A stretch of DNA of 42,812 nucleotides from a virus, in the IMG/VR virus record IMGVR_UViG_3300025300_000025, positions 1-42,812 of that record; one strand, given 5' to 3'. The translations under genes were made by a program, and so were the position numbers. Numbering within the stretch: the first letter of the stretch is position 1; each line of letters starts with the position of its first letter. This document shows positions 1-42,812 of the stretch, in pieces. The notes beneath the pieces were generated by a model that saw nothing but the letters and a program-made list of their open reading frames with translations, searched no databases and had not been told where the DNA came from.

Positions 1-3000
1 CTGTATCTCTTAGTAAGGTTGCTGGCATACCTACCCATTTAGTTAGTGTGCTTGTTGATGATCCGCCAACAGAAGATAGTGCTTCAAAAATTTCCATATC
101 TTTAACATTGTAAAAATACTTTTGTCCATCTTCGTAAGCATGAACATAATTAGCATCTGTAATTGGGTTTCCATCGTTATCAAATTTTCTATTTCTTGTA
201 ACACCCATATTTTCAGCAAGACCCATAGTTTCTAAGTCTTTTAATAATTTTACTGTGCCATCATTTTTAAGTGCGGCTGTCAATATTGATAAAGAGTTTC
301 TAGATATAGCTTCTATTGGGTCTACTGTTATAGGTGTGTCTGCTCCTTTAAGTGGTATATCAAGGGGGTTCTGAGGTAATGCGCCACCTGAAATAGTAGG
401 TGCTTTAATTTTTGCCCTTTCTAATTCCTCTTCTGTCATTGCCATATCTCTGTAATATGGATAGTAATGTGAGTTCGCTATCCATTCAGCCGCTTGCTCC
501 GCAGTGAGTATTCCTTTTTTCTGAGCAAACTCTACTAATTTATTGTTCCAGTTTTGATAGTTTTTGTAAGCCGCTACAACTTCTGGAAATTCTTTCTCTA
601 TTCGTTTTCCTTTTGCTCTATCTGCATCAGTAATTGGAGATGGTATTGCTTCACCAGTTTTAACATTTATCATTTCTGGTCGCATAATCTTTCCATATGT
701 ACCAAAAATACCTACCATGTCAAAATCAGTTCTCTGATAGAGCGGAGCCATAAATTGCATAAAGGCACCATATTCACCAGTTTCTTTACCATTTGCATCA
801 ACAAGCGCCATTCTTTCAATTACTGCAATAGATTCAGATGTTCCATCTTCTGCATTTTCATCTACAACACGATCAGTAACAAACCCCATTGTAAGCATAC
901 CCTGAAACACACCTCTGCTTCTGTCAGCCAATCTTAGATAAGCCATCGTTCTTGTAATAATATTATTATCTAATAATCTAAATGCTCTTGACTGTTCTTC
1001 TGCTTCTTGTTCTGTCCATGCTTTTTTAGTTTTAGGATTAATTCTACCTTCTTGTAAATACCATTCTGGCTCTTGTGCTTTTAATAATTGTTTTTCTACA
1101 GCAGATAATTTATCAACAAAGAGTGTTCTAGCTTGCCTGAACATATACCTAATGTTTTCTACAGGGTTCTGTATAACATCCATGATAGATTCAAACTGAG
1201 TTTTCTTGGTTGTTGATCTACCTACCCTATCTGTAGTTTCTGTTAACCAATCAGGTTCTGCCGTAGCAGCTACTGAAAACTTAGGTATCTCTGGCGTTGG
1301 TGCAGTAGGATCGTTGTTGAAATTGTATGCGGCTTCTATAGCAACGTCTGAGGCATTTAAATTGTAATGGGGTATGTTACCTCTAGGTGTACGCTTAACT
1401 GTTTCTTCAGCATTCTTTACGGCTCTTCTGCGAGCTATTGCTTCACTACTATTACCTTGACTACTATCTCTACGTTTTCTGGAGAATAGAGGTATGTCTA
1501 AAACATTTTGAGTAGGTAAGTTTTGTTCCTGTATAGATGCAGCATCAGCATAATCTTCTACTAGTTGACCATCATTCAGTTGATAGTCGTTGTAGTTATT
1601 AGGATCGTAAACCATAAATACTACATCAGGTTGACCTCTATTAAATGCCATAAATTCCTGTGGATTCCAATTATCTGGTGCTTCGTTTGGATTCCAATTA
1701 AGTCTTGATACTGCTTTAAATCCATTCATGGCATATAAGTCTGGTAGAACAGTATCGAAAGCATCTAGTTTTCTGCCACCTTGTTCAACACCTAAGAATA
1801 AAGAAGCTACACTAGCGTTCTTAATATCTGAAGTAGCATCTTTAAACAAACTTACTAAGTGACCATCAGGTTTTAATGCAAATCCTACACTACCATCCGC
1901 AGATAAAAACATTCTCATATCTTGATATTCTGGTATTGAATATCTATATACAGCAGAGGACTTGGTGTTATTCTCAGCTAACTCCATTGCTTTGCTGAAT
2001 ACATTAGCGTGTTGTGGTTTTAACTCTAGGAAATTAATTGGTGTGACACCAGCAACAAGTAAAGCATTATATGCTGTACTATTTTTCTTAATAGTGTGAC
2101 TAGCGTTTAAGTCTACAGGAACTGTAGTTCCATCACTTAATGTGACTTGAGCATTTCCTCCAGTCTTTCTGGTGTAAGCTCTGGATGGCTTTTTAGAATC
2201 TTCTCTTCTAAAGTTCCTGTCAAACTCTCTTCTGATTTCTTTGACGACATTTGACTTAATGAATCTGCTTTTTCCTTTTGCTTCAAGACCTCGTCTAGTC
2301 TGGGAATAACTTTCTTGAAGTCCACTCCTTCTAACATATTCTCGTCTTGCTCTATCCAAGCTTTCTTGGTCATAATTACCTTCCTTAATTAATCTATCTG
2401 ATATAGTACCATAATCTCTATCATTTGGTTCAATATTGCTTGAACCTAGTTTCTTGTAAAGCTCTTGTTCTGGCTTCCAAATAACTGCTTGAGCAGTAGC
2501 TATGTCAGTATCAATGCCATTCTCTGCTAACACTTCTACTGCACGATTCATAGCTCTTCTTATAAAGATTTTTTGCTGTCCAGTTTTAGGTTGTATGTTT
2601 CCACCAATTATTTGGCTTATAGCTCTAGCCGCTTTATTATCTGCGGCATCTTTATTTGTAAAACTTTTTCCTGTTTCATCTTTTTTAGAAAAATCTCTAA
2701 AGACTTTTACACCAGCTTCTATAGCAGCATCATCATCAGCTTGCATTTCATCATAATCAATATCAAGACTTTCTGCTCTTTCTCTTGATAAAGATTTTCT
2801 TAGTGTTGCTATATTTTTATTTAATACATTTGGATTACCATCAATCAACGTACCTGTAATCCTACCCCATGTACGCATGAACCAACGATCCATAGTAACT
2901 GTGTCGAAATTGCCTATTAAGTTTGGATAGAAAGCTCCTCCAATTTTTGATCCAAAAATACTGCTAAATAATAAAGATTCTGTTACTAATTCTTTTGAAA

Positions 3001-6000
3001 CTTTGAATCCCATATATCTCATTTGCTTAACTGTAAAATCAGTTTCTAAAATATCTAAAGTCTTTGTAATGCCATAGTTCTCTATTAATTGATTAAGGGC
3101 ATTAAAAGCTTGTTTCATTTGATTAGATGTTGTACCTGTTCCTTCTACTGGAAATAACCCTGTTTGCTTGTAGCCTTCATAAATTTTATTTGCAAAATCT
3201 AAATTACCCTCTACTGTTTGACCATTAGATGTAATAGCTATTGCAAGTTTGTATGCTTTTTCGTTAATTTCATTATCTGCTAACTCAGGATAGATAACGG
3301 ACATATTAGATATCAGTCTATCTAAAGAATCTTTATACCAATCTTCAATGTTACCTTCTGCACTTAAACCAGTTTCAACTTCTGCCGCAATTATTCTGGC
3401 AATAGTTTCTAAGTTATCATCAGTAAACTTATCTAAAGGTTTGCCATGTGTTTTTATAGCAATAGCTTGTAACTCTTTTACAATGTCAGCTATTTTTACT
3501 GAGTTTGGCGGCTTCGCTTCAATTGACGGATCATATAATAAAGATAGGGAAGATACAGGTTTTACCTTGTCATCTAAATCTATTCTTCTCACAGAGAAAG
3601 CGGGAACATCAGTCTCCCTATCTGCTGCCTCTAAATTTTCTATTTCTTGTTCTAGATAATAAGCTTCCCGTTCTAATTTCATACGAGTATAAGGTGACAT
3701 TTGATCCTGACTTAGCTGACCTCGTTTAAAATTAAGAACTTGTGTTAATTGATATATTCTATTTTGTAGATTGGATGGTCCTAAACGTATGCCTTGTTCT
3801 TCTCGCATTTTTTCGGCTGTTCTATTTCTATCGGGTTGTAGACGTACACCATCTGGTCCAAATAGTTCTCCTTGCCTAGAGAATAAAGGAACATCTCCTT
3901 CTTTTTTAAAGACAGTCGGAAAATCTTCTATAGCTTCAAGATGTCTACCTGTACCAACTACGGCTTTTAAAAATCTTACCGCTTCATCTTTTTTCTTTTC
4001 TGAAACTAATGCACCATCACCAGCTTCATATATAACTTTTCCTAAATCTGTAATTTCTCCTTCATTATGTAATTGTTCTATTTCATATACTGCTGCTTGT
4101 TTAGCTTCTTTTAAATTATTTGCATATAAACCTATAATTTCATTACCAATATATCTTTTATCATTTATAAGCATTGCATATTCTTGACCTTCGTAAAGAC
4201 TATCATCTCTATATAGTTCAACATCTACACCTAAGATTTTTCCTACATTTATATTGCCTTCTACAAATTCATCTTTAACTATTTTAAAGTCACCTATTTC
4301 TTTAATAGCTTTAGGAGCTTGGTTTAAATAACCCAAACCAAAAATATTTCCTTTACTTCCAACTTCAGTTTCTAATGGAGTCCAAAATAATCTTTCATCT
4401 GGTTTTGTTTTTACAGAAAATGCAGGTGTAGGTTGCATTGATGCAAAAGGATTGTAACCACCTAGTCCAGATGGAGTTTGATCTATATCTCTGAGTGTTC
4501 TTACTTGTCCTCTGGTTCTTCTTCCTACTCTGCCAGATTCAATATCAGCAAATAGGTCTGAAGCTTTCTGATAACCTGAATTACGAAATGCCTGACCCAT
4601 TGATTTAAAGAATTGAATAACTTTTTGAAATATAGTTTCTGCTTTAGGTGGTATATCAGGTTTAATATTTCTTGCTCTGTATAATTCTGCTATAGCTTCT
4701 TCAACATAAAGTTCTTCTGCTTTATACGGATATTTTTCTTCTAGGATTTTAAATGTAGGTTCATTTATCTCTAGTGACCTTTGATAAAAAGTTTTACCTG
4801 CAAACTTAGAATCAAATGTAGCTGGAACTTTTCTTGTCTTAGCTAACTTTCTAAGATATTTATATTCTTTTTCTGTAATTAAATCTTTAGCACGAAGTGC
4901 ATGGATCATTTCGTGATTTATTATTTTATTAAGAGCATTTTGTATTTCTTGATCTGAGGCATTGCCATCTGGATTAACAGCATTTAAAGAAACATATACA
5001 ACATCATTTATTCTATCGTACTCACCTTCAGCATCTTCTGTTTTTGTAGGATCAAGAGCAATCTTATCATCAACTTCTACAAGACCTGTAGGTGATAAAA
5101 TATCGTTACTAATAACTATGCCTGTTTCTTTAAGTCCTGTTTTGTTTAATATCTTTCTAGCTTCTTTAGCAAACTTATTAGTCTTACCTTCTTCTAGTGC
5201 TTCAGCATAATTAATTTGTTGTTGTTCTATTTCTGTTGGTGGCAACAACTTAGCTTGCTTAACTTCTTCTTCTGCAACCATCTCGTCTATCATTTCAGGT
5301 GGAAGTTTGCCTTCAGCTTCTAGCCTTGTTCTATATTCTGTAGGTGTTTCATTAAAACCTTCTGACCTGCGAGCAATCTCAAACTCAAAATTATTTACCA
5401 GTCTATAGTTTTTAGTGCCTTCTATGCGTTCAGCTCTTCCACTATAAACAAGATCATCAAGAAATCGTTGGTCTTTGCCTAATGCTTGTAATGATTTTAA
5501 ATCAAACGTAGATAATTGATCGCCAGCTTTAGCGACAAACTCATCAGTTTCTTCTGCTGTGTGTTTTCTAGTTCTGAAATCAGGGAATGGGAGTGCTTTA
5601 GTAAAGGGAGGTAGCGCATCAAGTCTTGCTAGAAATAATCTTCTAGCTCCTTCAACCTTAGTGTTAGCTATATTCTCTATGCCAGTCCATTTCTTGGCGG
5701 CATACTTTACGGCAGGGTCATTGAAGTTAAGCTCTATATTTTTCATAGCCGCAACTTCTTTGATAAATTGATTACTTATACTAGGATTAGTTAAAGCTGA
5801 CTTAGATGCTCTAAATGCAATATCTGACATTTCTTTAAGTAATTGATTAAAGTCTTGAGGGTTTAAAGCTTTTTTAGCTTCTTCTAATGTATATGTTTCT
5901 TTTAAAGGTAAGCCTTTCTTTTTTAAATGTGCAGAAGCCCTGTCTAAGTTAGTTCTCTTAGATGTTAATGGATCAAGTTTATTAAGTTTCTTTCTTAATC

Positions 6001-7474
6001 TTTTATTTTGTTTTTGTATCTGCTCAACAGACCTAGTTTTATTTCTAGATAATAATTCTTTTGAGTTATCTGTTATTTGTTTTTCTATTTTAGTCTGTTC
6101 TTCTGCTTGTTTCTGTCTAGCAGTAGAAAGATTAATATCGTAGTTCATTAATACTTGCAAAGGAACTTCAGTAATATTTTTATTATTTAATCTTTTTCCT
6201 ATTGCTAAACCAGTAGAACTGTTAATCAAACCTAGATTGTATAAGTCATTTTCTACTTTATTGTTTTCAACTTTGTTGTTGTACTCGTTAATAATCTTAT
6301 CTTTTCCAACAATAGCTTGTGTTTCGTTTTCAAAAGTATCCAATCTTTTGTTTTCTTGTAAGTCTATTAAAGAAAATTTTCCATCAGCATCTCTAGATAT
6401 TTCTATGTTTGGTGATGGTCCAATCTCATCTGGTAGTTCAAGTTCTGGTCTTACTGTAGCATCTTCTGGTTGTACTATATCTAGTGTGCCTTGAGCTTGT
6501 GCATCTAAAAATATTTTTCTTTTGTTTGCAAAATCTTTTTCTTCTATTTTTCTGTATCTCTCTTCAGCATCTTTTAAGTAAGAATCAGTAACACTTCTTT
6601 TTCTGCCACTCATACTTTTTAATACAAGGTTAGCTGTACCACCTATAATACCGCCAATAGTAAACTCATCAAATACACTCTCGCCTATTGGTAGCTCATC
6701 ACTATATAAACCAGCCGCAGTAAAATCTTGCAAGTAACTAGCCATTACTTCTTGACCACCTTCTTGAACTGCACCAGTACCAAAGTATTTAATAGCTTGC
6801 ATTATTTTGTCTTTAGTTTCTGGGTTACGCAATGCTGTCTTAGGAACTTTCTTTAAGAAACTAGTTATAGGCATTAGCTCTGTTAGTCCAATAACACCGC
6901 CAGTTAATGTAGCTAATGTTTCTGCAATAGGACCTACATCTTCACCAAGCTCTTTAGCCATCTGTATTCTATCTGCTTGTTCTGACATACCAGCAGGTAC
7001 AGCAAGAGCCGCAGGTAATTGAAATGTAGGGCTAGCTAAATCCATACCAAGAAAAGGTCTTGTTACTGCTTTTCTTCCTACTGATAAAGCTCTACCTGCC
7101 ATACCTGCACCTAAGAATGGCACAAAAGAACCAATACCTTCACCTAACTTAGTAGTAAACTTGTCTGCATATAAAGGATCAGCCGCAAGAAAAGAATCTT
7201 CTCTTAAAGATTTTTGTAATCCACGCAAGCCTTTTAATGTCGCACTATCATCGCCAATATCAGCTAGTGCAACTAATCCTTCAGGCACACTTAAAGCTAG
7301 ACTAGCAGCACCTCTAGGTATTGCTTTTAAAAACTCACCAGCTTGATCTAATGCGCTAGTATCATCTAGGTCTACACCATATCTATTTTTGACAGCAGTA
7401 ACTAACCGCATCCTTTCAGTAGGATCAGTTGGTATCTTTATTTTTTTACCATCTGGTAAAGTAAAGTTAGCCAT
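1..7474 (-). CDS. Giant polyvalent virion protein, 3' end outside window (2,491 codons visible)
   Basis: An uninterrupted reading frame starts at ATG 7474, two bases after the preceding stop, and is still open at the left edge, so the C-terminus is missing. The start MANFTLPDGKKIKIP is followed by a glycine-rich hydrophobic stretch (about residues 110-127) that could contact membrane. A zinc-metallopeptidase motif HEMIH lies at residues 854-858. A region around 1517-1535 contains VTMDRWFMRTWGR, a block I associate with large phage polyvalent proteins. Residues about 1820-1975 resemble an acetyltransferase-like (GNAT) module (weak). The last visible residues (KWVGMPATLLRDT) resemble the start of the large-polyvalent-protein domain LPD38. 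Five P-x-F-S-[VR] motifs (Phe at 1019, 1198, 1293, 1997, 2066) sit at apparent module boundaries. Its place as last gene of the ejection-protein block suggests it is carried in the virion and injected; that role is inference. Confidence 0.85.
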   Translation of the reverse strand, partial: MANFTLPDGKKIKIPTDPTERMRLVTAVKNRYGVDLDDTSALDQAGEFLKAIPRGAASLALSVPEGLVALADIGDDSATLKGLRGLQKSLREDSFLAADPLYADKFTTKLGEGIGSFVPFLGAGMAGRALSVGRKAVTRPFLGMDLASPTFQLPAALAVPAGMSEQADRIQMAKELGEDVGPIAETLATLTGGVIGLTELMPITSFLKKVPKTALRNPETKDKIMQAIKYFGTGAVQEGGQEVMASYLQDFTAAGLYSDELPIGESVFDEFTIGGIIGGTANLVLKSMSGRKRSVTDSYLKDAEERYRKIEEKDFANKRKIFLDAQAQGTLDIVQPEDATVRPELELPDEIGPSPNIEISRDADGKFSLIDLQENKRLDTFENETQAIVGKDKIINEYNNKVENNKVENDLYNLGLINSSTGLAIGKRLNNKNITEVPLQVLMNYDINLSTARQKQAEEQTKIEKQITDNSKELLSRNKTRSVEQIQKQNKRLRKKLNKLDPLTSKRTNLDRASAHLKKKGLPLKETYTLEEAKKALNPQDFNQLLKEMSDIAFRASKSALTNPSISNQFIKEVAAMKNIELNFNDPAVKYAAKKWTGIENIANTKVEGARRLFLARLDALPPFTKALPFPDFRTRKHTAEETDEFVAKAGDQLSTFDLKSLQALGKDQRFLDDLVYSGRAERIEGTKNYRLVNNFEFEIARRSEGFNETPTEYRTRLEAEGKLPPEMIDEMVAEEEVKQAKLLPPTEIEQQQINYAEALEEGKTNKFAKEARKILNKTGLKETGIVISNDILSPTGLVEVDDKIALDPTKTEDAEGEYDRINDVVYVSLNAVNPDGNASDQEIQNALNKIINHEMIHALRAKDLITEKEYKYLRKLAKTRKVPATFDSKFAGKTFYQRSLEINEPTFKILEEKYPYKAEELYVEEAIAELYRARNIKPDIPPKAETIFQKVIQFFKSMGQAFRNSGYQKASDLFADIESGRVGRRTRGQVRTLRDIDQTPSGLGGYNPFASMQPTPAFSVKTKPDERLFWTPLETEVGSKGNIFGLGYLNQAPKAIKEIGDFKIVKDEFVEGNINVGKILGVDVELYRDDSLYEGQEYAMLINDKRYIGNEIIGLYANNLKEAKQAAVYEIEQLHNEGEITDLGKVIYEAGDGALVSEKKKDEAVRFLKAVVGTGRHLEAIEDFPTVFKKEGDVPLFSRQGELFGPDGVRLQPDRNRTAEKMREEQGIRLGPSNLQNRIYQLTQVLNFKRGQLSQDQMSPYTRMKLEREAYYLEQEIENLEAADRETDVPAFSVRRIDLDDKVKPVSSLSLLYDPSIEAKPPNSVKIADIVKELQAIAIKTHGKPLDKFTDDNLETIARIIAAEVETGLSAEGNIEDWYKDSLDRLISNMSVIYPELADNEINEKAYKLAIAITSNGQTVEGNLDFANKIYEGYKQTGLFPVEGTGTTSNQMKQAFNALNQLIENYGITKTLDILETDFTVKQMRYMGFKVSKELVTESLLFSSIFGSKIGGAFYPNLIGNFDTVTMDRWFMRTWGRITGTLIDGNPNVLNKNIATLRKSLSRERAESLDIDYDEMQADDDAAIEAGVKVFRDFSKKDETGKSFTNKDAADNKAARAISQIIGGNIQPKTGQQKIFIRRAMNRAVEVLAENGIDTDIATAQAVIWKPEQELYKKLGSSNIEPNDRDYGTISDRLIKEGNYDQESLDRARREYVRRSGLQESYSQTRRGLEAKGKSRFIKSNVVKEIRREFDRNFRREDSKKPSRAYTRKTGGNAQVTLSDGTTVPVDLNASHTIKKNSTAYNALLVAGVTPINFLELKPQHANVFSKAMELAENNTKSSAVYRYSIPEYQDMRMFLSADGSVGFALKPDGHLVSLFKDATSDIKNASVASLFLGVEQGGRKLDAFDTVLPDLYAMNGFKAVSRLNWNPNEAPDNWNPQEFMAFNRGQPDVVFMVYDPNNYNDYQLNDGQLVEDYADAASIQEQNLPTQNVLDIPLFSRKRRDSSQGNSSEAIARRRAVKNAEETVKRTPRGNIPHYNLNASDVAIEAAYNFNNDPTAPTPEIPKFSVAATAEPDWLTETTDRVGRSTTKKTQFESIMDVIQNPVENIRYMFRQARTLFVDKLSAVEKQLLKAQEPEWYLQEGRINPKTKKAWTEQEAEEQSRAFRLLDNNIITRTMAYLRLADRSRGVFQGMLTMGFVTDRVVDENAEDGTSESIAVIERMALVDANGKETGEYGAFMQFMAPLYQRTDFDMVGIFGTYGKIMRPEMINVKTGEAIPSPITDADRAKGKRIEKEFPEVVAAYKNYQNWNNKLVEFAQKKGILTAEQAAEWIANSHYYPYYRDMAMTEEELERAKIKAPTISGGALPQNPLDIPLKGADTPITVDPIEAISRNSLSILTAALKNDGTVKLLKDLETMGLAENMGVTRNRKFDNDGNPITDANYVHAYEDGQKYFYNVKDMEIFEALSSVGGSSTSTLTKWVGMPATLLRDT

Positions 7475-7476
7475 AT

Positions 7477-8733
7477 TTATTGCACAGTAGCAGCATCAAT
7501 TGCAGACGCATCTGATTGTTGTGATGCTTCTATTCCAAGCTCAAGACTATAAGCATTATTTACTTCAGCCAGTCGTTTAGCCGCTTCAGTTGCACCAGCT
7601 ATATTATTAGACTCCATCATAGCTGTTATTTGTGCAGATAAAGTAGAAGCTAGTTTATACAACTGATCAGCTTTATTGTACTCACCTTGAGAGTTATAGT
7701 AATTAACTTTAGCTTGTATTTCTTGTAATTGAGCTTCTACAAGTGGAGCTTCTCTTTTCCTAGTTTGTATATCACTTGCTATACCACTAAGACCTTTGGC
7801 TAACTCGCTAGTATCCCTAGCACCCATGAGGGCAAACCCCATGCGAGCCATATCATAAGGATCAAACCCAGTTTCGCTGCCTCTAGGTACAGAATCCCCA
7901 GACTCACTAGTAAGCCCGTTTCCAACATCTCCCTGAGTATCATCTATTTCTCCAGTTAAATCGCCATCTCCAAGACCGCTTGCATAAGCTATACCTCCTA
8001 TACCGCCAGCAAGACCAGCTCTTCTTTGAATTATGCTTCCTAATTTGCTTGCTGGAATGCTTTTACCCGGAGCAACTCCCATTCTTTTTAAATATGCCGC
8101 TTTCATTTTTGGAGACATTCTATTAAAAGCAAATTTACCTATTGGTTCTGATACTTTTTTTGCATAACCAGCACCAAATCTTTTTGCTAATGCAGGTATT
8201 CCATATCTTCCTAAAGCCCATAAACCTTTAGCTCCAAGACCAATAGGATTAAACATAGTTGCGGCAGTTAATCCTGTAAGACCTGCTTTAGTCAAATTTA
8301 TACTCCCATCTGGATTACGGAAACTATACCACGCTGGTGAACCACCTCTTTCTTCTGGTGAACCACCTTCTTGGTAGCCAGTCCTTCCGCCTTGAGCCAT
8401 AAGTGCGGGCATCCCACCTGATGAAGTAATTTCGGATGAGGAAGGCGGAACACCCGCTAAACCTTGTGGACCTCCTGCTAAATCTTGAGCGCCTCCTGCT
8501 AAACCTTGTGGACCTCCTGTAAAATTAGCAACAACTTCATCCGCTACAGTAGTGCTTGGTTTTTCCATTGCCACTCTTTCAGCGTTATACGCTTTTTCTA
8601 ATAGTGTTCGTCTTTGTATTTCACTGAGAACTAAATAAGAAGGGTATCCGGCATCAGGATTATTGACCATTTGTGCCAGTTGATCTTTAGGCACATATTC
8701 TAACTCTGCTGCTGCTTCTATTAAGTTTGCCAT
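7477..8733 (-). CDS. Probable internal virion / ejection protein (418 aa)
   Basis: ATG overlaps the previous stop (TAATG). The N-terminal 70 residues are charged and helical. They are followed by a Gly/Ala-rich segment with three near-identical eight-residue repeats (GGPQGLAG type, residues 73-94) and the motif AQGGRTGYQEGG at 113-124. Residues about 145-275 are rich in hydrophobic glycine/alanine helices that look membrane-interacting, and the C-terminus is helical and polar. I recognise no enzyme. Position between another internal-protein candidate and the giant polyvalent protein, plus a GGRxGYQ motif shared with the LysM protein, suggests a particle component delivered at infection. That is inference from context. 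Confidence 0.7.
   Translation of the reverse strand: MANLIEAAAELEYVPKDQLAQMVNNPDAGYPSYLVLSEIQRRTLLEKAYNAERVAMEKPSTTVADEVVANFTGGPQGLAGGAQDLAGGPQGLAGVPPSSSEITSSGGMPALMAQGGRTGYQEGGSPEERGGSPAWYSFRNPDGSINLTKAGLTGLTAATMFNPIGLGAKGLWALGRYGIPALAKRFGAGYAKKVSEPIGKFAFNRMSPKMKAAYLKRMGVAPGKSIPASKLGSIIQRRAGLAGGIGGIAYASGLGDGDLTGEIDDTQGDVGNGLTSESGDSVPRGSETGFDPYDMARMGFALMGARDTSELAKGLSGIASDIQTRKREAPLVEAQLQEIQAKVNYYNSQGEYNKADQLYKLASTLSAQITAMMESNNIAGATEAAKRLAEVNNAYSLELGIEASQQSDASAIDAATVQ
8452..8517 (-). repeat. Three tandem copies of an 8-residue Gly/Ala repeat
   Basis: This in-frame tandem repeat lies inside the 418-residue virion protein (residues 73-94). The units read GGPQGLAG, GAQDLAGG-like and GPQGLAG, and the DNA repeats as cctgctaaa(c/t)cttg blocks. 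It probably forms a flexible linker and is a likely site of copy-number change. Confidence 0.75.
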
Positions 8734-9647
8734 TATGATCCCATCCCTTTCATTAAACCAAGACTACCCAATCCCAATCCAGCCATTGTCTGGAATAACC
8801 CCGGCTGTCGTTGATAAGTGCTTGTTGTTTGCGATTGCGGCATTGGCATTCCACGAATAAGGCTGCTGTAGAAACCAAGTTGCTCTTGCGGATAACGTCT
8901 TTGTCTCTGGAAATCTTCGTAACCCATATCAAGTCCTGCTTGTCGCATTGCTCTTTGTTGCATACCGACACCCTGTAATGCCTGTATTCTTTGCATTGCA
9001 TCAGCTTGTCTGGCTTGCCCTAATCCCATTTGAGCTTCGCCAGCCATAAGACCATAACGACTGGATACATCATAGGCACCCTGTTGAGCCGCTCTTTCTC
9101 TTTCTAATTGTTGTTGAGCCGATTCAAATGCTCTTTGGCTTCCTCTGGTTTGTATATCACCGAGTTGTGTTCCTAGATTACGTTGTCTTTCCGCTTGCAT
9201 GATGGCTTCACGATAACCGCCTAAACCGCCTGATTGGGTTGCTAAATCAGCCACCCTGTTAGACATGATATCTGATTGTCGTCTAGCTTCTCTTTTCTCG
9301 ACATCAATGACATTCTGTTGATAAGGCGACATGAACCTGTCAAGATTTTGCTCATAACCCATTGGGGAATAACCACCAATGCCAGAAAATCTTTCCCCTG
9401 CTTGCGTAAATTGTTGCGGGGTACCGGCTCCAGCATATCCGCGAGTCATCGCTTGAGATTGAATCTCATCGGGGGAAAAATATCCTAATCGTTGACCGCC
9501 ATAAGGAGTATAAGGTTGTAAGGACTCTGTTTCAGCCCTTCTCATTGCCCTTTTTACATAAGGCTCTGCATATGGCGGCAATGTTTGCTGCTGTACAGTA
9601 GTTGTTGTTGGTTGCGCTGGTGCGCTACTTCCTCCTCCACCTGACAT
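8733..9647 (-). CDS. Internal virion protein, T7 gp14-like in style (304 aa)
   Basis: ATG at 9647 directly overlaps the preceding stop (TAATG). The protein starts with a Gly/Ser/Pro/Thr-rich leader (SGGGGSSAPAQP), then a long Gln/Arg/Ala-rich helical body (about residues 90-250), and ends in a short glycine/methionine hydrophobic tail (LGLGSLGLMKGMGS). Marine podoviruses commonly have a protein of this composition and length just before their giant internal protein. I infer a DNA-ejection role, possibly in the channel across the cell envelope. There is no catalytic motif. Confidence 0.7.
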   Translation of the reverse strand: MSGGGGSSAPAQPTTTTVQQQTLPPYAEPYVKRAMRRAETESLQPYTPYGGQRLGYFSPDEIQSQAMTRGYAGAGTPQQFTQAGERFSGIGGYSPMGYEQNLDRFMSPYQQNVIDVEKREARRQSDIMSNRVADLATQSGGLGGYREAIMQAERQRNLGTQLGDIQTRGSQRAFESAQQQLERERAAQQGAYDVSSRYGLMAGEAQMGLGQARQADAMQRIQALQGVGMQQRAMRQAGLDMGYEDFQRQRRYPQEQLGFYSSLIRGMPMPQSQTTSTYQRQPGLFQTMAGLGLGSLGLMKGMGS

Positions 9648-10114
9648 TATTTTATCTCCTTAAATTTCATTTCAAAATGAACATGGCTTTCTTTCCAATG
9701 ATCATTCTTTTTTGTTGACCAATGAGAAAAGCCTTTCCTTCCCATTGCTTCTATACCATTACATTTATTATCTTTAGCCCAACTATTTAAAATAGGTCTG
9801 CCGATTTCAATCCATTCCTGCATATTCTTACCGGCTAATTGAGAAATATTTAACATTTTCAATCCTGTAGGATAGTAAAGAAAAGTAGTCACTACACACC
9901 CTTTAATAACATCTTCTTTTTCATCAAAAGCTATCCATAAAATGGCTTCATTTTTTATAATTTGTTTATAAATAGTATCTGGGGTGTGCCTTCCATTAGA
10001 TCGTTTACATGATCTTTCCAAATATTTTTTTATATCCTTCCATACTTTAAAAATATCATTAGGCAATATTGCTGAAAATTTTATTTCATCCATTTCTACA
10101 GCCGTTTGGTTCAT
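9647..10114 (-). CDS. GNAT-like (acetyltransferase-fold) virion-associated protein (155 aa)
   Basis: The ATG overlaps the stop of the LysM protein (ATGA). The pattern is that of small phage GNAT-fold proteins: a hydrophobic strand with acidic loop (ILWIAFDEKEDVIKGCVV), then a C-terminal G-I-E-A-M-G-R-K-G-F block (about residues 122-131) ending in a beta strand (HVHFEMKFKE). Similar small proteins sit beside internal virion proteins in many marine podoviruses. I cannot show an intact acetyl-CoA site, so activity is doubtful and the role may be structural. Confidence 0.55.
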   Translation of the reverse strand: MNQTAVEMDEIKFSAILPNDIFKVWKDIKKYLERSCKRSNGRHTPDTIYKQIIKNEAILWIAFDEKEDVIKGCVVTTFLYYPTGLKMLNISQLAGKNMQEWIEIGRPILNSWAKDNKCNGIEAMGRKGFSHWSTKKNDHWKESHVHFEMKFKEIK

Positions 10115-13100
10115 GCTGGCAATAATCCTCCTGCATTAGCAAGTCTGGGTGCTTGCCTAGTTGTTCCTGTTTTAGCTTTTCTTACCCTATCCATCATGCC
10201 ATAAAGCTGATCTGCTCCAGCATCTGAACTGCCATCACCCAGCATGGATACCACATCAGCAGGAACTATAAACTCATCTTGGGATACAGCTATCTGTTCT
10301 TGATTGCCGATAACTCCATTAATATCGTCAGCCATACCACCGCCACCTGTACCTGCTATCTGACCTTCTGTCTGGGCATCTGGAGCCAGTTGTTGTAGCA
10401 CAGAATTTCTTAACTGCATGAAAGCTTCATTACCATATTTAGCTAAAAATTGGCTAACAACTTCTTGATTACCAGATTCGCCTAGAATAAATAGTACAAC
10501 TTCTTGGGTTAAAGGATCATCCATAATGGAAACACCAGCTTCGGCTTCTACAGGATTTATAACTTCCCCTGAAACCTCGGTCACGCCTTGATTTTGATAT
10601 CCCGTTCTTCCGCCTTCTGCTTTCCTACGCCTACCTCCTCCTCTACTTCTATCTATTCTTCTTTCTTGAGGCAATACTTCTTCTTCAGTAACTGCTGGAG
10701 GAGCAACTACCGGAGGAGCAAATACCGGAGGAGGTGCATAGGCACCTGTCTCTAATTCTTCTGGGGTTAAACCTAATGATATCGGTGCCAACGTACTAGG
10801 GTCTATTGGAATAGTAGAAGGTATATCAGGAATAGCGGATGGCGGAGGTAATGTAAGACCCATGCCTCCTAAATTTGGGGGAGCTACAGCTCCTTGACCG
10901 CCAACAGGACCTGTTTGAGCAACCATAGATGGAACTACTGGAGGTTGCACTACTGGCGCTGGAATTACTGGCGCTGGAGCTACTGGAGGTATATCAAGAC
11001 CTAATGTTTCTAACTCTTCTCTATTTAAATCTGTAATATCAGGAGTATAAGTGGAAGGCGCTGTATATCCTGCCGTTCCCGATGCTTGGTTATTCCAAAT
11101 AGCAGTAGGCTCAATTGGGTCTCCATATTGATCCATAGGTACGCCAGTATCCATCATTTCATCATATCCAGTTGGATCAGACCAGTCTCCTATATCAATT
11201 TCTTCTGAAGGTATTGCAGGACCTACTGGTGTAGGAATATCAATTATCGGTTGCTCAACTACAGGCTCTTCTACTACTGGAAGTGGCTCAAAAATGGGGT
11301 CATCAATATAAACAGGAGGATCATATGGTCTTGGTTGGTTTTCATAGTCCATAGGTGCATAAGGATCAACTACATAAGGTGATCTAGGTGCATTATAAAA
11401 AGATTGATAACCTGCTGTTTGGGTTGGATCAAATGGTCTAAATTGTTGGTCGGTGATCGGTGATACACCACCAGCTATCTGATTTTGTGCATCTACCCAA
11501 TCACTATCTCCAAAACCACTTCTTATTTGTGCTGAACTAGGATTTAGATTTTTAAAATAAGACATTTCAGGTTGGAATCCAGACTGATAAAACGGACTGA
11601 TAGGAAGAGCTTCAATAGCCTGAGTGGGTTTCCATTCTTTGTCCTTTCTATCCACGTTACCTCCGCCTCCACCGCCTCCACCGAGACCTCCACCACCTTG
11701 ATAACCAATTCTTCCGCCTTGAGCGGCAAATGTTCTATTACCTTGAAGCATTGGCACATATTCAGGATGCTCTGCTATCATTCGATTGTATTCTGCTTCA
11801 TTCTTTCTTTTTAAATCTGCCATCTGTTGTGCGAATTGTTCTTGTGACTCCATCATTCCAAGTCCAGAAGAACCTGCTAACATAGGAACAAATGTTCCGG
11901 GTTTACTAGCTGCCGTACCTAATGCTCCCCATGAAAATGGTTGCGCTCCTGCCGAACTACCCGGAATATTTAAAGTAGAACCAGCTTGAATTAAATTTGG
12001 ATTAGTTATAGATGGATTAGCAGCCATCCATGCAGCTTGGTTTCCACCATGAGTACCCATTAATCCACTAAGTGTATCTCCTGATACTACTGGTGTTGTA
12101 GCTGCTCCTGCTGCTCCTGCTGCTTCTTTAGCTGCGAAAGGACCACCCATCATCGGTAATAATTTACCCAGACCATAACCTGTTAATCCAGCTAATAAAC
12201 CTTTCTGCGCATCACCTGTTTGTGCAAATGTAGCTAAACCAGAACCTAATGCCGCTCCTCCTATAGTACCTATGCTGCCGCCTAACATTCCAGCAGTGCC
12301 TAACGCACCGCCAGCCAATGAGCCTAATAATGGTACCAAGAAAGGAAGGAAAGCTTCCGGTTGCCCTGTTTCTGGATTAGTTGTTATAGGCATTACTTGT
12401 GATAATCCTGCAACTTCTGCTGGATTAACGTGCATTAACATGGAATCGCCATAACGACCCTGTGCCGCTACATTCTGTGCTTGTTGTACTAAACCGCCTC
12501 CTGCATAAGTACCATACTGTCCTTCAGGCATATTCTGTAATGCTGCCATTCTTCTTTGTCTTTCTCGTTCTATTTTAGCTAACCTTATTTTCTCTGCCCG
12601 TTCTTTCTTTTTATTCCTAACTCCAGTTGCAGCGTATAACCAATCGACATCAATTGTCTCAACTATACTTCTTGTATCGAGGTTATTGTCTTGAACAAAC
12701 TCTGATAATGTATAAAGAAAATCTTTTCTTATTAAATCAGTATTTTTTGCAAGACTCTCTGCTCCTTCACTTGCGTATTTTTTAACTATATCTGCATACT
12801 TTGTAATTAATTTTTCTGCACCTTTACTAGCTTTAGTAACATCTAAACCAAGTTCTCCAGATTTAATGTATTGATCGGCTCTATCTAATCCGTTAATTAC
12901 TGCACCAACATCCTCATTTAAAAAATTAGTAATACCACCTTTTATTGCATCTGGTGCTTCATCTACTGCTTTATTAACTGCTTTTGTAGCATTTTCTGTT
13001 GCTTTAGCAACTTTCTCTGAAACATTAGCAGCAACAGGTTCTAGTGCATTAAAAATACCAGCTCCTAATTCTTGCAATGTTGGCTGACCAGAAACACCAA

Positions 13101-13584
13101 GACCAACTGGCATCCCTGTATTTGGATCATACTCGATATTAGATGCGCCCGGTATTTGACCTTCATCAGGTGCTGGTCTTTTAAACCAATCCCATGCTGA
13201 TTTTCCTAATTCTTGTAATGTTGGCTGACCAGAAAGATCAACACCTGCGGACATTCCACCCGCCATTTCCACATTAGACATACCAGCTATTTGTTGATCA
13301 ACTGAAGGATGAACAGGCTGCAAGAAAGGTTTTCCCATATCGGATGGTACTGGAATACCATCTATCATATCGTGGGTAGGCATTCCGGCAATAGCGCCTT
13401 GATCGGCTGGAGGAGTCACAGTAACTGGTGTTGCTGCACCGGGTACATTCATCATTCTGTCGTAATAGATTAAGTCTCTATCTTTAATTTGTTGATTAGC
13501 ATCCATTAAAGCATCTACTGTAGTGCCGTATCTTCTAGCTAATGCTGACAAGGTATCACCTTGTTGTATTTTATATTGTGCCAT
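10111..13584 (-). CDS. LysM-domain structural protein, 1,157 aa, low complexity
   Basis: An N-terminal LysM peptidoglycan-binding domain (residues about 3-48, YKIQQGDTLSALARRYGTT) is clear. A second LysM-like segment (VVSGDTLSGLMG ... LIQAGSTLNIPG) occurs near residues 490-535. Between them is a tandem duplication (about 98-136 and 143-183) sharing SGQPTLQELG, then coiled-coil-like and Gly/Ala-rich hydrophobic stretches. The middle and C-terminal parts are Pro/Val/Asp/Glu-rich and carry two GGRxGYQ motifs (623-629 and 991-997). Size, position before the ejection proteins and cell-wall-binding modules suggest a virion protein that meets peptidoglycan during entry. No catalytic hydrolase domain is visible. 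Confidence 0.75.
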   Translation of the reverse strand: MAQYKIQQGDTLSALARRYGTTVDALMDANQQIKDRDLIYYDRMMNVPGAATPVTVTPPADQGAIAGMPTHDMIDGIPVPSDMGKPFLQPVHPSVDQQIAGMSNVEMAGGMSAGVDLSGQPTLQELGKSAWDWFKRPAPDEGQIPGASNIEYDPNTGMPVGLGVSGQPTLQELGAGIFNALEPVAANVSEKVAKATENATKAVNKAVDEAPDAIKGGITNFLNEDVGAVINGLDRADQYIKSGELGLDVTKASKGAEKLITKYADIVKKYASEGAESLAKNTDLIRKDFLYTLSEFVQDNNLDTRSIVETIDVDWLYAATGVRNKKKERAEKIRLAKIERERQRRMAALQNMPEGQYGTYAGGGLVQQAQNVAAQGRYGDSMLMHVNPAEVAGLSQVMPITTNPETGQPEAFLPFLVPLLGSLAGGALGTAGMLGGSIGTIGGAALGSGLATFAQTGDAQKGLLAGLTGYGLGKLLPMMGGPFAAKEAAGAAGAATTPVVSGDTLSGLMGTHGGNQAAWMAANPSITNPNLIQAGSTLNIPGSSAGAQPFSWGALGTAASKPGTFVPMLAGSSGLGMMESQEQFAQQMADLKRKNEAEYNRMIAEHPEYVPMLQGNRTFAAQGGRIGYQGGGGLGGGGGGGGNVDRKDKEWKPTQAIEALPISPFYQSGFQPEMSYFKNLNPSSAQIRSGFGDSDWVDAQNQIAGGVSPITDQQFRPFDPTQTAGYQSFYNAPRSPYVVDPYAPMDYENQPRPYDPPVYIDDPIFEPLPVVEEPVVEQPIIDIPTPVGPAIPSEEIDIGDWSDPTGYDEMMDTGVPMDQYGDPIEPTAIWNNQASGTAGYTAPSTYTPDITDLNREELETLGLDIPPVAPAPVIPAPVVQPPVVPSMVAQTGPVGGQGAVAPPNLGGMGLTLPPPSAIPDIPSTIPIDPSTLAPISLGLTPEELETGAYAPPPVFAPPVVAPPAVTEEEVLPQERRIDRSRGGGRRRKAEGGRTGYQNQGVTEVSGEVINPVEAEAGVSIMDDPLTQEVVLFILGESGNQEVVSQFLAKYGNEAFMQLRNSVLQQLAPDAQTEGQIAGTGGGGMADDINGVIGNQEQIAVSQDEFIVPADVVSMLGDGSSDAGADQLYGMMDRVRKAKTGTTRQAPRLANAGGLLPA
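13036..13293 (-). repeat. Tandem duplication (~45 aa) in LysM protein
   Basis: Two consecutive diverged copies are encoded here. Each begins QI-x-G-x-SN-[VI]-E and contains SGQPTLQELG followed by a short aromatic helix (AWDWF versus IFNAL). This looks like an ancient in-frame duplication. Confidence 0.7.
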
Positions 13585-13922
13585 TATCTAACCTCTTTAG
13601 TTTCACAGCCGAATAAATTAAAACTGACATCAGCTCCGCTTGCGTATACTTTTATTACATCAGTTTGTGCCAATGTCATTCCTATAACTACTGTTCGTGT
13701 GGTAGTTGCCGCCAATGATTCATCATAAAAAATATATTGTTTGTCATTAGCGCCAGCTCCGGCAGGATGAACGCTTACCCTGAAGGTAATAGCCGACCCT
13801 GTACGATTACATATAACGAGCGAACTAATGGTTGTTTGTGTCATATCAGGTACTGTATATAACGTGGTTACAGTAGTTGCTGACGGGTCTAGTTGACCCA
13901 ATACTTTTAAAATATCAGCCAT
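13584..13922 (-). CDS. Conserved small phage structural protein (112 aa)
   Basis: The start MADILKVLGQLDPSATTVTTLYTVP and the block SSLVICNRTGSAITFRVSV form a beta-rich pattern that I recognise from many marine phage genomes, where it sits among tail or neck genes. Its stop overlaps the LysM gene start (TAATG). No enzymatic motif is present. A small beta-sandwich tail or fibre-attachment component is plausible; the exact role is unknown. Confidence 0.7.
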   Translation of the reverse strand: MADILKVLGQLDPSATTVTTLYTVPDMTQTTISSLVICNRTGSAITFRVSVHPAGAGANDKQYIFYDESLAATTTRTVVIGMTLAQTDVIKVYASGADVSFNLFGCETKEVR

Positions 13923-14115
13923 CTTTAGCGCCCATTAGCAGAAAAGAATGTCTTTTAAGTGAGTTACTGGCAACTGTGGTTCTCAGTTCTTCCAATCGTT
14001 TAATTTTAAAACTGATATCTTCAATTGCCTGTTCAATACTTCTTCGTGTAACCGCTTCATCATTTGCGTCATATTCTTCCGAAGGCAATGGTAATGAAAT
14101 ACTTCTAATATCCAT
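13915..14115 (-). CDS. Small conserved helical protein (66 aa)
   Basis: This short protein starts MDIRSISLPLPSEEYD and has a central charged helix (residues about 22-48) that may form a coiled coil. The ATG abuts the nuclease stop, and its end overlaps the next gene by 8 bp. Similar tiny proteins occur between neck and tail genes of marine phages. The function is unknown. Confidence 0.6.
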   Translation of the reverse strand: MDIRSISLPLPSEEYDANDEAVTRRSIEQAIEDISFKIKRLEELRTTVASNSLKRHSFLLMGAKDG

Positions 14116-14535
14116 TTAAGCTGCCCTCTTGTTATATTCTTCAATGTGTTCTGGATATAGCACTTTGATTAAGTAAACAAAGTCCTCAAAAAATAAATCG
14201 CAAGTAATAAAATTATTAACTGGTAAATAATTATTTACAGCGTGTAACGGCAATCTAACTTTAATTGGTTGCCTATCAAATTTATAAATTAATGTAGGCG
14301 TACCTTTATCTTTGGAAGCTTCTACAACTTGTTCCCACCATGCAGTAGCTGGTTCTTTTCCGCTTGCATATCGCTTGCATTCCAAATGCCAATCACCAAA
14401 AATTAAATCTGGTAAATGTTTTTCTCTGGTTTGTTCCAGTATTCTTTTTAATTTAACCACAAGACCAAGCTCTTCCGACAATGAATTTGCTATCATTCTT
14501 TCAAAACTCGCTCCTTTATTCCTTGAATTAGTCAT
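14116..14535 (-). CDS. PD-(D/E)XK-family nuclease, Holliday-junction-resolvase-like (139 aa)
   Basis: The N-terminus NKGASFERMIA gives the conserved Glu (E12) of the superfamily. LPDL gives the metal-binding Asp (D43), and HLECKR gives the E-x-K pair (E52, K54), spaced as in small archaeal-type or phage resolvases and VRR-like nucleases. It probably cleaves branched or damaged DNA, for example resolving junctions before packaging. It sits among structural genes and abuts the upstream stop. Family membership is well supported; substrate specificity is inference. Confidence 0.8.
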   Translation of the reverse strand: MTNSRNKGASFERMIANSLSEELGLVVKLKRILEQTREKHLPDLIFGDWHLECKRYASGKEPATAWWEQVVEASKDKGTPTLIYKFDRQPIKVRLPLHAVNNYLPVNNFITCDLFFEDFVYLIKVLYPEHIEEYNKRAA

Positions 14536-16404
14536 CTATCTCTTCCCGTCAGGTCTAATATCCAATCTCAAGTCTCCCAATCGCCAGCCAAAATCACTCG
14601 AAGAATTTGATATTCTTAATGCACATTGTCTGCTTCTGGCTCTTGTATTGCTGAATGTAGATTCAGGGGTAACACTTATTGTCTGTAAAGTTGATAAACT
14701 TGATAAAGGATAATCCCTGCCTTTGATGATAAAAGACACTGTATCATCAGTTGTTTGTTGATCCCTAAATTCTATATCAGGTATCAATCTTGAAATGTGA
14801 AGAAAATGATCCCCATCAGGCTGTAAATCAAAATCACTGGATTCTATATAGGCGGTAAATGCACTACCATCATCTCCGTGACCCTTCTCGTGATCATATA
14901 AATAATTGGTGTTGACCGAGCTACTGTTCTTACTGGCTGCAATGGGATAATCCAATAGATTTGCCTCATCCCAAGCGGTTCTTACAAAGTTATCGGTTGT
15001 TGTTCCTACTGACCAGACTTGCTCCAAGAAGTTATATAAAACATATTTATCAACTTCACTGCTGCTTCCTGACGGATAGAACCATATAATCTCATTGGCA
15101 TTGGAATTAACACCGGCAAATATCTTATGTGCCTGTTCCAGATTCAGATCAGATAAAACATGATCCAATACGGAACAGGGCAATCTGGATACAGAACCTG
15201 AGTAAACATAAAATCCGCCTCTATCCATGAAATAAACTTTATTATCCGCATTAATGGATGCATTCGGAGATATCAAGGAAAAGCCTTCGGCAACCTCATT
15301 AAATGAAAAAACAAAAGGTGATCCCACAAACCTCATGGAAACCAATCCAACATCGGTGAATATTAATATTTCCTGTCTTGTTTTAAGAGCGCCTATAATC
15401 TCTGATCCTTGCGATAACTGGACACCACCCGCCTGATTAATTGCCGTGGGAGTCCAATCTCCGGCACTCTCTGTATCTGAAAATCTTACCAATAACGGAT
15501 CAATCGTACTACTTCCGATTGTATTGCAACCAAATGCTATAACGTGCCGATCAACATCCGATACCATTACCTGTAATGCTATGGTGGGAGCATCACTCGC
15601 TCCGCCTATTGCGGTAAGATTTGTTCCCCGTGCGGATGTACCGGCTGATTCATCCCAATAATAAATAGCACCGCCTCTCACGCAAGCAAGAACATCATCC
15701 CCGAAATTATCAATAGACCATAATCTTAATTGATTGCTGGCGGATAATGATGATGTTGATCCAAATGTACTTGAACCCCAAGCATCGGTTCCCCATCCCG
15801 TTGACTTAACATAAACATCCAATCCAGAATTAATCTGATATACGCCATCAACGCCTGAACCGCCATTACCGGAATCGCTGCTATTTGCTGTCACTTCATC
15901 GCCAGAAGTATCTTTTGCCGTAATAGTATAAGTATTTGTCGTTGGAACAGAAGCTATTTGATATTCTTGGTTTAGAACATCGGCAGTAATTAAACCACCT
16001 AAAGTAACTGCACCGCTTATTGTTACAAAATCACCTTCTTTAGCTCCATGAGAACTATCGGTAGCAGTAATGATGGATGATCCATCAGTAGCCGCAAATG
16101 TAATACCATCGGTAGTGGTAGCCCTCTCAGGCGTAATATCATAAAAACTGACTCCTTCCTTGACGTACAGTTTTTGATGGGTTCCCACTATAGTATAATT
16201 TGTACCGGCAGTATCATTATATACAAGAATTTTTCTACAGGTTCCTATAAAGCTATTACTACTATTTTTTAACCATCCGCCAATTCTTTCAGGTCTGCCT
16301 TTCCTGAATCTGACTTTATCGGCATCGTACCAACCATTCTCGTTGCTGTAGTTAGTTCCTTCTTTATTAATACCGGGTTTGAAAATATATTTAACTAATG
16401 GCAT
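14536..16404 (-). CDS. Packaged-DNA stabilisation / tail-hub protein, P22 gp10-like (622 aa)
   Basis: The start MPLVKYIFKPGINKEGTNYSNENGW with VRFRKGRPERIGGW is the typical opening of the long beta-rich stabilisation protein of P22-like and marine podoviruses. Repeated short beta segments follow (VYNDTAGTNYTIVGT, VMVSDVDRHVIAFG, VYFMDRGGFYVYSG), as in beta-propeller or tail-hub proteins. A diverged insertion (about residues 90-200) resembles an Ig-like or fibronectin-like loop. It likely plugs the portal channel and links the neck to distal tail parts. At 622 residues it is longer than P22 gp10 (about 470). Confidence 0.75.
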   Translation of the reverse strand: MPLVKYIFKPGINKEGTNYSNENGWYDADKVRFRKGRPERIGGWLKNSSNSFIGTCRKILVYNDTAGTNYTIVGTHQKLYVKEGVSFYDITPERATTTDGITFAATDGSSIITATDSSHGAKEGDFVTISGAVTLGGLITADVLNQEYQIASVPTTNTYTITAKDTSGDEVTANSSDSGNGGSGVDGVYQINSGLDVYVKSTGWGTDAWGSSTFGSTSSLSASNQLRLWSIDNFGDDVLACVRGGAIYYWDESAGTSARGTNLTAIGGASDAPTIALQVMVSDVDRHVIAFGCNTIGSSTIDPLLVRFSDTESAGDWTPTAINQAGGVQLSQGSEIIGALKTRQEILIFTDVGLVSMRFVGSPFVFSFNEVAEGFSLISPNASINADNKVYFMDRGGFYVYSGSVSRLPCSVLDHVLSDLNLEQAHKIFAGVNSNANEIIWFYPSGSSSEVDKYVLYNFLEQVWSVGTTTDNFVRTAWDEANLLDYPIAASKNSSSVNTNYLYDHEKGHGDDGSAFTAYIESSDFDLQPDGDHFLHISRLIPDIEFRDQQTTDDTVSFIIKGRDYPLSSLSTLQTISVTPESTFSNTRARSRQCALRISNSSSDFGWRLGDLRLDIRPDGKR

Positions 16405-16815
16405 TTAACCCTCTACTATCATTATTCTTAGTCTTTCGCTTCTCGCTCCAACCTGTTTACTCCATTTGCTGTCCATCATTTCTATACCGGCTTTTTCCCA
16501 ATCTTTTGCTTCCATTGCTGCAAGAAATTTTTTAAAACCGAGTAATCTGGTTAGACCTAGATTGAAACACATATTGATTAATGCTCTTGCACGAACATCG
16601 TTTAAATCCTTATACCAATCAAATGTTTTATTCAATTCTTTCGTGCATTGAATAATATCATTTACCAGTAAATATTCTATTTCATCTTGAGATAAGCCAA
16701 CTTCCTGAATATTTCTGCCAACACCGATTGTCCATATGCCCAATGAATCCTGATAAGCTTTATGCTCAATTCCTTCATCCCGTTTCAATTCTTCAATTAG
16801 TTTCTCGTTATCCAT
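16405..16815 (-). CDS. Endolysin: T4-type lysozyme (GH24 muramidase), 136 aa
   Basis: The catalytic triad region of T4 lysozyme is intact: E14 in RDEG, D23 in YQDSLG and T29 in WTIGVGRN. Downstream family motifs are ALINMCFNLG and a tryptophan region (DSKWSKQVGARSERL). It should cut the MurNAc-GlcNAc bond of peptidoglycan at lysis. No signal peptide or SAR segment is seen, so it depends on a holin, which is the gene immediately upstream. The stop abuts the next gene's ATG. Confidence 0.95.
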   Translation of the reverse strand: MDNEKLIEELKRDEGIEHKAYQDSLGIWTIGVGRNIQEVGLSQDEIEYLLVNDIIQCTKELNKTFDWYKDLNDVRARALINMCFNLGLTRLLGFKKFLAAMEAKDWEKAGIEMMDSKWSKQVGARSERLRIMIVEG

Positions 16816-16820
16816 ATTCT

Positions 16821-17300
16821 TTATGATTTTTCTTCTTTATTAGAAGCTCCAAAATAAAAACTAGATATACCTGATACAAGACCACCTAAATATCCTAATA
16901 CCAAACTAACAATAGTGTCGCTATTTTGATCTGGAGGTAAAATAGTTACAGTAAATATGTAACCCACAAAAGCTATCAAAGCAATAAGACCAAATACTTT
17001 TGGAGTCCAATCTTCTTTAAAAGCTTTTCTGGCATCTTGTATATCCTGTGTTTCAAGGGCATATAGATCAACATCGAGTTCTTTCATCTTTACTTCAAAG
17101 TCAGCATCAATCTTTTTAAGTTCTGTAAGTTGCTCTGGTGTTGCTGCTTGCATGGCTTGTTCTATTTTTTTTGGAGCAGGATCACATCCTAATACGTCAG
17201 CCACCATATTTGCTGCCATATTTCCCATTGGACCGCCTAAAGCCGTACCAATTGTAGGAGCTACAGCACCGATAATATTTTTTATAAGTTTAAACTTCAT
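16821..17300 (-). CDS. Holin, 3-TM gene-transfer-agent type (159 aa)
   Basis: Residues 9-38 form a glycine-rich amphipathic or hydrophobic segment. A charged helical linker follows (about 40-95), then two clear membrane helices (about 99-120 and 128-150) and a short charged tail. The pattern GAVAPTIGTALGGPMG with a C-terminal WTPKVFGLIALIAFVGY matches the Holin_3TMs family known from gene transfer agents and marine phages. It would permeabilise the inner membrane and release the lysozyme encoded 5 bp downstream. Confidence 0.85.
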   Translation of the reverse strand: MKFKLIKNIIGAVAPTIGTALGGPMGNMAANMVADVLGCDPAPKKIEQAMQAATPEQLTELKKIDADFEVKMKELDVDLYALETQDIQDARKAFKEDWTPKVFGLIALIAFVGYIFTVTILPPDQNSDTIVSLVLGYLGGLVSGISSFYFGASNKEEKS

Positions 17301-17322
17301 TTGATATTTCCATTAATATTGA

Positions 17323-19104
17323 TTAACTGTAATTGTTTTCCCATGTATATACTTCTAATGGTTTTTCTTTTCCTTTAACTTCAATAGGTTGCAATGATTT
17401 TAATTTAAAATTACTGTACTTAGAAGTTTCTTCACCAATCAGTACATTAACTCCTGCTACTTTTGTCGCACTTTCCAATCTTGCAGCTACATTACAGGGA
17501 TCACCGATAAGGGAAAAAGCAAATCTATCCGTAGCACCAAAGTTACCTGCAATACAAATACCTGAATTGACACCTATACCTATCGCTATTTCAGGGATTC
17601 CTTCTTCTTTAAACTTTTTATTTAATTCAATTATATTTGTTTCTATCTGTCTTGCAGCCTGTAAAGCTAAATTATGGTGATCTTCCTGCGGTAAAATAGT
17701 ATTCCAGTGAAACATTCCAGCATCACCAATAAATTTATCAGTGACCCCTTCATATTGATTGACCGCATTTACCTGAACATTCAATACATTATTCATTATG
17801 TAAGTTACCTGCTCTGGTTCAACAGATTCAGATAAACTGGTAAATCCTCTAAGATCAGTAAAAATAATACTGCAATCCCTTCGCGCTCCATTAACTTTAC
17901 ATAATGCAGGGTTATCCTGTAATTTCTTAACCATTCTAGGATCAAGATATTTGCCAAATTGCTTTTTAATCTGTTGTCTAAGTTTATATTGCTGCCTAAA
18001 TCTTAGATAAAATGCCGTAGCTCCTGCTATAAACTGGCATATTAAAGTCCAAGTAACATCGACCAATAATCCATGTTGTATCATATAGAAGCCGAAATAC
18101 GCGCTTACAGACATTATTGCTGCAAATAGGCTAATACCTAGCGTAATACCAAATAAAAGCAATACAAGCCAAATAAGAGCCACTGAGAAAAAAAGTATCA
18201 GCATCTCTAATGCTAAAGCATAATCAGGTATATAAGGGCTATCTTCTATTAAAATACTTTCAGCCAAAGCTGCCTGTATTTTATGTGGTTCCAATAAACC
18301 TACTGGAGTAGCAAGTTGAGGCATTACTCCTTTGGCAGTGACACCGACAAATACAAACTTACCTTCTACATCCATTTCTTCCAAAGTTGTCTGTGGTGTA
18401 TCTACCCAACTGATCCACTTTCTGCCAAACGAATCCACTTTCACGGCAGGTAAACCTCTAACCCTTATTTCTTCTAAACCATTTTGATTTGTCTTTATGA
18501 CATAAGTATCAGCATCTACCAATACTTTTAATACTTCTGTGCCATAAGCAGGAACCCAACCATCAGGAGTACGCATTAATAATGGTAAACGCCTGACTAG
18601 ATTATCTATATCAGTTCTTGCTACTGCTATCCCTTCATTGGCAACCTCTGACAACATTGGAATATTGTTAAGCACACCTTGTGATTCAATACCGCCAGTA
18701 TCTTCCCCCAATATGACTGTACCAATCGTCTTGGGATATTGGTTATTATTATTTTCAAATAAAGGCAGAACCGAAGGTGCATAACTCAAGGATTCGGCAA
18801 AAGCATCATCGCCACCCAATCTATCTTTATGTGGGAATCCAATAACCCAACCTACTCCTATAGCACCTTTTTGTAGTAATTCTATCTGTATTTCAGCCAA
18901 TCTTTGTCTAGGTAAAGGATACCCGCCTTCTTTATCAATATCTTCTTCAGTGATATTGAGAATTGTAAAGTAACCCGAAGGTGGCTTTTCAGCGACTAAA
19001 GCATCAAAAGTCTTTAGTTTTAGTACCTCTAAAGGTTCCCATTGGAAAGATACTGGAATAAAAAATAATACAATTAATGCAAATAATTGCACATATCTAA
19101 TCAT
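17323..19104 (-). CDS. CHASE2-domain transmembrane class III adenylate/guanylate cyclase (593 aa)
   Basis: Architecture: TM helix 4-20, extracytoplasmic CHASE2 sensor (about 25-290, with IEEDID-like and PLPRQRLAEI motifs), three TM helices (about 296-366), a short linker and a complete class III catalytic domain (about 405-590). Metal aspartates D417 (IFTDLRGFTSL) and D461 (KFIGDAG), Lys457, and transition-state N538 and R542 (NVAARLE) are all present. The second purine-recognition position is Ser531 (FSLIGD) where Thr or Asp is usual, so ATP is the likelier substrate. It should make cyclic nucleotide in the cytoplasm in response to an unknown periplasmic signal. Its start overlaps the end of the second curlin gene by 8 bp, tying it to the curli cassette. 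A full-length membrane cyclase in a phage late operon is highly unusual. Confidence 0.92.
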   Translation of the reverse strand: MIRYVQLFALIVLFFIPVSFQWEPLEVLKLKTFDALVAEKPPSGYFTILNITEEDIDKEGGYPLPRQRLAEIQIELLQKGAIGVGWVIGFPHKDRLGGDDAFAESLSYAPSVLPLFENNNNQYPKTIGTVILGEDTGGIESQGVLNNIPMLSEVANEGIAVARTDIDNLVRRLPLLMRTPDGWVPAYGTEVLKVLVDADTYVIKTNQNGLEEIRVRGLPAVKVDSFGRKWISWVDTPQTTLEEMDVEGKFVFVGVTAKGVMPQLATPVGLLEPHKIQAALAESILIEDSPYIPDYALALEMLILFFSVALIWLVLLLFGITLGISLFAAIMSVSAYFGFYMIQHGLLVDVTWTLICQFIAGATAFYLRFRQQYKLRQQIKKQFGKYLDPRMVKKLQDNPALCKVNGARRDCSIIFTDLRGFTSLSESVEPEQVTYIMNNVLNVQVNAVNQYEGVTDKFIGDAGMFHWNTILPQEDHHNLALQAARQIETNIIELNKKFKEEGIPEIAIGIGVNSGICIAGNFGATDRFAFSLIGDPCNVAARLESATKVAGVNVLIGEETSKYSNFKLKSLQPIEVKGKEKPLEVYTWENNYS

Positions 19105-19894
19105 ACTGATTGACTGTAATCGTTTTATTGCAAGTACCAGTGCAATCCAATGTTACTGTGTAATTCTGGTTCGTTGAGCCTGATTGTGTAGCATTAACTG
19201 TATAACTACCCTGTTTTACTAAAATATTCCCGACATGAGTGCCATTACCACTTTGCGTTAGATTGACTGTATTGTTATCTGATGGGTTATTTCTAAATTC
19301 TATATCCCCGTCTTTAGCACCACTACCTGATTGTGTAATCGTTGCATCATTATTATTGCAATTACCACAGGATTTTATGTAAGCGTTATGGTTTCCTGTT
19401 CCAGATTGTGTGATTGTCCAGTCAGAATAATCACCGAAAGCGTACATCTTGGCGTAGAAATCATCCCCTGTTTGGCTAATGATATAGTTATTGTTATCAC
19501 CGCCCATATATATCTCAGCATAATCATCATTTCCTATCTGGGTAATGGTGGTAACATTATTACTGTAATCCAGATCAAGGTAAGCGGTGTTATTATCCCC
19601 TTCCTGCTGAATCGTATATTCATTATTCGTATGATTAGTAAACTGTGAATAGGCTTTTGCAAGGTTTCCATCGCCAGTCTGGTCTATATCAATATCGGCA
19701 TTGGTGCATAAATGAGTATCAAAAGTGCCATCGGACAATCCGCACCATACCCTCGCGGTATTACCTGCACCTATCTGATCTACCAGAATCTCAGTACCAC
19801 TGCCTTTGGTTCTTACTTCAACAGTATTATCTGCCGCCCATAAGGGAAGGCTAATTAGACTGATTAATAGTAATCGAACTATCGCCACCACCAT
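19097..19894 (-). CDS. Secreted curlin-repeat (CsgA/CsgB-like) protein 2 (265 aa)
   Basis: A signal peptide (RLLLISLISLPLWA, cleavage near residue 20) precedes about nine curlin-type repeats of the Q-x-G-x-x-N pattern: VDQIGAGNTA, IDQTGDGNLA, QQEGDNNTA, TQIGNDDYA, SQTGDDFYA, TQSGTGNHNA, TQSGSG, TQSGNGTH and TQSGSTNQN. These form cross-beta strand-turn-strand units in curli amyloid. Unlike E. coli CsgA it carries closely spaced cysteine pairs (SCGNC, DCTGTC and a longer pair near residues 50-60). The ORF starts 44 bp inside the FecR gene; this ATG is needed to retain the signal peptide. The probable role is an extracellular amyloid subunit exported through the CsgG pore. Confidence 0.85.
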   Translation of the reverse strand: MVVAIVRLLLISLISLPLWAADNTVEVRTKGSGTEILVDQIGAGNTARVWCGLSDGTFDTHLCTNADIDIDQTGDGNLAKAYSQFTNHTNNEYTIQQEGDNNTAYLDLDYSNNVTTITQIGNDDYAEIYMGGDNNNYIISQTGDDFYAKMYAFGDYSDWTITQSGTGNHNAYIKSCGNCNNNDATITQSGSGAKDGDIEFRNNPSDNNTVNLTQSGNGTHVGNILVKQGSYTVNATQSGSTNQNYTVTLDCTGTCNKTITVNQYD

Positions 19895-20930
19895 TGATTG
19901 TTGCCCTTATTTGTTTTCCAGCAGTTAAAATATTAAGGTTATAAGCTCCTTCCTTATCCAGTTCCAAATCAACTGTATTTTCCACTTGCCTGAAAATGGT
20001 TAATATTTCACCTTCCACGAAGGTATAAGTCTGATTATTCTGGTCAAATCCTGCCAATATTCCTTCCAATTGAACTCCATCCAACTCACTGACCTTTTCT
20101 TTATCTTTACCGACATCTTCAATGACATCCAATAAATCAGCAAGAAAATCCACGTTCAATAGGTCTATATCTAAACGATTGACTTCATCCAACTCATTCT
20201 CATCAAGATCATTCTCATCCAGTTCAGTTTCTTCCAGTAAATCAACATCCAGTATATTGGAAGCTGTAGCACTTTGTTCTTCCACAGCCCTTTCAATTTC
20301 ATCTGGCGGATTAACAATTAATAAATTATCAATAAAATCAAGGGTTAAGTTGATTAAAACTACTGGCTTTGTCGGCATGGATTCACCTACACTGACCATC
20401 GTTGCCTGAAAAGGCTCGTTTAGCACCACAGTACCTGCTAACGAATCTACTGTTATTTCTCCTGACGAAGTTCCATCTGCATCAGGTAAAAGAATAACCA
20501 GACTTCTGCCTATCTCATCTACTGTAGTAGTGAAATCAGTTCCACGAATCGCAATATTGGCTGTTGGAGTCTTAATACTGATATTTTCTTTATTGATCCT
20601 GCCTAATGCGCCTGTAATAAATCTTGCCGTACCACTAGCCATACGAAGTGCCATCTTGCTTTTGGCTGGATTAGGATCATAAATATACTCGTCAATAATA
20701 ATCTTGGAATGTTCTGTCAACCTAACTGTAGAAGAATCAAGAAACTCAATAGCTATTCGACCATCGCCAGTACGGACATCATCAAAAGAAAAAATATCTA
20801 AAGCTAGCTCTGCCAATAATTTATCCTGCTGGTTAGTGCGTAAAACTTCACTATTTCCTCTTAATTCAGATATTTCTCCTACCTGTGCAAAAGAAACAAC
20901 AGGAATAAGCGCTAACAACCACTTGTGCAT
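19851..20930 (-). CDS. Secreted FecR-domain protein with acidic linker (359 aa)
   Basis: A signal peptide (LLALIPVVSFA, cleavage before Q16) leads into a FecR-type beta-rich domain (about 45-150) with VRTGDGRIAIEFLDSSTVRL and TPTANIAIRGTDF (121-133). A strikingly acidic region (about 228-285) repeats the unit LDEN/ELDE (ELDENDLDENELDE). The C-terminal 60 residues are beta-rich and end NGGGDSSITINQSN, reminiscent of a single curlin-like strand. FecR domains act as periplasmic sensors or envelope-anchored partners, and FecR proteins are often encoded beside CHASE2 cyclases. The gene overlaps curlin genes at both ends (19 bp and 44 bp). No TonB receptor or sigma factor is nearby, so classical iron-citrate signalling is unlikely. 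Confidence 0.85.
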   Translation of the reverse strand: MHKWLLALIPVVSFAQVGEISELRGNSEVLRTNQQDKLLAELALDIFSFDDVRTGDGRIAIEFLDSSTVRLTEHSKIIIDEYIYDPNPAKSKMALRMASGTARFITGALGRINKENISIKTPTANIAIRGTDFTTTVDEIGRSLVILLPDADGTSSGEITVDSLAGTVVLNEPFQATMVSVGESMPTKPVVLINLTLDFIDNLLIVNPPDEIERAVEEQSATASNILDVDLLEETELDENDLDENELDEVNRLDIDLLNVDFLADLLDVIEDVGKDKEKVSELDGVQLEGILAGFDQNNQTYTFVEGEILTIFRQVENTVDLELDKEGAYNLNILTAGKQIRATINGGGDSSITINQSN

Positions 20931-21619
20931 TGATCTATATCAATCGTGCCGCTTGTTGTTGTTGATACAATATTCACGATACCACTGGTGCTTGCGCCAC
21001 TATTTGTTTGGTCAATGTCAATATTATTGCTATTACCTGTGATAGAAGCAGTAATGGAATGGTCTGCATTACCTGTTTGGGTAGTGTCTATATCGTTACC
21101 ATCCCCACTTACTGTCCAGTTATTAATACAACCCACAACCTCACAGGTGGCATTAATGTTGTTTGAAGTTCCTGTTACCGCAAAATCCTGATTACCACCT
21201 GTGGCAGTGGCTGCTGCTCCTTGTGTCATCACAAGAACATTACTGTCTCCTGTGGCTGCATAATCAAAATCCGTACCTGCTATATCTCCAGTGGCACCAC
21301 CAGCGAGGGTAGTGACATTACTATCGCCTGTCGTATTAACTGTAAAACTACTGTTATTGGCTTGAACAGCACTTGCTGCAAGCGTATTACTATCGCCTAC
21401 TTGGTCAATATCAACAGTGACTGTCGATCCAGTAAACGTAGCTCTAGCTTGCGCTGATCCCACAGTATTACTATTGCCAATCTGGTCGATATTCATTGTT
21501 AATCCAGTTCCAGATTGGGTAATATATATCAGGTTATTTGCTCCAAAAGCGACACTTGCAGTACAAGCTAAAACCAAAAGTATAAAAGATGACATTCCCA
21601 TAATAATAAAATGTCTCAT
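20912..21619 (-). CDS. Secreted curlin-repeat (CsgA/CsgB-like) protein 1 (235 aa)
   Basis: A signal peptide (FIILVL-type core, residues about 4-26, cleavage near AFG-A) is followed by curlin-style repeats: ITQSGTG, IDQIGNSNTV, IDQVGDSNTL, TTGDSNV, ATGDSNVLVMTQ, TQTGNADHSI, ITGNSNNIDIDQ and a terminal IDIDQCTSGC. Several units have lost the leading Gln, so this copy is more diverged than the second curlin. Four cysteines occur in two spaced pairs (CEVVGC, CTSGC). The start is fixed by a strong GGAGG six bases upstream, lying inside the csgG stop region. It is the likely nucleator or major subunit for the CsgG exporter encoded immediately upstream; which of the two curlins nucleates cannot be told. 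Confidence 0.85.
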   Translation of the reverse strand: MRHFIIMGMSSFILLVLACTASVAFGANNLIYITQSGTGLTMNIDQIGNSNTVGSAQARATFTGSTVTVDIDQVGDSNTLAASAVQANNSSFTVNTTGDSNVTTLAGGATGDIAGTDFDYAATGDSNVLVMTQGAAATATGGNQDFAVTGTSNNINATCEVVGCINNWTVSGDGNDIDTTQTGNADHSITASITGNSNNIDIDQTNSGASTSGIVNIVSTTTSGTIDIDQCTSGC

Positions 21620-21620
21620 A

Positions 21621-22403
21621 TCAATCCTCCGTCTTTATATCCCATACATCTCTATCAATTCCTTGTTTAATTAATGCGTAAACTGCTGTTTCTATGGCAG
21701 ATTTTACTGCATATCCCGTTGTTTCATTCTCAGTTATCCCTGATTCCAGTTCAACTAATTCGGTCCCGTTTTCCGTAAATCTAAAACCATCCATACCAGC
21801 ACCAACAGAAAATATTGTTTTGCTTGCTGATACATTTAAAATTATCTCTCCAGTTTGGACAAGAACAGCTCTTAAAGCTACTGTAACACGATCCCTTCTG
21901 TATTGATTAGTCAATCCTATCCCTAAATAACGCGCTCCCGTACCACCAGTCTGGTAATTGGCATCATAAGAAATAATGCCTCCTTCCATGATTAATCCCG
22001 AATATAATAACGGCATTAATTTATTGGCACCTTCTCCATCGTAACTATTCCTAGTAGAAACAATGAGTTGCCTTTCCCTAGTTAAATGGTCTAAACCGAC
22101 ACGTTCAGCAACAGTGAACCAGCTTCCTTTTCCTGCATTAATCAATGCTTCGATTAAGTATAAATCAGCGCCTTGAGTAACGGCTGTGCTGAATAAAGCC
22201 ATATTATCTGCTGACTTACGTTGTCCAGTCAGATCGGGAAACTTATAAACAGAAACAACCGCTTTCTGTTCTGGAACGGGTAAATCTATAAGTGCTTGCA
22301 AGGAAGGTCTTTCAATGATTGGACCTTCAGTATCTCCTACTACAGTTATTCCAGCACATCCTGAAATTAACAAAAAATACAACCATATGATTAAGGTACG
22401 CAT
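21621..22403 (-). CDS. csgG: CsgG-like curli secretion channel, outer-membrane lipoprotein (260 aa)
   Basis: The lipobox I-S-G-C places the lipidated Cys at residue 16. From about residue 35 the protein follows E. coli CsgG closely: LIDLPVPEQKAVVSVYKFPDLTGQ, FSTAVTQGA, the ER-x-GL-x-x-L block, IMEGGIISYDANYQTGGTGARYLGIG, QYRRDRVTVALR, TGEII, SKTI and SAIETAVYALI-x-x-GIDR-x-VWD. CsgG forms a nonameric outer-membrane pore exporting curlin subunits. By eye, the constriction loop differs from E. coli: the Tyr51 and Asn55 positions are replaced and one residue is inserted, while the Phe56 equivalent (F71) is kept. It starts 13 bp inside csgF, so the two are co-expressed. Confidence 0.95.
   Translation of the reverse strand: MRTLIIWLYFLLISGCAGITVVGDTEGPIIERPSLQALIDLPVPEQKAVVSVYKFPDLTGQRKSADNMALFSTAVTQGADLYLIEALINAGKGSWFTVAERVGLDHLTRERQLIVSTRNSYDGEGANKLMPLLYSGLIMEGGIISYDANYQTGGTGARYLGIGLTNQYRRDRVTVALRAVLVQTGEIILNVSASKTIFSVGAGMDGFRFTENGTELVELESGITENETTGYAVKSAIETAVYALIKQGIDRDVWDIKTED
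21626..21630 (-). promoter_or_regulatory. Strong Shine-Dalgarno of curlin gene 1
   Basis: A perfect GGAGG lies six bases before the ATG at 21619 and overlaps the last codons of csgG. High translation of the first fibre subunit relative to the pore would be expected from this arrangement. Confidence 0.7.
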
Positions 22404-22897
22404 TCATCTGAAGAACAGATACCAAAAGACCCTACAGGAATTATAATCTCTGTTGTTACTCCATCTTCATCAATAATAGTTAATATAATCTCCGTACCAG
22501 TATTAACAAAAGTAATCACATTACCTTCCAAAACAATACTTCCGCCTGTGCCGCCTGTGTCACTATTAAACAGGGATTCAGCAAGATCACGGGAAAGCTG
22601 GGAATAAATGCGAGATTCCAGATTTCTAAGAAATTTAGCTAAAGTAGTGTTATCGGCATCTCTAGCAGCTTCGTTTAAAGCGGATTCTATATCTTCGGCA
22701 ATCTTTTCCCTTCTGGAATTTTCCTGCTCATCTATAGTTAAATAATGGGCTGATGTACCAATACCACTAAAAGAAGGGTTATGAAACTTAAATGTAATAA
22801 TATCTGCTTTGATTGAAGCAGAACAAAAAGATAGCAAGATTAACCACCCTATTATTAACAATCCGTTATCATTTAATCTTTTTATTCTTTTTTTCAT
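22391..22897 (-). CDS. csgF: CsgF-like curli assembly factor (168 aa)
   Basis: A signal peptide (LLIIGWLILLSFCSASIKA, cleavage near residue 31) is followed by DIITFKFHNPSFSGIGTSAHYL (32-53). This is the diagnostic CsgF N-terminal peptide (E. coli GTMTFQFRNPNFGGNP...) that inserts into the CsgG pore and forms a second constriction. A charged helical middle (about 55-110) and a C-terminal beta hairpin region (IVLEGNVITFVNTGTEIILTI) match the family layout. The product should couple the secretion pore to fibre nucleation at the cell surface. The start overlaps the upstream membrane gene by 29 bp; no separate promoter is visible. Confidence 0.92.
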   Translation of the reverse strand: MKKRIKRLNDNGLLIIGWLILLSFCSASIKADIITFKFHNPSFSGIGTSAHYLTIDEQENSRREKIAEDIESALNEAARDADNTTLAKFLRNLESRIYSQLSRDLAESLFNSDTGGTGGSIVLEGNVITFVNTGTEIILTIIDEDGVTTEIIIPVGSFGICSSDECVP

Positions 22898-23132
22898 GTT
22901 TAGCAGACTCTCTTAATTCAATTACAGTATCGAGTTTTTGTTGAAGTCGAATGATGTCATTATCCAGCATTCTAATTCTGTCAATTAACTCAATTAAGGT
23001 AACAGAAGTTTCTGATAATTTCTTTTTTATATTATTAGTAATAAACCCCCAAATAAAATAAATCATATATAGCAGACCAACTGTAGCTACGATAGGAAAT
23101 CCGTATTCGCTGATGATTGTAGCTATATCCAT
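22869..23132 (-). CDS. Small single-TM protein with coiled coil (87 aa)
   Basis: The N-terminal segment ISEYGFPIVATVGLLYMIYFIWGFI (residues about 7-31) is a membrane helix. A charged heptad-like helix follows (about 35-75, with LIELIDRIRMLDNDIIRLQQKLDTVIEL), then a very basic tail. It resembles the neighbouring 93-residue protein (shared GFPI before the helix, similar length and topology), suggesting duplication. It is possibly a holin accessory or XhlA-like membrane protein; the exact role is unknown. Confidence 0.65.
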   Translation of the reverse strand: MDIATIISEYGFPIVATVGLLYMIYFIWGFITNNIKKKLSETSVTLIELIDRIRMLDNDIIRLQQKLDTVIELRESAKHEKKNKKIK

Positions 23133-23413
23133 TAATCCCTTCTAGCATCTTCTTTGCCATTAGCTCTAGCTATCCTTTCAAGGTCAGGTCGAATACCAAT
23201 AACACTACATAAGGTAGCATCCATTCGGATCATATCGTGATTCATTGTTTTTACTCGATTATCCAATGAAGAAACAATACCATGTATAGCATCTACTTGA
23301 CCAATAACGCTTTCCAAAATGTACTTGATAGTAAGAAATATGAAGAATCCGCCAATCAAAGCCATAGCAATAGGAAAACCAACATCAGCTATTAATGAAA
23401 ATACCTCATTCAT
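23132..23413 (-). CDS. Small single-TM protein with coiled coil, paralogue-like (93 aa)
   Basis: Membrane helix at about residues 8-34 (IADVGFPIAMALIGGFFIFLTI), then a helical stretch (IHGIVSSLDNRVKTMNHDMIRMDATL). Topology and the GFPI motif match the downstream 87-residue protein. It is linked to its neighbours by stop/start contact on both sides (TAATG at 23132). It is probably an inner-membrane protein made late in infection; a lysis-timing role is speculation. Confidence 0.65.
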   Translation of the reverse strand: MNEVFSLIADVGFPIAMALIGGFFIFLTIKYILESVIGQVDAIHGIVSSLDNRVKTMNHDMIRMDATLCSVIGIRPDLERIARANGKEDARRD

Positions 23414-23836
23414 TTATTCAACTGGTGTATACATACCAGCATCAATTAATTTTTGTCTATTAACTAAATGTTCTGCTTCTATGTCATCTTTAGATTGACC
23501 AAAGTAAGCTACAGCTAAATTATTAGCTATCATGGCTTGATTTATATTAACGCCATCAACAACAACATCTCCTAAAACTCTACCAAATTTACCTTTAGAA
23601 TCTTTTAATTTAGTTTGTATGATAACTTTATTGCCGTTATCTACAGCGACTTGTAAAAATGCACCAGCTAGTTTACCTCTAACTTTTTCATCTTTATCTC
23701 GTGTCCTAGATTCGGGCGTATCAATGCCGTAAAGACGAACCCTAGAACGATAAAGAATATCGAAGCCCAAGTCCAAAATAACATCAATAGTATCGCCATC
23801 AACGACTCTATCAACTTTACAACTATATTCATACAT
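23414..23836 (-). CDS. Staphylococcal-nuclease-like (thermonuclease) protein (140 aa)
   Basis: The SNase fold motifs are all present: VVDGDTIDV (D13, D15), VRLYGIDTPES (R34, D39, E42) and GKFGRVLGDVVVDG (R86), which supply the calcium site and the two catalytic arginines with the catalytic glutamate. No signal peptide is seen, so it acts in the cytoplasm or is carried in a particle. Phage SNase homologues may degrade host DNA or process nucleic acid. TAATG coupling joins it to the 54-residue membrane protein upstream. Confidence 0.92.
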   Translation of the reverse strand: MYEYSCKVDRVVDGDTIDVILDLGFDILYRSRVRLYGIDTPESRTRDKDEKVRGKLAGAFLQVAVDNGNKVIIQTKLKDSKGKFGRVLGDVVVDGVNINQAMIANNLAVAYFGQSKDDIEAEHLVNRQKLIDAGMYTPVE

Positions 23837-24000
23837 TATTTATCTTTCGCTTTTCCAATATTTAAAGCCAATGTTTCAATGATTTTATATATCTTTCCCA
23901 TCCAAGCATTATCTTTTGGTGTTGGAGTAAGAGCAGTAATCAGTGATGCCACTGTAACTATTATCGCAATCCAACCCACTAAATTAACTATCATATCCAT
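23836..24000 (-). CDS. Small membrane protein (54 aa)
   Basis: ATG 24000 follows AGGAAA about ten bases upstream. The sequence begins MDMIVNLVGWIAIIVTVASLIT, giving one membrane helix (about 3-23), followed by a polar tail TPTPKDNAWMGKIYKIIE. It overlaps the nuclease start by one base (TAATG). The function is unknown. It belongs to a run of five tiny membrane proteins between the fibre and the curli cassette. Confidence 0.6.
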   Translation of the reverse strand: MDMIVNLVGWIAIIVTVASLITALTPTPKDNAWMGKIYKIIETLALNIGKAKDK

Positions 24001-24015
24001 AATATTTTATTTCCT

Positions 24016-24192
24016 TTAAAAAAGTTGACCTGTCAGTATACTTCCCATACCTAATAATAACGTAACGAGGGTTGCAACAATAAAGATTTCAACCCTTTTT
24101 ACACGATTAAGTATTTCTAACCAACGCTCCGCACAAACTGCTTCATGCTTCGCTAAATCTGTTACCACTTGATTCACAGTCATTTTCGCCAT
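24016..24192 (-). CDS. Small XhlA-like membrane protein (58 aa)
   Basis: ATG 24192 overlaps the oxygenase stop (TAATG). The N-terminal half is a charged helix (VNQVVTDLAKHEAVCAERW) and the C-terminal half a membrane helix (about 34-54, VEIFIVATLVTLLLGMGSIL). This layout, a short coiled coil then one TM, resembles haemolysin XhlA-type phage membrane proteins that assist holins. Similarity is by pattern only. Confidence 0.6.
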   Translation of the reverse strand: MAKMTVNQVVTDLAKHEAVCAERWLEILNRVKRVEIFIVATLVTLLLGMGSILTGQLF

Positions 24193-24887
24193 TAAGCTGC
24201 TTCTTTTACATCCCAGCAGTTTAAATTTGCTGCAACTGTTCTTCTCTCACCCTCTCCAAAGAAAGGATATACCATATGCTGTAAGCCATTGGGAAACATA
24301 TATTGCACCCCTACTTCTGGCTTAACCACACAACTTTGTGGTGGAAACAATCTATCTGCATCCATCAATGAATTTCTACCATATTGAAACGCTAAACAGC
24401 CATCACTATGCCCTGAATCATTATACAAACTGTATTCTGTGGTGCCTGATGTTGGCTGGTCTAAAATCTGTTGTGGCACTTTAGTCCATGTCGTACAGGA
24501 AATTCCTGTTATGGTTTTTGTGCCGTGATCGTGAATCGGGTTATAGTCTCCCTCAAAACTATGTACCGACCAAAGTTCGTCTAGGTCTACCTGTTTATTA
24601 GTCTTAAATTTAACCCCTGTGGAATTAATGAAATGATTAATATAGGCAACCCCTAAGTTACATAAATATTCTGTATATGGCTTAACACGCTCATCGTCAG
24701 TAGGGGGAATATTTAACTGCTCTCCCTGATGAATCTGCCCGACTAGGGTTTTTGCCAAAGATTCCCTTTCTTCATCTTCCCGTAATTCATCCAAGTAATC
24801 ATTTAATCCTTCAACCAATCCGTCAGGTATTTTTGCCTTTAACATAAATACGGCTGGCATTGTATAGATTTCTACTTCATGTTCCAT
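24192..24887 (-). CDS. Putative 2-oxoglutarate/Fe(II) oxygenase (231 aa)
   Basis: I place the start at ATG 24887 because AAAGGAAA lies just upstream; an in-frame ATG at 24935 would overlap the preceding small gene. The core YNPIHDHG (H119, H121) with FPNGLQHMVYPF (H204) and EGERRTVAANLN (R215/R216) follows the metal-ligand and 2-oxoglutarate-binding order of the phage 2OG-FeII oxygenase family common in marine viruses. It probably hydroxylates a protein, nucleotide or small molecule; the substrate is unknown. Its place just after the fibre gene raises the possibility of modifying a virion protein. Confidence 0.75.
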   Translation of the reverse strand: MEHEVEIYTMPAVFMLKAKIPDGLVEGLNDYLDELREDEERESLAKTLVGQIHQGEQLNIPPTDDERVKPYTEYLCNLGVAYINHFINSTGVKFKTNKQVDLDELWSVHSFEGDYNPIHDHGTKTITGISCTTWTKVPQQILDQPTSGTTEYSLYNDSGHSDGCLAFQYGRNSLMDADRLFPPQSCVVKPEVGVQYMFPNGLQHMVYPFFGEGERRTVAANLNCWDVKEAA

Positions 24888-24897
24888 ATTATTTCCT

Positions 24898-25041
24898 TTA
24901 AGGCAATTGCTGATGTTCTTGCCATAATTGACCAAAAGAACTACTAGCTTCTTGATGCTCTACAGATTTATCGTTATCGTTAAATAAGATAAAGCCTATT
25001 ATTACAGTTCCTACTGTAAGTAGTTTTAATACATCCTGCAT
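24898..25041 (-). CDS. Small membrane protein (47 aa)
   Basis: A short frame starts MQDVLKLLTVGTVIIGFILF, giving a single membrane helix (about 4-20), followed by an acidic/polar tail ending QLWQEHQQLP. It fits exactly between neighbouring genes (4 bp after one stop, 10 bp before the oxygenase ATG). The ribosome site is weak, so translation may be coupled to the upstream gene. The function is unknown. Confidence 0.5.
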   Translation of the reverse strand: MQDVLKLLTVGTVIIGFILFNDNDKSVEHQEASSSFGQLWQEHQQLP

Positions 25042-25045
25042 CCTA

Positions 25046-25363
25046 TTAGCTAGGTACTGCAAAAGATTCATCAGCGACTGGCGGAACTACAGGACTCGTA
25101 ATTACCGAATCTACTTGACTGGCGAATATAGCATCCCAACTAGATACAGGACATAGCGCTGTCAAGGCTGCTAGGCTGAATGAGCCTTTAGCTGCTGCGG
25201 TAAAATCACCATCGGCTGCTATTGCTACATGATGAAAAGTAGTAGTATAGTAGGTTGCATCACCTTCACTATCGTTCTCGTACTTCATTTGCATATGCCA
25301 TTCTTGTGCCTTGCTTGACTTTTCATGCGGTATCGCTTTAGTCATTGCTTTTGTTACTGCCAT
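25046..25363 (-). CDS. Hypothetical protein (105 aa), fibre-adjacent
   Basis: The ATG at 25363 has AAGGAG upstream, overlapping the fibre stop region. The protein has a polar N-terminus (MAVTKAMTKAIPHEKSSKAQEW) and a beta-like middle (HHVAIAADGDFTAAAKG) with an Ala/Pro/Val-rich end. I do not recognise a family. Its position directly after the long fibre gene suggests a fibre-associated or assembly protein. Confidence 0.6.
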   Translation of the reverse strand: MAVTKAMTKAIPHEKSSKAQEWHMQMKYENDSEGDATYYTTTFHHVAIAADGDFTAAAKGSFSLAALTALCPVSSWDAIFASQVDSVITSPVVPPVADESFAVPS

Positions 25364-25369
25364 TTTATT

Positions 25370-28300
25370 TTACTCCTTGCACTTATCGTGTGCTTTTGTT
25401 TCTAATTCTTCGACCTTTGCCGAAAGTTCTTGGACTGCGTTGATTAACATAGGCACTATATTTGTATAGTTAATACCATATCTAGTTTCATCTTCAGTTA
25501 AATTAACTAAAAGACTATTATCATTATTACTACCAAAACCGTGTTCTTTTTCTATTTCTAGTACATCTTGCGCTATAAGTCCTACTTCAACTTTAGGTTT
25601 TGTTAAAGAGCCATCAGTTTTTACTGCCAGTATATCTTCAGGTGTAGCATCTTCATCAACATACCAAGACCTTCTATCCCATTGGTAAGTAACTGGCTTC
25701 ATTTTATTTATCCAGTCTAAACCATTACTAAAATCTGTAATATTTCTTTTATCTCGGACATCAGAAGTATTAATTGTGCCTTGTGTGCAAAATAAAGTTC
25801 CTAGATTATCGTCACCTAAACACATAATATTACTTTCTGTAGTAAGATTACCGCTAGGACTTCCTGTTATTCCTGAACCTTCTCCAATACAAGTATTCCT
25901 ACCGCCTGTTGTTATTGCCTGACCAGCTCTAAAACCTAATGCCACATTGTTACTACTTGTAGTGACTGCGCTTAAAGCGTTGTAGCCTACTGCTGTGTTA
26001 TTATCACCTGTGGTATTACCATCTAAAGCATAAGTTCCTACTCCTGTATTAGAAGCGCCTGTGGTGTTTGCGACTAAGGCATTATAACCCATAGCAACAT
26101 TATTCGATGCTGTCGTGTTAGCAGACAATGCAGTGTAACCAACGGCAACATTGTTTGATCCAGCGACCACACCCGTCATCGAACCTTTACCTAACGCTGT
26201 ATTGCCAGTACCTGTAGTGGCGTTTGTTAATGCTTCGTGTCCAACAGCAGTATTATTGCTAGATGTCGTAATCGCATCTAAAGCTATAGCACCAACAGCA
26301 GTATTTCCTGCTCCTGTGGTGTTTGCTGTTAAAGCCTCTAAACCAACTGCTGTATTATTGCTTGCTGTTGTATTCGCTGTTAAAGCAGCCGTACCGACTG
26401 CGGTATTATCTGCTCCAGTTGTATTTGTTGCTAAAGCTAATCTACCAATAGCTACGTTTTGACCTGCTGTCGTATTAGCTATCAAAGCATCTTTACCAAC
26501 TGCGGTATTAGCACCTCCTGTTGTGTTTGCTGTTAAAGCATCCATACCAACTGCTGTATTGTTATCAGCTAAATTGGCTCTTAGTGCGTCTTTACCAACA
26601 GCCGTATTTGACGTGCCAGTTACATTTAATTTTAAACTTGATAAACCAACTGCTGTGTTATCACTAGCTGTGGTGTTTGCTCCTAAAGCATCTTGCCCTA
26701 CCGCAACATTGTTTGAACCAGTTGTATTAGCGTCTAAAGATGTATAACCAACTGCTGTGTTAGAAGCACCTGTGGTGTTTGCTACTAAAGCCTCGTGACC
26801 AACTGCTGTGTTGTTACTTGCTGTGGTGTTTGCTCCTAGTGCGTTCCGACCTACTGCAATATTACCTGAACCAGTGGTGTTTGCGTCTAATGCCTGATTA
26901 CCAATGGCGACTAGATTATCTCCTGTCGTATTAGAGGTTGCTGCATTATAACCAACAGCAGTATTAGATTCTCCGCCTGATGTTTGTGCAGCTAAAGTTC
27001 CATAACCAATAGCAACATTATTACCTGATGTGGTGTTTACTGCTAAAGAATTATAACCTACTGCTGTATTGCTAGATGCCGTGGTATTGTCATTTAAAGC
27101 CAGTTGTCCTACTGCTACGTTGTTAGCACCTGTGGAATTAGCTGCTAGAGCCTGTGAACCAAGAGCAGTATTATCAGCTCCTGTGGTGTTAGCACTTAAA
27201 ACATTATAACCAACACCTGTGCAGTTTGCTGCCGTTGTATTAGCGTCTAAAGCTTGAAAACCAATGCCCGTGTTACCTGCACCTGAAGTATTTGCGTATA
27301 AAGCAGCATAACCAACAGCCGTGTTACCACTAGCTGTAGTTGCTGTTCCCAGAGCTTCAAGACCAATCGCAGTATTATCACCACCAGTTGTAAGTGCATC
27401 TCCTGCTTCTTTACCAACAAGCGTATTATTTGTTCCAGTTGTTATTGCTGCTCCTGCGCTTTTACCAACTGCTGTATTTCTTGTACCTGTGGTGTTTGCT
27501 GTTAAAGCGTCTTTACCAACTGCGGTGTTGTTATCTGCTGTGGTGTTAGCGTCTAAAGCATATGCACCAACAGCAACATTATTTGTTCCTGTGGTGTTTA
27601 CTAATAAAGAACTTGCACCTACGGCAACATTATAATCAGCAGTTGTGTTAGCTCCTAAAGCACTTTGACCAATAGCAACATTTTCGTCACCAGTTGTGGT
27701 AGCATCGAGAGAATAAGAACCTACTGCTACATTCTTAATACCTTCATCAATTAATTTTCCAGAATTATAGCCAATTGTAATATTTCTATCACCTGTGGTT
27801 ATTGCTTCTCCAGCAGAGTAGCCAAGAGCAGTATTTTTAGTAGCTGTGGTAGATGCTGTTAAAGCGTTATATCCCACCGCAGTATTGTCAGACCCTGTGG
27901 AGTTAGCGTCTAAAGCACCTGATCCGATTGCTACATTATTATCACCTGTCGTTGTTGCGCCACCAGCATTATCACCTACTACAGTGTTATCTGAACCAGT
28001 AGTGACTGCATCCAGTGCCGCTTCACCTATTGCTACGTTATCTGTTCCTGTCGTTAAGGCTGTGCCTAAGTTACCAGAACCCAGTCCTACGTTACCTGTA
28101 CCACCTGTCATATCCAGTACATCAGTAACTGCTGCGCCTGAACCTGCTCCATCTGCCACAACCATCTTAATTCCGCCATTGGGAATAACGACATTGGCAC
28201 CTGTACCTTGACTAATGGATACAGCGTAACCTGCCGAGTTCTGGATAACCCAGACTTTATTGACTGTATTCGGTGCAAGGGTAACTGTGTTTAATGCAGT

Positions 28301-28516
28301 AATAGACCCTGTCAGGGTCATTGCCATAGTTCTCGCTGCGTCTGAAGTTCCATCAGCCATAGTGATGGTATGCGTAGTGCCTGTTATTCCTTCCGAGCCA
28401 CTACCAAAAGCTTCTCCGATCAATTCCAAATTTGTATTTGTTGAAGTACCCCACGTTCCTGACTCATCACCCGTGGCGATCTCTTTTAATCTTAAATCAT
28501 TTACATATGTTGCCAT
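25370..28516 (-). CDS. Tail fibre: YadA-type repeat stalk with C-terminal S74 self-cleaving chaperone (1,048 aa)
   Basis: Residues 1-140 form a non-repetitive head with a beta-rich, phage-style base. Residues about 142-885 hold about 43 copies of a 17-residue repeat with core NNTAVG followed by A-L-x-A-N-T-T, the hallmark of trimeric YadA-head-like or collagen-like stalk domains. The C-terminal 134 residues are a peptidase S74 intramolecular chaperone: SDVRDKRNI (S918, K923), VTYQWD, VGLIAQDVLEI, YTNIVPMLINAVQEL and a terminal coiled coil. This domain trimerises the fibre and then cuts itself off at Ser918. It is the likely receptor-binding fibre. Confidence 0.92.
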   Translation of the reverse strand: MATYVNDLRLKEIATGDESGTWGTSTNTNLELIGEAFGSGSEGITGTTHTITMADGTSDAARTMAMTLTGSITALNTVTLAPNTVNKVWVIQNSAGYAVSISQGTGANVVIPNGGIKMVVADGAGSGAAVTDVLDMTGGTGNVGLGSGNLGTALTTGTDNVAIGEAALDAVTTGSDNTVVGDNAGGATTTGDNNVAIGSGALDANSTGSDNTAVGYNALTASTTATKNTALGYSAGEAITTGDRNITIGYNSGKLIDEGIKNVAVGSYSLDATTTGDENVAIGQSALGANTTADYNVAVGASSLLVNTTGTNNVAVGAYALDANTTADNNTAVGKDALTANTTGTRNTAVGKSAGAAITTGTNNTLVGKEAGDALTTGGDNTAIGLEALGTATTASGNTAVGYAALYANTSGAGNTGIGFQALDANTTAANCTGVGYNVLSANTTGADNTALGSQALAANSTGANNVAVGQLALNDNTTASSNTAVGYNSLAVNTTSGNNVAIGYGTLAAQTSGGESNTAVGYNAATSNTTGDNLVAIGNQALDANTTGSGNIAVGRNALGANTTASNNTAVGHEALVANTTGASNTAVGYTSLDANTTGSNNVAVGQDALGANTTASDNTAVGLSSLKLNVTGTSNTAVGKDALRANLADNNTAVGMDALTANTTGGANTAVGKDALIANTTAGQNVAIGRLALATNTTGADNTAVGTAALTANTTASNNTAVGLEALTANTTGAGNTAVGAIALDAITTSSNNTAVGHEALTNATTGTGNTALGKGSMTGVVAGSNNVAVGYTALSANTTASNNVAMGYNALVANTTGASNTGVGTYALDGNTTGDNNTAVGYNALSAVTTSSNNVALGFRAGQAITTGGRNTCIGEGSGITGSPSGNLTTESNIMCLGDDNLGTLFCTQGTINTSDVRDKRNITDFSNGLDWINKMKPVTYQWDRRSWYVDEDATPEDILAVKTDGSLTKPKVEVGLIAQDVLEIEKEHGFGSNNDNSLLVNLTEDETRYGINYTNIVPMLINAVQELSAKVEELETKAHDKCKE
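25862..28093 (-). repeat. About 43 tandem 51-bp (17-aa) repeats in the fibre gene
   Basis: The repeats keep a strict 17-residue period with conserved N-[NT]-[TV]-A-[VI]-G and A-L-x-A-N-T-T positions. DNA copies have diverged, so this is an old expansion kept by protein structure rather than recent slippage. One unit is shortened (ANLADNNTAVG). Confidence 0.9.
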
Positions 28517-28517
28517 T

Positions 28518-29213
28518 TTAAGCTACCTCTTCCCATTCTGGTGTTTGGCTATCATCTATTGTACTCCAATTAGGAGTTTGTGAATCTGATATTGTTGAAT
28601 AATCTGGTGTTTGGGAAGTATCAACTAATCCCCAAACATTAACACTTGTTATACTTCCAGTACCATATATCCCCGTAAGAGATATATTTGATATACCAGT
28701 TGCAGTTAATGAACCTACTGCACCTGTACTGGCATCTTGCGTAACCGATATAATATTATTAGTTACTAAACTTAAACTTCCTAATGCACTGGTTCCCGCT
28801 AATCCCGTAGGATAAACATTGGCAGCACCAGTTACTGTTTCATCACCCTGAGATACTGTAGATGCAGTTCCGCTAACTCCCGTAATTGCGAAACCTGCTG
28901 CAAGAACAGTTCCTACCGCTCCTGTTCCCGCTAATCCCGTTTCAGCGACATTGGCTGCACCACTAGGGGTAACACTTGAAATTGCACTGGTTCCAGCTAC
29001 ACCTGTCTCTGTGACATTAGCTGTACCCGTTATAGTGAGTGAACTTATGGCACCAGTAGCCGCTACACCTGTCTCTGCAACATTAGCATCACAAGTTACT
29101 GTTTCAGTGCCTAATGCTGTTGTTCCAGCAAGACCTGTAAGTGTTACTGCGCTAGGCTCATTCCAAGCTCCAGAACCCCATGTACTGCGACCCCAGCCAG
29201 ATACATAAGCCAT
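28518..29213 (-). CDS. Repeat-rich tail/fibre-associated protein (231 aa)
   Basis: The protein starts MAYVSGWGRSTWGSGAWN, common in marine phage tail genes. About eight imperfect 20-24-residue repeats follow, centred on TG[VL]AGTxA[IL] with interleaved ANVxETG. The C-terminus has three 11-residue repeats (SQTPDYSTI, SQTPNWSTI, SQTPEWEEV). It has no signal peptide or catalytic motif. The gene ends 1 bp before the long fibre gene, so it is probably a fibre-attachment or baseplate-like component. Confidence 0.7.
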   Translation of the reverse strand: MAYVSGWGRSTWGSGAWNEPSAVTLTGLAGTTALGTETVTCDANVAETGVAATGAISSLTITGTANVTETGVAGTSAISSVTPSGAANVAETGLAGTGAVGTVLAAGFAITGVSGTASTVSQGDETVTGAANVYPTGLAGTSALGSLSLVTNNIISVTQDASTGAVGSLTATGISNISLTGIYGTGSITSVNVWGLVDTSQTPDYSTISDSQTPNWSTIDDSQTPEWEEVA

Positions 29214-29220
29214 AAAACTA

Positions 29221-29652
29221 TTACGCTATTCTAATAACAGCGTTACTTGCATCTGCGGTTGGAAATGTAATCGTGAATGAACCCGCAGTGGAGGTCTTAT
29301 CTCCACCGAAATCAAATACTGCCACCGCAGGATCACCTGATGCTGTATCGTTGTAAATCATACAACCTCTAGCAGTGATGGTAGCTGTTCCAAAAGTCAA
29401 ATCAGAAAAATCAGTGAACGCAGTTGTTCCTGAAGTAGTTGGATTAACATTCGTTAATGCAGCTCCACCCGCAGTATAGTTTGTTCCTGATGCTTCTTGA
29501 TTTGTACTATAAGCTGTAGTAGAAGCGCTCATTGTCGCTGAACTTGTATATAAAGCCAGCTTAAAAGAGTTTCCTCCAGAAGCTTTAAAATTATGTACTG
29601 CTTGCAAAAGTTCACTCTTAAACGAGGTACACATAGCTTGGGTTATTGCCAT
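29221..29652 (-). CDS. Conserved phage structural protein (143 aa)
   Basis: The pattern MAITQAMCTSFKSELLQAVHNF followed by FKLALYTSSATMSAST and a C-terminal beta-rich region (AVFDFGGDKTSTAGSFTITFP) is a small, widely distributed marine phage protein. It usually lies between neck and fibre genes. It is likely a tail or decoration component; no enzymatic motif is seen. Confidence 0.75.
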   Translation of the reverse strand: MAITQAMCTSFKSELLQAVHNFKASGGNSFKLALYTSSATMSASTTAYSTNQEASGTNYTAGGAALTNVNPTTSGTTAFTDFSDLTFGTATITARGCMIYNDTASGDPAVAVFDFGGDKTSTAGSFTITFPTADASNAVIRIA

Positions 29653-29942
29653 TACAGTCTCCTGATAATATTTGCTAGGTCTTTATGACCTTGTTTTTCT
29701 AATTCGTTACATATAGTACATACATGGTTTTTAATCCCTTCTTGTACATAAAATGCAACAATCCATTTGCACCTATCTCTAAATGCGTGTGCTTGTGCTT
29801 TCACCATAGGATCAGCATTATCACTTATAGAAATTAATTTATTGGTAGCCATTTCAGCTAACTCTTCAACAGTATGACCTCTATTGTGAGTTGTTTGAAC
29901 CCCTAAATTACCTATTGATATTTCAAATTTATCTGTTTCCAT
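29652..29942 (-). CDS. Conserved phage protein of unknown function (96 aa)
   Basis: A central helical region has HTVEELAEMATNKLISISDNADP and PMVKAQAHAFRDRCKWIVAFYVQ, a pattern I recognise from many marine podovirus genomes next to neck genes. Two cysteines (CTIC) lie near the C-terminus. It is coupled by TAATG to both neighbours. The role is unknown. Confidence 0.7.
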   Translation of the reverse strand: METDKFEISIGNLGVQTTHNRGHTVEELAEMATNKLISISDNADPMVKAQAHAFRDRCKWIVAFYVQEGIKNHVCTICNELEKQGHKDLANIIRRL

Positions 29943-30682
29943 TAGTATTTATCTGGTTCAGGCACATCATTAAATTCTAAATCATCCCTTCCAATCATGC
30001 CAACAAATTCGCCTTTATCTTCAATGACTTCAGACCATCGACAAGTTTTAATAGTATTATCTTCCTTATAAGTAACTATAGGATTATTAAGCCTATGATA
30101 TCCATAGAGTTTTTCTTTCAAAGAAACATTTGTATCCATTAGATTTGAGCTAGGAGCTATACATACGTCAATCCCTTTATCGAGACATTTAGCTATCCAA
30201 AACTCACAACAAGCCCTACCTGCTTCGGCAAAATGCATATTATTCTTATAAGTAAAGTCCACACCGAATATATTTAATCTGCCAACTTTATTCCATAAGG
30301 CAAAAGCAATTGAATAAGCAATAGTATTATTGAAATACGAACATCCTAAATCGGAAACCAATGGAGCCAATGGATATTCTTCTGTCGCTGGAACCCTTTG
30401 ATCTACCTCACAAGTATAAATAGGATATTGTATATCTGGCAAACACCTACGCATCATTTCAGTCATGCCGCCAGCATCTTTCGTATTAAGAAAGCGACTC
30501 ATCGGGTCTAGTATAAAGGCTCTATTAACATTCGGAATAACGCCAATCATTGCATTTAAAGCCCATACTTCATCAAAATGGACACTATGAACACGGGATA
30601 AATGAAAGTCCAACTGACTTCTTCCCATTGCAACGATAGCAATATTTTTATCTTCTAATTCTTTTATAGGTACTTTTAACAT
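29942..30682 (-). CDS. Conserved phage protein with Rossmann-like start (246 aa)
   Basis: The N-terminus IAIVAMGRSQLDFHLSR looks like a beta strand plus glycine loop. VWALNAMIGVIP and FGVDFTYKNNMHFAEAGRACCEFW are conserved blocks seen in a family that marine phage annotations carry among structural genes, sometimes under the odd label 'norphogenetic protein' (from memory). The fold resembles DUF115 or glycosyltransferase-like Rossmann proteins, but I cannot identify a catalytic site. It could be an assembly or modifying enzyme. Confidence 0.6.
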   Translation of the reverse strand: MLKVPIKELEDKNIAIVAMGRSQLDFHLSRVHSVHFDEVWALNAMIGVIPNVNRAFILDPMSRFLNTKDAGGMTEMMRRCLPDIQYPIYTCEVDQRVPATEEYPLAPLVSDLGCSYFNNTIAYSIAFALWNKVGRLNIFGVDFTYKNNMHFAEAGRACCEFWIAKCLDKGIDVCIAPSSNLMDTNVSLKEKLYGYHRLNNPIVTYKEDNTIKTCRWSEVIEDKGEFVGMIGRDDLEFNDVPEPDKY

Positions 30683-31323
30683 TAAGTAACTGCTTTTCTA
30701 GTTGTACCTGTCCTATAATTATCTTTAGTTTCCCGACCTTCTCCCAATACTTTCAGTCGCTCAATGGATTGGGCAAATCTTTCCTTATAATTCTGCATGA
30801 CATCCGCTTCGCCCTTCATAAATGTATAGGCTTCCACCAAACTGCCATATAATAGGCAGTCGGAAGCATTGGTTCCAATCCAACTGGTTCCGTCACCTGA
30901 TGTCGTTATTGATGTCGGTTTATACTGATAGTGTAATTCAACAGTAGAATTGGCATTGGGTGTAGGTGCCACGATGAAACTATCGACATCGAATACGGCA
31001 TAATATTTAGGAATCCCCGTTGTACTGCTTGACGGATAGGACTCCCGTATAAAATTTACATCCTTGAATAATAAGTATTCATACCCGCTATTATCAACGG
31101 CAAGCGAAAAGGGAGCCAAAAAATCATCAGGCATACTTAAATATTGATTACCGGATGTTAATGATCCAGTAACATTTTTCCTGAAAAATGGCAGCTCGAC
31201 CATTTTTAATATTCTATCTTCCGTATTTACAATAAATTCATCAAGATAGCTTGTAAAAGTTGTTTCAGTATTATTGGTATAATCCTGTATCGCAGATTTT
31301 AATGTTGTAAATGTCCACGCCAT
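30682..31323 (-). CDS. Head-tail adaptor / connector protein (213 aa)
   Basis: MAWTFTTLKSAIQDYTNNTETTF and LDEFIVNTEDRILKMVELPFFRK are typical of the gp-adaptor family that follows the P22 gp4-like protein in marine podoviruses. Beta strands in the middle (VELHYQYKP) and a C-terminal helix-rich block (MQNYKERFAQSIERLKVLGEGRE) complete the pattern. It likely forms part of the neck ring. Confidence 0.75.
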   Translation of the reverse strand: MAWTFTTLKSAIQDYTNNTETTFTSYLDEFIVNTEDRILKMVELPFFRKNVTGSLTSGNQYLSMPDDFLAPFSLAVDNSGYEYLLFKDVNFIRESYPSSSTTGIPKYYAVFDVDSFIVAPTPNANSTVELHYQYKPTSITTSGDGTSWIGTNASDCLLYGSLVEAYTFMKGEADVMQNYKERFAQSIERLKVLGEGRETKDNYRTGTTRKAVT

Positions 31324-31664
31324 TAGCTTGTACTCACTGTTAATTTACCCACTCTACCATGCATGGTTAATCCCATTGTTCTGGAACCCATTTTGGTAAC
31401 ACCGCCACCGATGGGATCAAAAGCATAATATCTTCTTGATTCCGCTTCACCTGAATCCGGTCTTGAATTATATAAGGATTGCGCATCGCTCGTATTCAGC
31501 TCGCCTAATTTTAATTGAGGTTGATCTTCATCCAAGCATTCCGTACAGACTCTTTGCCCGTTCCTGATGCTATTCTCAATCTGATAAAACAATTCATTTA
31601 ACTTATAAGTGAATCCGCAACGATCACAAATACCTAATGCCTTTTTTCCGATTGCATAACTCAT
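31323..31664 (-). CDS. Small zinc-ribbon phage protein (113 aa)
   Basis: Four cysteines in two knuckles (CDRC at about residues 13-16 and CTEC near 41-44) form a probable zinc ribbon. They are followed by a polar tail with FDPIGGGVTKMGSRT. This protein commonly lies between the connector genes of marine phages. The zinc site is clear; its role, perhaps neck stabilisation or DNA contact, is inference. Confidence 0.7.
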   Translation of the reverse strand: MSYAIGKKALGICDRCGFTYKLNELFYQIENSIRNGQRVCTECLDEDQPQLKLGELNTSDAQSLYNSRPDSGEAESRRYYAFDPIGGGVTKMGSRTMGLTMHGRVGKLTVSTS

Positions 31665-31672
31665 AAATTCAT

Positions 31673-32371
31673 TTAATAATTGTTATACGATAAATCAGGC
31701 ACAAATCGAACTGATGCCCTTTCCCTGTCAGCATCGCTGACATCACGCCATAATTCATCATACCTTAGTTTTATCATCGGAATTTTTTGTAATGCTTCAG
31801 GATTTTTACAGGCAACATTATAAGCAAGTGCATAAGTTAAACAGGGTAAATATCGTGCCGGTATATCTGCATTATTACTGGCAACTGTACCGACATCCTC
31901 TATCCTTTTTACATAATCATAGACTAATGTATAAGTATCTGCGTCATCAGGTGTTGCCCACAATACAATAGTATTGGTTCCCGTGTTCTTGTCGATATAA
32001 AATTGCGTTGGCTTTGAGCGTGTTAATTTGGTGGCTTGGTGATTATATTGGGTACGGGAAATTCTGTTTAATCTCTGATCCATCTGTTTATCGGTATCTC
32101 CCGCATCTGTCCTTATAAATGCATCTACCACATCCATTGCCGATGATTCCAGACTATAACTACTAGTGCCAGCCGTTAAGGAAGCGCTTGCCTGTGCTAT
32201 TGTCCAAAGATTCAATCCTTTGTTCTGCCACTCCAGAAAAACCAGATTCAACGCTCTTTTAGCGCCACGATAATCGTAGCCTGTACGAAGCTCCATCCCG
32301 CAAAGATCGTAGGCTTCTTCCATGATATCAGCTATATCCAGATTAAATGATGTTGTTCCGCTTGTTGCCAT
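31673..32371 (-). CDS. P22 gp4-like head-completion / tail-accessory protein (232 aa)
   Basis: DIADIMEEAYDLCGMELRTG and RALNLVFLEWQNKGLNLWTI are the hallmark helices of the gp4-type adaptor that docks under the portal. The middle carries short beta segments (SYSLESSAMDVVDAFI) and the C-terminus has the RYLPCLTYALAYNVACKNPE helix pair. Order relative to the other connector genes is normal. P22 gp4 also has muramidase activity; I see no evidence for that here. Confidence 0.8.
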   Translation of the reverse strand: MATSGTTSFNLDIADIMEEAYDLCGMELRTGYDYRGAKRALNLVFLEWQNKGLNLWTIAQASASLTAGTSSYSLESSAMDVVDAFIRTDAGDTDKQMDQRLNRISRTQYNHQATKLTRSKPTQFYIDKNTGTNTIVLWATPDDADTYTLVYDYVKRIEDVGTVASNNADIPARYLPCLTYALAYNVACKNPEALQKIPMIKLRYDELWRDVSDADRERASVRFVPDLSYNNY

Positions 32372-32500
32372 TTATTTTTTCCTCTTACCTGCTTTCTGCA
32401 TGGCAATAGCTATTGCCTGTTTTTTAGGTTTACCTTCTTTAACCAAAGTAGATATATTCTTGCTGATTACCTTTTTTGAGCGCCCTTTATGTAAGGGCAT
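32372..32500 (-). CDS. Tiny basic protein (42 aa)
   Basis: The sequence begins [20 protein letters not shown] and contains [17 protein letters not shown], a widespread small basic phage/bacterial peptide family. It ends directly before the gp4-like gene's ATG. It may bind DNA or assist head completion; the function is unknown. Confidence 0.7.
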
Positions 32501-32502
32501 AA

Positions 32503-32682
32503 TTAAGTTTCCCCGCCACCAAACATACGCTTGATGTATTCCTTATAGGATTCAACCTTATTTTCTTTTCCTATTTCAGTGGCTCCCTTGTTCGCATATT
32601 TATTTTTACGAACTCTAGGTTTGCCTCCACCGGAATAGCCGTGAGGTTCTTTAAACCTTGTGTTCCTACCAAATCCTTTCAT
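32503..32682 (-). CDS. Small basic glycine-containing protein (59 aa)
   Basis: It starts [20 protein letters not shown] and ends [11 protein letters not shown]. The middle is lysine-rich with no membrane helix. It begins after a hairpin-bearing spacer and is followed 2 bp later by the 42-residue gene, so the pair is probably co-translated. I do not recognise the family. Confidence 0.6.
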
Positions 32683-32713
32683 AGTTATTACCTATATAAT
32701 TGAAATAAATAAA

Positions 32714-32742
32714 CATAACACCTTGATATACAAGGCATTATG
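32714..32742 (-). terminator. Candidate intrinsic terminator between head and neck genes
   Basis: On the minus strand a 12-bp stem with two G-U pairs (CATAATGCCTTG / CAAGGTGTTATG) and a 5-base TATAT loop is followed by a U-rich but interrupted tract (TTTATTTATTTC). It lies 24 bp past the stop at 32766. The interrupted tail suggests partial termination or a processing site. Confidence 0.45.
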
Positions 32743-32765
32743 AATATTATTAATTGACGTTCTAA

Positions 32766-33053
32766 TTACTTTTTCTTGGCGGTTTTCTTCTTGGCTGCCT
32801 TCTTTTTAGCCTTCTTTTTACCGCCTACATAAGCTTCATTAACATCAGGTGTTGATGGATCATCCGATTTGAAATGACCTGATTTAGTACGCGCACGTTT
32901 ACCGGCATTAGCCAGTTCATTATATTTACGTTTCGCATCGTCTAAATCTGGGTCAGGTCCGAATATGGGAATAAAAATACCATCATCCCCTTTTTTAAGT
33001 ACATTATACTGAGCAGGAAATTCCCCTGTCTCAGCTATAATATATTCACTCAT
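32766..33053 (-). CDS. Small protein with poly-lysine tail (95 aa)
   Basis: The N-terminal half (SEYIIAETGEFPAQYNVLKKGDDGIFIPIFGPDPDLDDAKRKYNELA in outline, with a helix near residues 38-48) is followed by a flexible linker and a strongly basic tail. The tail is made of KKKA/KKTAKK repeats (about residues 78-95), histone- or H-NS-tail-like. It is likely to bind DNA, perhaps packaged DNA. The gene sits just after head structural genes. Confidence 0.65.
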   Translation of the reverse strand: MSEYIIAETGEFPAQYNVLKKGDDGIFIPIFGPDPDLDDAKRKYNELANAGKRARTKSGHFKSDDPSTPDVNEAYVGGKKKAKKKAAKKKTAKKK

Positions 33054-33066
33054 AAGCTTTGACTCC

Positions 33067-33474
33067 TTAGTCCGAATAAACCTTAACCATCTCTATAACG
33101 ATGGAATAAGTATCTCCAGAACTATGTCCTAATGTTGTAAATAGAATATCACCAGTCTTACCGCTACCCGCATTATTCGGTATACCGCCAAAATCTTCAA
33201 AATTAAGATGTCCATTACTGCTTTCAGCCAAATCGCACAATAAAACATTTGACGTGGCATCCAATAATAGTTGAACGGACATCCCAACAATGGCATGGGT
33301 AATACGCATGACCCTAACCTCAGAACAGGAAGTTCCTGCTGCGTTAGGTGATAAAGCAGAAACATCTACTTTAACAACTGCGGATTCCCCACTGCCATCG
33401 CTGACGTTGGTAAACTTCATAACGCAGTTTCTTGAACCATCAATGATGGTCTGTGAAGTTACTGCATCAGCCAT
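33067..33474 (-). CDS. Conserved head-associated structural protein (135 aa)
   Basis: The protein starts MADAVTSQTIIDGSRNCVMKFTNVSDGSGES and is beta-rich (VRVMRITHAIVGMSVQLLLD). This pattern is common in marine phage head modules between decoration and neck genes. There is no enzymatic motif. It is a likely capsid or connector accessory; the role is inferred from order. Confidence 0.7.
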   Translation of the reverse strand: MADAVTSQTIIDGSRNCVMKFTNVSDGSGESAVVKVDVSALSPNAAGTSCSEVRVMRITHAIVGMSVQLLLDATSNVLLCDLAESSNGHLNFEDFGGIPNNAGSGKTGDILFTTLGHSSGDTYSIVIEMVKVYSD

Positions 33475-33485
33475 TATTTACCCCC

Positions 33486-34043
33486 TTACTCGAATGGAGT
33501 AGCTAATGTGCCGTCACCATGAAGGAATGCTTCACAATGCCACACTGCTGCTGTAGTAGCCACCAGACGAATAACTCCGCCTACCAACCAACCTTGCGCT
33601 GCTGTTCCCAAATCAATGGTATCGTCATCACTCGCATCAGGAATAAAGGTATTATTATCTGTTGCAGTTGCCGGATCAAATATCGTGGCAAAACCAGAGA
33701 ATAAATCGCTGGTATTATCCGTATTGATCTGTCCTGCACCCGTGAAGGTTGTACCGACTATAAAGGTATAGTTTAAACCTGCTGCGGCAGTAGGTAGTGT
33801 TACCACGATCCCTGCTGCTCTATTCAGCGTATAGACTGTACCTGAGTCTGTTGACTCAACGCTGTGTGTAGCACTTGTAATGCTCTCTATTTGTGAATAA
33901 GCAGATAAATAACCTGTCGTAGTAATATTACCACTTGTATCAATATCCAGATTTGTCGTGATGGCACCTGTAGTAGAGTTTTTGCTGATTTGTTCAAATC
34001 CGCCTATCGCCCTGACATTGCCTGTAAAAGTTGTATTAGCCAT
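33486..34043 (-). CDS. Head decoration / fibre-like structural protein (185 aa)
   Basis: It begins MANTTFTGNVRAIGGFEQISK, a head-fibre or decoration style seen in marine podoviruses. Then come GAITTNLDIDTSGNITTTG and a beta-helical-type middle (GIVVTLPTAAAGLNYTFIVGT). AGGAG precedes the ATG. As the first gene after the MCP terminator, it may need its own promoter, in the 34.04-34.10 kb spacer, or read-through. Confidence 0.65.
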   Translation of the reverse strand: MANTTFTGNVRAIGGFEQISKNSTTGAITTNLDIDTSGNITTTGYLSAYSQIESITSATHSVESTDSGTVYTLNRAAGIVVTLPTAAAGLNYTFIVGTTFTGAGQINTDNTSDLFSGFATIFDPATATDNNTFIPDASDDDTIDLGTAAQGWLVGGVIRLVATTAAVWHCEAFLHGDGTLATPFE

Positions 34044-34073
34044 AAATGATTCTCCTGTTTAGGCTATTGTCCA

Positions 34074-34085
34074 CTACATATGTAG
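34074..34085. promoter_or_regulatory. 12-bp perfect palindrome in MCP/decoration spacer
   Basis: CTACATATGTAG is self-complementary. It lies 12 bases past the U-tract of the MCP terminator on the minus strand, ahead of the next gene. A regulator-binding or restriction-type site is possible; nothing further supports a specific role. Confidence 0.35.
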
Positions 34086-34096
34086 CGGTCAGGATT

Positions 34097-34125
34097 AAAA
34101 AAAGGGGGATAGTCTCCTACCCCCC
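34097..34125 (-). terminator. Strong Rho-independent terminator after major capsid gene
   Basis: On the minus strand, eight bases past the MCP stop, a 9-bp stem GGGGGGTAG / CTATCCCCC (one G-U pair) closes a GAGA (GNRA) tetraloop and runs directly into seven uridines. It is the clearest terminator in the window and separates the capsid unit from the neck/tail genes. Confidence 0.9.
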
Positions 34126-34132
34126 GTTAAGC

Positions 34133-35071
34133 TTACGAACTACCCGGTGAACCCCAGATACCTAGCGGATCGGATACCCCGAAGGAATATCTTTCTCTTG
34201 CTTTATATCTGACATTACCAGTGTCAAAGTCGCCATCCATGTTTGTAGACATGGGTGTCCTGATAAATTGCTTCATGCCATCAGGAACATCGGTGACAAT
34301 AAAGAAGGCATTCGTATCGGTCAGATAATGATTGACCGAATAACCTTCAGGTATCACACCATTGGTCTTGAGAGCATTGACATCATTATCAGCAGTGCCG
34401 ACTCTGTAATCGCTCTTTAAAAGGCGAGTAGCAGTAAATTGAAGATCAGTGGGAACGATCAATTTCTTTGGTCGTGCCGCGATCTTTAGACCTCTTTCAT
34501 CAGTCCACTTACTGATCTGAATGACAGCATTCTCTAAGGAAGTCTCATTCAAGTCAGCAGCAGTCGCAGGTCTATTACTGTTTTTACCACCACTTACCAA
34601 TGGATGTCCGTCACCGCCAGTCACACCATCACTTGATGCTGTGAACAAGTTCACTCCATCGCCTGATTGATAACTGTTGGTAAATCCATTGTTAAGAGGG
34701 AAAACCGCCTTTACTTGCTTTGTATATGACATCGCACGAGCAAGTGCTTTGGTATAACGAGCAGAAAGTGAAACATAGAGATTATCTTCCATTGCTTCTT
34801 CTGTAATCGCATATCCCATTGCAATTGTTTCGTGAGTGTAGCGAGCCACAAAAGATTCTTGTGCAGTATCATAAGCGATAGCTGAACCTTCATCTTTAAC
34901 TGGTGCCGCACCGAAACCTGATAACTTGAGTTCTTCCTCGAATGATCTGTCGGAGTTCTCAGATGTATAGATTTCCTGATGTTCGTTCTCGTAACGAGCA
35001 TACTCTTCACCAAACAGGGCATTAAGACCCGGTAGGAGTTGATGTAGCTCTTGCGCTCTTGAAATCGCCAT
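34133..35071 (-). CDS. Major capsid protein (312 aa)
   Basis: The protein follows a marine-phage major-capsid pattern: N-terminal helix (AQELHQLLPGLNALFGEEY), an E-loop-like region (about 50-75), the spine/A-domain blocks TIAMGYAITEEAMEDNLYVSLSARYTKALARAM and KLIVPTDLQFTATRLLKSDYRVGT, and a C-terminal RYSFGVSDPLGIWG. Length and gene order (portal, scaffold, accessory, MCP) fit an HK97-fold shell protein. A good AGGAGA sits ten bases before the ATG, and a strong terminator follows, consistent with high expression. Confidence 0.88.
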   Translation of the reverse strand: MAISRAQELHQLLPGLNALFGEEYARYENEHQEIYTSENSDRSFEEELKLSGFGAAPVKDEGSAIAYDTAQESFVARYTHETIAMGYAITEEAMEDNLYVSLSARYTKALARAMSYTKQVKAVFPLNNGFTNSYQSGDGVNLFTASSDGVTGGDGHPLVSGGKNSNRPATAADLNETSLENAVIQISKWTDERGLKIAARPKKLIVPTDLQFTATRLLKSDYRVGTADNDVNALKTNGVIPEGYSVNHYLTDTNAFFIVTDVPDGMKQFIRTPMSTNMDGDFDTGNVRYKARERYSFGVSDPLGIWGSPGSS

Positions 35072-35086
35072 AACTATATTCTCCTA

Positions 35087-35695
35087 TTAGCCTATACCAG
35101 TCGCTTGAAGCAACTGATGCCCGCCTGTTCCGAAAGCGGATTGTGAATTGAATACTACTAATACATCCGTGTAAGCATCCCCGATAGCACTATCTGGACC
35201 ATCAACAAAGTCAATGATCTTAACAGGTAATGTACTGGTTGTTGCTACAGTAGATATATCAACCGAGTTCTTGCTTCTTCCAATCGAAGTTGATCCTGCG
35301 GTCTGCACGACTGCACAGTTTTTACCAAGATCGTCTTGGTCTGCTGCACCATCGCATTGCATTTGCATGATAACAAAAGGATCAGAAGCAACATACGCTA
35401 CAATATCACTCGCAGCAGTTGATGCTGGAAAATATTGATTTGGCGTAAATTGTTTTGTCGTTGGATCAGTGTAAGCGCATCCAAGAAATACACCTATAGG
35501 GGTACAAGCTGTTGTGCCTGTATCTTTAGCTATAGTCGTATTCGGATTGTCATCAGCCCATTTTACAAAGTCACCATAAAATATGGAAGTACCATAAGCA
35601 CTCTTGATTTTATAGTGCGTAACTTTGGCATTGTATGCACAAGACACTAATGATCCAACAGGCGTAGCTCCATGAGGAGTTGCACTTGCCGCCAT
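35087..35695 (-). CDS. Capsid-associated (decoration-like) protein (202 aa)
   Basis: The start MAASATPHGATPVGSLVSCAYNAKVTHYKI and the blocks YGDFVKWADD and PIGVFLGCAYTDP describe a beta-rich small protein found directly before the MCP in marine podoviruses. It probably decorates or stabilises the shell. AGGAGA lies six bases before the ATG. No enzymatic motif is present. Confidence 0.7.
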   Translation of the reverse strand: MAASATPHGATPVGSLVSCAYNAKVTHYKIKSAYGTSIFYGDFVKWADDNPNTTIAKDTGTTACTPIGVFLGCAYTDPTTKQFTPNQYFPASTAASDIVAYVASDPFVIMQMQCDGAADQDDLGKNCAVVQTAGSTSIGRSKNSVDISTVATTSTLPVKIIDFVDGPDSAIGDAYTDVLVVFNSQSAFGTGGHQLLQATGIG

Positions 35696-35721
35696 GATTG
35701 TCTCCTATAAAAGTTAAATTA

Positions 35722-35740
35722 AGTGACTCTAAGAATCACT
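35722..35740 (-). promoter_or_regulatory. Stem-loop at a stop codon
   Basis: An 8-bp stem (AGTGATTC / GAGTCACT, one G-U pair, 3-base loop) spans the stop of the upstream gene on the minus strand, 27 bp before the next ATG. No clean U-tract follows, so an RNA-processing or stability element is likelier than a terminator. Confidence 0.35.
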
Positions 35741-36247
35741 CCCAAAAGTTGTCCTAGTCTTGCGTTCAAAGACTTGCTTTGTCGCCATCCTAGAATCTTG
35801 ATCTTTAAAATATGCGTTGTCTACAGATTCCATTTGTGTGTGAGCCATTTTTCTAAAATGCTCATCTCTAGCTTCCGCTCGTTCTTTTGGCATCTTGCAT
35901 AACAATTGCCCACCAATCTCTATATTCCCTTGTTCCGCCCATTGTGAATTGTGATCCATCATATGGATATGAAGTTCCGGGTGATCTTCTAATTTACAAG
36001 GCACCCAGCCTTCACGAAGTTTTTGAGAAACATTAGGATTATCTGCTTCACCTAAAAGGCTTGTCCTTATGTATCTAAAAACCCAACCATCTATTGGGTC
36101 TGGATCGGGTAAAATCGATGGATTGTCCCAACTTTGCTCTCTTTGTTCCACCTTTCGGCTTTCTGAACCCCTTGGGGTACGCTCTTGGTTTGCAGGTTCT
36201 TCTACATCAGAAGTTTCAATATTATTTGTTTGATTAATTTCTGACAT
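35729..36247 (-). CDS. Conserved head-module protein (172 aa)
   Basis: An acidic, disordered N-terminus (about residues 1-45) precedes DPDPIDGWVFRYIRTSLLGEADNPNVSQKLREGWVPC in outline, a block I associate with a protein found between scaffold and capsid genes in marine podoviruses. The C-terminus is charged and helical. Function is unproven; a minor head or maturation protein is likely. Confidence 0.7.
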   Translation of the reverse strand: MSEINQTNNIETSDVEEPANQERTPRGSESRKVEQREQSWDNPSILPDPDPIDGWVFRYIRTSLLGEADNPNVSQKLREGWVPCKLEDHPELHIHMMDHNSQWAEQGNIEIGGQLLCKMPKERAEARDEHFRKMAHTQMESVDNAYFKDQDSRMATKQVFERKTRTTFGSDS

Positions 36248-36250
36248 AGC

Positions 36251-37231
36251 TTAACTCTCCCGTAAAAGTTGATTTGCATATGACTCATTTGTTATTCCAA
36301 GTTTCTTAGCGATTCTCACTTGGCTTTGAGTCAAACGTATTGAGCGAGGTTTTTTACCGCTATTCCTCTGAGCGGGTGCGACAACATTTGCCGGTTGTCG
36401 TTTAGGTGCTTCTTCTTGAACAATTTCTGTTTCATTGGAAGATTGCACACCAAAAAATTCAGGAAATTGACCTTTCATTGCTGTATCAATTTCACTGTAA
36501 TATTCCTTTGACTGAGTAGCAGGATCAACGCCTTTCGCCTTTAAACTCTGATCCAGATACATGGCATAGGATGTCATCTCCCTATGCGCTGGATCAGTAC
36601 CCATGAACCACGGGTTTTTACCTGACCACTCTTGCATCTCAGGGTCAAGTTTAGGTTGAACCGGCTGTTGAGGTGCATTCTTTGCTACCTGATTCTGTAT
36701 CGATTGAGCGTAAGCAGGTGCATTTTGTTCGGCATAGGTCGCTCTGGAAAGTAATTCCTGCGCTTTTGCCATTTCATCTGCATCGCCTTCATCATAAGCT
36801 TTCTTGAATTGAGCCTGTGCATTGTGCTTTGCCCACTGAGCATTATTCATGGCTTGCTTATTCAAGGCATCACCGCCTTGATTGACCATTTCCTGCAAGC
36901 GTTGATTTTCCTGCATGACTGTTTTTAAATTATTGACAGCCTCTTGGCTTTCCCTATTTGCCGCTTCTTTAGCCCTGCGTTCTTCATGGTACTCGTATTT
37001 GATCTTATTGATACGATCACCGGCACGTTTGCTATATTCGGATATCTCCTTATCTAGCGTATCATCATCAACATCGTCACTGGCTGTTTCCTGTTTCTTT
37101 GGTCTGCGATCTTCTTCGGGAGTATCATCCACAATCTCAACTTTAAGATCATCGGGTACTACTGAAGTAATATCAGTCTTTACCCCGAAAAATTTTTCTT
37201 CTTCAGTTGCTTTTTCTGTTGCTTCGCTCAT
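36251..37231 (-). CDS. Scaffolding protein (326 aa)
   Basis: Low-complexity acidic N-terminus (about 1-75), long coiled-coil/helical centre (about 75-190, Gln/Ala/Glu-rich with EENQRLQEM-like heptads), a proline-containing hinge, and a basic C-terminus (KKPRSIRLTQSQVRIAKKLGIT). This is the usual scaffold design in which the C-terminal helices bind the capsid protein. It lies between the portal and capsid genes and overlaps the GroES-like gene by 4 bp (ATGA). Confidence 0.85.
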   Translation of the reverse strand: MSEATEKATEEEKFFGVKTDITSVVPDDLKVEIVDDTPEEDRRPKKQETASDDVDDDTLDKEISEYSKRAGDRINKIKYEYHEERRAKEAANRESQEAVNNLKTVMQENQRLQEMVNQGGDALNKQAMNNAQWAKHNAQAQFKKAYDEGDADEMAKAQELLSRATYAEQNAPAYAQSIQNQVAKNAPQQPVQPKLDPEMQEWSGKNPWFMGTDPAHREMTSYAMYLDQSLKAKGVDPATQSKEYYSEIDTAMKGQFPEFFGVQSSNETEIVQEEAPKRQPANVVAPAQRNSGKKPRSIRLTQSQVRIAKKLGITNESYANQLLRES

Positions 37232-37620
37232 GCTCTCACCACTCCTGTCGGGTTTTCGACAACTGCTTCCACAGTGTCATCGTTGATTAAGCGAAACTCT
37301 TGTCCGTACATCTTTATGCGAGTGCCAGAATAAGCACGAAATAATACCCAATCGCCTTTTTTACACCAAGCTCCACTCGGAAATCTCTTGGCATCCTTAT
37401 AGCAATCAGGTCCGAGTTTTAAAACAAATCCGCAAATATTCGCGGTTTCTTCTATCTGTCTTGTTTCCTCGGCTTTTATAATACCGCCTTCCGTTTTTTC
37501 CTTAGACTGTGGCATGACTACCAATATCTTCCATCCTTTCGGATCAGGCATTTGGCTTTTGCCATCTAAATCTATGGGTGGTTTTTCGGGAGATATTTTT
37601 TTTGCTGTGCTTTTATTCAT
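37228..37620 (-). CDS. GroES-like co-chaperonin (130 aa)
   Basis: The Cpn10 pattern is clear: PKGWKILVVMPQSKEKTEGGII (mobile-loop region), GFVLKLGPDCY, FPSGAWCKKGDWVLFRAYSGTRI and FRLINDDTVEAVV. Phage GroES homologues work with host GroEL to fold capsid proteins. It sits beside the scaffold and portal genes, as in many marine phages. It is longer than GroES (about 97 residues) because of an N-terminal polar extension of some 25 residues. Confidence 0.88.
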   Translation of the reverse strand: MNKSTAKKISPEKPPIDLDGKSQMPDPKGWKILVVMPQSKEKTEGGIIKAEETRQIEETANICGFVLKLGPDCYKDAKRFPSGAWCKKGDWVLFRAYSGTRIKMYGQEFRLINDDTVEAVVENPTGVVRA

Positions 37621-37652
37621 AGTGTTGCACGACTTTAGGAGTCGAGTTCCTG

Positions 37653-37853
37653 TTATTTAATATGCTTTTCACTCCAGTCCAGCATTTCTCTTTCCGCGAG
37701 TGCCAATCCTTCAATAACACCAGCCATCTTTTGATAATCGCTAAAATCCTTACAGGCACCCGTTGCCATGTGATCAGCGTGTTGATTCATCAGCTCCCTT
37801 AGACGTTTCTTTAAAAAAGAAGAGAGTGATAGCTGTGTGATATCATTTGTCAT
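37653..37853 (-). CDS. Small helical protein after portal (66 aa)
   Basis: The sequence starts MTNDITQLSLSSFLKKRLREL and is helical throughout (YQKMAGVIEGLALAEREML). Its start overlaps the portal's stop by 11 bp. It is a common companion of portal genes in marine phages; no function is known. Confidence 0.7.
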   Translation of the reverse strand: MTNDITQLSLSSFLKKRLRELMNQHADHMATGACKDFSDYQKMAGVIEGLALAEREMLDWSEKHIK

Positions 37854-40326
37854 TCTTATTGATATCTTTGGCTATATCGATACCAATGTCAAGACCCTTC
37901 ATATATTCTTCGCGCTCTGCTTTTTTATCTTCTTGTTCGTTTGATAGCAGATCGCTTGCAATTTGCTGTCCTACTTTTAATCCTGCTATTTCTTCTTGTG
38001 ACTTAATTCGTTTTTCTTCAAGCTCTTTATTACCACTGGCTTTAGCCGCATCCAGCAATATTTTGGCTTGACCTTCCTGTAATTTGCGTTGCACTTCCGC
38101 TTCCTTGATACCGAGTTCCCTTTCCTTCGCCTGTATCAATGGGTCTTTCATTTGTTCTTGTATACGTTGTTGTTCCGCTTGCGCTTGCGATGTCATGGTG
38201 ACCCGCTTCGCTGCTTCGGCAACCAACTCGGAAATCCGTTTCTCAACATCGGCAGGGATAGGCTCGCCTTCTGGCGGTAACTCAATACCCATTTCCTGCT
38301 CAACCTGTTTCCTGAACTTCATGGTCAGGTGCTCATTCACATAGGCTGATGCTGCCGCTTGTATTGCTGCTGCATTCGGTGCCTTTTCAACCAGTTGCAT
38401 GATTTCAGGATTTTCTTGAGCTGATGCCACTGTCATTATATGTGCTTCGTGATCCTGCTCGATAAATGCCTTAACGGGATTGCCGTTGATTAAATTCTGT
38501 ACTGCCGTGACGGGATCGACTGGTTTAATGTCATCCTCAGTCGGAACGATATCTTCCACGTTTCTGATTCCCAATACTTCCAGCATCTGCCGATGCAATT
38601 CAGGCAGGTTATACATCTGCGGTGCGGTGGTCGCCAATTGCATGGCGGCTTGATACTGCATGATGCGTTGTGCCATTGTTGCAGCATTCGGATCGGATAC
38701 GGGCAAGACATCCACCCTTTCATCAAAATCCTCCGCCTTGATAAATTCTTCTTCATCCATCTCGTAGGGGTAAGCGGGATCGGTAAAATCGGTAACGATA
38801 TTGACCAATATATCAAATTCCTTGCGCATGGAAGCATGAAGCCGTGCTTGTACCGCACTCATCACTTTCATGTTTCTTTCCATCAATGCCAGCGTTGTGC
38901 CGACAGGAGCCTGATTATTCATGTCCGATATCTTCATATCGGAGATACTGGCAAACCTTCTTCCTTCCTCAACAATATTCTGCAATAGCTGGTATAGCGT
39001 TGCCGATGGTTCCTTGTAAGGCAGGAAGGTAATATTATCCCGAATCGCGCCACCGGGAATATCGACATCCCTGAACTCGCCCGGCATGATCGGGGTATCA
39101 TCGCCCTTAATGCGTAATCCTCTGGCTTTCAAGCCGCCCGGTAAATTGGATAACGTACCTGCATCCACTAACTGCCTTAATAGGCTGGTGGCTGATTTGG
39201 CTAATCCGCCTATCATGTGGATCAATCCAAAGCCGTAAAAACCGATTCCCGGTAAATACTGGTAATGCACAAAATGCATACGCCTTAATTTTTTCGGGTC
39301 ATCCTCATACCAATTCCTGCGGATACTCAGGACAATCCCGCTTGGATAGTCCATCGTTACCACATAAGGTACCGCTATTCCCGTTGCATTCCCTGATTCA
39401 TCGGTATCTTCAAATCCCTGTAAATCCAGATTTACCTGCATTTCCAGTAATACATGGCGATTATCAAGGTTGTAAGTATCGACATCGCCCGTCATCTCGT
39501 CATATTTTTTGGCGATATCGCTTGAATTTGGTGATGCATCCGGTAATTCGACATCCCTGTAGAAGCCGCTTACCTGCATCTTGCGTACATCATTGGAAGA
39601 TTTCTTCATTATGTGCGTGGCACGTTCACAGGTTTCCAGATCACTTGCTCCGTAATTCACGATAACATCTTCTGCCGGTACAAAAATCGAGCAGGGTCTA
39701 TCCAAATTAGGATCGTAATATACTTTACGGAACGCGGAACCCGCCAACGGAAGGGAAAATAACATCTTTTCCGTTTCGGTTCGGTATTCCGTCATCTCGT
39801 GGGTCAGCAGGAAGTTGAGATAATCTTGGACACGCTGTGCCTGTTTTGTCTTATCTTCAGTGACCTTGCCGACTATTTTTGTCCTGACAGGACCTTGTGC
39901 TGGAAACATTTCCGAAATTGCCTGAGATTGAAAACGGATGACCGCTTCACTCATCATCGGGTGAAACACGCCACAGGCTCCAGCCCACGGGGTGGTACGA
40001 TCTTCAAACTTCAATCCGAGCTGATCCAGTCCTTTGGTGTAAGTCTCTTCCCAATCAGTACGGGATTCCTTGTCGCCCGCATACGATTCAATCAAATCCA
40101 TGCCCAATGTATCCAATTCCTGCTCATCGATAAAATTGACCAGATTGGAATCAAATTCAGATTCTTCGGATTGTCCTGCATTCGGGTCAAAATCAATAAT
40201 GACACCGCCATCCTCAGTCTCTATCGCCACCGACTCAGGGTTCTCAATGGCAATCGAGAGTTCCTCTTCAGGCTCCTGTTCAATGGTACCTTCTATCGGG
40301 GTAGCAGGTCGTCTTTCTATAGCCAT
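37843..40326 (-). CDS. Portal protein, P22-like (827 aa)
   Basis: The core portal blocks are present: TPWAGACGVFHPMMSEAVIRFQSQAISEMFP (wing/crown start, in outline), KVYYDPNLDRPCSIFVPAEDVIVNYGASDLETC and HYQYLPGIGFYGFGLIHMIGGLAKSATSLLRQLVDAG in outline. A helical crown/barrel follows, with a long charged coiled-coil C-terminus (about 690-820). The acidic N-terminal 60 residues look disordered. The portal forms the dodecameric ring through which DNA is packaged by the terminase encoded upstream. Length exceeds the P22 portal (about 725). Confidence 0.92.
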   Translation of the reverse strand: MAIERRPATPIEGTIEQEPEEELSIAIENPESVAIETEDGGVIIDFDPNAGQSEESEFDSNLVNFIDEQELDTLGMDLIESYAGDKESRTDWEETYTKGLDQLGLKFEDRTTPWAGACGVFHPMMSEAVIRFQSQAISEMFPAQGPVRTKIVGKVTEDKTKQAQRVQDYLNFLLTHEMTEYRTETEKMLFSLPLAGSAFRKVYYDPNLDRPCSIFVPAEDVIVNYGASDLETCERATHIMKKSSNDVRKMQVSGFYRDVELPDASPNSSDIAKKYDEMTGDVDTYNLDNRHVLLEMQVNLDLQGFEDTDESGNATGIAVPYVVTMDYPSGIVLSIRRNWYEDDPKKLRRMHFVHYQYLPGIGFYGFGLIHMIGGLAKSATSLLRQLVDAGTLSNLPGGLKARGLRIKGDDTPIMPGEFRDVDIPGGAIRDNITFLPYKEPSATLYQLLQNIVEEGRRFASISDMKISDMNNQAPVGTTLALMERNMKVMSAVQARLHASMRKEFDILVNIVTDFTDPAYPYEMDEEEFIKAEDFDERVDVLPVSDPNAATMAQRIMQYQAAMQLATTAPQMYNLPELHRQMLEVLGIRNVEDIVPTEDDIKPVDPVTAVQNLINGNPVKAFIEQDHEAHIMTVASAQENPEIMQLVEKAPNAAAIQAAASAYVNEHLTMKFRKQVEQEMGIELPPEGEPIPADVEKRISELVAEAAKRVTMTSQAQAEQQRIQEQMKDPLIQAKERELGIKEAEVQRKLQEGQAKILLDAAKASGNKELEEKRIKSQEEIAGLKVGQQIASDLLSNEQEDKKAEREEYMKGLDIGIDIAKDINKNDK

Positions 40327-40346
40327 GATTTCTTCACATAATTCTC

Positions 40347-40556
40347 CTAATGCAATACCCTGTTGTCAGTTTTGTGGATAAAAAGATCATCCATGATTTC
40401 CTGTAGTTCCTGTTCAAAGTCTTTGGTTAACTCGACTTGTAAAATCAATCCGTGAGATTTAGCCAACTCTCTGGCATTCATCCATGTATCCGCATGGATA
40501 TTCGGACCTTCGTATTCATCGCCATCTAAAAAAAAAGAAGTTGAAAATATTTTCAT
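40347..40556 (-). CDS. Small conserved protein between terminase and portal (69 aa)
   Basis: I choose ATG 40556, which overlaps the terminase stop (TGATG), over the in-frame TTG at 40559. The sequence has a beta start (IFSTSFFLDGDEYEGPNI) and a helix with WMNARELAKSHGLILQVEL. The pattern is common in marine phages next to terL; its role is unknown. Confidence 0.65.
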   Translation of the reverse strand: MKIFSTSFFLDGDEYEGPNIHADTWMNARELAKSHGLILQVELTKDFEQELQEIMDDLFIHKTDNRVLH

Positions 40557-42064
40557 CAATAATAATTTGCGATTCTATTATGCTCCAAAGGTTCATCCTC
40601 TTCATCGGAATACAATGGAACGAACCCGCCTTGCCTGAATCTTAACAGAGCTTGCGTTGTGCTATCAACTAAATCGTCATGTTCCATGTTGGGGAATCCT
40701 GCAAATTCTTCTATGACTTCTTCCGCCCATCGTGTTGAGGGGTGCCATACCACGCCTGATGCAAATAAATCGGAAACCGCATTCACCCTTGAAATCTTAT
40801 CATTGCCGCGACTCGGTGTGTATTCCTGCACGGGTATCCCCATTTGCCTTAATTCAAAGATAAGGGGGGTACCAGCCGCTTTCGCTTCGACAATGAATGC
40901 ATCCGGTTTATACATCTGATATTTATCCATTGCCTTCTTTTTCAACTCTGGAAACTCCAAGCGTTCCTTGTAGGCATCCAGTAAAATTAAATTCGGTGCA
41001 AGCTTGCCTTCATCGTTCTCACGATAGAATACTCCCCATGTGGTACAGGCGGAGTAGTCGGCTCGCTGTGTTTTCAGGAATGCCGTATCCCATGATTGAA
41101 TAATGAAATCACAATCGGGAGGATTAAGACCTTCCCATTCTTTCCACCATTCGCGTTTGACCAATGCACCTTCTTCCGAAGTCGGGTCCTGTTGGTACTG
41201 AGCCATCCATTTACTGCTCGGTAGTTCCGACCTGAGTGCATTTAATTCATCTATATCCCAAAATTCAGCCCATAACGGATTACCTGACGGCATAATTGCA
41301 GGTAATTCAATCACTTCCCACTTCTCTGTGCCACCACGTTTGATGCTGGAATCAACCAATTGACCGGTCAGGTCACGATTATGCCAGCGCGTCATCACGA
41401 CAACGATGGAACCCTTCGGTTGTAGACGCTGTCTTGGACCAGAGGTGTACCATTCGTAAGTGCGATTGAATATGTTGATATCCGCACTGACACCTTCCTG
41501 TTCCGAATGCGGGTCATCGATCACCAATAGATCGGCACCTTTACCCGTTACCGCACCGCCAACACCGATAGCAAAATACTCGCCACCCTTGTTGGTATTC
41601 CAACGACCAGCCGCCTTGCTATCCGCTTGCAGACTGACATCGGGGAAAATACTCTTAAAATCGGTACTGTTGACCAGATTACGCACCTTTCTGCCGAATC
41701 CCACCGCCAGTTCTGCGGTATGTGCAGTCTGAATGATCTTCTTTTCTGGATATTGACCCAAAAACCATGCAGGTAACAGGTAGGAAGCAAACTCCGACTT
41801 GGTATGTCGTGGCGGCATATTGATAATCAACCGCTTCAGCTTGCCTTGTGCAACCCGTTCAAACGCTTCAGCCATGATGGAGTGGTGTTTACCTTCAATA
41901 AAGGCAGCCCACATCTCTTTTACAAACGGCATAAACCCGTCATGACACTTCTCAGACCTTTCGGCACGTTCAAGGTCACGAAATAACTCGACATACTCAC
42001 GCTGTTCATCAACAGGCAAGCTCTTTATCATATTCAGGGCTTTATTATTCAGAAAATTCACCAT
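40556..42064 (-). CDS. terL: Terminase large subunit (502 aa)
   Basis: ATPase domain: Walker A-like MPPRHTKS (83-90), Walker B LLVIDDPHS (179-187) and coupling motif VVVMTRWH (221-228). RNase H-like nuclease domain: D326 (SWDTA), E393 (VEAKA) and the D463/D464/D467 cluster (HDDLVDS). These drive DNA translocation into the portal and cut the concatemer. The start has no obvious Shine-Dalgarno and sits in a palindromic CCATATGG. A promoter and repeat array lie upstream. Confidence 0.95.
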   Translation of the reverse strand: MVNFLNNKALNMIKSLPVDEQREYVELFRDLERAERSEKCHDGFMPFVKEMWAAFIEGKHHSIMAEAFERVAQGKLKRLIINMPPRHTKSEFASYLLPAWFLGQYPEKKIIQTAHTAELAVGFGRKVRNLVNSTDFKSIFPDVSLQADSKAAGRWNTNKGGEYFAIGVGGAVTGKGADLLVIDDPHSEQEGVSADINIFNRTYEWYTSGPRQRLQPKGSIVVVMTRWHNRDLTGQLVDSSIKRGGTEKWEVIELPAIMPSGNPLWAEFWDIDELNALRSELPSSKWMAQYQQDPTSEEGALVKREWWKEWEGLNPPDCDFIIQSWDTAFLKTQRADYSACTTWGVFYRENDEGKLAPNLILLDAYKERLEFPELKKKAMDKYQMYKPDAFIVEAKAAGTPLIFELRQMGIPVQEYTPSRGNDKISRVNAVSDLFASGVVWHPSTRWAEEVIEEFAGFPNMEHDDLVDSTTQALLRFRQGGFVPLYSDEEDEPLEHNRIANYY

Positions 42065-42077
42065 ATGGTAACCAGAT

Positions 42078-42112
42078 GTTATATATACCTAATAGTGTAT
42101 ATACCATATAAC
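42078..42112. repeat. Inverted repeat before terL
   Basis: Arms GTTATAT (42078-42084) and ATATAAC (42106-42112) flank two direct copies of TATATACC. In the terL transcript this could fold as a leader hairpin 14 bases before the start codon. Confidence 0.45.
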
Positions 42113-42120
42113 TAAAATAA

Positions 42121-42144
42121 ATTACTTAGTAACCATTACTTAGT
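42121..42144. repeat. 10-bp direct repeat ATTACTTAGT
   Basis: Two exact copies (42121-42130 and 42135-42144) are spaced 14 bp start to start, next to the 16-bp palindrome. This may be protein-binding iterons, for example for terminase or a regulator. Confidence 0.45.
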
Positions 42145-42149
42145 GGAAT

Positions 42150-42165
42150 TAGTAGGTACCTACTA
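42150..42165. promoter_or_regulatory. 16-bp perfect palindrome, candidate operator
   Basis: TAGTAGGTACCTACTA is fully self-complementary. Related AGGTA/TACCT half-sites occur at 42172-42183 and 42203-42211, on both sides of the candidate -10 element, an arrangement typical of repressor operators. Confidence 0.5.
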
Positions 42166-42191
42166 TTTATTAGGTAGATACCTCTGGCTAG

Positions 42192-42200
42192 ATTATAACA
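42192..42200 (-). promoter_or_regulatory. Candidate promoter for terL (extended -10)
   Basis: On the minus strand TGTTATAAT is a perfect TGn-TATAAT extended -10; no good -35 is present, as is usual for this promoter class. Transcription would start near 42184, giving a leader of about 120 bases that contains the palindromes. Confidence 0.5.
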
Positions 42201-42510
42201 AAATACCTACCCTTCACAGAAAAAGCAATAAATTTTTGAAAAAAATATTGACCCGTCTAGGATTCCTACCCTTTTTCCTGAAAAAAAATATATTTTGCGC
42301 TAAATATGCTTGCATTTTGAAATATAATAGGGGGGGGTATGAAACTAAGTCTATGAATGTGGAGATCACTGTGTGTGTGTGTCGGACAAGTACCCTAATC
42401 CTAAAAGCGGGGGGTGGGGGTCGCCATAGAAATCCAGTCTTTTTTACCTATGACGTGATAGTCCTACAGTGTCATTTTATCTAGTGTGATAGTCGTATGG
42501 TTTAGTCGGA

Positions 42511-42812
42511 TTACTCATTTTCTGCCATGAGTGTTTTCAATCGACGCTCGATCTCACCTTTGATTTGATCACTGGATTGTAATTCTCGTGTTTCCACAAT
42601 ATCGGAAAACATACTGCACGTCTTTCCTAGCAACTCTAATGCCCTGACCCTCGATGCATCACTACCTGTCTTGGACTCCTCATACAATTGTTCTATGACG
42701 TAGAGTCTCGTCCTGACCGAGGATGCCTGTGAGATGTCATCAGATCGCTTCTGCTTCATGGAGATCGCTAGGGTGATACTGGGTGTGCAGTGTAACAACG
42801 ATGCATCCTTAG
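42511..42812 (-). CDS. Terminase small subunit, 5' end outside window (visible 100 codons)
   Basis: The frame is open at the right edge, so the N-terminus lies outside. The visible part reads ASLLHCTPSITLAISMK, matching the 'LL-x-x-P-x-V/I-x-x-x-I' segment that follows the helix-turn-helix of small terminases. It is followed by a charged helix with SRVRALELLGKTCSMFSDI, typical of the oligomerisation region, and a Glu/Arg-rich C-terminus. A TTG at 42798 is a possible but unlikely start because it would remove the DNA-binding part. It recognises the packaging site and recruits the large subunit. Confidence 0.7.
   Translation of the reverse strand, partial: KDASLLHCTPSITLAISMKQKRSDDISQASSVRTRLYVIEQLYEESKTGSDASRVRALELLGKTCSMFSDIVETRELQSSDQIKGEIERRLKTLMAENE

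Follow-up and report, generated by a model that had tools for sequence, protein, structure and literature searches.

A marine podophage cassette of curli genes joined to a FecR-domain protein and a CHASE2 adenylyl cyclase

The window analysed here, the whole 42,812-nucleotide stretch of IMG/VR virus record IMGVR_UViG_3300025300_000025, carries a cassette of eight genes which, judged by gene content, makes up a full curli (type VIII secretion) operon borne by a phage. Its carrier is an HTVC023P-type marine podophage, since the terminase and portal are nearest to HTVC023P-type records (52-57% and 40-43% identity, respectively), and a GroES core gene was found in the window. No phage cassette combining two subunit genes with FecR and cyclase was known to the initial annotation; however, this kind of cassette is already known, because the same gene order was published in 2022 for nine pelagipodophages and for pelagimyophages (PMC9599517), so that the present phage is another member. 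Earlier accounts of phage csgG/csgF are also available (PMC7029224, PMC9004378). New here are the re-reading of two small membrane proteins (named HK1 and HK2 in this study), three cellular operons, a FecR protein without anti-sigma or membrane parts, adhesin-linked cyclases, and the modularity of the cyclase.

Organization of the cassette

All six open reading frames first annotated (CsgF, CsgG, curlin-like, FecR-domain, curlin, and CHASE2 adenylyl cyclase) are present on the minus strand with unchanged limits (Table 1). Their description as six coupled genes agrees with the Pfam matches, that of Cur1 lying below the cut-off, and with the spacing: overlaps of 13 bp (CsgF/CsgG), 19 bp (Cur1/FecR), 44 bp (FecR/Cur2), and 8 bp (Cur2/cyclase), and a 1-bp gap between the CsgG and Cur1 genes. 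The extent has to be corrected, as two tightly coupled genes (23413-22869) encoding single-TM proteins of ~90 aa stand before csgF and were left out, although they are present in 76/77 viral loci, counting only loci with enough upstream sequence. Promoter-like sites numbered 17, against 32 in shuffled sequence, which gives no evidence for internal promoters. An Rfam search of the window for a riboswitch such as that of Methylophilales phage Melnitz gave no match.

Table 1. Cassette genes and selected other genes of the podophage.
Feature	Coordinates	Strand	Evidence
HK1, 93 aa, first cassette gene; single TM helix at the N-terminus, followed by a predicted coiled coil	23132..23413	-	phrog_18771 2e-29
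HK2, 87 aa, paralogue of HK1 with the same layout	22869..23132	-	phrog_18771 2.9e-28
CsgF homologue, signal peptide, N-terminal plug motif F-x-NPxFxG	22391..22897	-	PF10614 2.1e-12
CsgG homologue, outer-membrane lipoprotein pore, lipobox LISGC	21621..22403	-	PF03783 6.9e-48
Cur1, curlin-like subunit 1, predicted beta-solenoid	20912..21619	-	PF07012 0.0028, below cut-off; model
FecR-domain protein, exported	19851..20930	-	PF04773 9.7e-13; phrog_37870 6e-81; model and fold match
Cur2, curlin subunit 2	19097..19894	-	PF07012 3.3e-15, 5 stretches; NCBIfam CsgA 1.1e-10
CHASE2 and class III adenylyl cyclase, membrane-bound	17323..19104	-	PF05226 5.1e-25; PF00211 (Guanylate_cyc) 1.1e-18
Protein with 2 C-terminal hydrophobic segments, adjoins lysozyme	16821..17300	-	phrog_1544 1.3e-28; hydropathy
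Phage lysozyme	16405..16815	-	PF00959 5e-15
Portal protein, best match HTVC027P	37843..40326	-	phrog_1216 6.7e-31; 43% to HTVC027P
Terminase large subunit, HTVC023P type	40556..42064	-	phrog_38 8.7e-105; 57% to 023Pt_psg01, 53% to HTVC027P

Conservation of the cassette among viruses

Conserved synteny, which the initial annotation proposed to look for, was found in viral loci, with CsgF in 77/77, FecR in 68/68, and the cyclase in 38/41 loci. Together with the Pfam families, this bears out a phage-encoded, curli-related system to which FecR and a CHASE2 cyclase are coupled. Dozens of viral contigs from unrelated marine phages have the cassette with its gene order unchanged, and it is therefore no assembly joint. 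A chimera, in which host curli DNA had been fused to a phage contig, was rejected and has a negligible probability: no evidence for it was found, three contigs from separate assemblies (L004, L005, and L006) contain an identical cassette with phage flanks, and homologous cassettes are also known from many viral contigs and from two phages represented by six isolate records.

All eight genes occur in order in Pelagibacter phage HTVC008M and in Melnitz, which are T4-like myophages whose CsgG and cyclase are 45-47% and 32-33% identical, respectively, to those of the present phage. The CsgG pore, CsgF, and curlin repeats are shared with the curli system of E. coli (csgBAC/csgDEFG), whereas FecR and the cyclase are additions of the phage cassette, and CsgE, CsgC, and CsgD were not seen among the genes scanned.

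Secretion pore and curlin subunits

CsgG scores well above the Pfam cut-off (PF03783, 163 vs 20.8 bits) and matches the PDB structure of CsgG (3x2r) over its full length (residues 2-258, E 4e-43). CsgF scores 47.8 bits against a cut-off of 25.8 (PF10614) and matches PDB CsgF (6l7a, E 0.0026); in its alignment F38, P41, F43, and G47 are invariant, and thus the segment that plugs CsgG is retained. For PF07012, with a cut-off of 20.7 bits, Cur2 reaches 56 bits and Cur1 only 18.0 bits. The curlin assignment of Cur1, weak by Pfam, is nevertheless supported by synteny, by 32% identity over 231 aa to an HTVC008M gene annotated CsgB, and by a predicted beta-solenoid (pLDDT 86, pTM 0.80), a model which had no match in the PDB at E <= 0.001. 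Alignment rows from named phage records were left out of two structure predictions.

It has been proposed for Melnitz that CsgG/CsgF is a repurposed pore which times lysis in the manner of a pinholin or secretin rather than exporting a fibre (PMC9004378). In favour of this, the lysozyme gene lies close to the present cassette, and a holin family shows weak similarity to the small TM proteins (HK2 to phrog_4898, 3e-4). That proposal assumed a lack of curlin genes, whereas two curlin-repeat genes and FecR are annotated in the Melnitz record itself; the plug motif is kept in CsgF, and curlin genes and FecR are conserved alongside the pore, so a lysis pore appears distinctly improbable. Counting against a fibre, on the other hand, no clumping was reported for Melnitz (PMC9004378).

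Small membrane proteins and the FecR-domain protein

The pelagiphage type VIII module of the same phage lineage has the shared order [HK x1-2], CsgF, CsgG, CsgA/B, FecR, CsgA/B, and adenylate cyclase (PMC9599517), and by position HK1 and HK2 are probably the genes published as "histidine kinases". Their assignment as kinases was rejected, since no kinase domain (HisKA/HATPase) was found by Pfam in 28 homologues and no His is conserved in the alignment. Among 50,697 phage records, HK1 matches only six, all with a curli cassette.

The FecR protein is modelled as a FecR domain (~16-180), an acidic linker of low confidence (~200-278), and a C-terminal beta domain whose end looks like one half of a curlin repeat. 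The FecR domain (PF04773, 48.8 bits vs a cut-off of 24) matches the fold of the PupR/FecR signalling domains 6ovk and 4m0h. A further fold match, with an rmsd of 1.1 across 63 columns, is to 5ix9, a domain for anchoring at the cell surface; here the sequence similarity is weak (E 0.05), and the phage protein itself gave no match to the retention_LapA model. The domain begins directly after a short signal peptide, with no TM and no anti-sigma part, and Sigma70_r2 (ECF sigma/FecI) had no match in the window, which is a fragment; FecI-FecR iron signalling was rejected on these grounds. In 64/80 viral FecRs, the 13-mer closest to curlin is that of the tail, as against 0/9 FecRs adjoining non-curli CHASE2 cyclases; the tails of cellular curli-operon FecRs look similar by eye, yet have no curlin score under the rigid profile. 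Among 385 alphaproteobacterial genomes, a full-length cassette-type FecR was found in one (G001) only, the other matches spanning about the FecR domain alone. FecR is probably an anchor or sensor ligand rather than an iron regulator.

These observations bear on the published interpretation (PMC9599517, PMC7029224), in which a full curli system stands under a histidine kinase, an iron-dependent FecR regulator, and an adenylate cyclase, and serves cell aggregation (sibling capture), superinfection block, or cofactor import. The gene order found here is identical. However, the genes in the kinase position encode proteins of about 80-127 aa lacking the features of a kinase, FecR is not of the FecI-FecR type, and FecR and the cyclase also exist in cellular operons; the interpretation is therefore considered unlikely.

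Bacterial relatives

Contrary to an earlier statement of absence, FecR and the cyclase do occur in bacterial curli operons. The order csgF-csgG-curlin-fecR-CHASE2-cyclase is found on the chromosome of three bacterial genomes, two Caulobacteraceae MAGs (L023 and L024) and genome G396 (L212). These operons differ from the phage cassette in that no small TM genes were detected, no curlin gene lies between fecR and the cyclase gene, the cyclases are longer (~690 aa), and the flanks are chromosomal. Among the nearest bacterial CsgG loci, FecR is present in 2/73, the cyclase in 2/67, and small TM proteins in 0/76. In quick trees with SH-aLRT support only, the viral CsgGs and the three cellular ones from loci with fecR and cyclase form one clade (SH-aLRT 100) against 78 ordinary curli CsgGs; the three cellular operons nest among viral branches, some branches of the trees being long. 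Alphaproteobacterial relatives of the cyclase adjoin RTX/LapA-like secreted adhesins with FecR domains, some of which overlap the retention_LapA model.

CHASE2 adenylyl cyclase

The catalytic residues of the cyclase are all present, including the metal-binding D417 and D461, the substrate Lys K457, and the transition-state N538 and R542, as well as S531. Phage lineages have exchanged the catalytic domain but kept CHASE2: in Melnitz the catalytic domain is foreign and bears Ser at position 538, and Ser replaces the transition-state Asn in four related cyclases, that of Melnitz among them. Removal of CHASE2 makes CyaD1 constitutive (PMC5498481). No cNMP-binding protein (PF00027) was found in 11 phage records, several of them fragments; therefore, the host would have to read a cAMP signal.

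It might be supposed that FecR and the cyclase are a host-manipulation device which raises cAMP during infection regardless of any fibre, the linkage to curli being genomic hitch-hiking. The exchange of the catalytic domain without CHASE2, as if the output were under its own selection, would fit such a device, as would the lack of a phage cAMP receptor in the 11 records. Against it stand the constancy of FecR and the cyclase in viral curli loci (68/68 and 38/41) and the curlin-like tail of viral FecR, which leave it improbable.

Proposed function of the cassette

A proposed function, which we regard as about evenly balanced between right and wrong, is that the cassette of this HTVC023P-type podophage combines curli export with a built-in module sensing the surface fibre. 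CsgG and CsgF would export Cur1 and Cur2, and these would assemble into amyloid polymers on infected cells. The growing fibre may be anchored in the periplasm or at the outer membrane by the FecR protein, whose curlin-like tail would bind curlin, while its FecR domain may touch CHASE2 as in bacterial FecR/CHASE2 pairs, a contact suggested by gene neighbourhood. In this way, the cAMP supplied to host receptors would depend on the state of fibre export. Both the fibre and its sensing are inferences, as is the suggestion of the initial annotation that infected cells are coated or linked with amyloid and that envelope state is reported through a cyclic nucleotide. Sibling aggregation or competitor exclusion may be the benefit.

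In a more specific and rather doubtful version, FecR anchors the amyloid by having its curlin-like tail incorporated into the phage fibre, and its FecR domain controls CHASE2; this would make the cassette a fibre-to-cAMP sensor in which a bacterial adhesin-surveillance module has moved from type I-secreted adhesins to curli. If this is true, a virus uses the second messenger of the infected cell to monitor its own amyloid coat. Since curli genes are reported absent from the SAR11 and OM43 hosts (PMC9599517, PMC9004378), the surface acquired from the phage would be entirely new to these abundant planktonic bacteria. With no histidine kinase, a FecR that is probably an anchor or sensor ligand, and cellular cassettes, what was a speculative list of auxiliary genes becomes a testable fibre-sensing device, and FecR/CHASE2, a widespread but poorly understood bacterial pair, would become linked to secreted surface polymers generally. 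A comparable pair is found in the BiofilmReg operon of Burkholderia, where FecR accompanies a CHASE2-histidine-kinase (PMC5192318): this biofilm operon likewise pairs an exported FecR-domain protein with an adjacent CHASE2-bearing membrane sensor, but a kinase and response regulator take the place of the cyclase, the FecR protein bears LysM, and curli are absent.

Gene content and genomic setting

The run of six curli, FecR, and cyclase genes described in the initial annotation is real, with ORFs found on the minus strand and families assigned by Pfam. Cur1, the first curlin-type subunit, does not by itself reach the Pfam cut-off (18.0 vs. 20.7 bits); support for it comes from its HTVC008M homologue, annotated as CsgB, from the conserved synteny, and from a confident model (pLDDT 86) of a beta-solenoid. 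Two small genes directly upstream of csgF, the second overlapping it, also belong to the cassette. Its neighbours are tail-spike, 2OG-oxygenase, and nuclease genes at one end and, at the opposite end, a gene for lysozyme.

Cassette genes and other features of the window
Feature	Position	Strand	Description
Two small genes	23413-22869	minus	~90-aa proteins; a single TM helix plus a predicted coiled coil in each
Six-gene run	22897-17323	minus	CsgF, CsgG, curlin-like, FecR-domain, curlin, CHASE2 class III cyclase; overlapping or abutting
Long ORF	2-7474	minus	2,491 aa; open at the left end of the window
LysM protein	10111-13584		1,157 aa; two LysM stretches; endolysin/transglycosylase PHROG matches close to the N-terminus and around residue 520; distinct from the lysozyme
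Lysozyme	16405-16815		
Tail-spike-like protein	25370-28516		long; rich in degenerate N-T-A-V-G-type repeats

The window (42,812 bases, an IMG/VR virus record) was grouped with HTVC023P-type podophages because of its portal (43% identical to HTVC027P), its terminase (57% to 023Pt_psg01, 53% to HTVC027P), and its GroES gene. Since HTVC023P-type genomes have a mean size of about 58.8 kb (PMC9599517), it is probably a fragment.

Distribution among viruses and earlier reports

Other assemblies (loci L004-L006) contain identical or near-identical cassettes in the same flanking context, which rules out the chimeric assembly joint that the initial annotation had considered. Among 92 viral loci, with obvious duplicates removed and each gene counted where enough sequence was present, CsgF precedes CsgG in 77 of 77, the small TM proteins are present in 76 of 77, and FecR (68/68) and the CHASE2 cyclase (38/41) lie downstream. 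The carriers span phage types: the isolate myophages HTVC008M and Melnitz have all eight genes each, as do viral contigs of 217 and 340 kb (L178 and L179), in which some 4 kb lie between the second curlin and the downstream cyclase.

The suggestion that such a cassette was undescribed fails, because nine HTVC023P-type podophages, as well as pelagimyophages, were reported to have the same gene order, down to the pair of curlin genes, FecR, and the adenylate cyclase (PMC9599517, mSystems 2022), csgG/csgF were reported with a proposed "sibling capture" (PMC7029224), and a lysis-timing pore was proposed for Melnitz (PMC9004378). The observation is real, and this kind of cassette is already published. 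Contrary to the statement that Melnitz lacks csgA/csgB (PMC9004378), its deposited record has two annotated curlin-repeat genes. As far as the openly available journal papers show, the reinterpretation of three cassette parts is new.

The small transmembrane proteins

One or two histidine kinases are said always to precede csgF (PMC9599517); judging by position, these are probably the two small TM genes. Their homologues are about 80-127 aa long, with a kinase domain in 0 of 28 and no conserved histidine in the alignment, and the histidine kinase identity is thus rejected. Matches to the first gene are confined to six curli-cassette records among 50,697 phage records. The proteins, which resemble holins weakly, are parts dedicated to the cassette.

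The FecR protein

Classical FecR is a membrane anti-sigma factor. In contrast, the window FecR has a short signal peptide and appears to be exported, and neither a TM helix nor an anti-sigma segment was found in it. In the structural model, the FecR domain has matches both in the signalling domains of PupR/FecR (6ovk, E 5.9e-5) and in a domain by which an antifreeze adhesin is anchored to the cell surface (5ix9; E 0.0025, with 28% identity and an rmsd of 1.1 A over 63 columns). It is followed by an acidic linker, modelled with low confidence, and then by a small beta domain. The protein ends in a tail of ~13 residues, GGGDSSITINQSN. In 64 of 80 viral FecRs, no other part of the protein is as curlin-like as this tail; the sequences are related and hence not 64 independent cases. 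The same holds for 0 of 9 FecRs adjoining non-curli CHASE2 cyclases, and the tails of the three cellular cassette FecRs do not score as curlin.

The cyclase

In class III cyclases, Lys together with Ser/Thr points to ATP as the substrate (class IIIb). Across 57 cassette cyclases D417, K457, D461, and R542 are invariant, whereas position 531 holds Ser/Thr in 53 and Asp in the other four. The transition-state Asn, N538, is replaced by Ser in 4/57, namely in the cyclases of Melnitz (L003), L171, L176, and L178.

The cyclase is a mosaic. Up to residue 395, the cyclase of viral locus L012 shares 70% identity with the window cyclase, but in the catalytic domain 39%; against L174 its catalytic domain is 80% and its CHASE2 part 27% identical. 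The same pattern links L020 and L120 with L158, and Melnitz with L171/L176/L178; the switch point lies near residues 375-400 for L012, L020, and L120. The catalytic output domain is swapped between distant phage lineages while the CHASE2 sensor stays with the cassette, and therefore a single cyclase tree blends two histories.

Bacterial relatives

Some bacterial curli operons do include FecR and the cyclase: the order csgF-csgG-curlin(s)-fecR-CHASE2 cyclase is found in two Caulobacteraceae MAGs (L023, L024) and on a 705-kb contig of a third genome from the same order-level sample (G396, L212), each flanked by ordinary chromosomal genes. In the CsgG tree these three fall into a single clade with all viral CsgGs (SH-aLRT 100), separate from 78 other bacterial curli CsgGs. 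The cellular cassette is rare: it occurs in 2 of the 398 genomes of the order-level sample, and in the other samples no further genome had a comparable cyclase score. The small TM proteins had no match in the three cellular-cassette genomes in a search without a positive control.

Alphaproteobacterial relatives of the window cyclase adjoin genes whose products are large surface proteins of about 1,000-2,100 aa carrying RTX, VCBS, or comparable repeats; the FecR domain at the N-terminus of these proteins overlaps NCBIfam retention_LapA in 3 of 5, with matches below cut-off; HlyD, ABC, or outer-membrane efflux genes adjoin some of these pairs. Because of these adhesin neighbours, a biofilm-regulating Burkholderia operon of FecR and a CHASE2-kinase (PMC5192318), and Sinorhizobium CyaD1, which without CHASE2 makes cAMP constitutively (PMC5498481), FecR/CHASE2 seems to be a module tied to secreted surface polymers, which it may sense. 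In the alphaproteobacterial genomes L259-L266, CHASE2 cyclases adjoin FecR-domain proteins that are mostly large RTX/LapA-like secreted adhesins, with type I secretion genes nearby in places.

Proposed mechanism

The sequence shows the gene families, the active-site residues, the CsgF plug motif, and an exported FecR with a curlin-like tail. Fibre formation, anchoring, contact, and signal are proposed steps: in the most likely reading, CsgG/CsgF would export Cur1 and Cur2, the second curlin-type subunit; FecR would anchor or plug the fibre, its FecR domain contacting CHASE2; and the state of export would set the cAMP output. We give this mechanism as a whole an even chance, and consider a direct link from fibre to cAMP unlikely. 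No phage-encoded cAMP receptor was found in 11 phage records; therefore, the host and not the phage would have to read the signal.

A CsgG match was also seen in the unannotated phage record OR851715.1 (Salmonella phage S.Kent 1-2-1, 1,499 bp); this match may simply be host curli DNA.

Follow-up and report, generated by a model that had tools for sequence, protein, structure and literature searches.

A putative CHASE2 adenylate cyclase at the end of a marine phage curli cassette and its possible link to a FecR-domain protein

The viral curli cassette and its copy in the window

A viral type VIII secretion (T8SS, curli) cassette that includes an adenylate cyclase was described by Wittmers et al. 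in 2022 for HTVC023P-type podoviruses and for pelagimyophages, which are myoviruses; that paper reports its transfer between phage families, its ocean-wide occurrence and its transcripts (PMC9599517). CsgG and CsgF are also described in a pelagimyophage paper (PMC7029224) and in the report on phage Melnitz (PMC9004378), and the cyclase gene is annotated in GenBank for the isolates HTVC008M (KC465899) and Melnitz (MZ577097). The cyclases of these two isolates have the same CHASE2-cyclase architecture as the protein studied here and likewise close a CsgF-CsgG-curlin-FecR-curlin block, although they are only 32-33% identical to it.

The stretch of DNA analyzed here (hereafter, the window) is a virus record of 42,812 bases. 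Its terminase and capsid are 52-57% and 58-63% identical, respectively, to those of HTVC023P, HTVC027P, and 023Pt_psg01, and by these two proteins the virus is classified as an HTVC023P-type podovirus; the capsid of a Planktothrix-type phage is nearer to the window capsid, at 70% identity. The cassette and the two genes that follow it are listed below in the order of transcription; the coding sequences of the cassette abut or overlap one another.

23132..23413, minus strand: 93-aa coiled-coil protein, small and with one TM segment, paralogous to the product of 22869..23132 (phrog_18771, E 2e-29; no kinase domain)
22869..23132, minus strand: small one-TM coiled-coil protein, 87 aa, in the slot of the published 'HK' (phrog_18771, E 3e-28; weak match to holin phrog_4898; no Pfam kinase domain)
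22391..22897, minus strand: CsgF-like curli assembly factor (PF10614, E 2e-12)
21621..22403, minus strand: CsgG outer-membrane curli pore with an N-terminal lipobox-like ISGCAG (PF03783, E 7e-48)
20912..21619, minus strand: first curlin-repeat protein, CsgA/B-like (PF07012 below the cut-off, 18.0 vs 20.7 bits; curlin motif density; cassette position)
19851..20930, minus strand: FecR-domain protein with a hydrophobic N-terminus, a FecR beta-domain, an acidic low-confidence linker and a curlin-like C-terminal strand, ITINQSN (PF04773, E 1e-12; C-terminal motif; I355/Q357; AlphaFold2 and Foldseek)
19097..19894, minus strand: second curlin-repeat protein, CsgA/B-like, with a hydrophobic N-terminus, overlapping the cyclase start (PF07012, E 3e-15, 3 stretches; hydropathy)
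17323..19104, minus strand: CHASE2-class III nucleotidyl cyclase, last gene of the cassette (PF05226 and PF00211; phrog_35576, E 5e-118; catalytic residues; four TM helices)
16821..17300, minus strand: small membrane protein 3' of the cyclase, candidate holin by its position (phrog_1544 of unknown function, E 1e-28; two C-terminal TM segments)
16405..16815, minus strand: phage lysozyme (endolysin) (PF00959, E 5e-15)

By these matches, the block is identified as a curli cassette with the cyclase as its last gene. The window CsgG is 45-47% identical to CsgG of Melnitz and HTVC008M. The original prediction had placed the cyclase in a phage late operon, and terminase, portal, capsid, tail, and lysis genes do lie around it; the curli and FecR genes beside it had been missed.

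Compared with the cassette of PMC9599517, the window has the same genes, phage type, and terminal cyclase, and the published order (CsgF, CsgG, CsgA/B, FecR, second CsgA/B, cyclase) is found here. The window is thus a further copy of a cassette known since 2022, and the cyclase alone is unsurprising. Relatives of the window cyclase are encoded on 186 viral-contig stretches and relatives of the HTVC008M cyclase on at least 585; given these hundreds of contigs and the 2022 description, a membrane cyclase in a phage is not unique, and the view that it would be very unusual finds no support.

The two cassettes differ at their 5' ends, where the small genes before csgF in the window are devoid of any histidine-kinase feature. 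No kinase domain was found by Pfam in the 87- and 93-aa proteins, and the family to which they belong (79-122 aa) has no conserved His. Their position and copy number lead us to infer that they correspond to the genes published as 'HK', in which case the gene published as a 'histidine kinase' appears to encode a small one-TM coiled-coil protein; this indicates that the label needs correction.

Domains, active site and selection of the cyclase

The cyclase gene of this marine phage is an ATG-start ORF of 593 aa. Pfam placed CHASE2 (PF05226, E 5e-25) at residues 16-309 and Guanylate_cyc (PF00211, E 1e-18) at residues 410-586, both far over the cut-off. An AlphaFold2 model, computed from an alignment without the Melnitz row, contained four long hydrophobic helices (2-19, 296-317, 320-343, and 351-382) with a pLDDT mostly of 70-90, against a mean of 65 for the whole model. 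The sensor domain is therefore flanked by a single TM helix on its N-terminal side and by three on its C-terminal side, the layout of other CHASE2 receptors, and the predicted full CHASE2 sensor with four TM helices is borne out.

Alignment with CyaC and CyaB identified the two metal-binding Asp residues of a class III cyclase (D417 and D461) and the transition-state residues N538 and R542; these, together with K457, are at the positions first proposed for them, and the Ser noted at the second base-recognition site is S531. Across 83 viral homologues, which include a few near-identical copies of the window virus, D417, K457, D461, and R542 were invariant, and N538 and S531 were each kept in 82, Melnitz being the sole change at both sites. 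The solved relatives of the protein, found by sequence and by Foldseek, are CyaB, CyaC, and Cya2. The adenylyl cyclases CyaC (1wc0) and CyaB (3r5g) share its catalytic fold, catalytic residues, and purine-site Lys, but have Thr in place of Ser and carry other sensor domains; the guanylyl cyclase Cya2 has Glu and Gly at the two purine sites. K457 and S531 thus fit the adenylyl-type pairing of Lys with Asp, Thr, or Ser, and such a combination of Lys with Ser or Thr is found in class IIIb cyclases that use ATP. The choice between ATP and GTP, which had been left open, was treated too cautiously: the enzyme is predicted to use ATP rather than GTP and to make cAMP.

Pairwise dN/dS had a median of 0.17 and a maximum of 0.32 (1139 pairs from 81 podoviral genes; a simple method applied to intact ORFs only). 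The podoviral copies are under strong purifying selection and the gene is undecayed, which, with the intact catalytic residues, upholds the statement that it is not decayed cargo.

Phylogeny, recurrence and loss

The original prediction had asked for a phylogeny of the catalytic domain. In a tree of 46 cyclases, made by a quick method and unrooted, the window protein fell in a podoviral clade (SH-aLRT 100), the pelagimyophages and Melnitz formed a second clade (98), and 29 bacterial proteins lay beyond a branch with a support of 98. Contamination by host sequence was considered and ruled out, since the window protein groups in the tree with viral sequences at 100% support.

Contigs of podoviruses and of myoviruses repeatedly show the order small-TM, CsgF, CsgG, curlin, FecR, (curlin), cyclase. 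Three hits were filed as cellular. One of them (L085; NZMJ01000081.1, a Maricaulis MAG) carries the whole phage curli cassette, and its MAG contains five HTVC023P-type capsid genes and is therefore rich in phage contigs. Another (L084; PBPT01000002.1, assigned to a Neomarinimicrobiota MAG) encodes DNA polymerase and helicase-type proteins, and its MAG also holds HTVC023P-type capsid genes. Judged by gene content, these two look like misbinned phage; the third (L087) is also phage-like and bears a phage-type cassette. In L084, a DNA cytosine methyltransferase-like gene (1694-2857) stands between FecR and the cyclase and replaces the second curlin. In HTVC008M, the second curlin-repeat protein (L002, 4583-5908) has a PA14-like domain (E 3e-6), possibly a sugar-binding part of the fibre.

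Cyclase-seeded scans favour contigs that bear the gene, and the CsgG-seeded sample is a small one of 19 loci, several of which come from one virus. Four CsgG-seeded contigs (L239, L242, L245, and L254) have no cyclase. L239, whose CsgG is 95% identical to that of the window, has a spanin-like pair (a reading made by eye) and an endolysin (lysozyme) at 6354-7561, after the second curlin and in the place of the cyclase. Fibre genes and FecR can thus remain where the cyclase has been lost. In the Melnitz cyclase (L003, 5974-8025), the catalytic Asn is replaced by Ser and the residue at the S531 site is Asp, and on account of these two changes the enzyme may be inactive or altered. Loss in some close relatives and the missing Asn of Melnitz are what would be expected if the cyclase were inert baggage; against this stand the strong purifying selection and an active site that is invariant in podoviral and pelagimyophage copies, and we regard baggage as highly improbable.

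The replacement in L239 also bears on a role in lysis or egress, in which CsgG would serve as a pore of the pinholin or secretin kind, with lysis timed by the cyclase and FecR. A lysozyme was called in 70 of 80-odd mostly podoviral loci, usually just 3' of the cyclase, and a phrog_1544 gene in 25 of them; the small upstream proteins weakly resemble a holin family, and a role of this kind for CsgGF of Melnitz was proposed by its authors (PMC9004378). However, a bare pore would have no use for the two curlin-repeat genes retained in many podoviruses and myoviruses, the pore formed by CsgG lies in the outer membrane, and the myoviral cassettes of HTVC008M and Melnitz adjoin tail and baseplate genes. 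These points make a lysis cassette unlikely.

The FecR-domain protein and a possible route from fibre to cAMP

The phage FecR proteins end in a short conserved motif. [IVL]x[IVLFA]xQ occurred within the last 10 residues of 106 of 107 distinct proteins, the exception being a split ORF; since the 107 are homologous, this count reflects conservation rather than independent events. The same tail was found in 0/151 cyclases, 0/70 CsgG proteins, and 221/2566 of all ORFs, and in none of the CsgF or small-TM proteins. I355 and Q357 were invariant in the FecR alignment, in which podoviral and myoviral proteins are approximately 37% identical. In a profile-profile comparison, the FecR tail matched the second curlin's end (E 1e-4), and the tails of the cyclase and CsgG, used as controls, scored 0.73 and 0.65 against the same profile; a control match of the cyclase tail to the first curlin at E 0.014 indicates that E-values of single profile pairs are not exact. 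A curlin-repeat HMM gave no signal above shuffles in FecR, so that the evidence for a curlin-like tail comes from the conserved motif and the profile comparison, and the tail is best described as a degenerate, curlin-like strand. The C-terminus had low confidence in the AlphaFold2 model and was not used as proof. Foldseek matched the FecR model to the signalling domain of PupR (E 1e-4) and, with a weak score (E 5e-3), to 5ix9, a bacterial 'cell surface anchoring domain'. The curlin-like end goes unmentioned in the accessible text of PMC9599517.

That paper suggested that the module regulates curli in response to iron by virtue of its FecR. The name and the FecR domain speak for this, as does the iron limitation of open-ocean bacteria (PMC9599517). 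FecI-FecR-FecA signalling involves an anti-sigma domain, a FecI sigma factor, and a TonB-dependent receptor; Pfam found no anti-sigma domain in the phage FecR, only the periplasmic domain PF04773 behind a hydrophobic N-terminus, and neither a FecI sigma factor nor a TonB-dependent receptor was seen among the cassette genes. Going by its domain content, the phage FecR is not an iron anti-sigma protein. These findings weaken the iron reading, as do FecR-CHASE2 pairs which, in two reports, concern biofilm and surface signalling (PMC5192318; PMC9239204), and we give it very little credence.

Such pairs are found in bacteria near the phage cyclase's own relatives. Among the nearest bacterial CHASE2 cyclases, from Alphaproteobacteria, a FecR-domain gene lay within a few kb in 12/31 loci, a count that leaves out L233, where the gene called as FecR overlaps the cyclase from the opposite strand; a FecR-domain gene was directly adjacent in 7. 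Approximately 0.4 would be expected from the density of FecR genes (64 in ~81 Mb). Of five such bacterial FecR proteins that were scanned, four formed the N-termini of long adhesins of the RTX, VWA, cadherin, or Ig type. CsgG was found in none of the 11 genomes with the nearest CHASE2 cyclases that were searched. The FecR tail and these adhesin neighbourhoods may already have been reported elsewhere, for example in subscription literature.

Precedents for the pairing are described in reports on Burkholderia, in which FecR and a CHASE2 kinase act in biofilm control (BiofilmReg, PMC5192318), and on Campylobacterota, in which FecR clusters with CHASE2 cyclases (PMC9239204). As in the phage, an exported FecR-domain protein stands beside a CHASE2 receptor, and the cyclase forms have cAMP as their output; unlike in the phage, no curli genes are described in the accessible parts of these reports, and the output in Burkholderia is a kinase. 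In Sinorhizobium (S.) meliloti, an outer-membrane protein is reported to mediate activation of the CHASE2 cyclases CyaD1, CyaD2, and CyaK, and CyaD1 without CHASE2 gives constitutive cAMP; the CHASE2 part appears to restrain the cyclase.

On sequence grounds, the intact cyclase and its CHASE2 domain, the cassette with its recurring gene order, selection, and the curlin-like end of FecR can be taken as established. We infer that the CHASE2 adenylate cyclase may be the signalling output of the phage-borne curli cassette, with the state of FecR and the fibre gating cAMP, a reading to which we give an even chance. More tentatively, and with the balance of probability against it, the cassette could form a closed sensory loop in which the curlin-stranded FecR reports assembly or secretion of the amyloid fibre to the cyclase, so that fibre status is converted into cAMP. 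In the first of these two readings, curlin subunits would be exported through CsgG/CsgF late in infection, and FecR, either periplasmic or at the base of the fibre, would contact the subunits or the fibre by its C-terminal strand. The periplasmic CHASE2 domain would read this state and switch cytoplasmic production of cAMP from ATP, and cAMP would in turn affect Crp-type regulators or metabolism of the host and so adjust the surface state or the timing of lysis. The bacterial arrangement of a FecR-headed surface adhesin with a CHASE2 cyclase would thereby be re-used with amyloid fibres.

A link from fibre through FecR to CHASE2 is favoured by the cassette and the catalytic residues, the recurring order, the FecR tail, the bacterial FecR-adhesin neighbourhoods, the matches of the FecR model, and the precedents from Burkholderia, Campylobacterota, and S. 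meliloti. Against it stand the dispensability of the cyclase, as seen in the four contigs that have none; Melnitz, which has no transition-state Asn and for which no clumping was seen in culture (PMC9004378); and the degenerate FecR tail repeat, with the silence of the repeat HMM and the low model confidence.

The same dispensability fits an active cyclase that works independently of the fibre in host takeover, its cAMP reprogramming host transcription or metabolism, and that sits in the cassette merely through joint capture. The conserved catalytic residues and the dN/dS of 0.17 are equally expected of such an enzyme, and PMC9599517 describes transfer of the cassette between phage families as a block. 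Yet both CHASE2, which is conserved with the catalytic domain, and FecR, which is present in nearly all sufficiently long contigs, would be superfluous for a constitutive cyclase, and the pairing of the two is found in bacteria too. We consider fibre-independent takeover rather doubtful. Both the FecR tail and the bacterial loci that combine FecR, adhesins, and CHASE2 cyclases point to a testable wiring of fibre, FecR, CHASE2, and cAMP for curli cassettes carried by phages of abundant marine bacteria, and both weaken the iron-regulator reading.

Over the whole window, an Rfam search gave no match, and sigma-70-like promoter sites were fewer than in shuffles. Positions 1-7400 appear poor in ORFs because open-ended ORFs are absent from the ORF list; recoding was considered for this stretch and rejected, as it is one giant minus-strand ORF of ~2490 aa that runs off the low end of the window. 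Just upstream of the cassette lie genes for a 2OG-Fe(II) oxygenase (24192-24935) and a thermonuclease-like protein (23414-23836).
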